Positions 1 to 64,000 of a stretch of 64,000 nt of DNA are shown here, in pieces. Position 1 is the first letter of the stretch. Every line of letters begins with the position of its first letter. The DNA comes from Pirellulaceae bacterium (GTDB taxonomy: Bacteria; Planctomycetota; Planctomycetia; Pirellulales; Pirellulaceae), in the NCBI GenBank assembly GCA_026004795.1, contig BPJV01000003.1:186001-250000 (forward strand), written 5' to 3'. Under the pieces are notes generated by a model. That model was not told where the DNA came from, did not search any database, and saw nothing but the letters and a program-made list of their open reading frames with translations. The position numbers and the translations under genes were made by a program.

Positions 1-2
1 AA

Positions 3-149
3 CGTGATGAATTGGTATTCGACTACTGCCAACACTATCGAATACCCATCGTCGTCGTGCTCGGCGGCGGTTACGGCCAGGATATCGCGGAGACCGTGGA
101 CATTCATGCCGCCACGTTCTTCACTCTAGCCGCGTCCCCATCGGTCTGA
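3..149 (+). CDS. C-terminal end of a histone-deacetylase-like (AcuC/AphA) hydrolase, partial
   Basis: Only the last 48 codons and the stop lie in the window; the 5' part is off the left edge. The frame reads through RIPIVVVLGGGYGQDIAET and then VDIHAATF. This is the final strand-loop of the class II histone deacetylase/acetylpolyamine amidohydrolase fold, where a GGGY segment carries the active-site tyrosine and a 'TVDIH' stretch closes the domain. The family consists of zinc-dependent deacetylases of acetyl-lysine or acetylpolyamines; the substrate cannot be judged from this fragment. It is followed by about 200 bases without a gene before the fasciclin gene. Confidence 0.7.
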   Translation, partial: RDELVFDYCQHYRIPIVVVLGGGYGQDIAETVDIHAATFFTLAASPSV

Positions 150-361
150 CGCCAATGGCCCAGCGGTCGCAGCTGGTGGCCATGTGCGCTGCCGATCAAT
201 CGCCCTCTTCCAGTTCAACTTCTAGTTTTGTTCGTTCATCCGCTCAGTGCCGCTTGGCACCTGTCGATCGCAACCTACAGTGAGTTGAAGCGTCAGTCAT
301 GGCCATGAGAACGCTGAGTCTGTTACAAACCATTGCGAGACCATTTTGGGAGTTGATGAAC

Positions 362-1387
362 ATGAGATGGCGACATTTAACCGCGGCCTTGTTAGCCGCA
401 GTGACGGCGTGGGCAAGCATCAGTACGACGCACGCTCAGCAAAAAGACATCGTGGATACGGCTGTCGAGGCCGGTTCGTTTAAGACCTTGGTCGCTGCTG
501 TGCAGGCCGCCGGTCTGGTCGACGCCTTAAAGTCCGACGGACCGTTCACTGTATTCGCGCCGACCGACGAAGCGTTCGCGAAACTTCCGGAAGGGACGGT
601 CGAATCGTTGCTCAAGCCGGAGAACAAAGACAAGCTGAAGGCCGTGCTGCTGTACCATGTCGTTCCGGCCGCAGTCCCTTCGGCCAAGGTCACCGAGGTG
701 CGTGGAGCCCGCACTTTGGCAGATCAACGCATTGACATCAAGGTCTCCGATCAGGGCGTTCAGGTCGATTCGGCCAACGTGATCAAGACGGACATTCAAT
801 GCAGTAACGGCGTGATCCACGTGATCGATGCGGTGTTGCTCCCGGCGACGTCCCATTTGGTCGAAACCGCTAGCGACGCGGGGAACTTCAAGACATTGTT
901 GGCTGCTGCCAAGGCAGCCGGACTGGCGGAAACTTTGGCCAATGGTGGACCATTTACCGTTTTCGCGCCGACCGACGAAGCTTTCGCGAAACTGCCGGAA
1001 GGGACGGTCGAATCGTTGCTCAAGCCGGAGAATAAAGACAAGTTGGCAGCGATTCTGAAGTACCACGTCGTGGCCGGACGTGTTTACTCGGATGACCTGA
1101 AAGACAATCAGCAAGTCGAGACGCTGTTGGGTCGTAAGGCGACCGTGCAGTTGACCGGCACGGGCTCCAAGATTGGTGCAGCCAGCATCATCGCGACCGA
1201 CATCGACGCGTCCAACGGGGTAATTCACGTCATCGATAGCGTGTTGTTGCCGCCGGAGAAGGAAAAGCATACGAGTACTGCGACATCGTCGAGCGGCTCA
1301 ACCTGCAGTTCGGTTCAATCGACGAATCAAGGAAGGGTGTCTTTCCATCAGCCCGCGCGTCGGATCCGCTTGTTTCGGCGGCATTAA
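362..1387 (+). CDS. Secreted protein with two fasciclin (FAS1) domains
   Basis: Exported protein of about 341 residues, probably a cell-envelope or extracellular adhesion-type protein. An N-terminal signal peptide (basic MRWRH, hydrophobic [11 protein letters not shown], cut after STTHA) is followed by two FAS1 domains at about residues 28-161 and 165-299. Each has the hallmarks [24 protein letters not shown] and [13 protein letters not shown]. The two domains are nearly identical over the first motif, which suggests internal duplication. Upstream ATGs exist at 299 and 356. ATG 362 is preferred because GGGAG ends 9 bases before it and the signal peptide then starts cleanly. The last 45 residues after the second domain are Ser/Arg-rich and unusual for the family, so the 3' end may have drifted. 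A strong terminator follows. Confidence 0.88.
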
Positions 1388-1440
1388 ATTCGAACGCTCG
1401 ACCCACGAGCGCTGGATGGGGCGTCAACTTGGAGCGGCTT

Positions 1441-1484
1441 AGGGCAGGGTATCGCGTATAGAACGCGATGCGCTGCCCTTTTTT
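1441..1484 (+). terminator. Rho-independent terminator of the fasciclin gene
   Basis: AGGGCAG then ATCGCGT, a 5-base loop, ACGCGAT and CTGCCCT form a long interrupted hairpin followed immediately by TTTTTT. It lies 54 bases after the fasciclin stop codon and is the clearest intrinsic terminator in the window. Confidence 0.85.
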
Positions 1485-1854
1485 CATACCGTTGGCCTGC
1501 TGGGCGAAGTACCATCATGACGATACCGCAATCGCCCCGGAGGAGCGCAACGGTCCCCCTACGATTGACCTGTCGAATCGTCTCTTTACGCCCCGCAGGG
1601 GCAAGACTCCTCCTCTAGGAGGAGTGTTTGATCCGGAGGGTCCTTGCCGAACCGTCTCTCTACGCCCCGCAAGGGCAAGACGGTATTAGCATCCGATCGA
1701 TTGGGAGCATCACCGCGCGAACGCCCCAAAGTGGCAGGACGATAACCCCTCCGATTGACCTGCCGAATCATCGCGTCGATCGCCCCGAAGGCGCCCACCA
1801 ACCGCGCGGGCCCATGATCGCGACATTCACTTCCGGTTGATCCACCAAATTACT

Positions 1855-1975
1855 GCCCCGCAGGGGCCTGACCATACCAGCCCAGGGCAAGGCCCCGCGA
1901 GCCCCGCTCGCGCGCGGCCGCCGCCCTGGGTAACGATAGCGCAAATCCGCAATAGCCCTGAAAGGGCGCACCAAC
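1855..1975. repeat. REP-like palindromic repeat, type A copy 1
   Basis: A block of about 120 bases opening with the hairpin GCCCC-GCA-GGGGC, then a CCCAGGGC ... GCCCTGGG long-range pair, and closing with GCCCT-GAA-AGGGC. It recurs at 2323-2443 and 3417-3536 around the RAYT gene with few changes. No coding content. Confidence 0.8.
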
Positions 1976-2010
1976 CGCGCGCCATCATGCAGACATCATG
2001 CAGATCTTCG

Positions 2011-2126
2011 GACGCCCTTTCAGGGCTACGATGGCTGGGGATTCGTATTCCCAGGGCGGCGCTTCCAGCGGCTACGCCGCTGTCGCTCTGCCCTGGGCTT
2101 TCATGGCGTCGCCCCTTCGGGGCGAA
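2011..2126. repeat. REP-like palindromic repeat, type B copy 1
   Basis: Opens with CGCCCTTTCAGGGCT, contains CCCAGGGCGGCG ... GCCCTGGGC around the palindrome AGCGGCTACGCCGCT, and ends with GCCCC-TTC-GGGGC. It is essentially a type A unit in the opposite orientation with a different middle. A second copy lies at 3034-3146 and a partial inverted copy at 35158-35237. Confidence 0.8.
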
Positions 2127-2322
2127 TTAACATCGCGACGCGCGTGCACGTCAAATCGATGATTCATTTTTCCGATCGCGCACGTCGTCAAATCCGACCA
2201 GCGTAGTTCGCATTTCACGGTTTCCCTTTCGAGGGAATTGGCATCATGATAATTGCGCTACGCCGCGAAGGTGCAGAACGATACCAGCCATTCGATTGAC
2301 CTGCCGAATCGTCGCGTTGATC

Positions 2323-2443
2323 GCCCCGAAGGGGCCTGACCATACCAGCCCAGGGCAAGGCCCCGCGAGCCCCGCTCGCGCGCGGCCGCCGCCCTGGGTA
2401 ACGATAGCGCAAATCCGCAATAGCCCTGAAAGGGCGCACCAAC
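2323..2443. repeat. REP-like palindromic repeat, type A copy 2
   Basis: Nearly identical to the copy at 1855. It ends four bases before the stop codon of the RAYT gene, so the transposase gene directly abuts its presumed repeat. Confidence 0.8.
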
Positions 2444-2446
2444 CAA

Positions 2447-2902
2447 TCAATCCCACACGTATCGTTCATCGAATTCGATCTGATGCCTGCGGAACAAGAC
2501 ACGAAGCTCGTCCTGAAACGACATGCGCCGATGATGCTCGACTTGGTTCTCGATATAGCTTTGAACCTGAGGCACCTTGGATTGACTTACCGAGAACGCT
2601 GCGTAACCGCCTTGCCATTGAAACGCGCCATTTTCCGTTCCTTCAGGAGTCTTCATCCATTTTGAACTACCCTGCTTAACTTCTTGCACAACCTTGCTGA
2701 GCGAGTGGTTCTTCGACAAACAGAACAATGCATGAACGTGATCCTCGACGCCTCCAATGACCAGCGCTGGACTATCCATGCGCTGAAATATGCCTGCCTG
2801 GTAGGCAAAGAGTCTCGGTCGTGACTCTTCCGTAATCCAAGGTTTGCGATGTTTCGTGCTGTAAATGAGATGAATTAGGTTTTTCGAAAGTGATTGGGAC
2901 AT
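2447..2902 (-). CDS. REP-associated tyrosine transposase (RAYT), IS200/IS605-like Y1 family
   Basis: Single-domain Y1 transposase of 151 residues, a typical size for the family. Start ATG at 2902 gives MSQSLSKNLIHLIYSTKHRK, the usual opening of these proteins; the open frame extends further upstream but without family similarity. The HUH metal motif is seen as GVEDHVHAL. The catalytic tyrosine is probably in QSYIENQVEHH near the C-terminus. Family members nick and mobilise short palindromic REP sequences rather than a whole IS. Consistent with that, the gene is flanked on both sides by hairpin repeats (1855-2443 and 3034-3536), and no separate IS ends or partner genes were found. Activity is inferred. 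Confidence 0.88.
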   Translation of the reverse strand: MSQSLSKNLIHLIYSTKHRKPWITEESRPRLFAYQAGIFQRMDSPALVIGGVEDHVHALFCLSKNHSLSKVVQEVKQGSSKWMKTPEGTENGAFQWQGGYAAFSVSQSKVPQVQSYIENQVEHHRRMSFQDELRVLFRRHQIEFDERYVWD

Positions 2903-3033
2903 CGCATAACGCCGGTTTTCAAAGTCGAGAGCGAAATCGCAGGCCTTGCGGCGGGCCGCCCATGCAGGCCATCTGTACAACCCGACGATCGGATGGCGAG
3001 ACGTACACCATTATGCCATCATGCAGATCTTGG

Positions 3034-3146
3034 GACGCCCTTTCAGGGCTACGATGGCTGGGGAGTATTCCCAGGGCGGCGCTTCCAGCGGCTACGCCGC
3101 TGTCGCTCTGCCCTGGGCTTTCATGGCGCTGCCCCTTCGGGGCGAA
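3034..3146. repeat. REP-like palindromic repeat, type B copy 2
   Basis: Second copy of the type B repeat, 130 bases upstream of the RAYT start codon. It shares the CCCAGGGCGGCGCTTCCAGC core and the terminal GCCCC-TTC-GGGGC hairpin with the copy at 2011. Confidence 0.8.
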
Positions 3147-3362
3147 ATGCGATTGTGACAAACGCGAACGTCACATTCATTTTCGGCGGTCGGCGCTGTC
3201 GCGTTGTACCACGGACGCGTTCTTCCCTTCTTGCTTCGGCTTTCATGGCGATGCCCCTTCGGGGCGGAATGCCATCGTGACAATCGCGCACGTCACATTC
3301 ATTTTTGGCGGTCGGCGCTGTCGCGTTGTACCACGGACGCGTTCTTCCCCTCTTGCTTCGGC
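3119..3362. repeat. Tandem 122-bp repeat, two units
   Basis: Two head-to-tail units of 122 bases start at 3119 and 3241, and a third begins at 3363. Each starts TTTCATGGCG and carries a GCCCC-TTC-GGGGC hairpin and the string GGCGGTCGGCGCTGTCGCG. The tail of the type B repeat has been amplified here. No coding content is supported. Confidence 0.8.
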
Positions 3363-3416
3363 TTTCATGGCGATGCCCCTTCGGGGCGAAATGCGATTAT
3401 GACGATCCCGCGCTAC

Positions 3417-3536
3417 GCCCCGAAGGGGCCTGACCATACCAGCCCAGGGCAAGGCCCCGCGAGCTCCGCTCGCGCGCGGCCGCCGCCCTGGGTAACGATG
3501 GCGGAAAACCCCGCGAGCCCTGAAAGGGCGCACCAA
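3417..3536. repeat. REP-like palindromic repeat, type A copy 3
   Basis: Third copy of the type A repeat, directly after the 122-bp tandem units. It is slightly more diverged near its 3' end than copies 1 and 2. Confidence 0.78.
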
Positions 3537-3567
3537 TCCTGCCGGACCGTTGTTCTACGACTCGGAG

Positions 3568-4410
3568 CTACGATTCCTCTCTCGACCCACGATTCGATTC
3601 GCACGCGCTCCTCCTACGCGGCTTGATGCGTGGCCACCAACCCGGGGGCATCGGCAGGAAGGGGCTGGTGGTGGCGACGTATTCGGCGTATCCGTCAAGA
3701 CGACTGGACAGCGATTTCTCCAACAAACGAACTCCCGACACGCGCACCAGCAAGAACGTCATCAGGGCCGGCGACACCCAGGTCCACCACCAACTCTGCG
3801 GCTCGACGACCATCCCGTACAGGCCCCACCACACGAGGAAGTCTCCGAAATAATTCGGGTGCCGGGTGTACCGCCACAGACCGCCGCGCATCACCTGGCC
3901 ACGATTAGCTGGGTTCGACTTGAATCGCATCAACTGCCAATCGCCGATCGCCTCGAAGGCCAGCCCGGCCAACCAGACGGCGAATCCGCATAACCGCAAC
4001 GGATGCCAGTCGATGCGGCTAGCCAAGCCGACTTGGATCGGCAGCGCGATCACCCACATCAAAAGGCCTTGCAACCAGAAGACCAACGGCAGGCTGATCC
4101 ACCAAAACCGCTCGCCGTAACGTCGCCTCATCTCGGCGTAGCGATAATCCTCCGGCTGGCCGATATTCCGCCGGGCCAGATGAATCGTGAGTCGCAGTCC
4201 CCATACGCAGGTGGCCAAGACCGCCAAACCGCCCGCGGCCGTATGGTGTTCCGTCAAAGTCCAACTAAACACGGCGATCACCGCGAATCCGCTGCCCCAA
4301 AAGATGTCGATCAGACCAACGTTGCGCAGTCGCGAACAGACAACCCAAGCCAAGGTCATCCCGACAAGGGTAACCGCCAGACTGGTTAAGATAAGATCCA
4401 ACTCGCTCAT
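3568..4410 (-). CDS. DUF1295 / steroid 5-alpha-reductase-like integral membrane protein
   Basis: Polytopic membrane protein of about 280 residues. Hydrophobic helices are visible in LTSLAVTLVGMTLAWVVC, FAVIAVFSW, LAVLATCVWGLRL and WLAGLAFEAIGDW. The family signature HPNYFGDFLVWWGLY lies in the C-terminal half, preceded by RGGLWRYTRHPN. This signature resembles the cofactor-binding end of isoprenylcysteine methyltransferases and 5-alpha reductases; the substrate in bacteria is unknown. Start ATG 4410 (MSELDL) was chosen because GGTGG lies 10 bases upstream; ATG 4419 is an alternative. The gene is divergent from the cyclopropane-synthase-like gene, which suggests a shared control region at 4411-4531 and a lipid-related role (inference). 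The last 20 residues are basic. Confidence 0.85.
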   Translation of the reverse strand: MSELDLILTSLAVTLVGMTLAWVVCSRLRNVGLIDIFWGSGFAVIAVFSWTLTEHHTAAGGLAVLATCVWGLRLTIHLARRNIGQPEDYRYAEMRRRYGERFWWISLPLVFWLQGLLMWVIALPIQVGLASRIDWHPLRLCGFAVWLAGLAFEAIGDWQLMRFKSNPANRGQVMRGGLWRYTRHPNYFGDFLVWWGLYGMVVEPQSWWWTWVSPALMTFLLVRVSGVRLLEKSLSSRLDGYAEYVATTSPFLPMPPGWWPRIKPRRRSACESNRGSREES

Positions 4411-4531
4411 CGTCGCCATTCCACCTCGTAAAAAGGCCGCTCGGCATCGCCATAACGATTCGAAGCCACTTGGCACGGCCCTACCATGGTACTGTTGTGA
4501 CAACCCGCCTCCCTCGTTATCAAGGCTGCCC

Positions 4532-5614
4532 ATGATCAACTTCTCCGTCGACCTGGCCGAGCTGGGCCTTGTGCCGGACCGAGCCGTCCGCTGGGCGATT
4601 CGGCGGCTGTTGAAGAGACGGATCCAGCAAGTGGCAGAGCAGCGCGTCGATCAGTTGGCTGATCTGCTCCGCAGCCAACCTTTGGCCGTTGCGACCGATG
4701 TCGCTAACCGACAGCACTACGAATGCCCGACCGAGTTCTTCCTCCAAGTGCTCGGTCCGAACTTAAAGTACAGTTGCTGCCTGTACGATGATGCGGGTGC
4801 GACTTTGGAGCAGGCCGAGCGAGCCATGCTCGACTTGACCTGCCGCCGTGCCGACCTCGCGGACGGCCAACAGATTCTCGAACTCGGATGCGGCTGGGGT
4901 TCGCTTACCCTGTGGATGGCCGCTCGGTATCCCGCCAGCTCGATCACGGCAGTCAGCAATTCGAAGACGCAGCAAGCGTTCATCCAACAACGGGCCGCCG
5001 AGCGAGGATTAGATAACATTCGAGTGATCTGCAGCGACATCCGGCATTTTGATACGACGACCCGATTCGACCGCATCGTATCGGTGGAGATGTTCGAGCA
5101 CGTGAGGAATTACGAAGAACTGTTTCGCCGCGTGGCCGGTTGGTTGGAGAAGCAAGGGCAGGTGTTTGTCCACGTATTCTGCCACCGCAGCCGGCCGTAT
5201 TTATTCGAATCTGATTCAGGGCAGGGAAGGGCAGGGGACTGGATGAGCCGCCATTTCTTCACCGGTGGGACCATGCCGTCGATCGACCTGTTCGACCAGT
5301 TCGACGATTCCCTGGCCGTCGATCGATTGTGGAAGGTAAACGGCCAGCACTACGCGCGGACCTGCGATGCGTGGCTGGACAACCTCGATCGTCACCGCGA
5401 CCAGCTCGACTCGTTGTTGCGCCGAGATCTCGGGCCGCTCGGGGCGCGTCGCTGGCTGGGCCGCTGGCGGCTGTTCTTCATGGCCTGCAGCGAGCTGTTT
5501 CAATACAACGGGGGTGAGGAATGGATGGTGACCCATTACCTGATGAAGAAGGCTGACCAGACGCCTCATCAACAGAATTCCTCCCGGCAACTGACCACCT
5601 CGACCAGTGAGTAG
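4532..5614 (+). CDS. Cyclopropane-fatty-acyl-phospholipid synthase-like SAM methyltransferase
   Basis: Protein of 360 residues in the CFA/mycolic-acid cyclopropane synthase family, which transfers a methylene or methyl group from SAM to unsaturated lipid chains. SAM-binding motif I is ILELGCGWGSLTLWMA at about residue 115. It is preceded by the family stretch HYECPTEFFLQVLGPNLKYSCCLY and followed by SVEMFEHVRNYEELF, a region carrying the family's acidic bicarbonate/active-site glutamates. The N-terminal substrate domain of classical Cfa is short here, so this is the compact relative often found beside photolyase genes; the product is not certain. Start ATG 4532 lies in a longer open frame beginning at 4187, but homology starts here. 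Its stop lies 7 bases before the photolyase ATG, which indicates one transcript. Confidence 0.87.
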   Translation: MINFSVDLAELGLVPDRAVRWAIRRLLKRRIQQVAEQRVDQLADLLRSQPLAVATDVANRQHYECPTEFFLQVLGPNLKYSCCLYDDAGATLEQAERAMLDLTCRRADLADGQQILELGCGWGSLTLWMAARYPASSITAVSNSKTQQAFIQQRAAERGLDNIRVICSDIRHFDTTTRFDRIVSVEMFEHVRNYEELFRRVAGWLEKQGQVFVHVFCHRSRPYLFESDSGQGRAGDWMSRHFFTGGTMPSIDLFDQFDDSLAVDRLWKVNGQHYARTCDAWLDNLDRHRDQLDSLLRRDLGPLGARRWLGRWRLFFMACSELFQYNGGEEWMVTHYLMKKADQTPHQQNSSRQLTTSTSE

Positions 5615-5621
5615 AAGCCAG

Positions 5622-7091
5622 ATGCGATCATCGGTCCCATCGCTGCGAATCCGACCGCTCAACGATCGCCTCCCGCGGTCCGGCGGTCGCTTCGTTTTGT
5701 ATTGGATGATTGCCAATCGCCGAGCCCGCAGCAACTTCGCGCTGCAACGCGCCATCGATTGGTCGGTCGATTTGAAAGTGCCCCTGGTGGTGCTCGAAGG
5801 GTTGCAGAGCGATTACCGCTGGGCCAGCGATCGCATGCACCGTTTCGTAATCGAAGGGATGCGCGACAATCGCAACGAGTTCGTGGAGCGAGGGGTTACC
5901 TACATCCCTTATGTCGAGCCGGAGCGGGGTGCCGGACGAGGGTTGGTCCGCGCGTTGGCCGATCAGGCGAGCGTGCTGGTGACCGACGACTTTCCGTGTT
6001 TCTTTCTGCCACGAATCCAAGCGGCCGTCGCGCGGCGAGTGCCCTGCTTGATAGAGTCGGTGGATGCCAACGGCCTGTTACCGATGCGGCAAACCGATCG
6101 CGTCTTCGCTCGGGCCTACGATTTTCGCCGTTGGATTCAGAAGTGTTTGCTGGACCAGATACCGGCGCTGCCCGACGCCGACCCACTGGCTCGCTGCGAT
6201 TCGATTCGGGGGGCCGATTTGCCCGATCGGATGCTGGAGCGTTGGCCGCCGGCCGATGTGGCAGCACTGCTTGGCGACGACGGATTGTCGGGCCTGGACA
6301 TCGATCACGCCGTTCGGCCGGCCGGCATCGCCGGTGGCAGTCATGCGGGCCGCCGGCGCATGGTGCAGTTCGTCGACGAGAAGTTGGATCGCTATGCGGA
6401 CTTGAGAAACCAACCGGAGGAGGACGCTACGAGCGGCCTGAGTCCGTACTTGCACTTCGGCCACGTCTCGGTCCACGAAGTGTTCGAACGCGTCATGGAT
6501 CGCGAGAAGTGGACGCCGGCGCAACTTGGCGCTAAAGCCACTGGCAGCAGCCAGGATTGGTGGGGTGTCAGTCGATCGGCCGAATCGTTCTTGGACGAGC
6601 TGATCACGTGGCGGGAACTGGGCTTCAACCTATGCGCTCATCGATCGGACTACGATCGTTACGAATCGCTGCCCGACTGGGCTCGGGAGACGCTGGAGGC
6701 ACACGCCGCGGATCCGCGCGAGCACCTGTATTCCCTGGAGCAGTTCGAGCGGGCCCAGACGCATGACGCGCTGTGGAACGCGGCTCAGCGTCAGTTGGTC
6801 CGCGAGGGACGAATTCACAATTACTTGCGCATGCTGTGGGGCAAGAAGATTCTCGAATGGACCGAGCATCCGCGGGATGCGTTGGCGGTGATGATCGAGT
6901 TGAACAACAAATACGCTCTAGACGGCCGCGATCCGAACTCCTACAGCGGCATCTTCTGGGTGCTCGGCCGTTACGACCGAGCCTGGGGGCCCGAGCGCCC
7001 GATCTTTGGCAAAATCCGCTACATGAGCAGCGACAACACGGCGCGCAAGCTCCGCGTCACCGAATACCTTCGCCGATATTCCGCCGAGTGA
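5622..7091 (+). CDS. phr: Class II deoxyribodipyrimidine (CPD) photolyase
   Basis: FAD-dependent light-driven repair enzyme for cyclobutane pyrimidine dimers, 489 residues. The C-terminal FAD/DNA-binding domain carries class II hallmarks: NYLRMLWGKKILEWT, DGRDPNSYSGIFWVLGRYDRAW, and PIFGKIRYMS close to the C-terminus. The N-terminal Rossmann-like antenna domain begins LYWMIANRRARSNFALQRA, also the class II form. The ATG at 5622 follows the upstream methyltransferase stop by 7 bases; a GTG at 5607 would overlap that gene by 8 bases. Either way the two genes look translationally linked. Photolyase and CFA-like genes often co-occur in light- or oxidative-stress operons, which fits but is not proven here. 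Confidence 0.92.
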   Translation: MRSSVPSLRIRPLNDRLPRSGGRFVLYWMIANRRARSNFALQRAIDWSVDLKVPLVVLEGLQSDYRWASDRMHRFVIEGMRDNRNEFVERGVTYIPYVEPERGAGRGLVRALADQASVLVTDDFPCFFLPRIQAAVARRVPCLIESVDANGLLPMRQTDRVFARAYDFRRWIQKCLLDQIPALPDADPLARCDSIRGADLPDRMLERWPPADVAALLGDDGLSGLDIDHAVRPAGIAGGSHAGRRRMVQFVDEKLDRYADLRNQPEEDATSGLSPYLHFGHVSVHEVFERVMDREKWTPAQLGAKATGSSQDWWGVSRSAESFLDELITWRELGFNLCAHRSDYDRYESLPDWARETLEAHAADPREHLYSLEQFERAQTHDALWNAAQRQLVREGRIHNYLRMLWGKKILEWTEHPRDALAVMIELNNKYALDGRDPNSYSGIFWVLGRYDRAWGPERPIFGKIRYMSSDNTARKLRVTEYLRRYSAE

Positions 7092-7166
7092 AAGTGAGCT
7101 GCAGGAACAGGATGACCGATATCGCACGCTCTAGCGGGTGGCCGAGCTGCGATCATCTAGAGGGTC

Positions 7167-7364
7167 CTATTTGATTCCCGTTGGCAGTTGGGTTGATGCC
7201 GCGCGTTCTTGTTCGACTCGTTTCTTGGCGTCGGCGAAGGCGGGGACTTCGGCGGCCAGTTCGTCAGCCTTTTCCGGAAATCGCTCGACGAAATCGTCTA
7301 GGTTCTCACCTTCGTCGATAAAGCCCATCCTTTGGAAGCACCTGATGATTTGCTCTTCAGTCAA
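7167..7364 (-). CDS. Possible small acidic hypothetical protein
   Basis: A convergent small frame of 65 codons lies in the 380-base gap between the photolyase and glycosyltransferase genes. The peptide is protein-like and acidic, with MGFIDEGENLDDFVERFPEK and VPAFADAKKRVEQERAAS, predicted helical. No ATG suits it: the frame could start at TTG 7364 or further upstream, and no ribosome-binding site is evident. It may be a small regulator-type protein or a gene remnant. No family recognised. Confidence 0.35.
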   Translation of the reverse strand: MTEEQIIRCFQRMGFIDEGENLDDFVERFPEKADELAAEVPAFADAKKRVEQERAASTQLPTGIK

Positions 7365-7472
7365 GCAGTTTCGGACGCTGTTTGTCGAAATTTGACGAAA
7401 AAGTGTAGCGACGCTCTTCGATGCCAGCTTGGGGGCTGCGGATAATAGTAGACACAGGATACAATTGCCGGA

Positions 7473-8726
7473 ATGAACGTAATTGTACTCGAACCCTTTG
7501 GAGGGGGGAGCCATGCGGCGTGGTGTGAGGGATGGCAGCGGTATAGTCGGCATCGGGTGACGGTACTCGACCTGCCCGCCGTGCACTGGAAATGGCGGTC
7601 GCGGCATGCTGCGCTGACGCTGGCCGAGCGGGCGCGGCAGGCGTGGTCGGCGGGGGAGCGGTTCGAAGCCGTCGTGTGCAGCGACATGCTCGACGTGCCA
7701 GCCTGGAAGGGACTGGTCGGCGAGCCGCTGGCAAGCCTGCCGACGATTACTTATTTTCACGAAAATCAACTGACCTACCCGTTGGCCGAAGGGCAGCAAC
7801 GCGATTACCACTACGGCTACACGAATATCTTGTCCGTCTTGGCATCGGACCAGGCGTGGTTCAACTCGGAGTTCCACCGCCAGGAATTTCAACAGGCGGC
7901 CGCGGAGTGGCTGCGGCGGATGCCGGACTTTCGACACCTGGATTTGTTCACCGCGGCGATGGCGCGGTCGCGCGTGATGCCACCGGGAATCGAGCCGTCG
8001 CCGATGTCCGAGTCTTCGATGTCAGCGTCGCCCATGTCAGCGTCGTCCATGTCAGCGTCGTCGAAATCCAAGTCGTCGGGCGGGCCGGGAGGGGATTCCA
8101 GCCGATCCGATCGCCGATCCCATGGATTTCCTCCAGCTCGACCGTTGCGATTGGGTTGGGTGGCGCGGTGGGAGCATGACAAACGGCCGGATCGTTTTGT
8201 CGAGCTGGTCGCTCGACTGGTGCGCGAGGCGATCCCTTTTGAACTGATCCTGCTGGGGCAGCGATTTGCACGCGATACGGGAGACGCGCTGCGACAGTTG
8301 CGCGAGGTGGCGGGGCAACGGATCCGATTCGACGCGTTTGCCCAGTCGCCAGAAGAGTACTGGCGGCAGCTCGGTCAGATCGACGTGGTCGTCTCGACGG
8401 CCGATCACGAGTTCTTCGGTATCGGCGTCTGTGAAGCGATCGAGGCGGGGGTCGTTCCGCTGCTGCCGAATCGCCTGGCGTATCCTGAGATTCTGCATCG
8501 GATTACCGGCTCACCACAAGCCGACCGCTACCTTTACACTTCATTGGACGACGCGGCCCAGCGACTGGAAAGCTGGTTGTCGGACCCGGCGGCCCACTTG
8601 CCGCCAGCTCCATCCATGCAGCGGTATCACTGGCCGCGCATGGCTGAGGAGTATGACGCACGCATCGAGTCGATCGACCGCAGCCACCTTCGCTGCGTCA
8701 GCGTTCGGCCCAGAAGCAAGAATTGA
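7473..8726 (+). CDS. Glycosyltransferase of the GTDC1 / tRNA-queuosine mannosyltransferase type (DUF3524)
   Basis: GT-B glycosyltransferase of 417 residues. The N-terminal domain (residues 1-170) opens MNVIVLEPFGGGSHAAWCEG and contains LPAVHWKWRSRHAAL, CSDMLDVPAW and TYFHENQLTYP, the signature set of the DUF3524/GTDC1 family. Members with this layout attach mannose to queuosine in tRNA-Asp; that substrate is transferred from family knowledge, not shown here. The C-terminal domain has ADHEFFGIGVCEAIEAGVVP, the donor-sugar binding E-x7-E region. A Ser/Met-rich stretch of imperfect repeats (about residues 175-200, units like PMSAS and SMSAS) separates the domains and is absent from a typical family member. 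Start ATG 7473 follows a gap with no other in-frame start. Confidence 0.85.
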   Translation: MNVIVLEPFGGGSHAAWCEGWQRYSRHRVTVLDLPAVHWKWRSRHAALTLAERARQAWSAGERFEAVVCSDMLDVPAWKGLVGEPLASLPTITYFHENQLTYPLAEGQQRDYHYGYTNILSVLASDQAWFNSEFHRQEFQQAAAEWLRRMPDFRHLDLFTAAMARSRVMPPGIEPSPMSESSMSASPMSASSMSASSKSKSSGGPGGDSSRSDRRSHGFPPARPLRLGWVARWEHDKRPDRFVELVARLVREAIPFELILLGQRFARDTGDALRQLREVAGQRIRFDAFAQSPEEYWRQLGQIDVVVSTADHEFFGIGVCEAIEAGVVPLLPNRLAYPEILHRITGSPQADRYLYTSLDDAAQRLESWLSDPAAHLPPAPSMQRYHWPRMAEEYDARIESIDRSHLRCVSVRPRSKN

Positions 8727-9117
8727 GAGAGCGCGTCGAGCGTGAGTTTGGGCTAAGCGTTAGCCGCCCAAATCCGATGCTTCATCGTGGCCCAGTGTGC
8801 CCATTGTTGCCCATTGTTGCCCACGAGTCCCTCGCGGACAAGCCCCTGCCCGCGAGTCGCGGCGGGCGGTGGTGTAACGCAAAGACGCGAGGGCGCAGGG
8901 ACGCAAAGGTTCATTGAACGTCGCAGTGCAAACGGAGACAGACGGAAGGATCGAATCGCAAAGTTGGCCGCTCATTTCCATCAAGCGAAACTTCCGATTT
9001 GCCTCGCTTACTCGCGATCCCACATGGCGTCGCAGGTCGCTTGCAAAAAAGAGTAGTCGCGGCGAAAAGAGCCACTCTTCAAAACCAGTTCTTTCCGGGA
9101 CTCGAAGCCAAAGGAGG
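8727..9117. other. Intergenic stretch without a recognised gene
   Basis: About 390 bases between converging genes. It holds a short direct repeat TGCCCATTGT near 8797-8822 and a CGCAAAGACGCGAGGGCGC motif at about 8878, typical of dispersed non-coding repeats. The reading frames here have no protein-like features and no clear terminator was found. Confidence 0.6.
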
Positions 9118-9858
9118 CTAGGGGAGCGGCGCCTCGTCGAACGATTGGATGCGCGGGAAGGGCAAGTCGGGAGGCAGGGGTTGGTTGCCAGGACGCTCGC
9201 TGGCGAGGACTTGCATGCCGGCATCATGGGCGGCGGTCAGCTCGTCGGCCACGTCGCTGATGAACAAGATTTCTTCAGCGGGCAAACCCCAGTCGGCAGC
9301 GATTCGCCGATAACTGGTCGACTCCTTCTTGCCACCGATGGTGGTGTCGTAATGGCCGCTGAATCGGTCCAGGCAATTCCCGACGCCTTCGATGTGACCG
9401 AAGAACAGTTTCTGCGCCGCGATGCTGCCCGAAGAATAGATGCGAACATCGATGCCGGCTTGACGCCAGCGGTCGATGGCCGGCAGCACATCCGGGTACA
9501 CGTGGGCTTGGAGTTGGCCGGAGTGAAAGCCGGACTGCCAGATCAAACCTTGCAGCGCTTTCAACCCCGTGAGCTTGGCGTCTTCGGCCATCCACCGGCG
9601 GACCTGGTCGATGACCAACTGCTGCGGCGAAGATCCGGTCGCGGAGTGCCACTGGTCCAACGATTCGAAGCCCGCATCGCGGGCGATCTGCTGGCACGCC
9701 TGTTGGACCTCCGATTTTTCCCACTCGGTCGCCAAGAACTGCTCCAATCGTTCCGCCGCATAGGGGAACATCACGTCGTGCACGAACGAGATGCTGGCGG
9801 TCGTCCCTTCGATGTCCAACAGGACGCCGCGGACGGGGGCGAGTTGAGGTGCGGCCAT
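9118..9858 (-). CDS. mtnC: Enolase-phosphatase E1 / acireductone synthase
   Basis: HAD-superfamily enzyme of 246 residues that enolises and dephosphorylates 2,3-diketo-5-methylthiopentyl-1-phosphate to acireductone in the methionine salvage pathway. HAD motif I is VLLDIEGTTASISFV, where the second residue after the first Asp is Glu, as in this family. Motif II is the SSGS in RIYSSGSIAAQKL. The lysine motif is in IGGKKESTSY, and motif III/IV is FISDVADELTAAHDAG. Start ATG 9858 overlaps the TGA of mtnD by one base (TGATG), so translation is probably coupled. The upstream in-frame extension to 10023 is only the mtnD shadow. Domain order and length are complete. Confidence 0.95.
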   Translation of the reverse strand: MAAPQLAPVRGVLLDIEGTTASISFVHDVMFPYAAERLEQFLATEWEKSEVQQACQQIARDAGFESLDQWHSATGSSPQQLVIDQVRRWMAEDAKLTGLKALQGLIWQSGFHSGQLQAHVYPDVLPAIDRWRQAGIDVRIYSSGSIAAQKLFFGHIEGVGNCLDRFSGHYDTTIGGKKESTSYRRIAADWGLPAEEILFISDVADELTAAHDAGMQVLASERPGNQPLPPDLPFPRIQSFDEAPLP

Positions 9859-10442
9859 CAATCGACCTCGATGATCGGGTCGACGCTCTTTTCGGTGCCG
9901 ATGTAATTCGGGCCGAAGCACAGCGGCTCGTACCGCGTATGCACGCCATCGGCCACATACTCCGGCGTCCAACCCGCCGGGTCTTCGAACAACCGAATGC
10001 ATCGGATGTGCCGTTCCTGGCACAGATTGAACCAGTGTCGCGTACCGCGAGGAACGTTGATCAGGTCGCCCGATTCGACTTCCACGGCGAATACCGGGCC
10101 GTCGTCCGGGTGGATATGGAACAGACCACGGCCGGACACGGTGAACCGCACTTCGTCTTCGGCGTGCGTGTGCTCCTTGTCGAACTTGGCCAGCATGGCG
10201 TCCAGGTTGGGAGTGTCCGGGTTGACGTTGATCACATCGGCCGTGACGAACCCGCCGCGCTGTTTCAAAGTTTCGATTTCCGGAGCGAATTCCTCCAGAA
10301 TCTGTTCGTCGGTCGGGTTTTCCGGCAAACGTTCGTCGGTTGGCCAGTGCTCGTACCAGATACCGAACGGTTCGAGGAACTGACGGATTTCCTCGACGTC
10401 GGTGATCGTCCGCTGCTGGTCTTGAATCAAGACGCGTGCCAT
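9858..10442 (-). CDS. mtnD: Acireductone dioxygenase (ARD)
   Basis: Cupin enzyme of 194 residues that oxidises acireductone to the keto-acid precursor of methionine plus formate (Fe form), or to a different product set with Ni. The metal ligands are visible in HTHAEDEVRFTVSG (H-x-H-x3-E) and in the later histidine of RGTRHWFNL. The N-terminus MARVLIQDQQRTITD is a typical family start. It is the first gene of a two-gene mtnD-mtnC operon. The dehydratase gene mtnB, often adjacent in other bacteria, is not in this window. The 227-base gap to the divergent protease gene should hold promoters for both directions. Confidence 0.95.
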   Translation of the reverse strand: MARVLIQDQQRTITDVEEIRQFLEPFGIWYEHWPTDERLPENPTDEQILEEFAPEIETLKQRGGFVTADVINVNPDTPNLDAMLAKFDKEHTHAEDEVRFTVSGRGLFHIHPDDGPVFAVEVESGDLINVPRGTRHWFNLCQERHIRCIRLFEDPAGWTPEYVADGVHTRYEPLCFGPNYIGTEKSVDPIIEVD

Positions 10443-10669
10443 GGCGAAGGCTCCGTTGAAAGTGGCGGTTTCGAAAGCTGTCGTGGGCTGAGGACTGGGC
10501 CCAGGTTCGTTGCGCAGTGGTAATTCCGACGTCTCAAATTAAACTTGAACCCGTTCGCCCGCAACCGTGCTGATGTTCGTCGCCGCCCCGTTTTGGGGTG
10601 ACTGACATTCCGCGGTCAATCAGCCATCCCCCGTGCGTCCTACCAATCAATCCGAACGAGGTTCTGTCC

Positions 10670-13600
10670 ATGCGCTGCCTTCTCCGCGCGTTCCGTTTCA
10701 TCGTTCTTGGGTCGATCGTCGTTCTGTTTGGTGGCGTGGAGAGCCGTGTTGGGGCGGCCGACCCGGCGTCCGATGCGGGACCAGAGCCGATTCGGCTGGC
10801 CGAGACCCCGGCGGTGTCGCCGGACGGGGCTCGGATCGCCTTCGCCTGGTTGGGCGAAATCTGGACGGCGGCCATCGATGGCAGCGATCTAAAGCGGCTG
10901 ACGCATCATCCGGCCGAGGATTCCGCGCCGTTGTTCTCGCCCGACGGCACTCAGATCGCGTTTGTCAGCGATCGCACCGGTTCAGACCAGATCTTCGTCA
11001 TGACGGCAGGTGGCGAGCGGTTGCGGCAAGTCACCTTCCATTCGGCCGGATACCAGCTCAGCGACTGGTTTCCCGACGGGGACCACGTATTGGCCATCGG
11101 GCGGCGGGATCACCATCATCGCGACGCGGAGCGGATGTTTCGGATCTCGCTGACCGAGCGACGGGCCGAAGAGTTGATCGTCGATGCGGCGGCCGAAAGC
11201 GCTAAGGTCTCGCCCGATGGATCGCGGATCTTGTTCACTCGGGAAGGCGAACGCTGGTGGCGGAAGGGATATGAAGGCGAGCGATCGAGTCAGGTTTGGC
11301 TGTATGACTTGGAGAGCGGTGAATTCACCGAGTTGCTCCACGAGGGCGTCGAGTGCATGTGGCCGTTGTGGATGCCGGATGGCAAGGGGTTTTACTTCAC
11401 CAAAGGAACGCCGCACGGATTCGATCTGTGGCGGTACCGATTCCCGAAGAAGGAGTCGCAGAAGCCGCGGCAGAAGAAGATGGTCGGATTCAAAGACGAC
11501 TCGATCGTCTTTCCAGCCGTCTCCACCGACGGTTCGACCATCGTGTTCCGCCATCTGTTCGACTTGTACTCGTTTCGTCCCGGGCAGGATAAACGACCCA
11601 AACGCATCGATTTGCAATACTCGGGGGATGTCGAGCTGCCGCCGAGCGAATTGAACCGCCGGTTGCAGGCGGCACAGCAAGTCGCCTTCACCGACGACGG
11701 GTTGGAGATCGCGCTGGTGGCCGGAGGCGATGTGTGGGTGCTGGACACGAAACTGCGGGAGCCGCGGCAGGTGACGCGCACCGATGCGTACGAAAGCGAT
11801 CCGGTGTTCGCTCCGGACGGCCAATCGCTATGGTTCGTCACCATGACCGACGGCATGCCGGATATCTGGAAAGCCGAGCGGCGAAACGCCGACGCCTACT
11901 GGTGGCAGAACGACGAGTTCACCCTGCAGCGCGTTACGGAGGATGCGGAGCGGGAAAGCGATTTGCGGTTCACGCCCGATGGCAAAAAGTTGCTGTTCCA
12001 GCAAGGCCGCGGCAACCTGGTGGTTATGGACGTCGAATCGGGCGAGCAACAGGTGTTGGTGCGCGGTCATTCAGGGATCGACTATGACATCGCCGCCGAC
12101 AGCTACTGGATCGCGTACGCGCAACAGGACAACGATTTCAATAGCGAGATTTGGATCACGTCGATCGATGGCCAGGTGGAGCCGGTCAACGTGTCGCGGC
12201 ATCCCGACAACGACTACGGCCCGCGCTTCTCTCCGGACGGCAAGCTGTTGGCCTTTACCGGTCGCCGCGTGGATCGCGAGATCGACGTGTTTTACGTCTA
12301 TTTGCAAGAAGAGCTGCACGAGCAGACGGATCGCGATCGTCGGTTGCAAGAGGCTATCGAGCTGATGAAAAAACAACGGTCGAGCAAGGGGCCGCGGCCT
12401 GGTTCGAGCGACGGAGACTCGGGGCAGGCGGCGGAAAAGAAACCCGACGGCCAGTCGGACGACGGCGGGGACGAGCCCAAATCCGAGGCGAAGGAAGATA
12501 AGAAGGAGGATGACGAGAAGGACGTCGAGCCGGAGGAAACGCAGCAGCCGAACGAGCCGAAACACTTCGAGATCGACCTGGAGGGCATCCATGAGCGGAT
12601 CCGCCGGATTTCGATCCCCAACAGTTCCGAACGCGGGTTGCTGTTTTCACCGGACGGCAAGAAGCTGCTGTTCTCGGCTACGGTAGATGGTAAGTCGGGG
12701 TGGTATACGGTCGAGTTTCCGGACAAGCTGCAGCCGACGTTGCTGAGCACCTCGACCGGATCGCAAGCCGTCTGGACCAAGGCGGCCGGGGGCATTCTCT
12801 ATCTGCGCAGTGGCGTGCCAGCCAAGTTGTCCGCTAGCGGCAAGCTCGAATCGTACGCCTTCACTGCCTTGCAAGAAGTTTCGATTCACGGGTGGCTGCA
12901 GCATGGATTTGAAACCGCGTGGATCATCATGCGCGATTCCTGGTACGATCCGCGATTCAACAATCGCAACTGGGATGAGATTCGGCGCAAGTACTTGCCG
13001 GTGGCCTCTGAGTTGTTCCGGCCGGTCGATCTAGCGGAAGTCGTGCAGTTGATGCTGGGCGAGCTGAATGGGTCGCATTTGGGGTTCTATCCGAGCGGCC
13101 CGAGCCGCCTGGTGCGGCCTGAAGTGACCGACGCATGGACCGAAGAGACGGCGCATTTGGGAGTGCGTTTTGTGGACGGTTTCCAAGGTCCCGGATTGAA
13201 GGTCCGCGACGTGATCAAGAACGGTCCGGCCGACCGCGAGACGAGCAAGCTGCAGGCGGGGGACGTGATCCTGGCCATCGACGGACACCCGGTCGATCCG
13301 GCCATGGATTTGACTCAGGTGCTCAACGGGCCCCTGGAAAGGGATATCGTCCTGCGCGTGGAACGGCAACGTGAGGGAGACCAGCCGCAGCAGTTGGAAA
13401 TCACGTTGCGGCCGATCAGTTACGGCCGAGCGCGATCCCTGTTGTACGACCAGTGGTTGGACCGCAACCGTCGGATGGTCGACGAGCTGAGTGATGGCCA
13501 ATTGGGTTATCTGCACATCCGCGCGATGGACATGGGCAGCTTTTTCAACTTCGAGCGCGAACTGTACAACGTCGGTTATGGCCGCAAGGGGATCGTCATC

Positions 13601-14131
13601 GACGTGCGCGACAACGGCGGCGGTTCGACGACCGATTTGTTGTTGACCGCGTTGACGCAGCCACGACACGCCGTCACGATTCCGCGCGGCGGCGGGCAAG
13701 GGTACCCGCAGGATCGCGCCGTGTTTGCGGCTTGGCACCGACCGATCATCGTGTTGTGCAATCAGAACAGTTACAGCAACGCGGAGATCTTCTCCCACGC
13801 CATCAAGACGCTCGGCCGGGGCAAAGTGGTCGGCGTGCGGACGGCTGGCGGAGTGATTAGCACTGGCAGCGCGTCGGTCATCGACGTCGGTCGCATCCGG
13901 GTCCCGTTCCGCGGATGGTTCTTGATCCGGGACGGCGAAGACATGGAGCGGAATGGATGCATTCCGGATCTCCAGATCTGGCCGTTGCCGGGCGAGCTGC
14001 CGCGCGGCGTTGACCGGCAGCTCGAAGCCGCCGTCGAATTGCTGTTGGAGGAAGCCGCCGAGGTGCAAGACGAGATTCCCGTCCGCTACGCCTCCGAGCG
14101 CGACGTGCCATCCAAAACCCCCGCCAAGTAG
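10670..14131 (+). CDS. Exported tricorn-protease homologue (beta-propellers, PDZ, S41-type protease)
   Basis: Predicted periplasmic or exported peptidase of 1153 residues. Start ATG 10670 has CGAGG nine bases upstream and opens a signal peptide (MRCLLRAFRF, hydrophobic VLGSIVVLFGG, AA near residue 28). TolB/PD40-type propeller blades repeat as SPDGARIAFAW, SPDGTQIAFVSDR, SPDGSRILF and SPDGKLLAFTGRR. A strongly acidic/lysine-rich linker follows at about 563-630. Then come further propeller blades, a helical region (YDPRFNNRNWDEIRRKYLP), a PDZ domain (about 840-910, DVIKNGPADR and LQAGDVILAIDG) and a tail-specific protease domain. The presumed nucleophile serine is in NQNSYSNAEIFSH near residue 1035, with an oxyanion-type RDNGGGS upstream. 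Tricorn degrades peptides released by larger proteases; the substrate here is unknown. The linker is the main departure from the archaeal enzyme. Confidence 0.92.
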   Translation: MRCLLRAFRFIVLGSIVVLFGGVESRVGAADPASDAGPEPIRLAETPAVSPDGARIAFAWLGEIWTAAIDGSDLKRLTHHPAEDSAPLFSPDGTQIAFVSDRTGSDQIFVMTAGGERLRQVTFHSAGYQLSDWFPDGDHVLAIGRRDHHHRDAERMFRISLTERRAEELIVDAAAESAKVSPDGSRILFTREGERWWRKGYEGERSSQVWLYDLESGEFTELLHEGVECMWPLWMPDGKGFYFTKGTPHGFDLWRYRFPKKESQKPRQKKMVGFKDDSIVFPAVSTDGSTIVFRHLFDLYSFRPGQDKRPKRIDLQYSGDVELPPSELNRRLQAAQQVAFTDDGLEIALVAGGDVWVLDTKLREPRQVTRTDAYESDPVFAPDGQSLWFVTMTDGMPDIWKAERRNADAYWWQNDEFTLQRVTEDAERESDLRFTPDGKKLLFQQGRGNLVVMDVESGEQQVLVRGHSGIDYDIAADSYWIAYAQQDNDFNSEIWITSIDGQVEPVNVSRHPDNDYGPRFSPDGKLLAFTGRRVDREIDVFYVYLQEELHEQTDRDRRLQEAIELMKKQRSSKGPRPGSSDGDSGQAAEKKPDGQSDDGGDEPKSEAKEDKKEDDEKDVEPEETQQPNEPKHFEIDLEGIHERIRRISIPNSSERGLLFSPDGKKLLFSATVDGKSGWYTVEFPDKLQPTLLSTSTGSQAVWTKAAGGILYLRSGVPAKLSASGKLESYAFTALQEVSIHGWLQHGFETAWIIMRDSWYDPRFNNRNWDEIRRKYLPVASELFRPVDLAEVVQLMLGELNGSHLGFYPSGPSRLVRPEVTDAWTEETAHLGVRFVDGFQGPGLKVRDVIKNGPADRETSKLQAGDVILAIDGHPVDPAMDLTQVLNGPLERDIVLRVERQREGDQPQQLEITLRPISYGRARSLLYDQWLDRNRRMVDELSDGQLGYLHIRAMDMGSFFNFERELYNVGYGRKGIVIDVRDNGGGSTTDLLLTALTQPRHAVTIPRGGGQGYPQDRAVFAAWHRPIIVLCNQNSYSNAEIFSHAIKTLGRGKVVGVRTAGGVISTGSASVIDVGRIRVPFRGWFLIRDGEDMERNGCIPDLQIWPLPGELPRGVDRQLEAAVELLLEEAAEVQDEIPVRYASERDVPSKTPAK

Positions 14132-15020
14132 CGTGAAACTATGAGAACGGAGACCGGGCCGTTCATGACAGCCTTTGATTTGCGTGGTAAACCAATGGGG
14201 GTTCTTCCACTCACCCCGTTTCAGCGAAAGGAGCCTGTCATGAAGTTTGCCGGCGTGGCGCGTCACGGGTTGTGTGTGATGTTCGCCATGCTGCCAGATG
14301 GCAAATCTCACCAGATGGCCCCACTCTGTACGTTCAACCGTCAGTCGTAGGCGCACGCGATCATTCGATCATTCGATCAACCGTCAGCCGTAGACGGACG
14401 CGATGTCTCGTACAACCGCCAGCCGCAGGCGCACGCGACGTTCAACCTGCCACGTCGGCAGCGTACGCCTGCGGGTGACGGTTAAACAACTTTTCATGGG
14501 CACGCTCGCAGGCAAGCGATCCCGAATAGATGGATGAGCCAACGTCAGCAACTCGCGGACAACTCCACGTCGCCAACCTCGCTCAGACAGCCAAGCGGAT
14601 TCGAGTTACCCACTGGTTGACAACAGCGTTGTCACCGATGGGACCAGCGGGCGAGCATTCTTGGATTACGCCTCACACGAGGATCGACATTACCTTAGCA
14701 CCACGTTTTCCCGGCTCACCGCCTCGCCCGCGCCGGCCCACCAACAGGCGTCCAATTCGTCACGCATCGAGTCTACGCAGAGGCTCGCTTCCTCGTTTAA
14801 CCGCAGGCCCGTAGGGCCGCGCGTGAACAACGCGAACGAGTCATGAACAACGCGAACGACTCCAACGAGACACGAGCGACGCGAACCAGACTCGACCAGA
14901 CACGTACGACAGATCGAAAAACAAACAATGCGATCGAGACGCAAACGACGCGATTGAGACGCGAGGGACGCGAACGAGGCGTGAGGGAGACACATACGAG
15001 TCGCGCTTGAGACACCATCG
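14132..15020. other. Gene-free stretch with short degenerate repeats
   Basis: About 890 bases between the protease gene and the first IS66 copy. No frame looks like a protein. 14346-14484 holds REP-like units, listed separately. 14540-14645 is a copy of a repeat of about 100 bases also at 47330-47435. 14820-14990 is low-complexity with recurring ACGCGAACGA / GACGCGA strings. No terminator with a T-tract was seen after the protease stop. Confidence 0.6.
14346..14484. repeat. REP-like short repeats, three direct and one inverted
   Basis: The core AACCGTCAGCCGTAGGCGCA occurs three times with small changes (about 14337, 14379 and 14417), and an inverted copy TACGCCTGCGGGTGACGGTT closes the cluster at about 14464. 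This is the arrangement expected of extragenic palindromic repeats. Confidence 0.7.
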
Positions 15021-15200
15021 GTGAGTTTGCGGTAAGCGTGCGGGCTGGAAAAATCTTGGATGGAATTGGGCGGGTGATTGGTGGCCTGAGCGACCTAGAT
15101 GGTGGTGGTGGTGGTGCTTGTGGTGGTGGGAGGGGGTGATAGCCCGGAACTAGCGGGTTGCCGGTGCTGGCGGTTGGCTGGATTTAGACGCTTTGGGGGG

Positions 15201-16874
15201 TCACGCCCGCCTGGGCTCGGTTTGACGCCGAGCGTAGTTCCAAGGGAGCCAGGCATGGGGCTGGGAGGCCACGTCGTCGGCGTGGCGAAGCAACGCTACC
15301 AGATATTGATAAGGATTGATGCGATTCAATTCGCACGTGTGGATCAGCGTCATGTAGACGTCGCCCGCCTCTGCTCCGTTGGCTGAGCGATAGAAGAGCG
15401 AGTTCTTGCGGTGCAAAATCGATTTCTTCAGGGCACGCTCGGCCACGTTGTTATCCAGAGGAGCACCGGGAACTCGCAAGAACTGCGTCAGCCGCTCCCA
15501 GTGCTTGAGCATGTAGTTGATCGCTTGCCCTAGCCCTGAATTCGGCTCCACCCGCCGGTCGTCCAATTGCCGGGTCAGCCATTTGTGCAGGCCGTCCATC
15601 ACCCGTTGGCTCTTGGCTCGGTGCAACGCCAGCCGCTTCTGGGGAGACAATCCCTTACGCCGCGCCTCGGCATCCACGCGGTAGACGTGACTGAGCTGCC
15701 GGATCACATACTCCGCCTCGTCGGGGAACACCTCGACCAGGTCCACGAAGTTACGCCGCGCGTGGGCCAGACAATGGGCCACGATCGCTCGCAGCTCATC
15801 GGGCATGTTCCGCGACAACGCATCGCACATCTGGATCGGCGCAGCCAGTTCTTCCGGTCGATCGCGCAGCACCGCTGCCAGGTTTTCGCCCGCATGCCGA
15901 TGCCCGCTGAAAAAGAGCGCAGCATCGAGCCCTTCTCGGCGGGCAACCACCGTCGAAGTGAACGTGCCGGTGCGAGTTCGACCTGAGCCGCTATCCGGTT
16001 TTTCCAAGCCCAGCTTATTCAGGATCTTGATCGACGTGTCGTCGTTGTGATACAAGTCCCAATGCGATGTCTCATGGATCAAGGCGTGGTAAACCAGCTT
16101 GGGGATGGGCAGGTAGGTGGCAACGATTTGCCACTGCGTCGACGGCGGGAGGGGCGTGCCCAACGCCTCCTCCAGCCGTGCCAGTCGGTTGAAAGGCAAC
16201 CCCGACCCGTATTTCAACAGAGCAATCATGGCCGCGGACGTCTCGTCGTACTTCTGTCCCTGCGCTTCGGGCGGCGTCTCGGCGTGGAACAACTGTCCGC
16301 ACAGAGTGCATCGCAATCGCTGCAGCCGATAGACCGTCGCTGCCAACGGCGGCTGGCCGCTGACCCGCACCACCACCCGCGGACCGATCTCGTAGAGCTT
16401 GCCGTCACCGCACTCCGGGCAGATGTCGTCAGGTCGCAATCGATCGTGCTCGACGCGGACCTCTCGCGCCGCCTGGTATTGGTCGGCCCCGTTGCGTCCA
16501 TGTCCGGGCTGAGCGGGCGAGGCCGGCGACGCTGGTTCCGACGCGGCAGCGCCGTCCGTCTCAGCCCCCTCGGCCGCCGCCTGATCGTCCGACTTGCCGC
16601 GACCGATCACGTTCTTCAGCGTCTCGGTGCTGCCGAACAACACTCGCTTGAGCCGACTTAGCCGGACGTGGTCGTCACGCAACAGGCTCATCACATAGTC
16701 GTACGACCGCAGCACTTTCAGCAGCAGGTCGTAGTCCGACTCTTCCAACTTCCGCTGCTCGATCCGGTCCAGCAGCCGGTTCAAGTCGTCGATCGTGATG
16801 TCGACCACTTGCACCTCCGGCCGCGATGAGCCTGATCGTCGTGATGGTCGTTTCCGTTTTGCCGAGCCAGCCAT
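15201..16874 (-). CDS. tnpC: IS66-A transposase TnpC, copy 1
   Basis: DDE-type transposase of IS66 elements, 557 residues from ATG 16874 (MAGSAKRKRPSRRSG, with GGTGG upstream). An upstream GTG at 16949 has no ribosome-binding site. Order of parts: leucine-rich helical N-terminus (DLNRLLDRIEQRKLEESDYDL), Ala/Pro-rich linker, zinc-ribbon pair CPECGDGKLYE and RLRCTLCGQLF, then the catalytic core with NDDTSIKIL (Asp), VAHCLAHARRNFVDL and PLDNNVAERALKKSILHRKN near the C-terminus (Glu). Compared with the other copies it lacks 4 bases near the 3' end, so it finishes TEPRRA instead of the usual TEL tail. The core is intact. Confidence 0.92.
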   Translation of the reverse strand: MAGSAKRKRPSRRSGSSRPEVQVVDITIDDLNRLLDRIEQRKLEESDYDLLLKVLRSYDYVMSLLRDDHVRLSRLKRVLFGSTETLKNVIGRGKSDDQAAAEGAETDGAAASEPASPASPAQPGHGRNGADQYQAAREVRVEHDRLRPDDICPECGDGKLYEIGPRVVVRVSGQPPLAATVYRLQRLRCTLCGQLFHAETPPEAQGQKYDETSAAMIALLKYGSGLPFNRLARLEEALGTPLPPSTQWQIVATYLPIPKLVYHALIHETSHWDLYHNDDTSIKILNKLGLEKPDSGSGRTRTGTFTSTVVARREGLDAALFFSGHRHAGENLAAVLRDRPEELAAPIQMCDALSRNMPDELRAIVAHCLAHARRNFVDLVEVFPDEAEYVIRQLSHVYRVDAEARRKGLSPQKRLALHRAKSQRVMDGLHKWLTRQLDDRRVEPNSGLGQAINYMLKHWERLTQFLRVPGAPLDNNVAERALKKSILHRKNSLFYRSANGAEAGDVYMTLIHTCELNRINPYQYLVALLRHADDVASQPHAWLPWNYARRQTEPRRA

Positions 16875-17139
16875 CGAGACGTCCACCGATTTGCAAGTCA
16901 GAGCGCGGGAATCGTTGAAGACCGCTTCGTGCTGCCGCTGCTGAGACACACGAGCAACTGGAACACACGAGGTACTCAGCCGCTCGGCAGCTGCGCCGCA
17001 CGGCAGCTGCGCCGCCCGGGAGACCGAGCCGCCCGGACTATTAAGCAGTCGACGAAGCCGCCATCGTTTTATCCCATTTCGGCGAAATGGTAGAACGTCA
17101 ATTTTCGAAAAAATGACCAGCCTGGAGTGCCCCGGGCCG

Positions 17140-17505
17140 CTAGGCGCCGCGCCGCACCGGCCGCCAGTCCTCCGGAGCTTCGGTTCGCTCGGGATTCCCC
17201 GCCGCCAACAGAACCAACAGTTGATGGGCGGCCAGCGATGCGGCTGCCGCGTCCTTGACGCCGTCGGGCCAGTGCCGGAAGCGTCCGGTCGACAGCCGTT
17301 TCTGGCACAGCCAAAACCCCTGGCCGTCGTACATCAGCACCTTGATGGCCGTGGCCCGGCGGTTGCGGAACACGAACACGGCGCCGTCCAGAGGATCTTC
17401 ATCGAGCACGTCCTTGCACAGCCGTACCAACCCGTCGATGCCCTTGCGAAAATCAGCCGGCTCGACCGCCACCAGCAGACGCATGTGCGGGGTGATCTGC
17501 AGCAT
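17140..17505 (-). CDS. tnpB: IS66-A accessory protein TnpB, copy 1
   Basis: IS66 Orf2/TnpB of 121 residues, required with TnpA for IS66 transposition. It shows the family opening MLQITPHMRLLVAVEPADFR and core KGIDGLVRLCKDVLDEDPLD, then VFVFRNRRATAIKVLMYDGQGFW. Start ATG 17505 lies 5 bases after the tnpA stop, so translation is probably coupled. The open frame extends upstream but only as tnpA shadow. The sequence is the same in all four copies by eye. Confidence 0.93.
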   Translation of the reverse strand: MLQITPHMRLLVAVEPADFRKGIDGLVRLCKDVLDEDPLDGAVFVFRNRRATAIKVLMYDGQGFWLCQKRLSTGRFRHWPDGVKDAAAASLAAHQLLVLLAAGNPERTEAPEDWRPVRRGA

Positions 17506-17510
17506 GGCCG

Positions 17511-17996
17511 CTACTCCTGGCGGACCAGTTGGCTGAGCGCAGCCAGGTCGGGCGGTGTGCTTCCCTTCCAACGCAGGGTCAGCTTGGTACCGCGGCCGTT
17601 CTCGAATTCCAATTCGCACTCCGCCTGCGGACTGATGTTCGTTACCGGAGCCAGCTCCACGAACGCCCCCGCACTGCCACGACGACGCTTCTTTGGAGTG
17701 TCAACGGCCTTACCCCGGGCTCCACCACGACCGTCCAACCGTCTTTGCAAGGTATAGTAATCGAGCTTCAGCGCTCCGGCGGTCTTCGCGACGCCGTGCC
17801 TGCGAGCGACCTGACACGCCAAATCCCATAGTTCATCTGGAATCCGCCCGCGTCCCGACTTCGCCCCCCTCCACTGCCTGAACGCCTCCGCGGCCTGCTC
17901 GAAAAGACGATCGTTCGTTGCAGTAAGCCGATCGTTAGTTGCAGTAAAATCGTTAGTTGCAGCAAGACGCTCGTTATGTGCACTCAACTGTTCCAT
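17511..17996 (-). CDS. tnpA: IS66-A protein TnpA, copy 1
   Basis: IS66 Orf1/TnpA of 161 residues, a helix-turn-helix DNA-binding partner of the transposase. The HTH region is IPDELWDLACQVARRHGVAKTAGAL followed by KLDYYTLQRRLDGR. The N-terminus is a short run of TND-type repeats (AATNDFTATNDRLTATNDRLF) whose number differs among copies. The C-terminal beta-rich part contains ECELEFENGRGTKLTLRWKG. GGAGCGCCG lies just upstream of the start, but the copy is truncated directly beyond it by copy 2, so its promoter is probably lost. Confidence 0.9.
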   Translation of the reverse strand: MEQLSAHNERLAATNDFTATNDRLTATNDRLFEQAAEAFRQWRGAKSGRGRIPDELWDLACQVARRHGVAKTAGALKLDYYTLQRRLDGRGGARGKAVDTPKKRRRGSAGAFVELAPVTNISPQAECELEFENGRGTKLTLRWKGSTPPDLAALSQLVRQE

Positions 17997-18119
17997 GGAA
18001 CGGCGCTCCTTTGTGAGTTTGCGGCAAGCGTGCAGGCTGGAAAAATTTTGGATTGAGTTGGGGGTGGCGGGTTGGGCTGAGCGGGCTAGATGGTGGTGGG
18101 AGGGGGCGATAGCCTGGAA

Positions 18120-19847
18120 CTAGCGGGTTGCCGGTGCTGGCGGTTGGCTGGATTCAGGCGCTTCAGGGGACGCGCCCGCCTCGGCAAGCTCGGTTTGACG
18201 CTGAGCGTAGTTCCATGGGAGCCAGGCATCGGGCTGGGAGGCCACGTCGTCGGCGTGGCGAAGCAACGCTACCAGATATTGATAAGGATTGATGCGATTC
18301 AATTCGCACGTATGGATCAGCGTCATGTAGACGTCACCCGCCTGTGCTCCGCGGGCTGAGCGATAGTAGAGCGAGTTCTTGCGGTGCAAAATCGATTTCT
18401 TCAGGGCGCGCTCGGCCACGTTGTTATCCAGAGGAGCACCGGGAACTCGTAAGAACTGCGTCAGCCGCTCCCAGTGCTTGAGCATGTAGTTGATCGCTTG
18501 CCCAAGCGCTGAATTCGGCTCCACACGCCGGTCGTCCAATTGCCGGGTCATCCATTTGTGTAGCCCGTCCATCACCCGCTGGCTCTTGGCACGGTGCAAT
18601 GCCAGCCGCTTCTGGGGAGACAATCCCTTACGCCGCGCCTCGGCATCCACGCGGTAGACGTGACTGAGCTGCCGGATCACATACTCCGTCTCTTCGGGGA
18701 ACACGTCGACCAGGTCCACGAAGTTCCGCCGCGCGTGGGCCAGACAATGGGCCACGATCGTTCGCAGCTCATCGGTCATGTTCCGCGACAACGCATCGCA
18801 CATCTGGATCGGCACAGCCAGTTCTTCCGGGCGATCGCGCAGCACCGCCGCCAGGTTCTCGCCCGCATGCCGATGCCCGCTGAAAAAGAGCGCAGCATCG
18901 AGCCCTTCTCGGCGGGCAACCACCGTCGAAGTGAACGTGCCAGTGCGAGTGCGACCCGAAGCGCAATCCGGTTTTTCCAAGCCCAGCTTATTCAGGATCT
19001 TGATCGACGTGTCGTCGTTGTGATACAAGTCCCAATGCGATGTCTCATGGATCAAGGCGTGGTAAACCAGCTTGGGGATGGGCAGGTAGGTGGCAACGAT
19101 TTGCCACTGCGTCGACGGCGGGAGGGGCGTGCCCAACGCCTCCTCCAGCCGCGCCAGTCGGTTGAAAGGCAACCCCGACCCGTATTTCAACAGAGCAATC
19201 ATGGCCGCGGATGTCTCGTCGTACTTCTGTCCCTGCGCTTCGGGCGGCGCCTCGGCGTGGAACAACTGTCCGCACAGAGTGCATCGCAATCGCTGCAGCC
19301 GATAGACCGTCGCTGCCAACGGCGGCTGGCCGCTGACCCGCACCACCACCCGCGGACCGATCTCGTAGAGCTTGCCGTCACCGCACTCCGGGCAGATGTC
19401 GTCAGGTCGCAATCGATCGTGCTCGACGCGGACCTCTCGCGCCGCCTGGTATTGGTCGGCCCCGTTGCGTCCATGTCCGGGCTGAGCGGGCGAGGCCGGC
19501 GACGCTGGTTCCGACGCGGCAGCGCCGTCCGTCTCAGCCCCCTCGGCCGCCGCCTGATCGTCCGACTTGCCGCGACCGATCACGTTCTTCAGCGTCTCGG
19601 TGTTGCCGAACAACACTCGCTTGAGCCGACTTAGCCGGACGTGGTCGTCACGCAACAGGCTCATCACATAGTCGTACGACCGCAGCACTTTCAGCAGCAG
19701 GTCGTAGTCCGACTCTTCCAACTTCCGCTGCTCGATCCGGTCCAGCAGCCGGTTCAAGTCGTCGATCGTGATGTCGACCACTTGCACCTCCGGCCGCGAT
19801 GAGCCTGATCGTCGTGATGGTCGTTTCCGTTTTGCCGAGCCAGCCAT
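18120..19847 (-). CDS. tnpC: IS66-A transposase TnpC, copy 2
   Basis: Full-length 575-residue TnpC with the same zinc ribbon, DDE core and IDNN-like C-terminal motif (PLDNNVAERALKKS) as copy 1. It is the most diverged of the four: among other changes it has DCASGRTRTG where copies 1, 3 and 4 have DSGSGRTRTG, and MTRQLDD for LTRQLDD. It keeps the long C-terminal tail TELAEAGASPEAPESSQPPA, which copies 1 and 4 have lost. Likely the best-preserved coding version together with copy 3. Confidence 0.92.
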   Translation of the reverse strand: MAGSAKRKRPSRRSGSSRPEVQVVDITIDDLNRLLDRIEQRKLEESDYDLLLKVLRSYDYVMSLLRDDHVRLSRLKRVLFGNTETLKNVIGRGKSDDQAAAEGAETDGAAASEPASPASPAQPGHGRNGADQYQAAREVRVEHDRLRPDDICPECGDGKLYEIGPRVVVRVSGQPPLAATVYRLQRLRCTLCGQLFHAEAPPEAQGQKYDETSAAMIALLKYGSGLPFNRLARLEEALGTPLPPSTQWQIVATYLPIPKLVYHALIHETSHWDLYHNDDTSIKILNKLGLEKPDCASGRTRTGTFTSTVVARREGLDAALFFSGHRHAGENLAAVLRDRPEELAVPIQMCDALSRNMTDELRTIVAHCLAHARRNFVDLVDVFPEETEYVIRQLSHVYRVDAEARRKGLSPQKRLALHRAKSQRVMDGLHKWMTRQLDDRRVEPNSALGQAINYMLKHWERLTQFLRVPGAPLDNNVAERALKKSILHRKNSLYYRSARGAQAGDVYMTLIHTCELNRINPYQYLVALLRHADDVASQPDAWLPWNYAQRQTELAEAGASPEAPESSQPPAPATR

Positions 19848-20096
19848 CGAGACGTCCACCGATTTGCAAGTCAGAGCGCGGGAATCGTTGAAGACCGCTT
19901 CGTGCTGCCGCTGCTGAGACACACGAGCAACTGGAACACACGAGGTACTCAGCCGCACGGCAGCTGCGCCGCCCGGGAGACCGAGCCGCCCGGACTATTA
20001 AGCAGTCGACGAAGCCGCCATCGTTTTATCCCATTTCGGCGAAATGGTAGAACGTCAATTTTCGAAAAAATGACCAGCCTGGAGTGCCCCGGGCCG

Positions 20097-20462
20097 CTAG
20101 GCGCCGCGCCGCACCGGCCGCCAGTCCTCCGGAGCTTCGGTTCGCTCGGGATTCCCCGCCGCCAACAGAACCAACAGTTGATGGGCGGCCAGCGATGCGG
20201 CTGCCGCGTCCTTGACGCCGTCGGGCCAGTGCCGGAAGCGTCCGGTCGACAGCCGTTTCTGGCACAGCCAAAACCCCTGGCCGTCGTACATCAGCACCTT
20301 GATGGCCGTGGCCCGGCGGTTGCGGAACACGAACACGGCGCCGTCCAGAGGATCTTCATCGAGCACGTCCTTGCACAGCCGTACCAACCCGTCGATGCCC
20401 TTGCGAAAATCAGCCGGCTCGACCGCCACCAGCAGACGCATGTGCGGGGTGATCTGCAGCAT
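20097..20462 (-). CDS. tnpB: IS66-A accessory protein TnpB, copy 2
   Basis: Same 121-residue TnpB as in copy 1, with MLQITPHMRLLVAVEPADFR at the start and GQGFWLCQKRLSTGRFRHWP in the middle. It starts 5 bases after the tnpA stop. Confidence 0.93.
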   Translation of the reverse strand: MLQITPHMRLLVAVEPADFRKGIDGLVRLCKDVLDEDPLDGAVFVFRNRRATAIKVLMYDGQGFWLCQKRLSTGRFRHWPDGVKDAAAASLAAHQLLVLLAAGNPERTEAPEDWRPVRRGA

Positions 20463-20467
20463 GGCCG

Positions 20468-21016
20468 CTACTCCTGGCGGACCAGTTGGCTGAGCGTGGC
20501 CAGGTCGGGCGGTGTGCTTCCCTTCCAACGCAGGGTCAGCTTCGTGCCGCGGCCGTTTTCGAATTCCAATTCGCATTCCGCCTGCGGACTGACATTCGTT
20601 ACCGGAGCCAACTCCACGAACGCCCCCGCACCGCCAGGATGACGCTTTTTCCGAGCGTCAACGGCCTTACCCCGTGCTCCACCACGACCGTCCATCCGTC
20701 GTTGCAGGGTATAGTAATCGAGCTTCAGCGCTCCGGCGGTCTTCGCGACGCCGTGCCTGCGCGCGACCTGACACGCCAGTTTCCAAAGTTCATCTGGAAT
20801 CCGCCCGCGTCCCGACTTCGCCCCCCTCCATTGCCTGAACGCCTCCGCCGCCCGCTCGAAAAGCCGATCGTTCGTTTCAGTACGTCGATCGTTCATTACA
20901 GTAAGACGCTCGTTCGTTGCAGTAAGAGAATCGCTAACTGTAGTAGAATCGTTAGTTGCAGCAAGAGAATCGTTCGTTGCGGTGAGACAATCGTTCGATG
21001 CAGTAAGCTGTTCCAT
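20468..21016 (-). CDS. tnpA: IS66-A protein TnpA, copy 2
   Basis: TnpA of 182 residues, 21 longer than copies 1 and 4. The extra length is entirely in the N-terminal TND-type repeat (TASNDCLTATNDSLAATNDS and onward to NERLTVMNDRRTETNDRLFE). The HTH and C-terminal part match the other copies with scattered substitutions (DARKKRHPGG in place of DTPKKRRRGS). A GGAGCTCC palindrome lies just ahead of the start. Confidence 0.9.
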   Translation of the reverse strand: MEQLTASNDCLTATNDSLAATNDSTTVSDSLTATNERLTVMNDRRTETNDRLFERAAEAFRQWRGAKSGRGRIPDELWKLACQVARRHGVAKTAGALKLDYYTLQRRMDGRGGARGKAVDARKKRHPGGAGAFVELAPVTNVSPQAECELEFENGRGTKLTLRWKGSTPPDLATLSQLVRQE

Positions 21017-21107
21017 GGAACGGAGCTCCTTTCGGCTAGAGGATCAAACCCACCTCCAGCCTACCCGTTCCCCCAAAAATCCTCACACACGCTTACCGCA
21101 AACTCAC

Positions 21108-21285
21108 CGTAGAACGCGTCCGGCGACCAGGTCGGCAGGTATTGTTCGTCGGCCAACAACTGGTCCACCGCCGCGCCCCATAGGTACCGGTTCATCAACC
21201 TAGCCGCATCCGCCCCTTCGGCGTCGAAATCAACAATCCGCAGCACCTCCTGGCCGTCGGCCCAGACAAAAATCTGTTCGCGATA
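21108..21285 (-). pseudogene. Rhs core fragment cut by IS66-A copy 2
   Basis: In frame, the stretch reads IFVWADGQEVLRIVDF then ARLMNRYLWGAAVDQLLADE and WSPDAFYG, where the IS terminal repeat begins. It is a near duplicate of the start of the Rhs fragment at 21748-23097, so two Rhs 3' ends once lay here. A stop codon borders it on the upstream side. No start codon of its own; a remnant. Confidence 0.8.
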
Positions 21286-21370
21286 TTAAACGCAACTCAT
21301 AACCTGTTGCTGCAAAATAGCTTACGCAAATCCAGTTGGCGAATGTCATCGAGTTTGCTCAACACGGTAA

Positions 21371-21748
21371 CTATACGCCAAAGACAACTACATTGTAACT
21401 TTCAAGCAACCAACGATGCTGCAAGTAGTCTGCAATTTGGTAGAAGATCAAAATCGCAACCAGTAAACCGACAAAAACGACTGTTACTGACTTCCGGTAT
21501 GCAAGCCATCCAACAAAAACTAGTCCCACACCTGAAATACTATAGGTTGCAATAAGAACTTTTTTGCATAATGCTGAATAGTCTGATTCGAACACGTCGC
21601 CGGATCGAACAATATCAATGTCATGATCAGCTAGAAATGATTTGGTAAACGGGTCGAACACATGTACGTAAAGCGAAGAAGCGACTGCGAAAAAAACGAG
21701 GCCAGCCACAACGTACATTAACAAATCTATTAATCTAGAACTTTGCAT
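21371..21748 (-). CDS. Membrane protein, probable immunity partner of the Rhs tip
   Basis: Protein of 125 residues with three to four hydrophobic helices: LIDLLMYVVAGLVFFAVASS near the N-terminus, KVLIATYSISGVGLVFVGWLAY in the middle, and VTVVFVGLLVAILIFYQIAD. Its ATG overlaps the TAA of the upstream Rhs tip by one base (TAATG), the tight coupling expected of a toxin-immunity pair. No enzymatic motif and no named family recognised. A membrane-located immunity protein would fit a toxin acting on the cell envelope, in line with the peptidase-like tip (inference). Base composition is lower in GC than the Rhs core, as is usual for swapped tip/immunity modules. Confidence 0.7.
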   Translation of the reverse strand: MQSSRLIDLLMYVVAGLVFFAVASSLYVHVFDPFTKSFLADHDIDIVRSGDVFESDYSALCKKVLIATYSISGVGLVFVGWLAYRKSVTVVFVGLLVAILIFYQIADYLQHRWLLESYNVVVFGV

Positions 21749-23037
21749 TATTGCTTTGTCCCGCTTCGCCCTATTCTGACGGGATTTTGCGCTGGCGCAG
21801 GTGCCGGTTGCCGAGGTGGATGGGTCTTTTGAAATTTCCGTCGGTAGTCCTTTCGGCGCTCAATCTCTTCGATCACGCCACCAACAGTTGTAGCCTGCGG
21901 CCAACCGAGTTGGCCGTCATGAATCTTCCGATCTGCTCTGAGAGTTATGTTCATTGCATCTTCGGCGTAGTCGATGCAGACCCTGCGAGGGATCTTGAAC
22001 AGATTGTTGTCGTACCTCCAAGGAGTATTGATCCATTTTGCCAAAGCCCTTTCTTGTTCAGGTGAAAGCACATAGGTGATATGAGATTCGGCATGGCTCG
22101 GCCATTTCAGATCGGAATCAACCTCTACATTTCCTATCCCGTTACCGGCTGGATAGGCGCCGTAACTGTGTTGATGCCCATCTGGGGTTTCGACAATGAT
22201 ATAAACATGCCCTTTGTTTGCGACGATCGTCAGCTTCGTCCCACCCGATGCCAATGCTCCTGGAACATAAACCGGTGTTGGCGGTAATCCCAAGGTCGGA
22301 TCAGGGCCATCTTGCCAGCATCGTCCGTTCTTGTCAGTTGGGTAGATGAAATGGGCTCTCTGCTTATTTGTATATGGATTAAAAGGTGCCAACGGAGGCA
22401 GGTGAATTGACTTACCTTGGCGCGCAGCCGCCGCTCGCTCTGACTCATTCGCTTGGCGGACACCAGGGTTAACGTAGTCGGGCACAGTTTCATTCGGTCC
22501 GTCGCGGTTTTCTTGCAACCCACTCGGATCGGTCTTCGTCGTCGGTCCATTGCCCACATACCGATACAGGTTCACATCGCCGGCGGCGAAGGAGATGGGG
22601 TCTTGGCTGAGCCAGCGGCCGAGGGTGGGGGAGTACCAGCAGGCGCGGTTGTATTGCAACTCCACGTCAGCGTCCCATGTCCGTCCAGTATAACCGAATA
22701 CCGTGTCGACGGCATCTTGATGGCTGGACGCAATTGCGTTGCCCGCCGCGTCGAAGTCGGCTTCGTGGACCAGGTTGCCGAAACTGTCGAACACCTGATG
22801 CTCGCGGACGCCCGAGTTGCTATCCACCAAGTCGCGGACTGTGCCCAGATGATCGGTAAGCGGCCAGTAGACGGGCCCAGCCCCCAGAAACGCGCTGCCG
22901 TGGAACGCGTCCGGCGACCACCAGGACAAATACTGTTCGTCGGCCAACAACTGGTCCACCGCCGCGCCCCACAGGTACCGATTCATCAACCTCGCCGCAT
23001 CCGCCCCTTCGGCGACGAAATTAACAATCCGCAGCAC
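21748..23037 (-). CDS. Orphan Rhs C-terminal cassette with papain-like (NlpC-type) toxin tip
   Basis: The first 170 residues are the end of an Rhs/YD-repeat shell: ADGQEVLRI, NRYLWGAAVDQLLADEQY, LTDHLGTVRDLVD, YTGRTWDADVELQYNRACWY, LGRWLSQDPISFAAGDVNLY, closing at the boundary motif TDPSGL. The remaining 250 residues are a variable tip. It contains NKGHVYIIVETPDGHQHSYG, a downstream LSPEQERALAKWI, and RRVCIDYAEDAMN. This order, His in a GH-[V/A]-[Y/F]-I strand before a Cys at a helix start, is that of circularly permuted papain/NlpC-like toxins, so an amidase or peptidase activity is inferred. The frame is open to 23097 without an ATG; GTG 23037 is only the longest nominal start, so this is an orphan tip lacking its own secretion module. 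Confidence 0.72.
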   Translation of the reverse strand: MLRIVNFVAEGADAARLMNRYLWGAAVDQLLADEQYLSWWSPDAFHGSAFLGAGPVYWPLTDHLGTVRDLVDSNSGVREHQVFDSFGNLVHEADFDAAGNAIASSHQDAVDTVFGYTGRTWDADVELQYNRACWYSPTLGRWLSQDPISFAAGDVNLYRYVGNGPTTKTDPSGLQENRDGPNETVPDYVNPGVRQANESERAAAARQGKSIHLPPLAPFNPYTNKQRAHFIYPTDKNGRCWQDGPDPTLGLPPTPVYVPGALASGGTKLTIVANKGHVYIIVETPDGHQHSYGAYPAGNGIGNVEVDSDLKWPSHAESHITYVLSPEQERALAKWINTPWRYDNNLFKIPRRVCIDYAEDAMNITLRADRKIHDGQLGWPQATTVGGVIEEIERRKDYRRKFQKTHPPRQPAPAPAQNPVRIGRSGTKQ

Positions 23038-23106
23038 CTCCTGGCCATCGGCCCAAACAAAAATCTCTTCGCGATTGCACTCGTGCTTCGAGGAATCTTA
23101 CGAAAT

Positions 23107-23256
23107 TCAATCGCCGCGTGGGGCGAATGGCAAATCTGTGGGTGTACCGAACGCCGCCAGGCAACCGCAATTATTCCCCGCCGCATCGGATATGGTAGAG
23201 CTCACCGCTGCTGCATCGGGCTGGTCACTATTTTCGTTATTGTCGTATGGCATCAT
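23107..23256 (-). CDS. Possible 49-residue small protein
   Basis: The frame begins with two ATGs (23256 and 23253) 22 bases after the SUKH gene stop and in the same frame as it. It encodes an acidic leader (MMPYDNNENSDQPDAAAV) and then a Gly/Cys segment (AAGNNCGCLAAFGTPTDLPF) before a stop at 23107, just ahead of the Rhs fragment. It could be a genuine small peptide gene, an extension of the SUKH frame, or a remnant of an older tip. No family recognised. Confidence 0.35.
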   Translation of the reverse strand: MMPYDNNENSDQPDAAAVSSTISDAAGNNCGCLAAFGTPTDLPFAPRGD

Positions 23257-23277
23257 CACCAGACCACCGCCGACTGT

Positions 23278-23748
23278 TTAAATCATTTTTAGAAACTGTT
23301 CAAAAGAAGGCGCCACAGTTTCTAGAAATAAGTCGACGCAACATTTAGCTTCCTCAATGTTCTCCGGCGGTCTAGTCTGAGAATCCCAATGAAGCACTTC
23401 GCCACATGCTCCAAATAGAAACTGAGAACACGGCCCTTCAGCAAAGCAGACTAATTCACTAGGTACCTGCCATTGACGCAAGAACCTCGAGTTCTGCTCT
23501 GCTCTTATGTCACCTTCCATAGGCTGTGGGGCTATACCATAAATCCGCTCAAGCAAACTGAATTCTTCGCTCCCCCAGAATCTAAGCTCAGGAAGTTCCA
23601 GAAACTGGATTCCGTTATATGCTAAGAGGAAGTTACGGAACTCGTCCGGCAACGCAACACCTAGCTCTGTTTCTGCAGACAAAATGTCTGTAATATCTAC
23701 TGCGGAGAAGATAACTTTAAACGGTAGTTTAGTCTCCAGTTTTATCAT
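23278..23748 (-). CDS. SUKH (SMI1/KNR4) family immunity protein
   Basis: Protein of 156 residues of the SMI1/KNR4-type immunity superfamily. Seen are the ETELGVALPDEFRNFLLAYNG motif near the N-terminus (the family's 'LP..y..fl...nG' signature), a central hydrophobic-aromatic strand WQVPSELVCFAEGPCSQFLF, and the C-terminal helix VDLFLETVAPSFEQFL. SUKH proteins bind and neutralise diverse nuclease or deaminase toxins of polymorphic systems. The start ATG overlaps the TGA of the upstream tip by four bases (ATGA). The partner toxin gene is broken by IS66-B, so this gene may now be an orphan immunity gene. Confidence 0.85.
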   Translation of the reverse strand: MIKLETKLPFKVIFSAVDITDILSAETELGVALPDEFRNFLLAYNGIQFLELPELRFWGSEEFSLLERIYGIAPQPMEGDIRAEQNSRFLRQWQVPSELVCFAEGPCSQFLFGACGEVLHWDSQTRPPENIEEAKCCVDLFLETVAPSFEQFLKMI

Positions 23749-24147
23749 TCCTCACAACCCCACAAGCCCTCAACTAGTCCTCTGAACCCGCGTGATCGTG
23801 TCTTGTTGATCTCGAACGCCTTTTGCATCATAATTCTTCGGTCAAGATCAGATATGTAACTCCCAAATCGCTTGTTCACATGTTCCACCGGATTCACATA
23901 TTGCTCAAGGAGGTTTCCTGCGGGATCAATCACTATAAACCGCACACCACCATGAACGACATCTTTCATAAAAACCTCGGCGCCGATTGCTGATGCAACA
24001 TCGATGGCATCGCCTCCACTTGCGATCGCGTTCCCCCCAGCGATTGCGACGACGATTACGGGTACTCCTTTAACGAAATAACGAGCATATCTCATAATAT
24101 TGCCTGCTTTGACCGCGGTACCAACTGTGAGCAGGGGGCTGCCGTTT
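23745..24147 (-). pseudogene. 3' part of a polymorphic toxin tip interrupted by IS66-B
   Basis: The reading frame emerges from the IS66-B end as SPLLTVGTAVKAGNIMRYAR, continues through a hydrophobic VPVIVVAIAGGNAIASG segment and ends in VNKRFGSYISDLDRRI and SRGFRGLVEGLWG. Nominal ATG 24095 is internal. The matching 5' piece is at 27611-27786, on the other side of the element. A downstream SUKH immunity gene overlaps its stop. The toxin activity is not recognised. Confidence 0.65.
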
Positions 24148-24244
24148 TGTAAGCGCCCATCAGAACGGTTGTTGACGAAGGGGGTATGTTGGTGACGTAG
24201 GCGATTAGTTTCCAGCTGCTACGTCAACCTGAGGAGTGACTCCC

Positions 24245-24586
24245 ATGGCACAAGGACCGCGTCCGGCGAAAATTCGAGAGTGGTCGCAGCGAATGGCTCG
24301 CTATGCTGCATCTGGTCAAACCGTCACGGAGTTCTGCAAAGCCGAGCAGGTTTCGCAACCGTCATTCTACCACTGGAAAAAGAAGCTCGGCGACCGCGGC
24401 ACGTCCCAGCGCACTGGCCAGCCGGCATTTCAAAAAGTGCGGGTGGTCGAAGGTCAAGTTTCCCCGATGGGCCTATCCATTCGCCTCCCTAACAACGTGG
24501 AGATCGTCGTCGGTCCCGATCTTCGGCTAGTGGAACTGGCGCTGGACAAAATGGTGGCGACGTATGAAACGGGCTTGGGAGGCTGA
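24245..24586 (+). CDS. tnpA: IS66-B protein TnpA
   Basis: IS66 Orf1 of 113 residues. Start ATG 24245 (MAQGPRPAKIREWSQRMARY) with GAGGAG eight bases upstream; a GTG at 24236 overlaps the same Shine-Dalgarno. The helix-turn-helix is ASGQTVTEFCKAEQVSQPSF followed by YHWKKKLG. The C-terminal strand region ends in LPNNVEIVVGPDLRLVEL. It precedes tnpB by four bases. Confidence 0.9.
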   Translation: MAQGPRPAKIREWSQRMARYAASGQTVTEFCKAEQVSQPSFYHWKKKLGDRGTSQRTGQPAFQKVRVVEGQVSPMGLSIRLPNNVEIVVGPDLRLVELALDKMVATYETGLGG

Positions 24587-24590
24587 CCGC

Positions 24591-24959
24591 ATGCTATCGA
24601 TCGCCGCTGGCGTCAGAATCTACGTCTACACCCGCCCCGCAGATCTCCGCAGAGGCATTAGCGGACTTAGCGGTCTGGTACGGGAGCAACTCAACGCAGA
24701 CCCGCTCGACGGCAGCCTGTATGTCTTCATCAACCGCCGGCAAGATCGCATGAAGGTTCTTCATTATGAACGCGGCGGGTTTTGGCTTTACTACCGCGTG
24801 CTCGAAGCGGGGACGTTCGAATCGCTACGGCCCAACGACGGTGCTGAGGCGATCGAATTGGACACGACACAGCTTGCGATGTTGCTTGCCGGCGTGTCGT
24901 TGGTTGGCTCCGATCGCCGTCGCAAACGGTTTGCTCTATCCAGAACGCAAGCAGCATAG
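24591..24959 (+). CDS. tnpB: IS66-B accessory protein TnpB
   Basis: IS66 Orf2 of 122 residues: MLSIAAGVRIYVYTRPADLR, then RGISGLSGLVREQLNADPLD and LYVFINRRQDRMKVLHYERG, the standard family core. ATG 24591 is preferred over 24564, which would overlap tnpA. The C-terminal end (LSRTQAA) lacks the usual tail after the conserved part but the domain is complete. Confidence 0.92.
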   Translation: MLSIAAGVRIYVYTRPADLRRGISGLSGLVREQLNADPLDGSLYVFINRRQDRMKVLHYERGGFWLYYRVLEAGTFESLRPNDGAEAIELDTTQLAMLLAGVSLVGSDRRRKRFALSRTQAA

Positions 24960-25100
24960 GCACCGAGTGCACCGGTGATGCTGGTCGGATCGAACACGTC
25001 CTGCGTCGAGTAATGGATGCGTGAAAACGTTTTGAAAAAAACTTGCAAGAACCTCGAAAAGGGTCTTGCGCCATCGGCGCACCTGGCTACATTCGTCGTC

Positions 25101-26888
25101 ATGAACACAACAACGCATCCTGACGACGGCGATCGGCTAGCTCAGCTTGAGCAGGCAAACGCACTTTTCCGCGAGCAACTCCGCAGGCTTGACGTTGAGC
25201 TTCAGGAGAAGGACCTGAAGATCAAGTCGCTGCAGGAAGAAGTTGCCGGTTGGAAGAAGGCCTACGATGAGCTCTTGCTGCAGACATTTCGCAAACGCAG
25301 CGAACGCTATCTCGCCGATCCGAATCAGTTGAAGCTCGATTTCGGCGATTCGGACGAAGCAGCCGATGCGGCCGAAGGCCTGGCCGATGCCGTGGAAGAA
25401 CTCGAGCAGACGATTCCCGAACATAAGCGGCGGCGTCCGCGCAAGAGGCGAGACGAGCGTCTCCCGCCGCATCTGCCGCGCGAAGAGGTGATGGCCGAGG
25501 TTTCTGACGATTTGAAAACCTGCCCGACTCACGGTGATCGCGAACTGCTGCCCGAGGCCATGTGGGACCGCACCGAAACGCTGGTGTATCAGCCGCCAAA
25601 AGCCAAAGTGCTCGTGACACTCTATCCCAAGTACGCCTGTGCCGCCTCGCCTGATTGTGGCATCGCCTCCCCCGAGCGGCCGAGCAGCCTGGTGGAAGGC
25701 AATAAGTACGATACTTCGGTGGCAGCGGAGATCATCACAGCGAGACTCGGCTATCACCTGCCATTCTATCGGCAGCAGGACCTGTTTCGCAGTATTGGCT
25801 GGACTCCGCAACGCAGCACGCTGTGCAACATCTACGCCCAAGCCCATTTCGTGATCGAGCCTCTACTCGCGTACTTCAAGCAGCAGTTAATGCAAGACTC
25901 GGTCATCGGAACCGATGAAACGCGAACGGCGCTCCTGCTGCCTCGTGCGCTGCCCGACTTCGACTTGGAGGATCCCAAGCAACGTCGTATGCACGAAGTG
26001 TTCAGCGAGGCAATTCGGGAAGGGAAACGCAGCATCAATGGCCGGATGTGGGCCTACCGCGGCTCGACGATCAAACTGAATCTGTTCGACTTTACGGTAA
26101 GTCGCCACCGGGACGGCCCCGAGTTGATGTTTCGCGACTACCAGGGGACGTTAATAGGAGATTGCTGGTCTGGATTCGAGTCGATTGTGGTGGCATCGGA
26201 AGGGGCCATTGTCCGCGCTGCATGCAATGCCCATGCCCGCCGCAAGATATTCGAGTCGAACGCCTATCCGTCTGATCGACGGCAGTGGCTGCAGTGGTAT
26301 CAACAGTTGTGGGACATCGAGGACCGTGGCAAGGATATGTCGCCCGAAGAACGTCTGCAACTGCGTCAGACCGAGGCGGTCGAAATCTGGAAGGCGATGG
26401 AGCAGTGGTTGAAGGACGCGGACGAGCGAGCTGGCCACGTGATTCTTCCGAAGTCCGACTTTGGCAAAGCGATCCAATACATTAAGAACCACTGGGGTCC
26501 GTTGCGACGGTATTTGGATGATCCTCACGTGCCGATCGACAATAACGATACCGAGCAACTGATGAAACAGGTTGCGATCGGCAGGAAGAACTGGCTGTTT
26601 GCTGGTAGCGTGAAGGGGGGTGAACGAACGGCCGGCTTACTGACTCTGGTTAGCAGTGCCCTGCGGAACGATCTGGACGTGTGGTCTTACATCAAGGATG
26701 TGCTCGACCAACTGCTTGCCGGCAATACGAACTACGAGTCGCTCTTGCCATGGCACTGGCGTCACGAGCATCCGGAAGCTGTTCGCGAGCATCGCATTCA
26801 GGAGCGCAAGGAGCGGACGGATCGCAAACGAGAGCGTCGTGTCCGGCGTCGAGCATGGAAGCAACGCGCCCGATCGGGCTCCACATGA
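25101..26888 (+). CDS. tnpC: IS66-B transposase TnpC
   Basis: IS66 DDE transposase of 595 residues. Start chosen at ATG 25101 (MNTTTHPDDGDRLAQLEQAN), which opens a coiled coil (QEKDLKIKSLQEEVAGWKKA); the frame reaches 25017. It then has the KRSERYLADPNQLKLDF stretch of this subgroup, a basic region KRRRPRKRRDER, a cysteine-poor zinc-ribbon-like part (CPTHGDREL and YACAASPDC), and the catalytic core with IGTDETRTALL (Asp), GDCWSGFESI (Asp), CNAHARRKIFE and DNNDTEQLMKQVAIGRKNW (Glu). Arg/Lys-rich C-terminus. No interruption seen. Confidence 0.93.
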   Translation: MNTTTHPDDGDRLAQLEQANALFREQLRRLDVELQEKDLKIKSLQEEVAGWKKAYDELLLQTFRKRSERYLADPNQLKLDFGDSDEAADAAEGLADAVEELEQTIPEHKRRRPRKRRDERLPPHLPREEVMAEVSDDLKTCPTHGDRELLPEAMWDRTETLVYQPPKAKVLVTLYPKYACAASPDCGIASPERPSSLVEGNKYDTSVAAEIITARLGYHLPFYRQQDLFRSIGWTPQRSTLCNIYAQAHFVIEPLLAYFKQQLMQDSVIGTDETRTALLLPRALPDFDLEDPKQRRMHEVFSEAIREGKRSINGRMWAYRGSTIKLNLFDFTVSRHRDGPELMFRDYQGTLIGDCWSGFESIVVASEGAIVRAACNAHARRKIFESNAYPSDRRQWLQWYQQLWDIEDRGKDMSPEERLQLRQTEAVEIWKAMEQWLKDADERAGHVILPKSDFGKAIQYIKNHWGPLRRYLDDPHVPIDNNDTEQLMKQVAIGRKNWLFAGSVKGGERTAGLLTLVSSALRNDLDVWSYIKDVLDQLLAGNTNYESLLPWHWRHEHPEAVREHRIQERKERTDRKRERRVRRRAWKQRARSGST

Positions 26889-26939
26889 TCGGCGGCTCAG
26901 CGGGACTGTTTAAGTCAGCCACGTTACTGATTCTCCTTG

Positions 26940-27068
26940 GTGCCGATCTTCGTGCCGATGCGCGATGTGCCGATCTTCGTGCCGATGCGCGATGTGCCGA
27001 TCTTCGTGCCGATGCGCGATGTGCCGATCTTCGTGCCGATGCGCGATGTGCCGGTCTTTGTGCCGATC
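26940..27068. repeat. 27-bp tandem repeat inside IS66-B
   Basis: Four exact units of GTGCCGATCTTCGTGCCGAT plus GCGCGAT (27 bases), then a fifth degenerate unit, start 50 bases after tnpC. On the minus strand they read in frame as a 9-residue repeat (HRHEDRHIA) without stops, an effect of the period being a multiple of three. Confidence 0.9.
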
Positions 27069-27473
27069 CGATGTGTCGGTCTGATGTGTCGGCCTGATGT
27101 GTCGGCCTGATGTGTCGGCCTGATGTGTCGGCCTGATGTGTCGGCCTGATGTGTCGGCCTGATGTGTCGGCCTGATGTGTCGGCCTGATGTGTCGGCCTG
27201 ATGTGTCGGCCTGATGTGTCGGCCTGATGTGTCGGCCTGATGTGTCGGCCTGATGTGTCGGCCTGATGTGCCGGTCTGATGTGCCGGTCTGATGTGCCGG
27301 TCTGATGTGTCGGTCTGATGTGTCGGTCTGATGTGTCGGTCTGATGTGCCGGTCTGATGTGCCGGCCTGATGTGTCGGTCTGATGTGCCGGTCTGATGTG
27401 CCGGCCTGATGTGCCGGTCTGATGTGCCGGCCTGATGTGCCGGCCTGATGTGTCGGCCTGATGTGTCAGCCTG
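27069..27473. repeat. 13-bp minisatellite inside IS66-B, about 31 units
   Basis: Head-to-tail units of GATGTGTCGGCCT, with variants in which TGTCGG is TGCCGG and CCT is TCT. Variants are clustered, which suggests local duplication rather than random change. Because 13 is not a multiple of 3, the array reads as a 13-residue periodic peptide (RHIRP / THQAD type) on the minus strand with no stop; this is not evidence for a protein. It ends 137 bases before the IS right end. Confidence 0.92.
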
Positions 27474-27610
27474 TGCTAATTGCTGCGCGTTAACTCGCGT
27501 CCGCCGCCCTGCCTGCGGAATCGTCCCTCTCACCTTCTTCTATCGAACCGAGCAAGTCAGACGGCCCCACCAACGCCCCCATCGGCCAATGGCCCTGCTG
27601 GGCGCTTACA

Positions 27611-27786
27611 ACTCTATTGCGCCATCGGCTGCAGCGGTGTAACAGATTCCAGCCTTTGCGAGTCGCGGTGCCAGGGCTCTAAGTGTCTTGGCTGAATTGA
27701 TGCCTTTATAGAATGCAGATCGCTGAGCGTCCGACAAACCTGCGAGGTCATTAGATTGAATACGCTCAATCAGCCAATCGTAATAC
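27611..27786 (-). pseudogene. 5' part of the toxin gene interrupted by IS66-B
   Basis: Between IS66-A copy 3 and IS66-B the minus strand stays open and reads YYDWLIERIQSNDLAGLSDA, QRSAFYKGINSAKTLRALAP and RLAKAGICYTAAADGAIE up to the IS66-B boundary. With the piece at 23745-24147 it would make one tip domain. The upstream trunk is missing because IS66-A copy 3 begins here. Helical, no known family recognised. Confidence 0.6.
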
Positions 27787-27921
27787 GTGAGTTTGCGGTA
27801 AGCGTGCGGGCTGGAAAAATCTTGGATGGAATTGGGCGGGTGATTGGTGGCCTGAGCGACCTAGATGGTGGTGGTGGTGGTGGTGGTGCTTGTGGTGGTG
27901 GGAGGGGGCGATAGCCTGGAA

Positions 27922-29649
27922 CTAGCGGGTTGCCGGGGCTGGCGGCTGGCTGGATTCGGATGCTTCAGGGGACACATCCGCCTGAGAAAGCTCGGTTTGA
28001 CGCCGAGCGTAGTTCCAAGGGAGCCAGGCATGGGGCTGGGAGGCCACGTCGTCGGCGTGGCGAAGCAACGCTACCAGATATTGATAAGGATTGATGCGAT
28101 TCAATTCGCACGTGTGGATCAGCGTCATGTAGACGTCGCCCGCCTCTGCTCCGTTGGCTGAGCGATAGAAGAGCGAGTTCTTGCGGTGCAAAATCGATTT
28201 CTTCAGGGCGCGCTCGGCCACGTTGTTATCCAGAGGAGCACCGGGAACTCGCAAGAACTGCGTCAGCCGCTCCCAGTGCTTGAGCATGTAGTTGATCGCG
28301 TGCCCCAGCGCTGAATTCGGCTCCACCCGCCGGTCGTCCAATTGCCGGGTCAGCCATTTGTGCAGGCCGTCCATCACCCGTTGGCTCTTGGCTCGGTGCA
28401 ACGCCAGCCGCTTCTGGGGAGACAATCCCTTACGCCGCGCCTCGGCATCCACGCGGTAGACGTGACTGAGCTGCCGGATCACATACTCCGCCTCGTCGGG
28501 GAACACCTCGACCAGGTCCACGAAGTTACGCCGCGCGTGGGCCAGACAATGGGCCACGATCGCTCGCAGCTCATCGGGCATGTTCCGCGACAACGCATCG
28601 CACATCTGGATCGGCGCAGCCAGTTCTTCCGGTCGATCGCGCAGCACCGCTGCCAGGTTTTCGCCCGCATGCCGATGCCCGCTGAAAAAGAGCGCAGCAT
28701 CGAGCCCTTCTCGGCGGGCAACCACCGTCGAAGTGAACGTGCCGGTGCGAGTTCGACCTGAGCCGCTATCCGGTTTTTCCAAGCCCAGCTTATTCAGGAT
28801 CTTGATCGACGTGTCGTCGTTGTGATACAAGTCCCAATGCGATGTCTCATGGATCAAGGCGTGGTAAACCAGCTTGGGGATGGGCAGGTAGGTGGCAACG
28901 ATTTGCCACTGCGTCGACGGCGGGAGGGGCGTGCCCAACGCCTCCTCCAGCCGTGCCAGTCGGTTGAAAGGCAACCCCGACCCGTATTTCAACAGAGCAA
29001 TCATGGCCGCGGACGTCTCGTCGTACTTCTGTCCCTGCGCTTCGGGCGGCGTCTCGGCGTGGAACAACTGTCCGCACAGAGTGCATCGCAATCGCTGCAG
29101 CCGATAGACCGTCGCTGCCAACGGCGGCTGGCCGCTGACCCGCACCACCACCCGCGGACCGATCTCGTAGAGCTTGCCGTCACCGCACTCCGGGCAGATG
29201 TCGTCAGGTCGCAATCGATCGTGCTCGACGCGGACCTCTCGCGCCGCCTGGTATTGGTCGGCCCCGTTGCGTCCATGTCCGGGCTGAGCGGGCGAGGCCG
29301 GCGACGCTGGTTCCGACGCGGCAGCGCCGTCCGTCTCAGCCCCCTCGGCCGCCGCCTGATCGTCCGACTTGCCGCGACCGATCACGTTCTTCAGCGTCTC
29401 GGTGCTGCCGAACAACACTCGCTTGAGCCGACTTAGCCGGACGTGGTCGTCACGCAACAGGCTCATCACATAGTCGTACGACCGCAGCACTTTCAGCAGC
29501 AGGTCGTAGTCCGACTCTTCCAACTTCCGCTGCTCGATCCGGTCCAGCAGCCGGTTCAAGTCGTCGATCGTGATGTCGACCACTTGCACCTCCGGCCGCG
29601 ATGAGCCTGATCGTCGTGATGGTCGTTTCCGTTTTGCCGAGCCAGCCAT
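27922..29649 (-). CDS. tnpC: IS66-A transposase TnpC, copy 3
   Basis: Full-length 575-residue TnpC with intact zinc ribbon, DDE residues and the long C-terminal tail TELSQADVSPEASESSQPPA. The body is almost identical to copies 1 and 4, so these three are recent relatives and copy 2 is the outlier. Confidence 0.92.
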   Translation of the reverse strand: MAGSAKRKRPSRRSGSSRPEVQVVDITIDDLNRLLDRIEQRKLEESDYDLLLKVLRSYDYVMSLLRDDHVRLSRLKRVLFGSTETLKNVIGRGKSDDQAAAEGAETDGAAASEPASPASPAQPGHGRNGADQYQAAREVRVEHDRLRPDDICPECGDGKLYEIGPRVVVRVSGQPPLAATVYRLQRLRCTLCGQLFHAETPPEAQGQKYDETSAAMIALLKYGSGLPFNRLARLEEALGTPLPPSTQWQIVATYLPIPKLVYHALIHETSHWDLYHNDDTSIKILNKLGLEKPDSGSGRTRTGTFTSTVVARREGLDAALFFSGHRHAGENLAAVLRDRPEELAAPIQMCDALSRNMPDELRAIVAHCLAHARRNFVDLVEVFPDEAEYVIRQLSHVYRVDAEARRKGLSPQKRLALHRAKSQRVMDGLHKWLTRQLDDRRVEPNSALGHAINYMLKHWERLTQFLRVPGAPLDNNVAERALKKSILHRKNSLFYRSANGAEAGDVYMTLIHTCELNRINPYQYLVALLRHADDVASQPHAWLPWNYARRQTELSQADVSPEASESSQPPAPATR

Positions 29650-29930
29650 CGAGACGTCCACCGATTTGCAAGTCAGAGCGCGGGAATCGTTGAAGACCGC
29701 TTCGTGCTGCCGCTGCTGAGACACACGAGCAACTGGAACACACGAGGTACTCAGCCGCTCGGCAGCTGCGCCGCACGGCAGCTGCGCCGCACGGCAGCTG
29801 CGCCGCCCGGGAGACCGAGCCGCCCGGACTATTAAGCAGTCGACGAAGCCGCCATCGTTTTATCCCATTTCGGCGAAATGGTAGAACGTCAATTTTCGAA
29901 AAAATGACCAGCCTGGAGTGCCCCGGGCCG

Positions 29931-30296
29931 CTAGGCGCCGCGCCGCACCGGCCGCCAGTCCTCCGGAGCTTCGGTTCGCTCGGGATTCCCCGCCGCCAAC
30001 AGAACCAACAGTTGATGGGCGGCCAGCGATGCGGCTGCCGCGTCCTTGACGCCGTCGGGCCAGTGCCGGAAGCGTCCGGTCGACAGCCGTTTCTGGCACA
30101 GCCAAAACCCCTGGCCGTCGTACATCAGCACCTTGATGGCCGTGGCCCGGCGGTTGCGGAACACGAACACGGCGCCGTCCAGAGGATCTTCATCGAGCAC
30201 GTCCTTGCACAGCCGTACCAACCCGTCGATGCCCTTGCGAAAATCAGCCGGCTCGACCGCCACCAGCAGACGCATGTGCGGGGTGATCTGCAGCAT
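29931..30296 (-). CDS. tnpB: IS66-A accessory protein TnpB, copy 3
   Basis: 121-residue TnpB, same sequence as in the other copies by eye; starts 5 bases after the tnpA stop. Confidence 0.93.
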   Translation of the reverse strand: MLQITPHMRLLVAVEPADFRKGIDGLVRLCKDVLDEDPLDGAVFVFRNRRATAIKVLMYDGQGFWLCQKRLSTGRFRHWPDGVKDAAAASLAAHQLLVLLAAGNPERTEAPEDWRPVRRGA

Positions 30297-30301
30297 GGCC
30301 G

Positions 30302-30886
30302 CTACTCCTGGCGGACCAGTTGGCTGAGCGCAGCCAGGTCGGGCGGTGTGCTTCCCTTCCAACGCAGGGTCAGCTTGGTACCGCGGCCGTTCTCGAATTC
30401 CAATTCGCACTCCGCCTGCGGACTGATGTTCGTTACCGGAGCCAACTCCACAAATGCCCCGGCACTGCCACGACGACGCTTCTTTGGAGTGTCAACGGCC
30501 TTACCCCGGGCTCCACCACGACCGTCCAACCGTCTTTGCAAGGTATAGTAATCGAGCTTCAGCGACCCGGCGGTCTTCGCGACGCCGTGCCTGCGAGCGA
30601 CCTGGCATGCCAGATTCCAAAGTTCATCTGGAATCCGCCCGCGTCCCGACTTGGCCGCCCGCCACTGCCTGAACGCCTCCGCGGCCTGCTCGAAAAGACG
30701 ATCGTTCGTTGCAGTAGAATCGTTCGTCGCAGTAAGCCGATCGTTCGTTGCAGTAGAATCGTTCGTCGCAGTAAGACGCTCGTTCGTTGCAGTAAGAGAA
30801 TCGCTAACTGTAGTAGAATCGTTAGTTGCAGCAAGAGAATCGTTCGTTGCGGTGAGACAATCGTTCGATGCAGTAAGCTGTTCCAT
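30302..30886 (-). CDS. tnpA: IS66-A protein TnpA, copy 3
   Basis: Longest TnpA of the four, 194 residues. Its N-terminal repeat holds about ten ND dipeptides (LTATNDSTATNDRLTATNDS and so on) against four or so in copies 1 and 4. The HTH domain and C-terminus are unchanged apart from WRAAKSG for WRGAKSG and AGSLKLDY for AGALKLDY. Confidence 0.9.
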   Translation of the reverse strand: MEQLTASNDCLTATNDSLAATNDSTTVSDSLTATNERLTATNDSTATNDRLTATNDSTATNDRLFEQAAEAFRQWRAAKSGRGRIPDELWNLACQVARRHGVAKTAGSLKLDYYTLQRRLDGRGGARGKAVDTPKKRRRGSAGAFVELAPVTNISPQAECELEFENGRGTKLTLRWKGSTPPDLAALSQLVRQE

Positions 30887-31068
30887 GGAACGGAGCTCCT
30901 TTCGGCTAGAGGATCAAACCCACCTCCAGCCTACCCGTTCCCCCAAAAATCCTCACACACGCTTACCGCAAACTCACGGTGGATGGCACCAGTGGCCGCC
31001 GGTGGATGGCGCCAGTGCCGCGACCTCCGCCGACCGATTGCTTTCCGCTCTGCACCCTCCACCCATAT

Positions 31069-31671
31069 TCACGGCTTTACTACGCCATCCGGCCACTTTA
31101 ACTGTGAAGCATCGATAAAATCCACGCCCGTTAGCCCGGAGCTCTCGATAACGGTTTTTGCCCGTTCGTTAACAAGAATGTGCTTTGGATACTCCCTGAC
31201 CGTAAAGAAGTCGGAACCATCATACGCATCTTCGTCGACAATGATCCCGTGCTCAAAAGCCGAGTAGCGTCTCAGGCCACAAGCGTCACAGGTCCGCTTC
31301 AAAGTGATTCCGGAATCAGGGTGGGCAAAACCTCCGTCGCCGACAACTACAAACTCCCAAAGTTTCGGAATTCTGGACCGGTCCACGCGTTTTGCGATCG
31401 AGTCGATCACGACAGGTTCCACGCGGAAACCGGTTAATCCTGCCTCCCGTAGCTTTTGAAGTGCAATATCGGTTATGACCACATCACTCAAAAGCGTGGA
31501 CGAGAAATCAGTTATGCGATTCGAGAGAATATCTATACGTAACGGCGTGATTCGCCGCCCTGCTCGTTGATGCCCAGGGTTTTTCGGGCATTTAATTCCC
31601 TCCCAGTCGTTGTGAGGAGATAGTTCAACAAACCGATGGTTGGTAATGCGAAGGTCGAAGAACGTTGACAT
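31069..31671 (-). CDS. Probable immunity protein, double-CXXCG-like, partner of the DUF2380-type tip
   Basis: Protein of 200 residues from ATG 31671 (MSTFFDLRITNHRFVELSPH); the open frame upstream is the toxin shadow. It has a clear CDACG motif about 130 residues in and a degenerate CPKNPGHQRAG in the first third, resembling the double-CXXCG family that sits beside DUF2380 proteins in myxobacteria. The start lies 2 bases after the toxin stop, so the two are translated together. Immunity function is inferred from family and position. The C-terminus contains a mixed alpha/beta segment (VREYPKHILVNERAKTVIES). Confidence 0.65.
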   Translation of the reverse strand: MSTFFDLRITNHRFVELSPHNDWEGIKCPKNPGHQRAGRRITPLRIDILSNRITDFSSTLLSDVVITDIALQKLREAGLTGFRVEPVVIDSIAKRVDRSRIPKLWEFVVVGDGGFAHPDSGITLKRTCDACGLRRYSAFEHGIIVDEDAYDGSDFFTVREYPKHILVNERAKTVIESSGLTGVDFIDASQLKWPDGVVKP

Positions 31672-31673
31672 TG

Positions 31674-32648
31674 TCAGATCCCAAATTGTTCCCGCATTTT
31701 GGCTAACTGCTCGAGTATCTCCTCCGCACTCGCCGTCGGGTTTTTCTTGAAAAACTCTTCCCACACGCGGTTCCAGTTTCCACCTCCGTTCGTGTGAATG
31801 CCGTTCGGCTTGAGCCGATGCTTCGCCTGGTCTAGAGGAATCTTGAAATCTTCGATGTCGAGCCCAGCACGCTCAAAGTAGCCGCGCACCTTCTTTGAGC
31901 GCGGTAGGAGGTGATGCATCTCAATGACATCATCACATCCGTTATTATGTACCAGGACGCCGCTGGTGGCGACGCGGTAGAGGTGTTCGCCCTGGACGGT
32001 GAGGTTGTATACGCGGTGAGTGCCGGGGAGGGTGCGGCGGGCAACGACCGTAACCAGGCCGCCGACGCCGTCGAGCTGCTCGCCTTCAACCAGTTCCGCC
32101 GCGCTGAGCCACGCATTGCGGGTGACGCTGTAGAACTTGTGATTGCCCGTCGGGCGGAGGGTTTCGAGCCGGCCGTCCGGGCCGCGCAGGTCCAGCTCGA
32201 TGACGTCGCGGTTGAGGTGATTGACGGTCGTCAGAACCAGTCGGCCAGGGCCGGGCGGCGGTTGCGGGCACTGCTGGATCGACAGCACCGTGCCGGTCAG
32301 ACCTTCCGGCAGGCCCATGTCGACCAAGTCCAGCGGCAGCGGGACTTCGGCGCCTTCGCTCGCTTCGACCGCTTCGCACCACTGGTTCGACTGCACCGTG
32401 CGGACGTTGATGTCGTCGACGGTTCCGTCTTCCCAGACCTGGAATCGCTGAATCGTCAGCAGCTTATGCGTCTCCGGCCCCGGCTCGGTCAGGTCCAGGA
32501 ATTGTGAGCGATGGCTCGGTGGATTGTACGCCGGTTTGGGGGATCGAGGGCACGCCAGGGACTGGCGTGGCACTAAAGTAGTCCGGCAGTCCCTGCCGGA
32601 AGTGGTGCAGTCAAAACGCCCCTTCCAAACCAACCCCCAAAACCGCAA
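31674..32648 (-). CDS. Orphan Hint-domain cassette with DUF2380/HNH-like toxin tip
   Basis: The 5' part repeats, in this window, the pretoxin Hint anchor: DGTVDDINVRTVQSNQWCE, VLTTVNHLNRDVIELDLRGP, TGNHKFYSVTRNAWLSAAEL and VYNLTVQGEHLYRV with the closing VLVHNNG, the C-terminal half of an autoproteolytic Hint fold. The tip that follows (about 80 residues) has EMHHLLPRSKKVRGYFERAG, PLDQAKHRL and GNWNRVWEEFFKKNP, the pattern of DUF2380-type putative HNH nucleases (HH...H). The true start is unknown: the first 50 codons lie in the repeated intergenic module, so the Hint cassette has no trunk of its own and is likely silent until recombined. An immunity gene follows by 2 bases. Confidence 0.75.
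   Translation of the reverse strand: MRFWGLVWKGRFDCTTSGRDCRTTLVPRQSLACPRSPKPAYNPPSHRSQFLDLTEPGPETHKLLTIQRFQVWEDGTVDDINVRTVQSNQWCEAVEASEGAEVPLPLDLVDMGLPEGLTGTVLSIQQCPQPPPGPGRLVLTTVNHLNRDVIELDLRGPDGRLETLRPTGNHKFYSVTRNAWLSAAELVEGEQLDGVGGLVTVVARRTLPGTHRVYNLTVQGEHLYRVATSGVLVHNNGCDDVIEMHHLLPRSKKVRGYFERAGLDIEDFKIPLDQAKHRLKPNGIHTNGGGNWNRVWEEFFKKNPTASAEEILEQLAKMREQFGI
32551..32599. repeat. Paired-hairpin element upstream of Hint cassette 1
   Basis: CACGCCAG-GGA-CTGGCGTG followed after 13 bases by CCGGCAG-TCC-CTGCCGG. Both stems are perfect. The loop triplets are complementary and the cores are inverted repeats of one another, as in REPIN-type doublets. The same pair precedes the two other Hint cassettes. 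Confidence 0.85.
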
Positions 32649-32703
32649 CCCGAGGCCACAAAAGCACTTGCGGTCAAAAATAAATTGGGTGGCACCGTAA
32701 GTT
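32645..32703. repeat. Cassette-boundary repeat (GGGTGGCACC motif)
   Basis: Conserved string with CCACAAAAGCACTTGCGG, an A/T-rich spacer and GGGTGGCACCGTAAG. It lies 58 bases past the stop of the next immunity gene. Related copies occur near 34560, 34890, 38600, 38905, 40670 and 42575, always in this orientation. Confidence 0.75.
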
Positions 32704-32753
32704 TATCCTCGCGCACCTGCCCTCTTTTTCCGTCGTTTCTTTCCCAGTGGCAA

Positions 32754-32984
32754 TCAAAGCAGGTCAACCTCAGGATTTATCTGAGGCATACCGATTTCAT
32801 CGTTGCTCAGGCCGAAGACCTCAGCTTGCTGCTGAATTAGCGAAACAACTTCATGGTATGCCATCAAACGCCCGATGTCGTAATCAGTGTTCGATGAATC
32901 CCGCTCTTCTTTCGCTTCTTTGGCCTTTTCGACGATTAAGCCAACCAAATCTCGAAGGTAGTTTGTTACAACTGTGTCGTTCAT
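32754..32984 (-). CDS. Small helical protein, probable immunity partner
   Basis: 76 residues from ATG 32984 (MNDTVVTNYLRDLVGLIVEK), mostly helical and acidic (KEAKEERDSSNTDYDIGRL, then HEVVSLIQQQAEVFGL). The ATG overlaps the TGA of the upstream tip by four bases (ATGA). Position, size and coupling mark it as the immunity gene of that tip; no family recognised. Confidence 0.65.
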   Translation of the reverse strand: MNDTVVTNYLRDLVGLIVEKAKEAKEERDSSNTDYDIGRLMAYHEVVSLIQQQAEVFGLSNDEIGMPQINPEVDLL

Positions 32985-33781
32985 GACCCACCTCCCATAC
33001 TCCGTAGTAGCCCTTCTAGAATCTCCAACTGCTCTTGTAGTCTCACGATATCCGAGGGCCACTTATTCTTCAGCAAAGCTTGCTGCTGCCGCGGATCGAG
33101 CTTGTCAAAACCGGGAATGTACTTACCGGGATTCGCAATTTTGTCCTGATGTTCTGCAATTTGTTTCTTCAGCGAGTTGATACCTTTCTGAATTTGGGAT
33201 GCTGGCTTACCAGCGTAGTTTTTGAGGAATCCGGCATGCTTACCACCTTGCCGAGCAACTTCGAATGCACTCCTTGGGGCATTCTTGGCGAGCTGCTTTC
33301 CGGCCTCGGCGGCTTCGTCGCCGTATTTTGCAGCGTAGCGAGCAACTTTTCCACCCTTGCCGATGGCGTCGCCGTAGACTGGGATCATGGATGCGAATGA
33401 CAGGCCGGCGCCCACATGATCGCCGCGAGCCAATGAAATCACTCCGTTGACTCCATCGGCCGCTTCACCGATTACGGGAATGCAGCCCACTACGTCTAGC
33501 CCCAGTTGGACTTTGTCCCAAAAGCCACCCCAACCGGATCTGCTTGGCGAGCTGCTTGAATATGAAGTCGATTGCCCCGAGCCAGAGTAAGCGGTTGTAG
33601 TAGACGCCGCCGGACGAGCCGCCTTCTTCCTCGCCGAACACGTCACCTTGGTAGTCCCCGGCGTAACCATCGAGATCGCCGCCGTCGGATGAATCGCCGG
33701 ATTGGTCACTTGAGGAGGGGTCGGTGCTGCTGGGTGGATCGCCGGTGGTGTCGAGGTAGTCGAGCGGGAAAAGTTCTTCAA
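32981..33781 (-). CDS. Orphan pretoxin plus unassigned helical toxin tip
   Basis: The meaningful part begins near 33600. A Ser-rich linker leads to a pretoxin segment GFWDKVQLGLDVVGCIPVIG / EAADGVNGVISLARGD and GAGLSFASMIPVYGDAIGKG, hydrophobic and typical of regions preceding toxin tips. The tip (about 100 residues) has GGKHAGFLKNYAGKPASQIQ, KGINSLKKQIAEHQDKIANP and WPSDIVRLQEQLEILEGLL. Conserved His and Trp are seen, but the catalytic class is not recognised. The nominal TTG start at 33781 is out of frame with the trunk remnant upstream (33600-34125), which implies a frameshift near 33600. The immunity gene overlaps the stop. Confidence 0.65.
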   Translation of the reverse strand: MKNFSRSTTSTPPAIHPAAPTPPQVTNPAIHPTAAISMVTPGTTKVTCSARKKAARPAASTTTAYSGSGQSTSYSSSSPSRSGWGGFWDKVQLGLDVVGCIPVIGEAADGVNGVISLARGDHVGAGLSFASMIPVYGDAIGKGGKVARYAAKYGDEAAEAGKQLAKNAPRSAFEVARQGGKHAGFLKNYAGKPASQIQKGINSLKKQIAEHQDKIANPGKYIPGFDKLDPRQQQALLKNKWPSDIVRLQEQLEILEGLLRSMGGGS

Positions 33782-34125
33782 GAGCTTCTTCCAGCGGGGT
33801 CTTTTGCCAGGGGGCGCCGTTGGTGGGATGGTATTGGTAACCGGTTAGGTGGACTTCATCGTCACCTGAAACCGTGAACGACTCATCGATCTGGCCGGTC
33901 GATGGATCGAAGAGGGCGTTCCAGTTGGCCGAGCGCTGGAACGATGCATCGCGCAGCGATTGGTAATCCCAACCCATCTCGCCCAGCAACAAAACGGCCT
34001 GGTCGACCGAATCGTAATGCTGTTGGTAATCGACCGACGAAGTGGCCGACGAGGATGCCGAACCGTTCCACGTGAACCTGTCATCAGCGGCCAGGCTGGC
34101 CGACAGCGAGCCAGTACGGGACGGA
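33600..34125 (-). pseudogene. 3' end of a trunk gene, paralogue of the main toxin gene
   Basis: In frame it reads SLSASLAADDRFTWNGSAS, VDQAVLLLGEMGWDYQSLRD, ASFQRSANWNALFDPSTGQI and DEVHLTGYQYHPTNGAPWQK, closely matching residues near 960-1050 of the trunk encoded from 47002. Everything upstream of about 34125 is lost and replaced by repeats, so only an anchor of about 180 codons remains. It then shifts frame into the tip at 32981-33781. Confidence 0.75.
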
Positions 34126-35249
34126 GTGGTAGGTCATGCTGCGGCTCACAGCGATAGGTCATGCTGTGGCTCATGGGCGCGAGGGATTCAAATACATTCG
34201 CCGCATCGATAGGTCGCCCCTTCAGGGCGATCAGGGATCGTGTCGATCTCTTGCCACCCAGGGCGGCGGCCGCGTGCTCGCGGTGCTCGCTTGACGGCCT
34301 TGCCCCGGGCTAGTTTGGTCTGGCCCCTGCGGGGCGTTGCCGCCAGGCTACGGTGCCGCAAAGGCTTCGCCCAAACTCCACACTCGCCTAGACCTGCCTG
34401 GCGAGCGAGGCCGATTGCGACAGCCGCTCGAACACCCCGGCCAGCCGCCGCACAGCCTCACAGGGACGGTCGGACCACGCTGCCGAACAGTCCTGTATAG
34501 ACAGCATACCGAAGTCACGGAGCGCCAACCCGAAGGCCATAACTTATAGTTGCAGAAGCACTTGCGGCAATATAATTGGTGGGTGGCACCAAAATACTCG
34601 CTCCCCAGGGCGTCGGCCGCGATCGAGCGATGCTCGATCGACGGCCTTGCCCTGGGCTAGGTTGGTCTGGCTCCTGCGGGGCCGTGCCGCCAGGCTACGT
34701 TGCCGCCAGGGCTTCGCCCAAACTCCACACTCGCCTGGACCTGCCTGGCGAGCGATTCCAACCGCCGTTCGCACAACTCGGACAAATTCGCGCACAACTC
34801 GGACAGCCGTCCAACAGTCCCGCAGGGACAGCCTGCCGAAGCCACGGCTCGCCGACCAACGGATTCTAACTTCTTATCGCAGAGACACTTGCGTCAACCC
34901 AATGGATGGGTGGCACCAAACTGTCACCCTCTTCGATCCCGATTCAAACCGTGAAGTGGCGCAATGATCGCCCTCCAGGCGAGAGTCCAGAGTTGTATTC
35001 CCAGTTCGAGTCTCGTTTTCAGCCGCGAAGCGGCGGGATGATCTAGCTCCGGGCGTGAGCCCGGAGTTTGGATGGCGCATTGTTTCCCAACAGTCCCGCA
35101 GGGACGGCATGCCTACGCCTTCCAGTAGTGGAATTCGCCAGAATTCCCAAATGCCACAATTTGCCCCGAAGGGGCAGCGCCATGAAAGCCCAGGGCAGAG
35201 CGCCAGCGGCGTAGCCGCTGGAAGCGCCGCCCTGGGAACACGAACGACC
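34126..35249. repeat. Repeat field between trunk remnant and IS66-A copy 4
   Basis: No gene. A unit at 34258-34475 is repeated at 34602-34920 and in part at 38400-38634 beyond the IS. It has CCCAGGGCG near the start, CCAGGCTACG, GCTTCGCCCAAACTCCACAC, CTGCCTGGCGAGCGA and CCGCAGGGAC. Two of these units end in the GGGTGGCACC boundary motif. 34133-34165 holds two AGGTCATGCTG(C/T)GGCTCA direct repeats, and 35158-35237 is an inverted partial copy of the type B repeat at 2011. Confidence 0.75.
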
Positions 35250-35340
35250 GTGAGTTTGCGGTAAGCGTGTGTGAGGATTTTTGGGAGAACGGGTAGGCTG
35301 GAGGTGGGTTTGATGCTCTAGCCGAAAGGAGCGCCGTTCC

Positions 35341-35826
35341 ATGGAACAGTTGAGTGCACATAACGAGCGTCTTGCTGCAACTAACGATTTTACTGCAACT
35401 AACGATCGGCTTACTGCAACGAACGATCGTCTTTTCGAGCAGGCCGCGGAGGCGTTCAGGCAGTGGAGGGGGGCGAAGTCGGGACGCGGGCGGATTCCAG
35501 ATGAACTATGGGATTTGGCGTGTCAGGTCGCTCGCAGGCACGGCGTCGCGAAGACCGCCGGAGCGCTGAAGCTCGATTACTATACCTTGCAAAGACGGTT
35601 GGACGGTCGTGGTGGAGCCCGGGGTAAGGCCGTTGACACTCCAAAGAAGCGTCGTCGTGGCAGTGCGGGGGCGTTCGTGGAGCTGGCTCCGGTAACGAAC
35701 ATCAGTCCGCAGGCGGAGTGCGAATTGGAATTCGAGAACGGCCGCGGTACCAAGCTGACCCTGCGTTGGAAGGGAAGCACACCGCCCGACCTGGCTGCGC
35801 TCAGCCAACTGGTCCGCCAGGAGTAG
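35341..35826 (+). CDS. tnpA: IS66-A protein TnpA, copy 4
   Basis: 161 residues, same as the copy 1 protein. AAAGGAGCGCCG precedes the start, giving GGAG 11 bases ahead of ATG 35341. Short TND repeat form. Confidence 0.92.
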   Translation: MEQLSAHNERLAATNDFTATNDRLTATNDRLFEQAAEAFRQWRGAKSGRGRIPDELWDLACQVARRHGVAKTAGALKLDYYTLQRRLDGRGGARGKAVDTPKKRRRGSAGAFVELAPVTNISPQAECELEFENGRGTKLTLRWKGSTPPDLAALSQLVRQE

Positions 35827-35831
35827 CGGCC

Positions 35832-36197
35832 ATGCTGCAGATCACCCCGCACATGCGTCTGCTGGTGGCGGTCGAGCCGGCTGATTTTCGCAAGGGCATC
35901 GACGGGTTGGTACGGCTGTGCAAGGACGTGCTCGATGAAGATCCTCTGGACGGCGCCGTGTTCGTGTTCCGCAACCGCCGGGCCACGGCCATCAAGGTGC
36001 TGATGTACGACGGCCAGGGGTTTTGGCTGTGCCAGAAACGGCTGTCGACCGGACGCTTCCGGCACTGGCCCGACGGCGTCAAGGACGCGGCAGCCGCATC
36101 GCTGGCCGCCCATCAACTGTTGGTTCTGTTGGCGGCGGGGAATCCCGAGCGAACCGAAGCTCCGGAGGACTGGCGGCCGGTGCGGCGCGGCGCCTAG
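35832..36197 (+). CDS. tnpB: IS66-A accessory protein TnpB, copy 4
   Basis: 121 residues, same as the other copies; start 5 bases after the tnpA stop. Confidence 0.93.
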   Translation: MLQITPHMRLLVAVEPADFRKGIDGLVRLCKDVLDEDPLDGAVFVFRNRRATAIKVLMYDGQGFWLCQKRLSTGRFRHWPDGVKDAAAASLAAHQLLVLLAAGNPERTEAPEDWRPVRRGA

Positions 36198-36462
36198 CGG
36201 CCCGGGGCACTCCAGGCTGGTCATTTTTTCGAAAATTGACGTTCTACCATTTCGCCGAAATGGGATAAAACGATGGCGGCTTCGTCGACTGCTTAATAGT
36301 CCGGGCGGCTCGGTCTCCCGGGCGGCGCAGCTGCCGTGCGGCGCAGCTGCCGAGCGGCTGAGTACCTCGTGTGTTCCAGTTGCTCGTGTGTCTCAGCAGC
36401 GGCAGCACGAAGCGGTCTTCAACGATTCCCGCGCTCTGACTTGCAAATCGGTGGACGTCTCG

Positions 36463-38157
36463 ATGGCTGGCTCGGCAAAACGGAAACGACCATCACGACG
36501 ATCAGGCTCATCGCGGCCGGAGGTGCAAGTGGTCGACATCACGATCGACGACTTGAACCGGCTGCTGGACCGGATCGAGCAGCGGAAGTTGGAAGAGTCG
36601 GACTACGACCTGCTGCTGAAAGTGCTGCGGTCGTACGACTATGTGATGAGCCTGTTGCGTGACGACCACGTCCGGCTAAGTCGGCTCAAGCGAGTGTTGT
36701 TCGGCAACACCGAGACGCTGAAGAACGTGATCGGTCGCGGCAAGTCGGACGATCAGGCGGCGGCCGAGGGGGCTGAGACGGACGGCGCTGCCGCGTCGGA
36801 ACCAGCGTCGCCGGCCTCGCCCGCTCAGCCCGGACATGGACGCAACGGGGCCGACCAATACCAGGCGGCGCGAGAGGTCCGCGTCGAGCACGATCGATTG
36901 CGACCTGACGACATCTGCCCGGAGTGTGGTGACGGCAAGCTCTACGAGATCGGTCCGCGGGTGGTGGTGCGGGTCAGCGGCCAGCCGCCGTTGGCAGCGA
37001 CGGTCTATCGGCTGCAGCGATTGCGATGCACTCTGTGCGGACAGTTGTTCCACGCCGAGACGCCGCCCGAAGCGCAGGGACAGAAGTACGACGAGACGTC
37101 CGCGGCCATGATTGCTCTGTTGAAATACGGGTCGGGGTTGCCTTTCAACCGACTGGCACGGCTGGAGGAGGCGTTGGGCACGCCCCTCCCGCCGTCGACG
37201 CAGTGGCAAATCGTTGCCACCTACCTGCCCATCCCCAAGCTGGTTTACCACGCCTTGATCCATGAGACATCGCATTGGGACTTGTATCACAACGACGACA
37301 CGTCGATCAAGATCCTGAATAAGCTGGGCTTGGAAAAACCGGATAGCGGCTCAGGTCGAACTCGCACCGGCACGTTCACTTCGACGGTGGTTGCCCGCCG
37401 AGAAGGGCTCGATGCTGCGCTCTTTTTCAGCGGGCATCGGCATGCGGGCGAAAACCTGGCAGCGGTGCTGCGCGATCGACCGGAAGAACTGGCTGCGCCG
37501 ATCCAGATGTGCGATGCGTTGTCGCGGAACATGCCCGATGAGCTGCGAGCGATCGTGGCCCATTGTCTGGCCCACGCGCGGCGTAACTTCGTGGACCTGG
37601 TCGAGGTGTTCCCCGACGAGGCGGAGTATGTGATCCGGCAGCTCAGTCACGTCTACCGCGTGGATGCCGAGGCGCGGCGTAAGGGATTGTCTCCCCAGAA
37701 GCGGCTGGCGTTGCACCGAGCCAAGAGCCAACGGGTGATGGACGGCCTGCACAAATGGCTGACCCGGCAATTGGACGACCGGCTTGTGGAGCCGAATTCA
37801 GCGCTGGGGCACGCGATCAACTACATGCTCAAGCACTGGGAGCGGCTGACCCAGTTCTTGCGAGTTCCCGGTGCTCCTCTGGATAACAACGTGGCCGAGC
37901 GTGCCCTGAAGAAATCGATTTTGCACCGCAAGAACTCGCTCTTCTATCGCTCAGCCAACGGAGCAGAGGCGGGCGACGTCTACATGACGCTGATCCATAC
38001 GTGCGAATTGAATCGCATCAATCCTTATCAATATCTGGTAGCGTTGCTTCGCCACGCCGACGACGTGGCCTCCCAGCCCCATGCCTGGCTCCCTTGGAAC
38101 TACGCTCGGCGTCAAACCGAGCTTGCCCAGGCGGGCGTGACCCCCCAAAGCGTCTAA
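36463..38157 (+). CDS. tnpC: IS66-A transposase TnpC, copy 4
   Basis: 564 residues with intact catalytic core. It ends TELAQAGVTPQSV because a base change creates a TAA where copies 2 and 3 continue for another 11 residues. It shares FGNTETLKN with copy 2 where copies 1 and 3 have FGSTETLKN, a sign of exchange between copies. Confidence 0.92.
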   Translation: MAGSAKRKRPSRRSGSSRPEVQVVDITIDDLNRLLDRIEQRKLEESDYDLLLKVLRSYDYVMSLLRDDHVRLSRLKRVLFGNTETLKNVIGRGKSDDQAAAEGAETDGAAASEPASPASPAQPGHGRNGADQYQAAREVRVEHDRLRPDDICPECGDGKLYEIGPRVVVRVSGQPPLAATVYRLQRLRCTLCGQLFHAETPPEAQGQKYDETSAAMIALLKYGSGLPFNRLARLEEALGTPLPPSTQWQIVATYLPIPKLVYHALIHETSHWDLYHNDDTSIKILNKLGLEKPDSGSGRTRTGTFTSTVVARREGLDAALFFSGHRHAGENLAAVLRDRPEELAAPIQMCDALSRNMPDELRAIVAHCLAHARRNFVDLVEVFPDEAEYVIRQLSHVYRVDAEARRKGLSPQKRLALHRAKSQRVMDGLHKWLTRQLDDRLVEPNSALGHAINYMLKHWERLTQFLRVPGAPLDNNVAERALKKSILHRKNSLFYRSANGAEAGDVYMTLIHTCELNRINPYQYLVALLRHADDVASQPHAWLPWNYARRQTELAQAGVTPQSV

Positions 38158-38317
38158 ATCCAGCCAACCGCCAGCACCGGCAACCCGCTAGTTCCGGGCT
38201 ATCACCCCCTCCCACCACCACAAGCACCACCACCACCATCTAGGTCGCTCAGGCCACCAATCACCCGCCCAATTCCATCCAAGATTTTTCCAGCCCGCAC
38301 GCTTACCGCAAACTCAC

Positions 38318-39017
38318 GATTCTTCGACGTGCCTCGGGGCCAACCAGATCGCAGCGCCAGTGAATTTGGCCTTCGGCCAAAACGGGCTTATTGCGACTCC
38401 AGTTCCTGGGGCGTTGCCACCAGGCTACGTTGCCCGCCAGGGCTTCGCCCAAACTCCACACTCGCCTAAACCTGCCTGGCGAGCGATTCCGACAGCTGCT
38501 TGAACAACTCGGCCAACCGCCCAATAGTCCCGCAGGGACAGCAGTCCGAATCCACGGCTCGCCAACCAACGGATTCTAACTTCTTACCGCAGAGACACTT
38601 GCGTCAATCCAATCGGTGGGTGGCACCAAACTGCATGGCTGGTCGCCTGCGCATGGTTATCCATGGCCGTCTGGCGGATCGACGCCCCGGCCCCTTCCCC
38701 CTGCGTCTTGTCGAGCATCTCCGCCCGCGGCAGCGCGACGCGGTCAACGGTTCTCTGGTAGCAACGAACCCCCGAAGCCTCCGCCCGAAGCTGTCACCCC
38801 CAGCTTACCGTCAGCCCTTTTGACCGCGCGAAACTCGTGCCCGCATCCAGGCTCCAATCGCCCTCTCCAAATCCATCCCCAAATCGCAACATCCTGCCAC
38901 AAAAGCAGTTGCGCTCAATGATAAAGTGGGTGGCACCGGAATTTTCGGGAATTTTCGCACGCTCAACTTGCCAATGGCCGCGAATCGTGCGCACATGGGC
39001 GGGCACGAAACCACTGA
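38318..39017. other. Gene-free stretch with repeat units
   Basis: 700 bases. 38400-38634 is a partial copy of the repeat at 34602-34920, ending in the GGGTGGCACC motif. 38895-38940 is another boundary motif, 78 bases past the stop of the following immunity gene. The part between has no protein-like frame. Confidence 0.65.
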
Positions 39018-39608
39018 CTATTCACGAGCCGGTTGATCCCAAGGTCGGATCCGGCCCGTTGCAATTGCTGACTGCACCTGATTCTTAAGACCTAGGGAGT
39101 CTGCGCCGATCGGCCACACGCGATCAAACACCGCTTGAATCACGGGATCTCGGTAATCCGCAGGACACCACTCTGGCGCGGGAGACTCTCGTTCCAACTC
39201 GCTCCATATTAATTCTTGAAAGTTGAACCAATCGTCGTGCGACATCTTTAACGAGTTTACAAGACTTGGGGTTGGCCAGTGCAGTTGCGCCTGGATTCGC
39301 CGTTGACGCAACTGTTTTCCCACTCCCCAACCCTTTTTCAAAAACTGCTGAATTGCCCGAACCAAAGCTTCCGCAAGCGCGTCCCGAAGTCTTCCTTGCC
39401 GATCAGCATCCAGGTAGAACACTTCCGCGGTCTGTGAAAAGGCAGGTATAAACTCCGATGGCTCAGATGTGCTTTGCAAGCGCCTGTACAACTGCCCAAA
39501 ACTCTCGCCAGGATGACTCATTACAAAATCAAATACGTCAGTATGACCTAGGTTCTTGGCTAACCCACGAACGCGCTCAGGCCAATCCCGACACCACGTC
39601 CTGTTCAT
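39018..39608 (-). CDS. Probable immunity protein of Hint cassette 3
   Basis: 196 residues, opening MNRTWCRDWPERVRGLAKNL and continuing DVFDFVMSHPGESFGQLYRR, then a helical central part (LRDALAEALVRAIQQFLKKG) and a Trp-rich C-terminal half (MSHDDWFNFQELIWSELERE, EWCPADYRDPVIQAVFDRVW). The start lies 12 bases after the stop of the toxin tip. Position and size indicate an immunity gene. It is not similar to the immunity protein beside the related DUF2380-type tip at 31674. Confidence 0.65.
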   Translation of the reverse strand: MNRTWCRDWPERVRGLAKNLGHTDVFDFVMSHPGESFGQLYRRLQSTSEPSEFIPAFSQTAEVFYLDADRQGRLRDALAEALVRAIQQFLKKGWGVGKQLRQRRIQAQLHWPTPSLVNSLKMSHDDWFNFQELIWSELERESPAPEWCPADYRDPVIQAVFDRVWPIGADSLGLKNQVQSAIATGRIRPWDQPARE

Positions 39609-39620
39609 CGTTCGACAATC

Positions 39621-40559
39621 TCATTTATAGGGGAGAAACGGGAGGCCTCGCAATTCTTGCACCCGCATGAACCGATACCCGATTTTCCAGATTTCGCGAG
39701 GCGTGAGTTTTTCACCTTTCGCCAATTCTGCTTTATACAGTTCCTTCATGAGTTTTTCATTCCAACCCATGGTGTGCAGCGCCGAGTGCGTGCCTTGGTC
39801 AAGTTCCACCGTGACTTTATCGACGTCAAATCCGCGTTCTGCGAACCACTGACGATGCTCCTGCGGAAAGATGTGATGGCGTGGAGGCCTAGCCGCTCCA
39901 GCCCGCACCTTGCTGACGACCGGCAAATCGCTAATGTCATCGTAGCACGTATTATGCACCAGGACACCGCTGTGGGCGACGCGGTAGAGGTGTTCGCCCT
40001 GGACGGTGAGGTTGTAGACGCGGTGGGTGCCGGGGAGCGTGCGCTTTCGCTCGACCGTGACCAGCCCGGCCACGCCGTCGAGCTGTTCGCCTTCACTCAG
40101 TTCCGCCGCGCTGAGCCACGCGTTGCGCGTGACGCTGTAGAACTTGTGGTTGCCCGTCGGACGCAGCGTTTCCAGCTTACCGTCCGTGCCCCGCAGGTCC
40201 AGCTCGATGACGTCCCGGTTGAGGTGATTGACCGTGGTCAGGACCAACCGCCCGGGCCGGGCGGCGGTTGCGGGCATTGCTGGATCGACAGCACCGTGCC
40301 GGTCAGGCCTGCGCGGCAGGCCCATTTCGACCAGATCCAGCGGCAGCGGAACTTCGGCGCCTTCGCGCGCTCCGACCAGCTCGCACCACTCGTTCGACTG
40401 CACGGTGCGGACGTTGATGTCGTCGACGGTGCCGTCTTCCCAGACCCACTCGGCGCGAATCGTCGAGCAGCTTGTGCGTCTCCGGCCCGGTTCGGTCAGG
40501 TCCAGGAATGTGAGCGATGGCTCGGTGGATTGCACGCCGGTTTGGGGGATCGAGGGCAC
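39621..40559 (-). CDS. Orphan Hint cassette 3 with DUF2380/HNH-like tip
   Basis: The Hint anchor is the same as at 31674 (LTTVNHLNRDVIELDLRGTD, TGNHKFYSVTRNAWLSAAEL, VYNLTVQGEHLYRVAHSGVL, VHN). Between about 40250 and 40320 it carries a +1 and a -1 indel relative to cassette 1, so residues there differ, and a further indel lies near 40490. The tip has RPPRHHIFPQEHRQWFAERG, DVDKVTVELDQGTHSALH and LTPREIWKIGYRFMRV, a DUF2380-like arrangement of HH...H histidines and a probable nuclease (inference). The nominal start at 40559 (MPSIPQTGVQST) is inside the repeated module, so no dedicated trunk or promoter is evident. Confidence 0.7.
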   Translation of the reverse strand: MPSIPQTGVQSTEPSLTFLDLTEPGRRRTSCSTIRAEWVWEDGTVDDINVRTVQSNEWCELVGAREGAEVPLPLDLVEMGLPRRPDRHGAVDPAMPATAARPGRLVLTTVNHLNRDVIELDLRGTDGKLETLRPTGNHKFYSVTRNAWLSAAELSEGEQLDGVAGLVTVERKRTLPGTHRVYNLTVQGEHLYRVAHSGVLVHNTCYDDISDLPVVSKVRAGAARPPRHHIFPQEHRQWFAERGFDVDKVTVELDQGTHSALHTMGWNEKLMKELYKAELAKGEKLTPREIWKIGYRFMRVQELRGLPFLPYK

Positions 40560-40605
40560 GCCAGGGACTGGCGTGGCACGAAAGTGGTCCGGCAGTCCCT
40601 GCCGG
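40557..40605. repeat. Paired-hairpin element upstream of Hint cassette 3
   Basis: Same doublet as at 32551: CACGCCAG-GGA-CTGGCGTG, 13 bases, CCGGCAG-TCC-CTGCCGG. It is followed at about 40665-40710 by the boundary motif (GGGGTGGCACCGTAAG). Confidence 0.85.
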
Positions 40606-40710
40606 AAGTGGTGCAGTCAAAACGCCCCTTCCAAACCAACCCCCAAAACCGCAACCCGCGGCCACAAAAGCACTTACGGCCAGAAATAAAGTGGGGTGGC
40701 ACCGTAAGTT

Positions 40711-41403
40711 TTCGCCGCAAGTGTCGACGACTTCGCATCCAGGCCTTCCGCGCAACGGCGGACTAGAAACGTGCGTGCCGCCGCAGGCCCAGTCGGCGCG
40801 GTTGAGAGCTGCGTCCGGAAGCCGTTACGAGTCAAACGATCCCAGGAACTGTGCACGATGCTCGGTGGCACCTGTATGGACAGACGCCAGATGGCGTCAC
40901 TGTTCCCGTCCCTGTAATTCGTCCGCGCTACCACGACCCTCCCGCAACCCCGCAAGAACAGCCTACGGCACGTGGGTGCACCGAAGTCGTCGGGTTCGGC
41001 CCATTCAGCTATCATCGCTAGATCAGACACGCTTCGCATCAATCGTGGCGGCTCTTCGTGGATCGCAGCACTGAAGTGCCGGGGAGTGGTGCGCGAACCG
41101 GCCCGGTGATGCACTCACAATCCTCGCACAGCGTTGAACAGCCAGTCGCCTGCCAAGGAGCGGTGTCCTCGTTCGTCCGGAACAATTCGCGACTGAGCAT
41201 CGTCCAACGACGTCAAATGTCGCGCCGGCTCGAACAGCTCCACGATGCACGCCGTCCAGTTTCGCATGTTCGGGCATACTGAACTGGCACACCACGCGCT
41301 GTGACTGAACATTCCCATTCAGGCATTCTCATACCGGCGAGTGCGTTGCGCGCCGATTCCGCAGAACGTCGATCCTGAACCGGGCGCAATGGCTTCCGCG
41401 TCG
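40711..41403 (-). other. Degraded coding-like region, possible immunity gene remnant
   Basis: No intact gene. On the minus strand, protein-like pieces appear in different frames: NWTACIVELFEPARHLTSLD / DERGHRSLAGDWLFN (about 41115-41270) and MRSVSDLAMIAEWAEPDDFG (about 40980-41040). They sit where the immunity gene of Hint cassette 2 would be expected. A decayed immunity gene is plausible, but the family was not recognised. Confidence 0.35.
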
Positions 41404-42470
41404 CTATCGCGCGCTTATCACAAACTCCGAATGACATTGGTAATCGCGCATTTCGAAACAGCACGGGTTCGAGAATTTGTTTCCTGCGGTCCTCAGCGAG
41501 ATCTGGCAGGCCGAATACTCGTCCGCGGCTTCAGCCGCCTCTTGCAGATGAGCTCGTCCGGAGCAACCTCGGGATTGACGATCCAACCATCTCGACGGGA
41601 ACTTCTTTGATACCAAGTCGCGATGCCATCGCTGGCAGCGCGCGCCCTGTGGCTGTCCATCGTCGATCAGCTTTCGTCCGTGACAACAGCGACGGATCTC
41701 GAATTGCACGGAAAGTGCCCCGCTAGCGTCGCCCTGGTCATCTTTCGTTGCACGCCTGAAGCGCTTGATCTTCTTGCCGCTGAATTCCGATTTTAGCTGG
41801 CGACCGTAGAGCTCGGAGACATTCGCGACACGGCCGCACCCGTTATTATGCACCAGCACGCCGCTGTGTGGCGACGCGGTAGAGGTGTTCGCCCTGGACG
41901 GTGAGGTTGTAGACGCGGTGGGTGCCGGGGAGCGTGCGCTTTCGCTCGACCGTGACCAGCCCGCTCACGCCGTCGAGCTGTTCGCCTTCGACGCAGTTCC
42001 GCCGCGCTGAGCCACGCGTTGCGCGTGACGCTGTAGAACTTGTGGTTGCCCGTCGGACGGAGCGTTTCCAGCTTACCGTCCGGCCGCCGCAGGTCCAGCT
42101 CGATGACGTCCCGGTTGAGGTGATTGACCGTGGTCAGGACCAACCGCCCGGCGGCAGGCGACCACGAGGCGGCGGTTGCGGGCACTGCTGGATCGACAGC
42201 ACCGTGCCGGTCAGGCCTTCGCGGCAGGCCCATTTCGACCAGATCCAGCGGCAGCGGGACTTCGGCGCCTTCGCGCGCTCCGACCAACTCGCACCACTGG
42301 TTCGACTGCACCGTGCGGACGTTGATGTCGTCGACGGTGCCGTCTTCCCAGACCCACTCGGCCCGAATCGTCGAGCAGCTTGTGCGTCTCCGGCCCGGGT
42401 TCGGTCAGGTCCAGGAATGTGAGCGATGGCTCGGTGGATTGCACGCCGGTTTGGGGGATCGAGGGCACGC
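41404..42470 (-). pseudogene. Frameshifted Hint cassette 2 with decayed tip
   Basis: Third copy of the Hint anchor. VLTTVNHLNRDVIELDLRRP and TGNHKFYSVTRNAWLSAAEL are in one frame. A 1-base insertion near 41995 shifts the frame so that the VYNLTVQGEHLYRV part is lost, and a further insertion near 41868 (CTGTGTGGCGAC against CTGTGGGCGAC) brings VLVHNNG back. The tip then reads GRVANVSELYGRQLKSEFSG and KKIKRFRRATKDDQGDASGA, with no recognisable end. A silent remnant. Confidence 0.7.
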
Positions 42471-42514
42471 CAGGGACTGGCGTGGCACTAAAGTGGTCCG
42501 GCAGTCCCTGCCGG
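42466..42514. repeat. Paired-hairpin element upstream of Hint cassette 2
   Basis: Third copy of the doublet CACGCCAG-GGA-CTGGCGTG / CCGGCAG-TCC-CTGCCGG. It is followed by the boundary motif at 42570-42618, which ends about 30 bases before the stop of the immunity gene at 42647. Confidence 0.85.
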
Positions 42515-42646
42515 AAGTGGTACAGTCAAAACGCCCCTTCCAAACCAACCCCCAAAACCGCAACCCGCGTCCACAAAAGCACTTACGGCCAGAAATAAAG
42601 TGGGTGGCACCGTAAGTTTTCCTTGTTCTCTTTGGGGCTACACTGA

Positions 42647-42916
42647 CTACGAGCTATGAAGCATCCGTTCCACTTTCTCGATTTCCTCCAATACCATTTC
42701 GTTTTGTTCTTCCGGCTGGCACATGAAGTGAATGTGTTCTAGTTTCCCGACTAGAGAATTCAACGTAGTCGTAAGCGAATCGCCTGCACTAGCTTCAAGG
42801 CCAGAGGCGATACCCTCAATCGATGATGCCAGTTCGACGATTGACATATCCCCCGAGCGAAATCGATTAAACGCGCCTTCGATCATTTCGACCAGTCGTT
42901 TGCTGTGTTCGTCCAC
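42647..42916 (-). CDS. Small helical protein, probable immunity partner of the main tip
   Basis: 89 residues, helical and acidic: MDEHSKRLVEMIEGAFNRFR, SIVELASSIEGIASGLEASA and EEQNEMVLEEIEKVERML. The start lies 23 bases after the stop of the ribonuclease-like tip. No family recognised; immunity role inferred from position. Confidence 0.65.
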   Translation of the reverse strand: MDEHSKRLVEMIEGAFNRFRSGDMSIVELASSIEGIASGLEASAGDSLTTTLNSLVGKLEHIHFMCQPEEQNEMVLEEIEKVERMLHSS

Positions 42917-42939
42917 TCGTTGTACTCCATCGCCGTTGA

Positions 42940-45900
42940 CTAGTGCCGAATAATCGAAATCACAATCCCGTTTTCCAGTATGACTTCAACATCCCCGAGT
43001 ATTTTACTTACTCGCGTTGTAGATCCAACGACACGAATGCCGCCTATCCGCCCGTGCTGAATGACTTCTTCAACCACCATTGACGGAACACCGCGTCCTG
43101 CTAAGCCTCCAGGCGCATTTCCAAAAGACTTCGGAACCATTCTTTGTATGGCGTGTTCCGTGTAGAGACGTCCGTTTATGTTGGCATAGACTCGTCCACC
43201 TCGCGTAACTTTCGGCAGCTCACGCCACGTACCCCATTTCGCACCAAACAGCGCTGTCTCCCTTGGGGCAACTACTCCAGTGGCCGCTCGCGCAACTCGC
43301 AAACCAGCACTGAGGCTACCACCGAGTGCGCCACCGAAGATACCGGACTTGGCGCCGTCCCTAGCTGCATCTTCCAAGTTATCAGCCGTTGCAGCGCTAA
43401 TCAAACCGCTAATGGCACCGGAAATGGCTCCAGATTTAGCACCGACACTCGCTCCGATAGTAGCCCCGGGGATGGCGCCGACCCCGCCCTCTGCCGACCC
43501 CACGATAGCACCTGTGACCGCTCCTGTCACTGCTCCCGATACTGCGCCTGTCGCAGCTCCACTCGCCGCGCCGGTTGCAGCGCGTGCCCCTGCTCGTGCG
43601 TAAGCCTTTGCGGTTTCCAGGAATCCGGCTGCGTCCTCACTCCACGGCCAGACCCACGTCTCGCCGAACAGTCGCAATCCACCACTTCCGCCATCACCAT
43701 CCTCATCGGACTCGGTGTCTTGCCATCCTGTGTAGGATCCCCACGTCGTATCGCCTCCATCGGAAGATCCGTCGGGGTAGTCGCCTGGAGAGGAATGGCT
43801 GTCGCCGGAAGCGTCGAGGTAGTCGAGCGGGTAGAGCTCTTCGAGGGCTTCTTCCAGCGGCGTCTTTTCCCAGGGGGCGCCGTTGGTGCGGATGGTATTG
43901 GTAACCGGTTAGGTGGACTTCATCGTCACCTGAAACCGTGAACGACTCATCGAACCGGCCCGTGTAGGGATTGAAAACGGCGTTCCAGTTGGCTGTTCGC
44001 TGGAAAGAAGCATCGCGCAGCGATTGATAATCCCAGCCGGTTTCGCCAAGCAGGATGATCGCCTGGTCAACGGAATCGAGGTGCTGTTCGTATTCCACCG
44101 AAGACCTGGCGTCCGCCGACGCCGATCCACTCCAGGAGACCGAATCGTCAGGATTCAGGCTGGCCGCGAGAGAACCACCGCTGCTCCACTCGTCGATGAA
44201 CCTCAGGTGCAGCAACGAATTGTCTTCAGCGTCCCTCTCCCAAATGTCGGTGTAGTTGGCATGTTGACGTTCGGACAGAGTTGAACCACCAGTGGCGAGG
44301 ATATCCAGGACCGCGTACCCCTCGCCACCGACGCCGGCGGAGAGCGAAGCGGTGGCATCGCTGACCGCACTGGCCATCGCCTGGTAGGATCCGTCTCCAC
44401 GTCCGAAATTGGCCCCGTAGTAGTCGAGTCTGGCCGTGTTATTGCGAGTACCGGTGCTAAAGATTGGGCCGAATTGCGTTTGCTCGCCCGTCTCGATGTC
44501 CCAGTTCTCTTGACCGATCACTTCGACATTGAGGATGAGGAAATCAAACCCATCGAACTCGCCGGTGCCTGAGAGCGTCGCTTCACCGTCAAGTAAATCC
44601 TCGCCATCAACGCCGAGCACGTCAGTATCCGCCGCATCGTTGCTCGACGAAGCATCTTGGTCGAATGTAGAATCCGTCGTGCTTCCGGTCGCGGAAGTCG
44701 CTAGGATGGATCCATCGCTGCCGACCCATCCGAGCGATCCGTCGGAAGTTGCTGCTAATTCGGCAGCGCTCGATGCGTCCAGCTCTTCATCACCAGACTG
44801 CGTGTAGTCCCACCTCAACATCAACTTGGCATTCGTCGTTACGGTTCCATGCGGTGTGGTCGGTGTGGTCGTTGGCTCTGGGATAAAAACAAAGAGGAAC
44901 TGGTCGTCGCCGGAGAAATCGAACGAGCTATCAAGCAGGGCAGACACGTGTCCGGCAGCCTCGGCCCAGGTTCCTTGTCGCAGAATACCCTGCAGGTCGA
45001 AGGAGCCGTTGATTGCGCCTCCGATCGCGGCGCGAAGTCCAGTGGAAGCGGTCATGGCATGACCGTAACCGTCGTAGTCGCCCAGGGGATTGAACGGCTG
45101 GGGATCCTCTGGATCGAAATTGCGAATCGCGGGCTCGACGTCAATCAAATCCAACCCCAGGTCTCCGCCTTCGGGCAAGGGAGTGGTGGGGCCGCCGGGG
45201 GACCACCAGGGGCTGGTCGCGCCGCCGCCTGTGGGTATCAGGTTGCCCGATGAACTGCTGGCCGTCCACGACAAATCGACGTCGGCATTGCCGCCGAACG
45301 AATAGTTGCCGCTGAGCGCGACGGCTCGTTCGACCTGGCCATCGGCCTTAAGGGATGGCGTGCTGCTGACGTGGATTCCCTCGACGGCCGTCAACGTCAG
45401 GCCCAACGCGGCGCTCCAGGAGGCTTGCGCCACGAAATCGTCGGGCAGGTCCCAGTCGTCCCCACCGTCGGTGCTTGATCCCGATTCGTAGTTGTTCGCG
45501 TACACATCGTTGACCGGCGCCGTCTCGTCACCCGGCTGACTCGATCCGTCCGTCGATCCGCCACCGGTGGTCGTGCCGGAAGATCCGCCACCGGAACCGC
45601 CGTCACCCGAATCTGGGGCCGGAGTGGCTGTGGAGGAACCGGAAAGGGATGCAGTCAGCGAAATGGAATCGGACAGGTCGCCGTCGAACGACCATTTGAC
45701 GCCGGCCGCTGCCGGCGTGCTCATGCCGCGCGATGCAATGAACGTGAACATCACGAACGTGCTGCGTTTGATTTCGATCGACGCCGACCAATTGCCTGTT
45801 TCTTGCAACTTCGGCCCGGTCGATCCGTCTCCTGCGTCGGAAGATCCGGCATCGCTGCCGCCGGTGCTGGTGTCGCCCGACGAAGCGTCGCTGCCGCCTG

Positions 45901-47002
45901 TACTGGTTCCGGACGACGTTTGCGTCGTCGGACCAGAGTCGCTGCGGTTCGGGTCGGGCTTCAGGTCGTCCAGATCGCCGGACAGGCTGGCACTGGCCGT
46001 TGCGTTGAACACCAGCAGGAAACGCTCGGTAAACATCCACTGGTCGGGTCCTACCCACACGACATCGATCGCGTGAACCCAGTTCAATCCGTCGGCTTGA
46101 CGATCGGGGTTGGTGAAGGAGCTGAGGTCGAAACTGCCATGCGTGCTGACGATCGATGTGGTCGATTGCGTCGATGGGACGAAGTCGTCGAGGTTCCCAC
46201 TGGCTTTCGCGATCTCGAACGAGGGGAACTCAAAAGTGGGAACGGATATGCTGCTCGAGCTCGAGCCGGACGCACTGTCGGAAGAACCTTGATCGGACGC
46301 CCCTTCGCCTTCGCCGACCATATCGGAAGTCGCTGAATCGGCTGGCAGCGTATCGGGCAGGACCTCCTCACCGCTGGCGGTGCAAAATGCACCCACCGCG
46401 ATTCGGCCATCGTTTGCCGTCAGGTTGGTCGGCTGACTAGGACGCGACGGTCCTGCAACGATTGCCAGGGATCCGAGAAATGCGGTCAGGTCGCCGCGGC
46501 CCAATCGATCGGCTTGCCCAGCGATCGGATCGGCCTGCACCGACGTCGCGGATTGTCCCGATTCGGCCTGTACCGTGTCCCAATTGGTTGCTTCAAAACC
46601 AAGCTGCGTTGCCATCTCCGCGCCGAGCATCTGCGGCAGAATCGTTTGCTGCGACGGGATTTGGCTGAGCACGTCGCCGACTTGTGGTCGAGCCCCTAAA
46701 GCGCTCTCCTGTGCGCCGAACGATTGATCGACCGCGCGGGTCAAGGCATCCCGAATCTCGGGCCCATCGAATTTCGCGGATTCGATTCTCTGATTGAGTT
46801 TGTCCCGCGACTCGACGTCAATGGGGCCTTGAAAGCTCAGACGAACGCTCGGTGCGTCACCGGCAGCATATTGCGCCGGAAGCAAATCCGGCCCGAGTGC
46901 GCTAAGATCCGCGGCCAGCAACTCGCGCCGCTCGAGCGACTCAAGGAGGATTGAACGAAATCGAGATGCCCTTCCTAGCTTCTCCCCCCCGTAAATTAAC
47001 AC
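42940..47002 (-). pseudogene. Main polymorphic toxin: secreted trunk plus glycine-zipper and BECR-like tip, one frameshift
   Basis: Trunk of about 1040 residues from GTG 47002. The planctomycetal export motif LLESLERRELLAAD is at residues 19-32. Long Ser/Gly/Asp/Thr-rich beta-type regions follow, with no Rhs repeats seen, ending DEVHLTGYQYHP. At about 43889 one extra base relative to the paralogue at 33826 throws the frame off; the nominal ORF ends at 43703. In the corrected frame it continues TNGAPWEKTPLEEALEELYP, then GETWVWPWSEDAAGFLETAK, a run of Gly/Ala zippers (ARAATGAASGAATGAVSGAV and onward, membrane-active type) and the tip. The tip has YANINGRLYTEHAIQRMV, VEEVIQHGRIGG and GDVEVILENGIVISIIRH, resembling DUF4258/BECR-fold ribonuclease tips (inference). 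It may be a pseudogene, a phase-variable gene or a sequencing error. The start lies in a C7 tract; see findings. Confidence 0.75.
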
Positions 47003-47637
47003 AGGAAACTTTGATTGCCATGACGCACCCCCGTGATCGCAAGAGTCCGAAACAATCTGGGATTCTCCCTGAGCCTATCGCGTTTGCGCAGGATTTGTAT
47101 CTTAGTGTACCAACGTGCGCAGGTAATTCAAGTATTTCGATAGTCGCATTTCTAGTTTTTTGAGTACTGCTTAACCTTTTGGGTGTGCCCCGTATCCGAT
47201 GCATGGAATGCGTCGCCCCGTGCTCATGAGGCAAGTCGGAGGCATCGGCGAAAGGTAGCTATACGTTTACCCCGTCATGCTTCGGTTCGTCTTGCGCTGA
47301 GCAATACGCTTCGCGTATCGTCCAGGTCCGATGTCAGCGATTCGCAGACAACTCCGCGTCGCAAACCTCGATCAAACAGTCCAGCGAATTGAAGTTACCG
47401 GCTGGTTGACAATAACGTTTTCATAGATGGGACGAGCTCGCCTCTGCGAGCGCCGGCCCACAACGGGTTCTTCCGGTGGAGCCACGATATGCACGAAAAG
47501 ACATTGAGGCCGAACGGATTCTTGAAACAGTCGGTTCGCCTGTTCTATCACACGAGGTATACGGGCAAAGGCAATCCCCGCAATCCCGGATACCTCAACG
47601 ATTTGAAAAACGACCGATGAATGCGTGGAGTACATCG
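47003..47637. other. Intergenic region between the divergent trunk gene and dprA
   Basis: About 630 bases. 47330-47435 is a diverged copy of the repeat at 14540-14645 (shared strings GACAACTCC, CGTCGC, CTGGTTGACAA). ATG 47021 (minus) with a GGGGG ribosome-binding-like run upstream may be the real start of the trunk frame if the G7 tract slips. No other gene; promoters for both directions must lie here but no clear -35/-10 pair was identified. Confidence 0.55.
47330..47435. repeat. Dispersed repeat of about 100 bases, copy 2
   Basis: Matches 14540-14645 over about 100 bases with scattered differences: GTCAGC, GACAACTCC, CGTCGC, AACCTCG, a GTTACC/CTGGTTGACAA block, and ATGGGAC. Non-coding in both places. 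Confidence 0.65.
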
Positions 47638-48633
47638 ATGGATGAAAAGCAGATCTCGCAGCATGCCTTGTCCGTCCTGGCGGCAAAAACGTATCGGGGT
47701 GTCGGGCGATCGTGGCTGGTGAACAACCTGAGCCATCGGCCGCAGATCGACGAAATCGTGGAGCGGCTCGAGCGGGATCGGCGAGTCGATACGCCGGTCA
47801 AGGGGACCGAGCTCGAGGAGCAGTTCGCCCGGCGGCGAGCGGAATTGGGCGATCGGCTGGGACGGTTGATAGGGGATTGCGATCGGGTGATCGCGGTGGG
47901 GGAACCGGAGTTTCCGTTCTGCCGTGGGCGGATCAAACCGGGAGAATATCCAGTCGTCCTGTTCTGTCGAGGCGACTTGGGTTTGCTGGCCAAGGGCCGG
48001 AGCAATGCGGCAGTGATCGGGTTTCTCGATCCGGACCAGCAGATCGAGTCGCGCGAGCGGCAATTGGTAGCTGAGCTGGTGCGCGGCGGAATGGCAATCG
48101 TGTCCGGATTGGCGCGGGGATGCGACGCGATAGCCCATCGGCAAACGCTCGAATCGGGCGGGAAGACGATCGCCGTGCTGCCCAGTCCTCTAACGAATGT
48201 CCTGCCGGCCGTTCATCGGGAGCTGGCCGATGCGATCGTCTCTAGCGGCGGGCTGTTGGTGACGGAGTATGCTGAGGAGGCCGGATCGGGGCAAGAGCTG
48301 CGCGGGCGATATGCGGAGCGCGATCGGCTTCAAGCCATGTTCAGCGACTGCATCGTGCTTGCCGCCAGTTATGCGAAGAATGACCAGGGGCTGGATAGCG
48401 GTTCCCGGTTGGCCATGGAATTCGCTCGCCAGTATGGCCTGCCGCGTCTGGTGATGTACGACAGTGAGCTGGATGCGGACGATCCTCGCTTCGATCTGAA
48501 TCGCCAATTGATGGAAGCCGACTCGTCGGTTCACGCCGTGACCGCCTCGACGGTCAGGCAGATCGTTGAAAAGGTGCTGGGCGATCGATCCGCCAACTCC
48601 CGTCGCGAAGTTCAGCCTACGCTGTTTTCCTAG
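47638..48633 (+). CDS. dprA: DprA/Smf-type DNA-processing protein
   Basis: Protein of 331 residues; DprA loads RecA on incoming single-stranded DNA during transformation. The Rossmann-like DprA domain shows VVLFCRGDLGLLAKG, then MAIVSGLARGCDAIAHRQTL (the signature SGLARG-D-AH), GGKTIAVLPSP and GGLLVTEYAEE. The part after GLLVTEY (RYAERDRLQAMFSDCIVLAA) replaces the usual PRRNRIIAGLS stretch in a related form, so it is a divergent member. ATG 47638 has GGAG seven bases upstream; ATG 47617 and a longer frame exist but lack homology. The winged-helix C-terminus of some DprA proteins is not evident. It stands alone and converges on the DUF3604 gene. Confidence 0.8.
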   Translation: MDEKQISQHALSVLAAKTYRGVGRSWLVNNLSHRPQIDEIVERLERDRRVDTPVKGTELEEQFARRRAELGDRLGRLIGDCDRVIAVGEPEFPFCRGRIKPGEYPVVLFCRGDLGLLAKGRSNAAVIGFLDPDQQIESRERQLVAELVRGGMAIVSGLARGCDAIAHRQTLESGGKTIAVLPSPLTNVLPAVHRELADAIVSSGGLLVTEYAEEAGSGQELRGRYAERDRLQAMFSDCIVLAASYAKNDQGLDSGSRLAMEFARQYGLPRLVMYDSELDADDPRFDLNRQLMEADSSVHAVTASTVRQIVEKVLGDRSANSRREVQPTLFS

Positions 48634-48652
48634 AACGAGGCAAGCAGCAAGG

Positions 48653-50638
48653 TCATTTTCGGTCGAACCAAATTGGGCTGGCGTAGATCAAGGCTCCGTC
48701 GGTCTGGCGCGCCCTGAGGTACAAATATCGCGAGTTGAGCGCGTCGGCGACGGGCAACTCGATAGCGTGATCTAGAGCTGAGCCCAGTCGCTGGGAATCG
48801 AGCTCGACGACTACTCCCGCATCGCCGATAAGCTGGAGGTCGCTGAGTGGTTTCTCAGTGCTCAGGCGAATGCGAGCGGTGGGGCATGAATCTCTAGTGA
48901 CTTCTAACTCGCCGCCCGCCTCGGCGTCGTCAATGCGGAAGTCGACCAGTGCCCTGGTATCCCACACTGCCCATGTTCGGCGCTGAAACAGGGCATCCCA
49001 AACGTCATGTCGGTCGACCGAATCGCACCAGATGCCGGTCAACGCCAGGCTGTTGGTAGGGATCCTATCGCGGTTTTCAGCCGGCCAACAGAAGGCCCGC
49101 CCAGGCCGCGCGGTGTGGTTATCAGAGCCGCCAGTAAAGCCTACTCTATAACCCAGGTTCAGAGCGTCGCGCACCGACGCTCCGGCAGCGAACCAGATTC
49201 GCCAATATTCAGATTTCTCGTTGCTCTCTTGATTGCCCCGCGTTTGGAAGACTTCGATCAAACGATGGTACGAATCGCCTTTGGTAAACCGATACGCGAA
49301 CCATCGGGGTTGACCCTCGGCGGTCCTGGCCGCCGATTCGATATTTGTGTGGTGAGGAATGGCTAGGAAGGGTGGGTGGGATGAATCGACAGCGTAGTCT
49401 TCCAACAGATCTTGGATTTCCGCGGGAGTTTGAGCGGTGATGCGGTACGGGCCAAACGGCACCAGATCGTGATCGGCCACGGGAAAGTAGTAGTTGTCGT
49501 GCCCGAACTTGCTGCTGTTCTCCCAACCGAACAGAGTTGCAAAATCTCCTGGTCGCTGATTGCTGTTCAGCAGTTCCGCGGTCGATCGCCAGGTCCTTCG
49601 GGTAGGATTGTGGTCGCTAGGCGCGACGAAGCCCAGGTTCAGGTGGTCGCGAGCGAAATCCAATCCATCCGCCAGCCTGCCGTCTCCATCGGCAGAAAAC
49701 CCGGTATGCCAGTGCAAGTCGCCGAAGGCGGCCCGGCGTCCGGTCATCCCACGGGTCCATACCGGCGGCCCAACGTATTCGGCCTCAAACCCAGGCAACG
49801 TTGGGATGCCTCGATCGTCCGACAGAGGCAACAGGCGTGCCTTTAGCCGGCCGATGTGCTTTGGGGCTTCCAGTTCCAAGATCAACTTCGAGGTCAGCGA
49901 AACGGTCCATTGACGGCCTTCCCACGACAATTGCCAGGTGGATGGAGCATCGAGTTGCGTCTGGTTACCGAAAGCATCTTCTACGACGAGAATCACGCGA
50001 ACTTTACCTTGATGGTTGGGCGTCGGCCAGGAGTAGATCCCGAGTCGGACCGGCTCACCAGCATAAACATGTAAAGGCAGGGCTGCGGTCGACAAATCTG
50101 TGGAAGGCCTGTCATCTTCATGTTTCCAACGGCATTTCAACGTGATCTGCTCATCCGTTCCTGCCCAATACGGAGGAATCGCGTCGAGCCGAATCGAGAT
50201 AGGAGTGTCTTTCTGCAAGGGTCTGTGCAGCCGCAAACGAGCCACCAATAGTCCGTGCTTGGCAAAAAAATCGTAGGCCTCCGAATCAGCTACTTCCGGC
50301 CGCACGAACAGCGTCTCAGCCGCGACCGATCGACAATCGACAAATCGCCATTCGACAAAAGTGCGCAAGTTTTTTCCGTACAACTCGACGATGGCCCCTG
50401 AGGGCAAATCAGGCGGCGGGATCCACTCGAACTTCCATGCGAACTGGTTGTCCAGAGTGGCGGTGGCGTGCGGGTCGTGCACTAGTCGGAAACGAGCCGC
50501 GGCATTCTCGCCCACGGAATCAGCCATGACTTGAGCTTTCGGTTGAGATCGACATTCGAGTGCCGACAGGAATGCGATCATCATTGCCAGACCGATGCGG
50601 ATGATCTGGCGGGCGATCACGGAAGTGGAACCTTTCAT
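48653..50638 (-). CDS. Secreted DUF3604 (PHP-like) protein
   Basis: 661 residues with a signal peptide (MKGSTSVIARQIIRIGLAMM, hydrophobic MIAFLSALEC). The C-terminal two-thirds form the DUF3604 domain with metal-binding-type histidine clusters: FGDLHWHTGFSADGDGRLAD, VAPSDHNPTRR, LAIPHHTNIES and FTGGSDNHTARPGRAF, in the order of PHP-superfamily phosphoesterases. The N-terminal third is beta-rich. Start ATG 50638 has GAGG ten bases upstream; GTG 50644 is another option. Biochemical role unknown; hydrolase of the PHP superfamily is inferred. Neighbouring genes are not functionally linked. Confidence 0.85.
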   Translation of the reverse strand: MKGSTSVIARQIIRIGLAMMIAFLSALECRSQPKAQVMADSVGENAAARFRLVHDPHATATLDNQFAWKFEWIPPPDLPSGAIVELYGKNLRTFVEWRFVDCRSVAAETLFVRPEVADSEAYDFFAKHGLLVARLRLHRPLQKDTPISIRLDAIPPYWAGTDEQITLKCRWKHEDDRPSTDLSTAALPLHVYAGEPVRLGIYSWPTPNHQGKVRVILVVEDAFGNQTQLDAPSTWQLSWEGRQWTVSLTSKLILELEAPKHIGRLKARLLPLSDDRGIPTLPGFEAEYVGPPVWTRGMTGRRAAFGDLHWHTGFSADGDGRLADGLDFARDHLNLGFVAPSDHNPTRRTWRSTAELLNSNQRPGDFATLFGWENSSKFGHDNYYFPVADHDLVPFGPYRITAQTPAEIQDLLEDYAVDSSHPPFLAIPHHTNIESAARTAEGQPRWFAYRFTKGDSYHRLIEVFQTRGNQESNEKSEYWRIWFAAGASVRDALNLGYRVGFTGGSDNHTARPGRAFCWPAENRDRIPTNSLALTGIWCDSVDRHDVWDALFQRRTWAVWDTRALVDFRIDDAEAGGELEVTRDSCPTARIRLSTEKPLSDLQLIGDAGVVVELDSQRLGSALDHAIELPVADALNSRYLYLRARQTDGALIYASPIWFDRK

Positions 50639-50863
50639 CAACACGATTCCTCAACTAAAGTACACCAGGATATGTTTGGAACCATGGATGACGTTGTTTC
50701 TACAGGGGAAAGGTCCCGGTAAGGTCTCATGGCTGGTACCCAAGAATTATAGTCACGTTGGAAAAGGCAACGGCCCTTGGTCGCGCAACTACGCTTAGCC
50801 AGACAACTGGCGGGAGAGCTCGCGAGGTGCCAGGTTGCTGAGTGAACGGGAGTTGCGAGGGGC

Positions 50864-52675
50864 ATGTTGGATTTACGGTGGTCGTGTTGGTTGTGGAGCG
50901 TGGTGATCGGCCTGGCAGTGGCGACCGCCAGTCGCGGCCTGGCCGAGCAACCCGCTGTGGAGATCTACGTGGCGGTCGATGGTGACGACACCGCGACGGG
51001 GACGGTCGATGCGCCGCTGGCTAGTCTCACTGCCGCACGAGATCGGCTTCGTGCGATTCGCAGATCGTGCGACCATCCGGTAGATGGGCGGATAGTCCTG
51101 CGTGGAGGGATCTATCGATTGCCTGAGACGTTCGAATTAACCGCGGTCGATTCCGGGACTCAGTCGCAGCCCGTGGAGTACACCGCTGCTGACGGGGAGG
51201 TAGCGATTCTCAGCGGCGGCGTCGAACTTACCCGCACCGATGTGGGCGCGGACAAGGTATGGTCTTTCCAGCCGCCGAGCCATCCCACACGCCAGATCTA
51301 CTGGGGAGCCGTCAAAGGCGTGCGAGCGCGACATCCCAATCCGCCACACTTTCTGACCGTGCAAGCTTGGAGGCGCGATGGTGGCGTCGAGCTGTCAATG
51401 GAAGATCCGGCCCGACTGGATAAGGCGCAAGACGTTGAACTCGTAGTGAAGAAGCACTGGGACATGAGCCGGTTGCCGATGAAGGTGCAGTGGAACGCAG
51501 GCGAACGTCGGGCACAGGCTAAGATTGCGGCTCACGCCTGGCAAGTCGAGCAGAGTCAACAGTACCCGCAGCGATCGCCAGAACAAATCGGATTTATGGA
51601 GAACAGTGCTTCGTTCCTCGATGCGCCTGGAGAGTGGTTTTGGAACCCCGCAAGCCAGCGAATCGAGGCCATTCTGCCAGACAGCGAAGATCCGCTCAGT
51701 TTACCGGTTGTCGCGTCGCAATTGGAAACGCTCATTCACATCCACGGCGTGCACGACGTCCGTTTTCGTGGATTGGTCTTCGAGCATACGACCTGGTTGC
51801 CGCCAGAGGGAGTCTATGTGGGGCTGCAATCGAACATTCATGTGAATCCGAGAGATACACAGAGCGTGAACACTATACCTGCCGCGATCGTCCTGGTTGA
51901 CAGTAGCCGCGTGGCGATCGCGGAGTGTGTACTCAGGAACCTTGGCGGAGCAGGAGTCAGCTTGGACAAGACCGTGAACTGCACGATTGCCAAGTGTATC
52001 TTTCGCGAAATCGCTGGGAACGGTGTGACAGTCGCGCCGCGCGGTGGCGATGAACAGACGCAGGTTACTGGTGTTCCGCGCGGCACGCGTATCGAGCACT
52101 GTTCGATCGCAGCTTGCGGTACGGAGTTCTTCGGCTCATCCGCCATTGCGGCCTTTTACAGCGACAACCTGGTCATTGCGCACAACGAAATCTATGCACT
52201 ACCGTACAATGGGATTCACCTAGGATGGTATTACGGTTCTCACCAGCACACGACCATTGAAGCCAATCATATCCATCATGTGATGCAATTCGGCGACGAT
52301 GGTGGGGCCATCCATACCGTCGGATCGCTTCCCGGTTCGATCATCCGGGAGAATTGGATACACGATGTTCGGCACAGCCGATGGGGCGACCAGTGGCCTA
52401 TCTCCAGCATTTATCTGGATAACAGCACGGCAGGCGTCCGCGTGTCGCGCAACGTTCTCGAGCGCGGAAACACGCAGATTGCGTGTCGCAACGGAACACA
52501 ACCGGAACTAAATGACATCCGAGACAACCAGGCCGACGGCCAGCAGCTCGATGCTGCAGAGGTTGACCGCATCAGACGATCTGCAGGCCCGGACTTACGC
52601 AGAAACCGCTTCGGACCGCTGCGCTATGACGATTCCCTATGGCCGCCTCTAGTGCTGTACTTCGTCGCCGATTAA
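50864..52675 (+). CDS. Secreted right-handed parallel beta-helix protein
   Basis: 603 residues. Signal peptide MLDLRWSCWLWSVVIGLAVA, cut near ASRGLAEQ. The mature start has the typical VEIYVAVDGDDTATGTVDAPLASL (the DG-DxxxGT-xxP opening of PbH1/parallel beta-helix proteins), then GRIVLRGGIYRLPETFEL, and in the second half repeated coils such as NCTIAKCIFREIAGNGVTVA and IAHNEIYALPYNGIHLGWYY. Homologues include polysaccharide lyases and glycoside hydrolases of extracellular polymers; the catalytic residues are not identifiable by eye, so the substrate is not called. GAGGGG lies four bases ahead of ATG 50864. Confidence 0.87.
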   Translation: MLDLRWSCWLWSVVIGLAVATASRGLAEQPAVEIYVAVDGDDTATGTVDAPLASLTAARDRLRAIRRSCDHPVDGRIVLRGGIYRLPETFELTAVDSGTQSQPVEYTAADGEVAILSGGVELTRTDVGADKVWSFQPPSHPTRQIYWGAVKGVRARHPNPPHFLTVQAWRRDGGVELSMEDPARLDKAQDVELVVKKHWDMSRLPMKVQWNAGERRAQAKIAAHAWQVEQSQQYPQRSPEQIGFMENSASFLDAPGEWFWNPASQRIEAILPDSEDPLSLPVVASQLETLIHIHGVHDVRFRGLVFEHTTWLPPEGVYVGLQSNIHVNPRDTQSVNTIPAAIVLVDSSRVAIAECVLRNLGGAGVSLDKTVNCTIAKCIFREIAGNGVTVAPRGGDEQTQVTGVPRGTRIEHCSIAACGTEFFGSSAIAAFYSDNLVIAHNEIYALPYNGIHLGWYYGSHQHTTIEANHIHHVMQFGDDGGAIHTVGSLPGSIIRENWIHDVRHSRWGDQWPISSIYLDNSTAGVRVSRNVLERGNTQIACRNGTQPELNDIRDNQADGQQLDAAEVDRIRRSAGPDLRRNRFGPLRYDDSLWPPLVLYFVAD

Positions 52676-52892
52676 GCTTCGACTTTTACACTGGGGGCAT
52701 GATGCATCACCCATGCTATCGTCCATGTGTGGCCAATAGGGGAGAATCCCCCGAGCAGGCCGGGGATGCTCTACTCATCCAGCCCGCCAATCTTACCCTC
52801 ACACGGTTGGTTGCTTGTGTCTTGGAGTCTGCTTAGTACCCGATGAAGACAGCGGATGGAAAAAAGCCAAGCGCTCGGACGAATCCGGGTGA

Positions 52893-53849
52893 TCAATCGA
52901 GGGCGCCGGCGTTCACGACGGGCTGGGTGTGCCGATCGCTGCACAGGACCACTAGGAGATTGGCGACCATGCTGGCACGCTGGTCGTCTTTCAGCTCAAT
53001 GATTCCATCAGCCGCCAACTTTTCCAATGCCATTTCCACCATCCCAACCGCTCCCTCGACGATCTTCGTACGCGCCGCCACGACGGCTTGCGCTTGCTGG
53101 CGTTGGAGCATAGCGGCAGCGATTTCCGGTGCGTACGCAAGATGACTAATCCTGGCTTCGATGACATTCACCCCGGCGCGTTCCAGTCGCTCTTGGATGT
53201 CGCGCTTTAGCTGCTCGGAAACTTCTTCTGTATTGCCCCGCAACGACGTCTCGTGGTCCTCGCTGTCGTAGGGGAACTTCGCGGCTAGATTCCGCAAAGC
53301 GGCCTCGCTCTGCACGGCAACAAAGTGCTCGTAATCGTCCACCTCGAAAATTGCTTCGGCCGTGTCCACCACTTTCCATACCACCACGGCAGAGATCTCG
53401 ATCGGATTGCCATCCCGATCGTTCACCTTGGACGGCCTGCCTGCCGATCGTATCCGCGCTTGCACGATGCGACCGGTGGGGTCTTTCTTTTCCGGAGTAT
53501 CTGAAGAGCCGGTCTCGAAATTTCGCACGCGAAGTGAAACCTTCTTCTTCGTATAAAACGGATTGACCCAATAGAAACCAGATTCGACGATGCTGCCCCG
53601 ATAGACCCCAAATAGAAGGAGCACCCGAGCTTCGTTGGGCGCTACCGCCTGGAACCCGAACAGGGCAATGGAGGCAGCCGCAGCAAGGAGCAAGGATACT
53701 GCGAGGGCAGCCGACAATTGCGCACCGGTGAGCACCTGCGCGTTATTGACCGCATACACGAACAAACCGACCGCCAATGGGATGGCCACCAACTCGGCCA
53801 CCAACATCCACCACCCGGACAACGGTTTCACCACTTTTTCTTGCGTCAT
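52893..53849 (-). CDS. SPFH/band-7 domain membrane protein
   Basis: 318 residues from ATG 53849 ([20 protein letters not shown]), with GAGGTG upstream. Two N-terminal transmembrane helices ([15 protein letters not shown] and [20 protein letters not shown]) are followed by the band-7 domain: [60 protein letters not shown], then the helical heptad part [20 protein letters not shown] and [20 protein letters not shown]. Such proteins form oligomers that organise the membrane or stabilise proteases; the partner is not evident from the neighbours. Complete in length and sequence. Confidence 0.92.
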
Positions 53850-54555
53850 TCGGCACCTCAACAGCGATATTTACCTAGGCAATGCCCGCGCAGAGCCTTG
53901 AGATTTCGCGTCCCCCCAACCGACTCAGGCCGCGACCGACGGTGGAGTCCCGATGTGGTGGAATTGCCCACCTAAACGAATAGGCTCATGGAACCGGTTC
54001 GATTGGGCGCCGCCCTCAGCGGTGGTTACGATTTCCAGAGACCATGGGGCACGGCCATCGATGCTTGGAAGAGTCGGCGAAAAGCCACGGGATAGGATGG
54101 GAACCCGCGACCAACCAGCCCGTATTCCCGATGGTCCGTGATTGGAGAGTTAACTTGCCAACCCAGTTTCAACGGTTGATTCTGCGAGCGAGCCCTGGAG
54201 CCATGGCCCAAGCGGTTCGTGAACTTACGAGCCAACTGTGAGACGGAGTTGCTGGCGGCCTATCCGGCGCCCGACGTTTGCCGGCAGCTCGGCCCCCCTC
54301 CGACCATTGCGGCCAAATTCTATCCCCAACCAAAAGCGAACGTTACCGACCAAGCGGCCGGCGAGCCGACCGTACCAGCGGCTGCGCCAGCGGCTGCGAT
54401 TGGCGCCGACATCAGCAACCATCAGCTCCATCGCGGGATAAATCAAGCCCTCAAAGATTCTGCCCCTGAATCGCCGCAAACTCTTGCTTTGGTGGGACTT
54501 GATGGCTCGAAAGTGCTTATGATGAGAATGGCTTAAGGCGTGATTTGTTATTTAG
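53850..54555. other. Gene-free stretch
   Basis: About 700 bases upstream of the SPFH gene and downstream of the tRNA on the same strand. Open frames at 54219-54536 (+) and 54225-54479 (-) have skewed composition and no recognisable domain. No repeat or terminator stands out. Confidence 0.5.
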
Positions 54556-54629
54556 TGGGCGATGTAGGACTCGAACCTACGACCCCCTGCTTGTAAGGCA
54601 GGTGCTCTAACCAACTGAGCTAATCGCCC
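54556..54629 (-). tRNA. tRNA-Val (anticodon TAC)
   Basis: The minus strand folds as a complete cloverleaf. Acceptor stem GGGCGAT with ATCGCCC, D-arm AGCTCAGTTGGTTAGAGC, anticodon stem CCTGC and GCAGG around the loop CTTACAA (anticodon TAC, decoding GUA), T-arm GTAGGTTCGAGTCCTAC, discriminator A. CCA is not encoded. It lies 48 bases downstream of rpsU on the same strand. Confidence 0.95.
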
Positions 54630-54677
54630 GATGTCTCAGCCATCGCTTGACGAGCGACAATGGCAATAGGTGGGAGC

Positions 54678-54875
54678 TTAGCCATTGGACAATTGCCGCG
54701 TGCGTCGAGCACGCCGCTCAGCCCGCAACCGATTGCGTCGCTTGATTTCGCTGGGCTTTTCATAATACTCGCGCCGCCGCATCTCTTTCTTGATGCCACT
54801 GCGCTCTACTAGTTTTCGAAAGCGACGCACCGCTTCTTGAATCGTTTCACGGTCACGGACCAACAATTTCACCAT
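54678..54875 (-). CDS. rpsU: 30S ribosomal protein bS21
   Basis: 65 residues, normal for bS21. [20 protein letters not shown] then [20 protein letters not shown] and [18 protein letters not shown] cover the whole family pattern, with the basic C-terminal tail. Start ATG 54875; the open frame continues upstream to 54944 without homology. bS21 sits at the mRNA exit of the 30S subunit near the anti-Shine-Dalgarno. The tRNA-Val gene follows 48 bases downstream, possibly co-transcribed. Confidence 0.96.
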
Positions 54876-55415
54876 CCAGAAAACTCCAACCCTCTTCTGT
54901 CTTAAATCTAATCTGTAAACGAGGCACTGATTGAGCGGACCCAACTAATATCGCCGCTCTGGTTCCCATTGCAAGAGCGATGATTCTACTTTCCTCCGTC
55001 CGTCTCGTCCAGTGTCTTTCACCCAACGGACAAAAAACATGCCACCCTCCGCTGGAGGCATCCTCAACACTTTGGCGGAACCGATCCATTTGACCTTTCC
55101 TCGCTGTGTAGCGACACCGCTCAAGCGGCTGGTTCAACGATAAAGCCAGCCGCCAGCTACGAGCAAACCCTGCCTCGGTGTCAGGGGAAACGAAAGCTCT
55201 GGTTGCAGCCTCTGGTCGCAACCCTTGGTACCTACACCGAAGCGATTCATGCGGGCAGTGCGGTTTGAGCGATTTCTGAGCATTGGACCGCTTGTGCAGC
55301 GGCACTGCTTTGCATGCGGCGAGCAGGCGTCCAAAAGGGTGACAGGTCGCGACTTTCCAGCCGATAAAGGTTCAGGGTGAGGTGCAACAATGATCCGTGG
55401 TAGGAGGCTCGATCC
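54876..55415. other. Gene-free stretch upstream of rpsU
   Basis: About 540 bases between two divergent genes. No frame has a recognisable domain; the rpsU promoter is expected in the right part but no clear sigma-70 boxes were found. Confidence 0.5.
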
Positions 55416-55697
55416 GTGTGGCGTTCATTTTTTTTTGCCGTAGGAACAATGATTGTCATACTCGGCATTGAATGCCTGTTGATCGACAGCGCTACGCTGG
55501 CGACGGAACAGACGAAAACCATCGAGGTTCCCGGTGGACTGTTCACGCCTCCTAAAGCCATTCAGGTCACCAGTGGCAAAACGATTCGCCCCCCGGAGTG
55601 GATCCCGTGGAGTCTCATCACCAGCGGCGCCGTGGTCATTCTGTACTCACTAACCCTGCCGCAGCGGGGAGCCGCAGGGGGCGGCGGTGGCGGATAG
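55416..55697 (+). CDS. Small two-helix membrane protein
   Basis: 93 residues from GTG 55416, with a near-perfect AGGAGG nine bases upstream, which decides the start. Helix 1 is FFFAVGTMIVILGIECLLID. A hydrophilic loop follows (TKTIEVPGGLFTPPKAIQVT, RPPEWIPWS). Helix 2 is LITSGAVVILYSLTLP, and a Gly-rich tail ends the protein. The PPEWxPWSLxSxGAVVxLYS pattern resembles small conserved planctomycete membrane proteins of unknown role. Stand-alone. Confidence 0.7.
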   Translation: MWRSFFFAVGTMIVILGIECLLIDSATLATEQTKTIEVPGGLFTPPKAIQVTSGKTIRPPEWIPWSLITSGAVVILYSLTLPQRGAAGGGGGG

Positions 55698-56475
55698 GAT
55701 GACAGGTAACATGACGAGGGCATGAGCCGCCCGCCGCTTCGACACTGCCATGTGTTTACCGACCGCCCGAAAGATACAGGACGATAGCTGATGGAACCGG
55801 CCGCCTGCCGCCCGTTGCCGCGATGGTCGCCGCCAGCGCATCCGCTACCGCCAAGGGCCTCCACCTCTCAATTCCCCTCCTCAGAAAGTGCGGTCAGGGA
55901 GGAATTGTTTTACTGCCCCTCGCCGCGCGCTCCGCTTCGAGCCCCGTTCAGACCATCGACGGCAAGCGATGGGGCAGGAAACATTACCACCCCACGCGCC
56001 GCAGCCAGCCGCTCGCTCGCACCGCCAGCTAGCCCGTCAGAAATTCGGTGCCGCGGGACCGTCAGCGGCCTCCGCAGGCCAGCTCCACAGGGTGCGCCAA
56101 GCATTGAAGGATCGACGCCACCCGCACCTCCCCCGCGGGCTGGAAATTGCCGTAGCGGCAGAAAAGCCGAAAAAAATCCAACCAAAATGATTGACGCTGC
56201 CCGGCACATCGAATAGATTCCTAAAACCACGCTTGGTAATGCACCGCAGACCTGCATTAGCTCAGCTTATGCCAAAGCATCTTAGGGGGAAGAATCCCCC
56301 TTTGTTGACCACCTAAACAGGGCCCGCGTCCCCTTGGCAGGGATGCCGGTGAAGCGAGCCATTTTTTGGTGGTTTGCCTAGGAACTGGGTTAGCGGGAGC
56401 GATTGACCGGTCACTTAAGCGTGGCATGTAATGCTGCCCCACAACGAGAATTGGTTTATTGGACAGTCCTTGACG
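55698..56475. other. Gene-free stretch upstream of the LysR gene
   Basis: About 780 bases. An open frame at 55791-56216 is Pro/Arg/Ser-rich and looks like non-coding GC-rich sequence. A hairpin at 56284-56301 is listed separately. Dyads that could be LysR binding sites were looked for but not convincingly found. Confidence 0.5.
56284..56301 (+). terminator. Stable hairpin, possible terminator
   Basis: AGGGGGA-AGAA-TCCCCCT forms a perfect 7-bp stem followed by TT then G, so the T-tract is short. It could end a transcript from the left or be a regulatory structure in front of the LysR gene. Confidence 0.35.
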
Positions 56476-57462
56476 ATGCACCTTCGTTACCTAAAAGTCT
56501 TCTGCGACGTAGTTGATCGTCACAGTTTTTCGAAAGCCGCCGCGGTCAATAACATGACCCAAAGCGGAGTGAGTCAGGTTGTGCAACACTTGGAGGACGA
56601 GTTGCAGGTACAACTGATCGATCGCAAAAAGCGTCCTTTTTTGTTGACGCCCGAGGGGACTAAGTTCCACAGCGGTGCCCGGCGCATCTTGCGCGAGTTT
56701 GACACCTTGTGCGAAGAGATTCGCGCGGCAGGACGGCAGGTGGCTGGAACGGTATCCATTGCGGCCATTTACAGCATCGGCTTGAGCTACCAACCGGAAC
56801 TGCAACGGCGTGTCAGCGAGGTGTTTCCCGAAATCGACTTGCGTTTTCGCTTTTGTCATCCCGATGAGGTGTATCGCTTGGTCGACCAGGGCACGGTCGA
56901 CTTTGGGTTGGTGAGCTATCCCCAAGCGAACAACTCGCTGCAGATAGAGCTGTGGCGTACCGAGCAGATGGTCTTGGTCGCTCCGCCGGACCATCCGTTG
57001 GCCCAGGCGGAAGAAGTCACTCCTAGCCAGTTGAGTTTGGCGAGCCTCGTCGCCTTCGCCCCGAAGTTGCGGATTCGGCACGAGATTGACCGCTATCTGC
57101 GTCATCTGGGTGTCACCATGCAGATTGCTGCCGAGTTGGATAACATCGACTCGGTCCGGCACGCGTTGGAAGTGAATTCGGCGGTGGCGTTTCTGCCGGA
57201 GCCATCGGTGCGTGCCGACTTAGCCGACGGCACCTTGATCGCTTTACCATGTCCTTGGTTGGAGTTGGAGCGTCCCTTGGGGTTGGTGACACGGCGCGAC
57301 GATGCCTTGGGCAGGGCAGCGAGGTCGGTGATGGAGTTGATCCTCGAACATGCGGGTGAAACGGATGGTCGAGGGGCGGAGGCGGCGCGTCAGTCTACTC
57401 GGCAGGCAGGAAGCACGGCGGACGCCAGCGGAGGCGTATCGGTGGCGAATCGTTTTGGCTGA
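56476..57462 (+). CDS. LysR-family transcriptional regulator
   Basis: 328 residues. Start ATG 56476 gives MHLRYLKVFCDVVDRHSFSK, a classic LysR opening; the frame reaches 56431. The winged helix-turn-helix is SKAAAVNNMTQSGVSQVVQHLEDEL-like (residues 18-45), followed by the RKKRPFLLTPEG wing. The substrate-binding domain spans about residues 90-300 (VSIAAIYSIGLSYQPELQRR, VDFGLVSYP, MVLVAPPDHPLAQ). It lies upstream of gltB on the same strand with a 320-base gap, so it may control glutamate synthase as GltC does in Bacillus; this is inference from position. The C-terminal 35 residues are low-complexity. Confidence 0.9.
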   Translation: MHLRYLKVFCDVVDRHSFSKAAAVNNMTQSGVSQVVQHLEDELQVQLIDRKKRPFLLTPEGTKFHSGARRILREFDTLCEEIRAAGRQVAGTVSIAAIYSIGLSYQPELQRRVSEVFPEIDLRFRFCHPDEVYRLVDQGTVDFGLVSYPQANNSLQIELWRTEQMVLVAPPDHPLAQAEEVTPSQLSLASLVAFAPKLRIRHEIDRYLRHLGVTMQIAAELDNIDSVRHALEVNSAVAFLPEPSVRADLADGTLIALPCPWLELERPLGLVTRRDDALGRAARSVMELILEHAGETDGRGAEAARQSTRQAGSTADASGGVSVANRFG

Positions 57463-57782
57463 TTGCTCTGGTTCCATGGCTAGAAGCCTGGTGAGCGCTG
57501 AGGCCATCAGGGAACAGCTTGGAGCTGAGTCCCTGCAGGGACCAAGGAGCAAGGCCTCCAACTCGCCCCTTGGCCGCGGGCCGACATTCGCTGCTGCCGC
57601 GGATGGATCGAGGTCGCCATTGAGACAGAAAAGAGAAGATTGGCTGAAGAGAAGCGATACAGAAGAAACGATCAATCCGTCCACGCGGGAGGACACCACC
57701 TTGGATCGCGAAGGGAAGGTGGCCACTGGCGGGACGAACATGGCTCGTGAGATCACAAGGTATTGAGAGGTAGGGGAAAAGC
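57463..57782. other. Intergenic region upstream of gltB
   Basis: 320 bases between the LysR gene and gltB. No recognisable protein in the open frame that crosses it. It should contain the gltB promoter. GAGGTAGGGG lies 6-15 bases before the gltB ATG. Confidence 0.55.
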
Positions 57783-60700
57783 ATGCAACCACGGATTCAT
57801 CTCCCAGATCGCGTCGGGCTGTACGATCCGCGCTATGAGCACGATTCCTGCGGCGTGGGTTTTGTCGCCCACATCAAGGGACAGGCGAGCCATAGTATCG
57901 TCTTGGACGCCCACACCTTGTTGATGAACATGGAGCATCGTGGGGGGTGTGGTTGCGAGCCCAATACGGGGGACGGAGCGGGTATTTTGACTGCTCTGCC
58001 ACACGGGTTCATCGCCAAGATTGCCGACCGTGAATTGAAGGCAGCGCTTCCACCGGCAGGCCAGTTTGGGGCCGGCATCGTCTTTTTACCGCGCGACGCC
58101 CAGCAACGTGAAAAGTGCAAGCATGCGGTCAATCGCTTGATCGAAGAGCACGGCCAACGGCTGGTCGGCTGGCGGAAGGTGCCTCAGTTGACCGACGAAG
58201 CGAACGTCGGCCCGGCGGCGCGCCGTGCGGAGCCTCACATCGAGATGCTGATCGTCGCTTCGGGTGGCCTGCAAGGCGATGACTTCGAGCGTGCCCTGTA
58301 CACCATCCGTAAGCGCAGTTCGCATCTGTTGCGTGGCGACACCAGCATGTCGGAGCGCAAATTGTTCTACATTTGCAGTCTGTCGACCAAGGTCCTCATT
58401 TACAAAGGAATGCTCAATACCGAGCAGGTATTGAAATACTACCCCGACCTGCAGGACCCCGATTACACCAGCCATCTGGCTATGGTGCACTCCCGGTTCA
58501 GCACCAATACCTTCCCCAGTTGGGATCGTGCCCAACCATTTCGGTTCATGAGCCACAACGGTGAGATCAACACGTTGCGAGGCAATATCAACTGGATGAC
58601 CGCCCGGGAGGGCATGTTGCAGTCCGAGCTGTTCGGGGAACAGTTGCCCAAGCTGTTTCCTATCTGTGAGGCCGATAACAGCGACTCGGGAACCTTCGAC
58701 AACGTCTTAGAGTTTCTGTTGATGAGCGGCCGCACGCTGCAAGAAGCCGTGATGATGATGATCCCCGAGGCCTGGCAGAAGCATGAAACGATGTCCGAAG
58801 CCAAACGGGCCTTCTATGAGTACCATTCCTGTCTGATGGAGCCATGGGATGGTCCGGCCTCGATCAGTTTTACCGACGGCCATTACATCGGGGCGGTACT
58901 CGATCGCAATGGCTTGCGACCATCGCGATACTACCTCACCCACGACGATCGAGTGATCATGGCCAGCGAGGTAGGGGCGTTGCCGGTTCCTGCAGAGCTC
59001 GTCAAGGAGAAGGGGCGGTTGCAACCTGGCCAGATGTTCCTGGTCGATTTCGAACAGGGGCGACTGATTCCTGATGAGGAATTGAAGGAGCAGTTCGCCA
59101 CCCGGCATCCCTATCGCCAATGGCTCAAAGAGCAGCGGATCTTGCTGAGTGATCTTCCCGCCCCGCAGGACGCCCACGGTTTCGATCCCGACTCGCTGCT
59201 GCAGCGCATGCAGGCCTTTGGGTACACCACGGAGACGATGCAGTTCATGCTGCTGCCGATGATTCGGGACAAGCGCGATCCGATCGGCTCGATGGGCAAT
59301 GACAGTGCGTTGGCATGCCTCAGCGACCGCCCGCGGTTGCTGTACGATTATTTCAAGCAACTCTTTGCTCAGGTGACCAACCCGGCGATCGACTCGATTC
59401 GGGAAGAGATCATCATGTCGCTGGAGTGCTACGTGGGTCCGGAGCAGAATTTGTTGGCGGCCACCCCCGAGCACTGCCATCGCCTGCTCATTCCGCATCC
59501 GATTCTGACCAATGAAGAGATGGCCAGCTTGAAGCAGATGGACCATCGCGGCTGGAGGTCGAAAGTGATTGACATCACCTTCCCCCGTGCCGACGGCAAA
59601 GCGGGGCTGACGGCGACGTTGGATCGAATCTGCGCGGAAGCTGAACAAGCGATTCGCGACGGCTTCAGCATGCTGGTCCTCTCCGACCGCGCTGTAGGAC
59701 CAGATGCCGTTCCGTTACCGACACTGTTGGCCACCGGATGTGTGCACCACCATCTGGTGCGTAAGAACCTACGCACCCAGATCGGTATTGCCGTGGAGTC
59801 CGGTGAAGCGAGAGAGGTCCACCACTTCTGTTTGTTGGTCGGCTACGGAGCCGATGCGATCAATCCGTATTTGGCGTTTGAAAGTCTGTGGCAGGCGCGC
59901 CGTGATGGCTTGACGGACCCCCATGAATTCACCGACGACGAAAAGATCGTCGCCGCCTACCGCAAGGCCGTGGCCAAAGGGATGCTCAAGGTGATGGCCA
60001 AAATGGGCATCTCGACGCTGCAGAGCTACAAAGGAGCACAGATTTTCGAAGCGGTCGGCCTGCGGGATGAAGTAATCGACAAGTGCTTTACCCACACGCC
60101 CAGTCGCGTGCAGGGTGTTGGCTTTGATGTCATCGCGGAAGAGACGTTGCGACGCCATGCGCTGGGGTTCCCACCACGGAAGGAGTTTCGGCTGCCTACG
60201 CTTCCCAATCCGGGAGAGTTCCATTGGCGGGCCGATGGCGAAAAGCACGGCTGGACGCCGACCAGGATCGCCGACTTGCAGATGGCAGCGCGGACCAACA
60301 ATGCCGACGCGTACTGGCGTTTCGCTGAAGCGGTCAACAATGAGAACCGGGAGCGGTGTACCTTGCGCGGCCTGCTCAAGTTCCGTGAGGATCCTTCCCG
60401 TGAAATTCCGCTGGAGGAGGTGGAGCCGGCCAGCGAGATCGTCAAACGTTTTTGCACCGGTGCGATGAGCTTCGGCTCGATCTCGGCCGAGTCGCACGAG
60501 ACGTTGGCCATCGCCATGAATCGGCTCGGGGGCAAGAGCAATACCGGAGAGGGAGGCGAGGATCCCATCCGTTTCGAGCCGCTGCCCAACGGGGATTCGA
60601 AGCGATCGGCCATCAAACAAATCGCCTCGGGGCGCTTTGGCGTCACGGCTCATTACCTGACCAATGCCGACGAGTTGCAGATCAAGATTGCGCAAGGGGC

Positions 60701-62372
60701 CAAGCCGGGCGAAGGGGGCGAACTACCGGGTCACAAGGTCGATCAGACCATCGCGCGGATTCGCTACTCCACCCCGGGTGTAGGCTTGATCAGCCCCCCG
60801 CCGCACCACGACATTTATTCGATCGAAGATTTGGCCCAGTTGATTCATGACCTGAAGAACGCCAACCCGTCGGCGCGAGTGAGTGTAAAGCTGGTTTCCG
60901 AGGTGGGCGTGGGCACGATCGCTGCCGGCGTCGCGAAAGCGAAAGCAGATCACATCCTCATCTCCGGCGACGCTGGCGGTACCGGCGCCTCGCCGTTGAC
61001 AAGTATCAAGCATGCCGGGCTGCCTTGGGAGCTGGGAATCGCGGAAACACACCAGACCTTGGTGCTCAACGACTTGCGCAGTCGCGTCGTCTTGCAGACC
61101 GACGGCGGCATGAAGACCGGACGTGATGTGGTGATCGCAGCGCTGCTAGGAGCCGAAGAGATCGGTTTCTCCACCGCTCCGTTGATCACCTTGGGTTGCA
61201 TCATGATGCGCAAGTGCCATTTGAATACGTGTCCGGTCGGCATCGCCACGCAAGACCCGGTGCTGCGAGAAAAATTCCGTGGCAAACCGGAACACGTGGT
61301 CAACTACTTGTTCATGGTCGCCGAGGAGGCGCGTCGGTACATGGCCAAGCTTGGCTTCCGCACCTTCAATGAGATGGTCGGCCGTACCGAAATGCTCGAC
61401 GCCGAAGCGGCCATCGATCATTGGAAGGCCGATGGGATCGACCTGACCGCCCTGCTGACGCCGGCCAAACCGTTGAACCCTGCTTCCACGTTGTACTGCA
61501 GCATGAAGCAGGATCACGGATTGGAACGCTCGCTCGACGTCACCACGCTCGTCCCCGCCTGCCAACCGGCCATCGAGCATGGGCAACCGGTGCGGCTCGA
61601 GCTGCCCATCGTCAATATCAATCGTACGGTGGGGACGATCCTCAGCCACGAGGTCACCAAGCGGTGGGGCGGAGACGGTCTGGACGACGGCACCATCCAT
61701 TTGAAGTTCCGCGGTTCCGCGGGCCAAAGTTTTGGTGCCTGGATAACGCGGGGCATCACGCTGGAAGTCGAAGGAGACTGCAACGATTACGTCGGCAAGG
61801 GATTATCGGGTGGTCGCATCATTGTCTACCCGCCCCGGGAGAGTACCTTCCGCGCCGAGGACAACATCATCGTCGGCAATGTGTGCCTGTACGGAGCCAC
61901 CAGCGGCTATGCGTTCTTCCGCGGCCGTGCGGCCGAGCGGTTCTGTGTACGCAACAGCGGCGCCTGGGCAGTGGTCGAAGGGGTAGGGGACCACGGTTGC
62001 GAATACATGACTGGAGGTCGGGCCGTGATCATCGGGCCGACGGGCAGGAACTTCGCCGCCGGTATGTCCGGAGGCATCGCCTACGTCTGGGCTCCCGATC
62101 GCGACGCCTTCCGCTTGAAATGCAACTTGGGTACCGTGCTCCTAGAAGACGTGGAGACGGAAGAAGACAAAGCCGAATTGCTGGATCTCCTGGAGCAGCA
62201 TGCCAACTTAACGGGATCGCCAGTCGCCAGCCGCATCATCGACCAGTGGCCCGAGGTCTTAAGCCAGTTCGTCAAAGTGATGCCGATTGATTACAAACGC
62301 GTGCTCGAAGAACGAGCGCGGCATGACGAGGAATGCGAGGCGCCGGTGCATGATGAAGCGATGAGCGGATAA
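57783..62372 (+). CDS. gltB: Glutamate synthase large (alpha) subunit
   Basis: 1529 residues, normal for GltB. It makes two glutamates from glutamine and 2-oxoglutarate with electrons supplied by GltD. The N-terminal class II amidotransferase domain begins after propeptide removal at Cys23 in YEHDSCGVGFVAHIKG; RHGGCG-like MEHRGGCGCEPNTGDGAG and HNGEINTLRGN follow. The FMN/synthase domain contains GAMSFGSISAESHETLAIAM, GEGGELPGHKVD and SGDAGGTGASPLTSIKHAGL. The 3Fe-4S cysteines are in CIMMRKCHLNTCPVG (C-x5-C-x4-C). The C-terminal beta-helix GXGXG domain follows (GDCNDYVGKGLSGGRIIVYP). No interruption. gltD starts 138 bases downstream. Confidence 0.97.
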   Translation: MQPRIHLPDRVGLYDPRYEHDSCGVGFVAHIKGQASHSIVLDAHTLLMNMEHRGGCGCEPNTGDGAGILTALPHGFIAKIADRELKAALPPAGQFGAGIVFLPRDAQQREKCKHAVNRLIEEHGQRLVGWRKVPQLTDEANVGPAARRAEPHIEMLIVASGGLQGDDFERALYTIRKRSSHLLRGDTSMSERKLFYICSLSTKVLIYKGMLNTEQVLKYYPDLQDPDYTSHLAMVHSRFSTNTFPSWDRAQPFRFMSHNGEINTLRGNINWMTAREGMLQSELFGEQLPKLFPICEADNSDSGTFDNVLEFLLMSGRTLQEAVMMMIPEAWQKHETMSEAKRAFYEYHSCLMEPWDGPASISFTDGHYIGAVLDRNGLRPSRYYLTHDDRVIMASEVGALPVPAELVKEKGRLQPGQMFLVDFEQGRLIPDEELKEQFATRHPYRQWLKEQRILLSDLPAPQDAHGFDPDSLLQRMQAFGYTTETMQFMLLPMIRDKRDPIGSMGNDSALACLSDRPRLLYDYFKQLFAQVTNPAIDSIREEIIMSLECYVGPEQNLLAATPEHCHRLLIPHPILTNEEMASLKQMDHRGWRSKVIDITFPRADGKAGLTATLDRICAEAEQAIRDGFSMLVLSDRAVGPDAVPLPTLLATGCVHHHLVRKNLRTQIGIAVESGEAREVHHFCLLVGYGADAINPYLAFESLWQARRDGLTDPHEFTDDEKIVAAYRKAVAKGMLKVMAKMGISTLQSYKGAQIFEAVGLRDEVIDKCFTHTPSRVQGVGFDVIAEETLRRHALGFPPRKEFRLPTLPNPGEFHWRADGEKHGWTPTRIADLQMAARTNNADAYWRFAEAVNNENRERCTLRGLLKFREDPSREIPLEEVEPASEIVKRFCTGAMSFGSISAESHETLAIAMNRLGGKSNTGEGGEDPIRFEPLPNGDSKRSAIKQIASGRFGVTAHYLTNADELQIKIAQGAKPGEGGELPGHKVDQTIARIRYSTPGVGLISPPPHHDIYSIEDLAQLIHDLKNANPSARVSVKLVSEVGVGTIAAGVAKAKADHILISGDAGGTGASPLTSIKHAGLPWELGIAETHQTLVLNDLRSRVVLQTDGGMKTGRDVVIAALLGAEEIGFSTAPLITLGCIMMRKCHLNTCPVGIATQDPVLREKFRGKPEHVVNYLFMVAEEARRYMAKLGFRTFNEMVGRTEMLDAEAAIDHWKADGIDLTALLTPAKPLNPASTLYCSMKQDHGLERSLDVTTLVPACQPAIEHGQPVRLELPIVNINRTVGTILSHEVTKRWGGDGLDDGTIHLKFRGSAGQSFGAWITRGITLEVEGDCNDYVGKGLSGGRIIVYPPRESTFRAEDNIIVGNVCLYGATSGYAFFRGRAAERFCVRNSGAWAVVEGVGDHGCEYMTGGRAVIIGPTGRNFAAGMSGGIAYVWAPDRDAFRLKCNLGTVLLEDVETEEDKAELLDLLEQHANLTGSPVASRIIDQWPEVLSQFVKVMPIDYKRVLEERARHDEECEAPVHDEAMSG

Positions 62373-62510
62373 GCCAGACGGCCGCCCGCATGCCGGCCTG
62401 GATAGTTGCCGCCTTGGGCGGCGCTGAGCAGTTGCCGCGAGGCTTTAGCCCACTCGCCGGCACCCGGTACCGACCCACTTTCCAATCCACATTACGATCG
62501 AGTTGAAATC

Positions 62511-64000
62511 ATGGGTAAGCCAACAGGTTTTAAAGAGTATCCCCGCAAGCCGGTTCCCTACCGAAATGAGCACGAGCGCATCCAGGATTTCGGAGAGATT
62601 TTCTCTCCAGCCGATGCGGAACATTTGCAGATTCAGGGAGCCCGCTGCATGGATTGCGGCGTGCCATTTTGTCAATCGGACACCGGTTGTCCCATCGACA
62701 ACTTGATTCCCGAGTGGAACGATTTGGTGTACCGGGGCCGCTGGCGGGAAGCACTGGATCGTTTGCACCGCACGAACAACTTCCCCGAGTTCACTGGTCG
62801 GGCCTGCCCTGCGCCGTGTGAAGGCGCGTGCGTCTTGGGGATCATTGAACCGGCGGTGACGATCAAGAACATCGAGAATGCCATCATCGATCGCGGCTTT
62901 GCCGAGGGTTGGGTCCAACCGCAACCGCCGGAGACACGCACCGGAAAACGGGTCGCCATCGTGGGCTCTGGACCAGCAGGACTGGCCGCTGCCGCTCAAT
63001 TGAACAAGGTCGGACACGAGGTCACGGTGTACGAACGGGCCGATCGAATCGGTGGCTTGCTGATGTACGGCATCCCGTGGATGAAACTGGGCAAAGACGT
63101 TGTTGAGCGGCGGATCAAATTGCTCGAGGAAGAAGGCGTGCGGTTCGTCACCTGCACCCACGTGGGCCGCGCCGAAGATTTTCCCCCCGGTCACATGACG
63201 AAGATCATGCAGGAGCGGGGATGCGAGATCCAGTTCATCGATCCGCAAGATCTGATTGCCCAGTACGACGCCGTGTTGCTGGCGACGGGCGCCACCAAGC
63301 CGTTCGATCCGACGGCTCGCTGTCCGGGACGCGACCTGGATGGCATCCATTTTGCCATGGATTACTTGACGCGCACGACCAAAAGCCTGCTCGATTCCAA
63401 CTTCGCGGACCAGGCCTATATTTCGGCCAAGGACCTCGATGTCATTGTCATCGGTGGGGGTGACACCGGCGCGGACTGCATTGGCACGGCCATTCGTCAA
63501 GGATGTCGTAGTGTGGTCAACTTCGAATTGCTTCCCAAACCTCCGGCCGAGCGCGCACCGGACAATCCGTGGCCGCAGTGGCCCAGGATCTATCGCTTGG
63601 ATTACTCGCATGCCGAAGCCAAGGCCAAGTGGGGTGAAGACCCGCGCGTCTACACCATCCTCACCAAGGAGTTCATCAGTGATGGCAACGGACGGGTGAA
63701 AGGGGTGAAGACGGTCCAACTCGACTGGTCCAAGCCCGGTGAACGCGCTCCGTTTTCCGAAGTGCCGGGCAGCGAAAAGGTGTGGCCAGCCGATCTGGTG
63801 TTATTGGCCACCGGATTTGTGGGCCCCGAATTGACCATTGCCGAGATGCTCGGCTTGGAAACACAGCGCCCACGTGGCAACTGGCAAACCTTCGCTGCTG
63901 AACATGGCCCCTTCGCTACCAACGTCGAAAAGGTGTTCGCCGCCGGAGACTGCCGCCGCGGCCAATCCTTGGTCGTATGGGCGATCAATGAGGGACGCGG
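62511..64000 (+). CDS. gltD: Glutamate synthase small (beta) subunit, cut by window end
   Basis: At least 496 residues present; no stop before 64000, but nearly full length. It oxidises NADPH and passes electrons through FAD and 4Fe-4S clusters to GltB. N-terminal cluster cysteines are in [20 protein letters not shown] and [16 protein letters not shown]. The FAD-binding dinucleotide fold is [20 protein letters not shown], the NADPH site is [20 protein letters not shown], and the C-terminal FAD contact is [20 protein letters not shown]. Start ATG 62511 ([18 protein letters not shown]) matches the family; a weak GAG is seen upstream. Probably co-transcribed with gltB. Confidence 0.96.

Follow-up and report, generated by a model that had tools for sequence, protein, structure and literature searches.

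The BECR fold is described as a helical segment followed by a four-stranded meander sheet, with a conserved Ser or Thr in the fourth strand, and the same source lists an essential His (H611) and Ser (S677) for colicin D and includes Ntox families with short motifs, Ntox41 and Ntox49 for example, similar in that respect to the one described here (PMC3482391). CdiA-CT of Escherichia coli NC101 is a tRNase composed of four strands, two helices and four strands, for which R200, E236 and H248 are listed as catalytic residues and whose immunity protein is a four-helix protein (PMC9086364, Table 1), and DUF4258 tips of CdiA proteins have been listed as 'tRNase (?)' (PMC11630599). As ParE toxins are reported to have the same fold without the RNase residues (PMC11980606), the BECR fold alone is insufficient proof of RNase activity. 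Another relevant precedent is Tde1 of Agrobacterium, in which a glycine zipper accompanies an Ntox15 DNase and is needed for translocation (PMC10240207).

Here we describe a locus within a 64,000-nucleotide stretch of a Pirellulaceae genome (the window, meaning the whole stretch of DNA that was analysed). With a probability that we put at roughly 0.8, it holds the effector part of a polymorphic toxin, a tip of the BECR RNase type that a carrier protein would present through a joint, and its cognate immunity gene.

Results

Both ORFs that the initial annotation had proposed, of 245 and 89 amino acids, are present where it placed them (Table 1). The TTG at 43677, however, makes a doubtful start for the first: the frame is open up to 43908, giving 322 aa, and the tip closes this longer frame, which is out of frame with the carrier. 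The partner ORF begins 23 nt past the tip stop, and the two products differ in charge, the tip being basic (pI 10.9) and the partner acidic (pI 4.6, with 17 D/E and 7 K/R). When profiles built without the window's own rows were run against its 770 stop-to-stop ORFs of at least 50 aa, the tip HMM picked the tip frame at E 2.7e-26 (runner-up 0.51) and the partner HMM, from 24 relatives, picked the 89-aa protein at E 1.8e-13 (runner-up 1.8); both matches exceed chance.

Table 1. Features of the locus and of a displaced joint copy, in window coordinates.
Feature	Position	Strand	Basis
Tip ORF, 245 aa	42940-43677	(-)	ORF list
BECR-fold toxin tip, predicted, 105 aa + stop	42940..43257	(-)	34 relatives, AF2 model, structural matches
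Tip coding part without stop, 105-aa C-terminal domain	42943-43257	(-)	
Putative immunity protein, 89 aa, GTG start, predicted four-helix bundle	42647..42916	(-)	ORF, HMM, AF2
Glycine-zipper segment, residues 104-211 of the 322-aa frame	43276..43599	(-)	GxxxG count
Linker, joint to zipper; first part acidic, Ser/Gly-rich	43600..43812	(-)	Translation
Joint module, 3' part, in the tip's frame	43813..43890	(-)	Joint profile positions 72-96, E 1.1e-5
Joint module, 5' part, in the carrier's frame	43883..44104	(-)	Joint profile positions 1-74, E 4.8e-44
Carrier ORF, 1099 aa, Ser/Gly/Asp-rich	43703..47002	(-)	ORF list
Second, displaced joint copy in the window; all 96 positions open	33750..34040	(-)	Joint profile E 6e-61; sequence inspected (locus L107)
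ORF downstream of the displaced joint; different tip, frame unlike that joint's	32981..33781	(-)	ORF list, L107 translation

Relatives of the tip were found at 34 loci across many phyla, 33 in genome contigs and one in viral contigs. Ten of 392 genomes of its own phylum match at E<=0.01, namely the source genome, one convincing relative (G337, E 5.9e-15) and eight others with E >0.001 that were set aside; the ORFs of the four of these that were inspected resemble chance matches (L007, L008, L009 and L011 were not among them). Three plasmid records match (E 5e-12, 6e-10 and 0.08; loci L012-L014, excluded from alignments A3 and A4), and none was found among phage records or in 14 congeners. Scans of genome and viral sequences with the tip's single sequence gave no confirmed match. 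The tip has no match in Pfam, NCBIfam or PHROGs, and a PDB sequence search gave none with the tip frame and two chance matches with the family profiles. Nothing resembling Ntox41 or Ntox49 matched among the Pfam models, a comparison that covers Pfam-modelled families alone. An alignment of 31 sequences (L035, L037, L042 and L047 being excluded for frame breaks in the tip) has seven invariant positions, R30, Y32, H35, A36, R39, P42 and E63, as well as a Ser or Thr at position 101 in every member (T in 29, S in two). One family member matches Colicin_E5 at E 0.012. The same genome also holds a DUF4258-like Rhs tip (L124) that matches the tip profile at E 1.2e-6 and PF14076, below its cut-off, at E 0.0016; the 92-aa acidic ORF behind it goes unrecognised by the helical-partner HMM (E 1.8).

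Carriers were scanned at ten of the 34 loci and comprise RHS repeats at three, hemagglutinin repeats (Fil_haemagg_2) at one, PT-TG at three (one of them also with PT-HINT), Mu F at one and no recognised carrier at two. The same tip thus stands behind unrelated carriers at eight of the ten, as is expected of a polymorphic toxin tip, and the tip is apparently an unnamed family of this well-known kind of weapon.

Across the 34 loci the partner is helical at 24, strand-rich in appearance at seven and another protein at one, with nothing of use at two. Among the 30 loci whose tip is intact, 29 have a partner ORF between -17 nt (overlap) and +61 nt from the tip stop, and the thirtieth, L018, has none. 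The helical family has 25 members, all of them recovered by profiles from which the member in question had been left out (worst E 1.7e-5). The second type occurs in all six members of one tip clade and the helical type in 23 of the 25 others, so that the label changes three times on the tip tree, as against a mean of 7.6 in shuffles, none of 200 being as low. An immunity-type gene therefore lies directly downstream of the tip and is inherited with it. That the two partner types are one family was rejected (hhalign probability 0.1).

As the initial annotation had described it, the 89-aa partner is acidic, predicted to be helical and without a named family: its one Pfam match, DUF4904, is below cut-off (E 0.057), searches of NCBIfam and PHROGs gave none, and no Pfam family recurs among the 25 helical partners. 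Its AF2 model (pLDDT 92.7) has helices at 3-20, 26-41, 46-65 and 68-88 and matches any four-helix bundle, for which a Z of about 10 is uninformative; so is the absence of NC101 CdiI among the structural matches listed for it. The helical-partner profile met solely unrelated-looking helical proteins in the PDB, the best a designed coiled coil (E 3.5e-5). The 89-aa protein very probably protects the toxin's producer.

The initial annotation had compared the C-terminal domain to DUF4258 or BECR-fold RNases, a comparison open to contradiction by a fold prediction. The AlphaFold2 model of the tip, made from the 31 sequences, has a pLDDT of 88, with 77 of 105 residues at or above 90, and is compatible with BECR RNases. 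Its order is βββ-αα-ββββ, in which helices 34-40 and 59-68 are followed by strands 70-77, 80-87, 90-95 and 98-104; the predicted secondary structure thus has the order of helices then four strands, and the conserved Ser/Thr at 101 falls within the fourth. Foldseek against the PDB gave nothing at E<=0.001, and the best viral structural match is a phage DUF4258 protein (probability 1.00, E 0.045). On re-alignment with VIA-align 2, ranks 1-15 are all CDI, toxin-antitoxin or ribonuclease-inhibitor entries, with Z from 6.6 to 3.1 and the first unrelated row at 3.0, although every Z is below 8 and such values can reflect a common arrangement. CdiA-CT NC101 is at the top (Z 6.6, rmsd 3.2, 82 residues aligned), followed among the leaders by MqsR and RelE/ParE chains, and the BECR reading therefore survives this test, solved BECR-type proteins being the tip's nearest structural matches. 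H35, R39, R55, E63 and the Ser/Thr at 101 are candidate catalytic residues; RNase chemistry is predicted for the tip, and tRNA is its presumed target. Tip and partner form a toxin-immunity family that is new but belongs to a known kind, with RNase activity as a prediction.

The zipper ahead of the tip had been annotated as some 25 GxxxG/AxxxG-type repeats. Residues 104-211 hold 17 strict GxxxG pairs, well beyond the 5.4 +/- 1.8 (maximum 12) of same-letter shuffles, none of 5000 of which reaches 17; the looser count (G/AxxxG or GxxxA) of 23 is reached by 575 of 5000 and is thus ordinary for the composition. A Gly-zipper_OmpA match is below cut-off (E 0.0036). In 32 of the 34 related loci, the upstream stretch holds 0-7 GxxxG, two being too short to measure and 11 of the 32 having <108 aa in frame upstream; because the relatives measured hold at most seven, the zipper was rejected as a mark of the toxin family.

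The carrier has an N-terminal motif, LESLERRELLAAD, at 46907-46948, and matches Planc_extracel (PF07595) at E 0.014 (15.5 bits), or 0.0034 (20.8 bits) in the genome search. As this does not reach the cut-off of 25.5 bits and the motif was seen by eye, we call the carrier 'LEPR-like'. The frame of the tip differs from that of the carrier, the switch lying inside the 96-aa joint, where its two parts meet. This genome has the joint module at 21 places; 12 of these read through into tips, and of nine cassette tips scanned three belong to recognised toxin families (EndoU, E 2e-5; Colicin_E5, E 2.5e-7; Ntox28, E 2.1e-14). Diverged copies are present in two of 14 congeners and none in 293 other genomes of the phylum; in one congener, G401, a LEPR-like carrier, a diverged joint and a C-terminal region follow one another in a single 1101-aa frame.

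Discussion

The family, the predicted fold, the gene pairing, the exchange of carriers and the repeated joint were all computed here, whereas neutralisation by binding, the role of the zipper and the delivery route are inferred. In the mechanism that we propose, the large planctomycete surface-type carrier would present the tip by way of the joint module, the acidic linker and the hydrophobic glycine-zipper segment. By analogy with Tde1, the zipper might cross the target's membrane carrying the tip, or at least aid its passage. Once in the competitor's cytoplasm, the tip would most likely cleave tRNA, or another RNA of translation, while in the producer the acidic four-helix protein would attach to the basic tip and mask its active site. 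As to the route, T6SS, the one delivery machine searched for, was rejected, since the sheath gene VipB was not found in this genome.

It might be the zipper, rather than the tip, that does the damage, inserting into and depolarising the target membrane, with the C-terminal domain a worn-out or regulatory appendage. The C terminus of EsxX has been reported to be a glycine-zipper toxin that depolarises membranes (PMC12744356), and TelE to require a zipper of this kind for its toxicity (PMC10434224); the 17 GxxxG pairs here fit such a role. Nevertheless, we consider it improbable: what is conserved across phyla is the tip and its partner and not the zipper, the measurable stretches upstream of the relatives being GxxxG-poor; the best 19-residue hydropathy of the segment is 1.45; and the tip has kept its invariant polar His, Arg and Glu. 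Similarly long odds attach to a BECR domain that, like ParE, blocks a protein target such as gyrase rather than cutting RNA. Against the tip, one ParE chain scores much as RelE chains do (Z 4.5), and the ParE precedent shows that the fold can be kept without the RNase residues (PMC11980606), yet the invariant H35, R39 and E63 and the Ser/Thr at 101 resemble a catalytic set, the best structural match is a tRNase (PMC9086364), DUF4258 tips carry the tentative tRNase label (PMC11630599) and some sister cassettes carry RNase families.

A toxin tip of the RNase type could also be one that no longer serves. As the frames of carrier and tip differ, the copy described here could be a silent, a mutated or a misassembled one, and we give somewhat less than even odds to a decayed cassette in a region rich in mobile elements that makes no toxin now, perhaps with the immunity gene alone still useful. 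Besides the frame change inside the joint, the adjoining HINT cassette at 41404-42468 is likewise broken, split over several frames, and the genome's other long carrier copy ends prematurely before its joint. Against decay, the frames of tip and partner are intact with the invariant residues kept, the remaining long genes of the window have open frames, and the same picture would arise from an error in sequencing or assembly, or from a silent cassette that awaits recombination. Decay would in any case be compatible with the tip being, by nature, a polymorphic toxin domain. It is tempting to speculate that the genome holds an expanded arsenal on one recurring joint. To it would belong the out-of-frame long carrier, the other carrier that stops short of its joint, and about a dozen displaced cassettes of joint and tip, of which most have a small ORF following the tip and several encode RNase-type toxins. 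Recombination through similar joint DNA could then move cassettes into an expressed carrier, switching weapon and antidote together, though we hold this to be rather doubtful.

New to the catalogue of polymorphic toxins are a tip found widely and two families of immunity protein without Pfam entries; related toxin-antidote pairs occur, across many bacterial phyla, with delivery proteins of unrelated kinds. With a single toxin family whose two sister clades have two unrelated antidotes, a natural comparison is also at hand.

Comparison with known toxins

CdiA-CT/CdiI of E. coli NC101 (PDB 5I4Q, 5I4R) combines the best structural match to the tip with a four-helix immunity protein. It differs in sharing only 13% identity with the tip in the structural alignment, in being absent from the tip-profile PDB matches at E<=10, in having CdiA rather than a LEPR-like protein as carrier, and in its listed catalytic residues, which, judged by chain position only, fall elsewhere than the invariant ones of the tip family. 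The entry 1TFO, titled as a ribonuclease with its inhibitor and presumably colicin D, has the BECR fold and matches the tip at Z 4.6. The tRNase domains of colicins D and E5 nevertheless have no sequence relation to the tip at family cut-off and have other immunity proteins. Tde1 is alike in its repeated GxxxG within one protein with a C-terminal nuclease, but its zipper is N-terminal and its system a T6SS (PMC10240207).

With DUF4258 (PF14076) the tip family shares an HAxxRM start and a VExVIxxG helix, and differs in having additional strands at its N-terminal end, with WxxW and GRLY, and a long inter-helix loop. The DUF4258 alignment comprised 22 of 30 fetched phylum-genome loci (of the other eight, one was L068 and the rest had contig ends or an internal stop), and hhalign gives the two families a probability of 80.6 (E 1.3e-5) over 30 columns only. 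Seven of the 31 tip members match PF14076 below cut-off (best E 0.086), none reaches it, and the window's tip has no match at E<=10; plain membership in DUF4258 was accordingly rejected. The likeness to DUF4258 in the initial annotation is supported, but it is weak and falls short of the gathering cut-off.

Finally, the large planctomycete cassette set described here differs from known polymorphic toxin systems in its LEPR-like carrier with this joint, which the genomes searched showed nowhere but here and, in diverged form, in two of 14 congeners, while an exchangeable C-terminal tip, a joint, an adjoining immunity gene and displaced cassettes are what it has in common with the Rhs, CdiA, MuF and PT-HINT systems as these have been described (PMC3482391).

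Predicted fold and candidate chemistry of the tip

The initial annotation had placed a C-terminal toxin-like domain and a small neighboring ORF here, and both reading frames were indeed found on the minus strand (see table). The partner's GTG start lies 23 nt past the tip stop codon, with a GGAG 8 nt 5' of it. The frame ending in the tip continues without a stop up to 43908, giving 322 aa, so the TTG at 43677 marks only the start codon picked by the ORF lister. This frame encodes, from N- to C-terminus, the end of a 96-residue module (the joint), a linker, a glycine-zipper segment and the tip.

The tip alone has no Pfam match at E<=10. Its AlphaFold2 model, computed with 31 sequences (mean pLDDT 88, pTM 0.78), consists of three short strands followed by helices at 34-40 and 59-68 and then four strands; Foldseek retrieved nothing from the PDB at E<=0.001. 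When Foldseek's 1000 best PDB chains were structurally re-aligned (999 aligned), ranks 1-15 were all CDI, toxin-antitoxin or ribonuclease-inhibitor entries: CdiA-CT of Escherichia coli NC101 at the top (Z 6.6, rmsd 3.2, 82 aligned), then MqsR (5.0), 1TFO, which we take to be colicin D (4.6), RelE and ParE (4.5 to 4.1), and CDI and HigB-type entries; the matches at ranks 11 and 12, both to CDI entries, may be to any chain of the entry. Below these, Z is 3.0 for the first entry of an unrelated kind. The matches to this predicted structure are all of one kind, though Z-scores below 8 are no proof. Among viral models, a phage DUF4258 protein matches best (probability 1.00, TM 0.54, E 0.045), and a DUF4258 profile built from 22 domains of 30 fetched matches the tip family with probability 80.6 over 30 columns (HAxxRM ... 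VExVIxxG). Sub-threshold Pfam matches occur among the 31 tips to PF14076 (DUF4258; seven tips) and Colicin_E5 (one). The BECR/DUF4258-like reading proposed in the initial annotation is supported by the predicted fold, the CDI and toxin-antitoxin structural matches and the 30-column DUF4258 match.

R30, Y32, H35, A36, R39, P42 and E63 are invariant in all 31 tips, R55 is present in 29, and position 101, within the last of the four predicted strands, is T in 29 and S in two. BECR RNases have a conserved S/T in strand 4, according to the part of PMC3482391 that describes them. From this conservation we infer that H35, R39, E63 and S101 are a candidate active site.

Spread of the tip and inheritance of its partner

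A search with a five-sequence alignment returned 33 tip loci from 84,980 species genomes and one from viral contigs, a lower bound because the genome scan relied on one conserved peptide pattern. The loci fall in Nitrospirota, Bacteroidota, Bdellovibrionota, Elusimicrobiota, Pseudomonadota, Actinomycetota, Bacillota, Planctomycetota and Thermodesulfobacteriota; plasmid records added relatives in Paracoccus and Leptospira weilii, and a weak one in Bacillus arachidis. The phylum search gave one convincing relative (E 5.9e-15), its tip letter-for-letter identical to that of L024, a Phycisphaeraceae record, and the tip was absent from all 14 congeners searched. As the closest relative of the window tip is a Nitrospiria Rhs protein (59% identity) and not planctomycete L024 (40%), and given the spread over phyla, horizontal transfer is suggested. 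Among 10 tip loci scanned, the carriers have RHS repeats (three), PT-TG (three, one with PT-HINT), hemagglutinin repeats (one) or Mu F (one), and two are of no recognized type; such exchange of carriers is behavior described for polymorphic toxin tips (PMC3482391, in part). On the Leptospira weilii plasmid (L013, 4551-9777), a stretch resembling a HINT domain end precedes the tip, with an IS66 transposase and a further Hint-domain gene in the vicinity, a setting again cassette-like.

In 24 of the 34 loci the small protein adjoining the tip aligns with the 89-aa ORF. Seven have a second type, different from this helical one and strand-rich by the look of its sequence, L016 has a third kind, and L018 and L035 have no usable partner. 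Each of the 25 helical partners was recovered by an HMM of the other 24 (worst E 1.7e-5; the window partner, among all 770 window ORFs, E 1.8e-13). This family also matched the Paracoccus and Leptospira partners, which lie outside the alignment (E 4.9e-19 and 6.8e-13), and the Bacillus partner belongs with the second family (E 4.4e-41). Neither type has a named family in Pfam; NCBIfam has none for the window partner, the only one searched there, nor PHROGs for the three partners searched. In a tree of 31 intact tips, the six paired with the second partner type group together in a single starred clade (100/100); of the remaining 25, 23 have the helical partner. Because partner types sort by tip clade, with three label changes versus a shuffled mean of 7.6 (0 of 200 shuffles as low), the partner is inherited together with the tip, as expected of a cognate immunity protein. 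Judged by this co-inheritance, a predicted immunity role for the 89-aa partner is strongly supported.

A sister tip group (L030, L038, L043, L045, L046, L047, L048, L014; six tips in the tree) carries a long insertion following HALERMAP; its partner is a different one, mostly ~107 aa, of YDEYELLELFESEP type and without a Pfam family. Elsewhere in the window's own genome, an Rhs-end ORF (L124) has a DUF4258-like tip (tip profile E 1.2e-6; PF14076 E 0.0016, under cut-off) directly followed by an acidic 92-aa ORF that neither partner HMM recognizes.

Glycine zipper

The zipper segment contains 17 GxxxG; 5000 shuffles average 5.4 +/- 1.8 and never reach that number. Counted more loosely, as G/AxxxG, the repeats number 23, which composition alone accounts for. 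Upstream GxxxG could be measured (up to 250 aa) in 32 of 34 relatives, 11 of which have <108 aa upstream in frame, and reaches at most 7 (L035, L040), with 0-3 in 28. The zipper thus belongs to the linker of the window copy. In ten sister cassettes of the genome, the corresponding position is taken by other stretches that are hydrophobic and in part rich in glycine (hydropathy over the best 19 residues 1.25-1.98, GxxxG 0-8).

Carrier, joint and sister cassettes

Upstream lies a Ser/Gly/Asp-rich 1099-aa ORF, the carrier, with LESLERRELLAAD near its start, which resembles the planctomycete export motif and scores under the Pfam cut-off; this motif (PF07595) occurs at 13 places in the genome at E<=0.01, five over cut-off, which, like the tip shared by the phylum relative and L024, points to a planctomycete genome. 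Within its own genome (5.59 Mb in 17 contigs) the carrier has 25 matches, most spanning little beyond its last 90 residues; only two, the window's and one on contig C5, cover the N-terminal half. The joint profile likewise gave 25 matches (21 places after merging pieces of one copy); 11 matches cover the full 96 positions in a single open frame, and there are several short fragments. Against one reference copy, joint DNA has ~80-98% identity, lowest (79.6%) for the window copy. Two frames share the window joint, the carrier's holding positions 1-74 and the tip's 72-96; unbroken joints are present elsewhere in the genome, and its second long carrier is likewise cut short before the joint.

The joint was found in one of 294 phylum genomes drawn, the window's own, and in diverged form in two of 14 other genomes of the genus, G401 (E 2e-13, 4.3e-9) and G402 (E 3.8e-7, with a stop). 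One G401 copy is part of a 1101-aa open frame that has a LEPR-like N-terminus and continues past the joint into a C-terminal region; another (L130) runs in frame into an HNH-like end (by eye). A single protein can therefore comprise carrier, joint and tip.

At 12 joint places read past the joint the tips differ, except that L100 equals L106; in L103 and L107 the tip itself is frame-shifted. At nine, an ORF of 89-189 aa starts within ~15 nt of the tip frame end; those behind L100 and L106 are alike, and that of L108 overlaps the tip frame by ~50 nt. Nine tips were scanned: EndoU, Colicin_E5 and Ntox28 scored over cut-off, once each, and six matched no family. By sequence, most joint copies, which are without the carrier's N-terminal part, look like displaced cassettes.

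The window holds further cassettes. Of two PT-HINT cassettes with SitA6/DUF2380-like tips, the second is followed by a SitI6-like protein, a pairing known from myxobacteria. One HINT cassette, 97-98% identical in DNA to 39975-40695 in four blocks, is broken into several frames, with a short end tip without family. Four very similar ORFs look like IS66-type transposases, as we presume, and a 207-aa ORF built of TGTSDRHIRPAHQ-type repeats is probably no gene but a tandem repeat in the DNA.

Locations of the features discussed (window positions unless a contig or genome is named)
Feature	Location	Strand	Basis or remark
Tip, 105 residues, C-terminal domain	42943-43257	minus	ORF translation
Partner, acidic 89-residue ORF, GTG start	42647-42916	minus	ORF listing
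Glycine-zipper segment	43276-43599	minus	
PT-HINT cassette, SitA6/DUF2380-like tip	39621-40559	minus	PF09533 E 1.3e-6
PT-HINT cassette, SitA6/DUF2380-like tip	31674-32648	minus	PF09533 E 3.8e-15
SitI6-like double-CXXCG immunity-like ORF behind second PT-HINT cassette	31069-31764		PF09535 E 4.6e-9
Broken HINT cassette	41404-42468	minus	
Four similar ORFs, 582-612 aa	15201-16949, 18120-19958, 27922-29724, 36388-38157		
Repeat-built 207-aa ORF	26910-27533	minus	
L098, EndoU tip	C3:733884		same joint; own different small ORF adjoining
L105, Ntox28 tip	C5:247260		same joint; own different small ORF adjoining
L108, Colicin_E5 tip	C10:211533		same joint; own different small ORF adjoining
L124, Rhs-end ORF	C1:629962-630138		
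L130, diverged joint in open frame	G401, same genus		HNH-like motif at end (by eye), then 158-aa frame
L132, diverged joint in open frame	G401, same genus		HINT-like cassette downstream

Discussion

With its predicted immunity partner, the tip, a predicted RNase-type toxin, is a new family belonging to a kind already known; more unusual is the set of cassettes. By analogy with Tde1 (PMC10240207, in part), it is possible that the zipper plays a role in crossing the target membrane, as the initial annotation had proposed. In the comparison with CdiA-CT of NC101, a shared fold need not imply a shared mechanism, since the catalytic residues listed for NC101 in Table 1 of PMC9086364 (R200, E236, H248) sit in other parts of the chain than the invariant residues of the tip family. 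The NC101 immunity protein is listed as four helices in the same portion of that paper; the structure predicted for the window partner (pLDDT 92.7) is a four-helix bundle too, which is only a general likeness.
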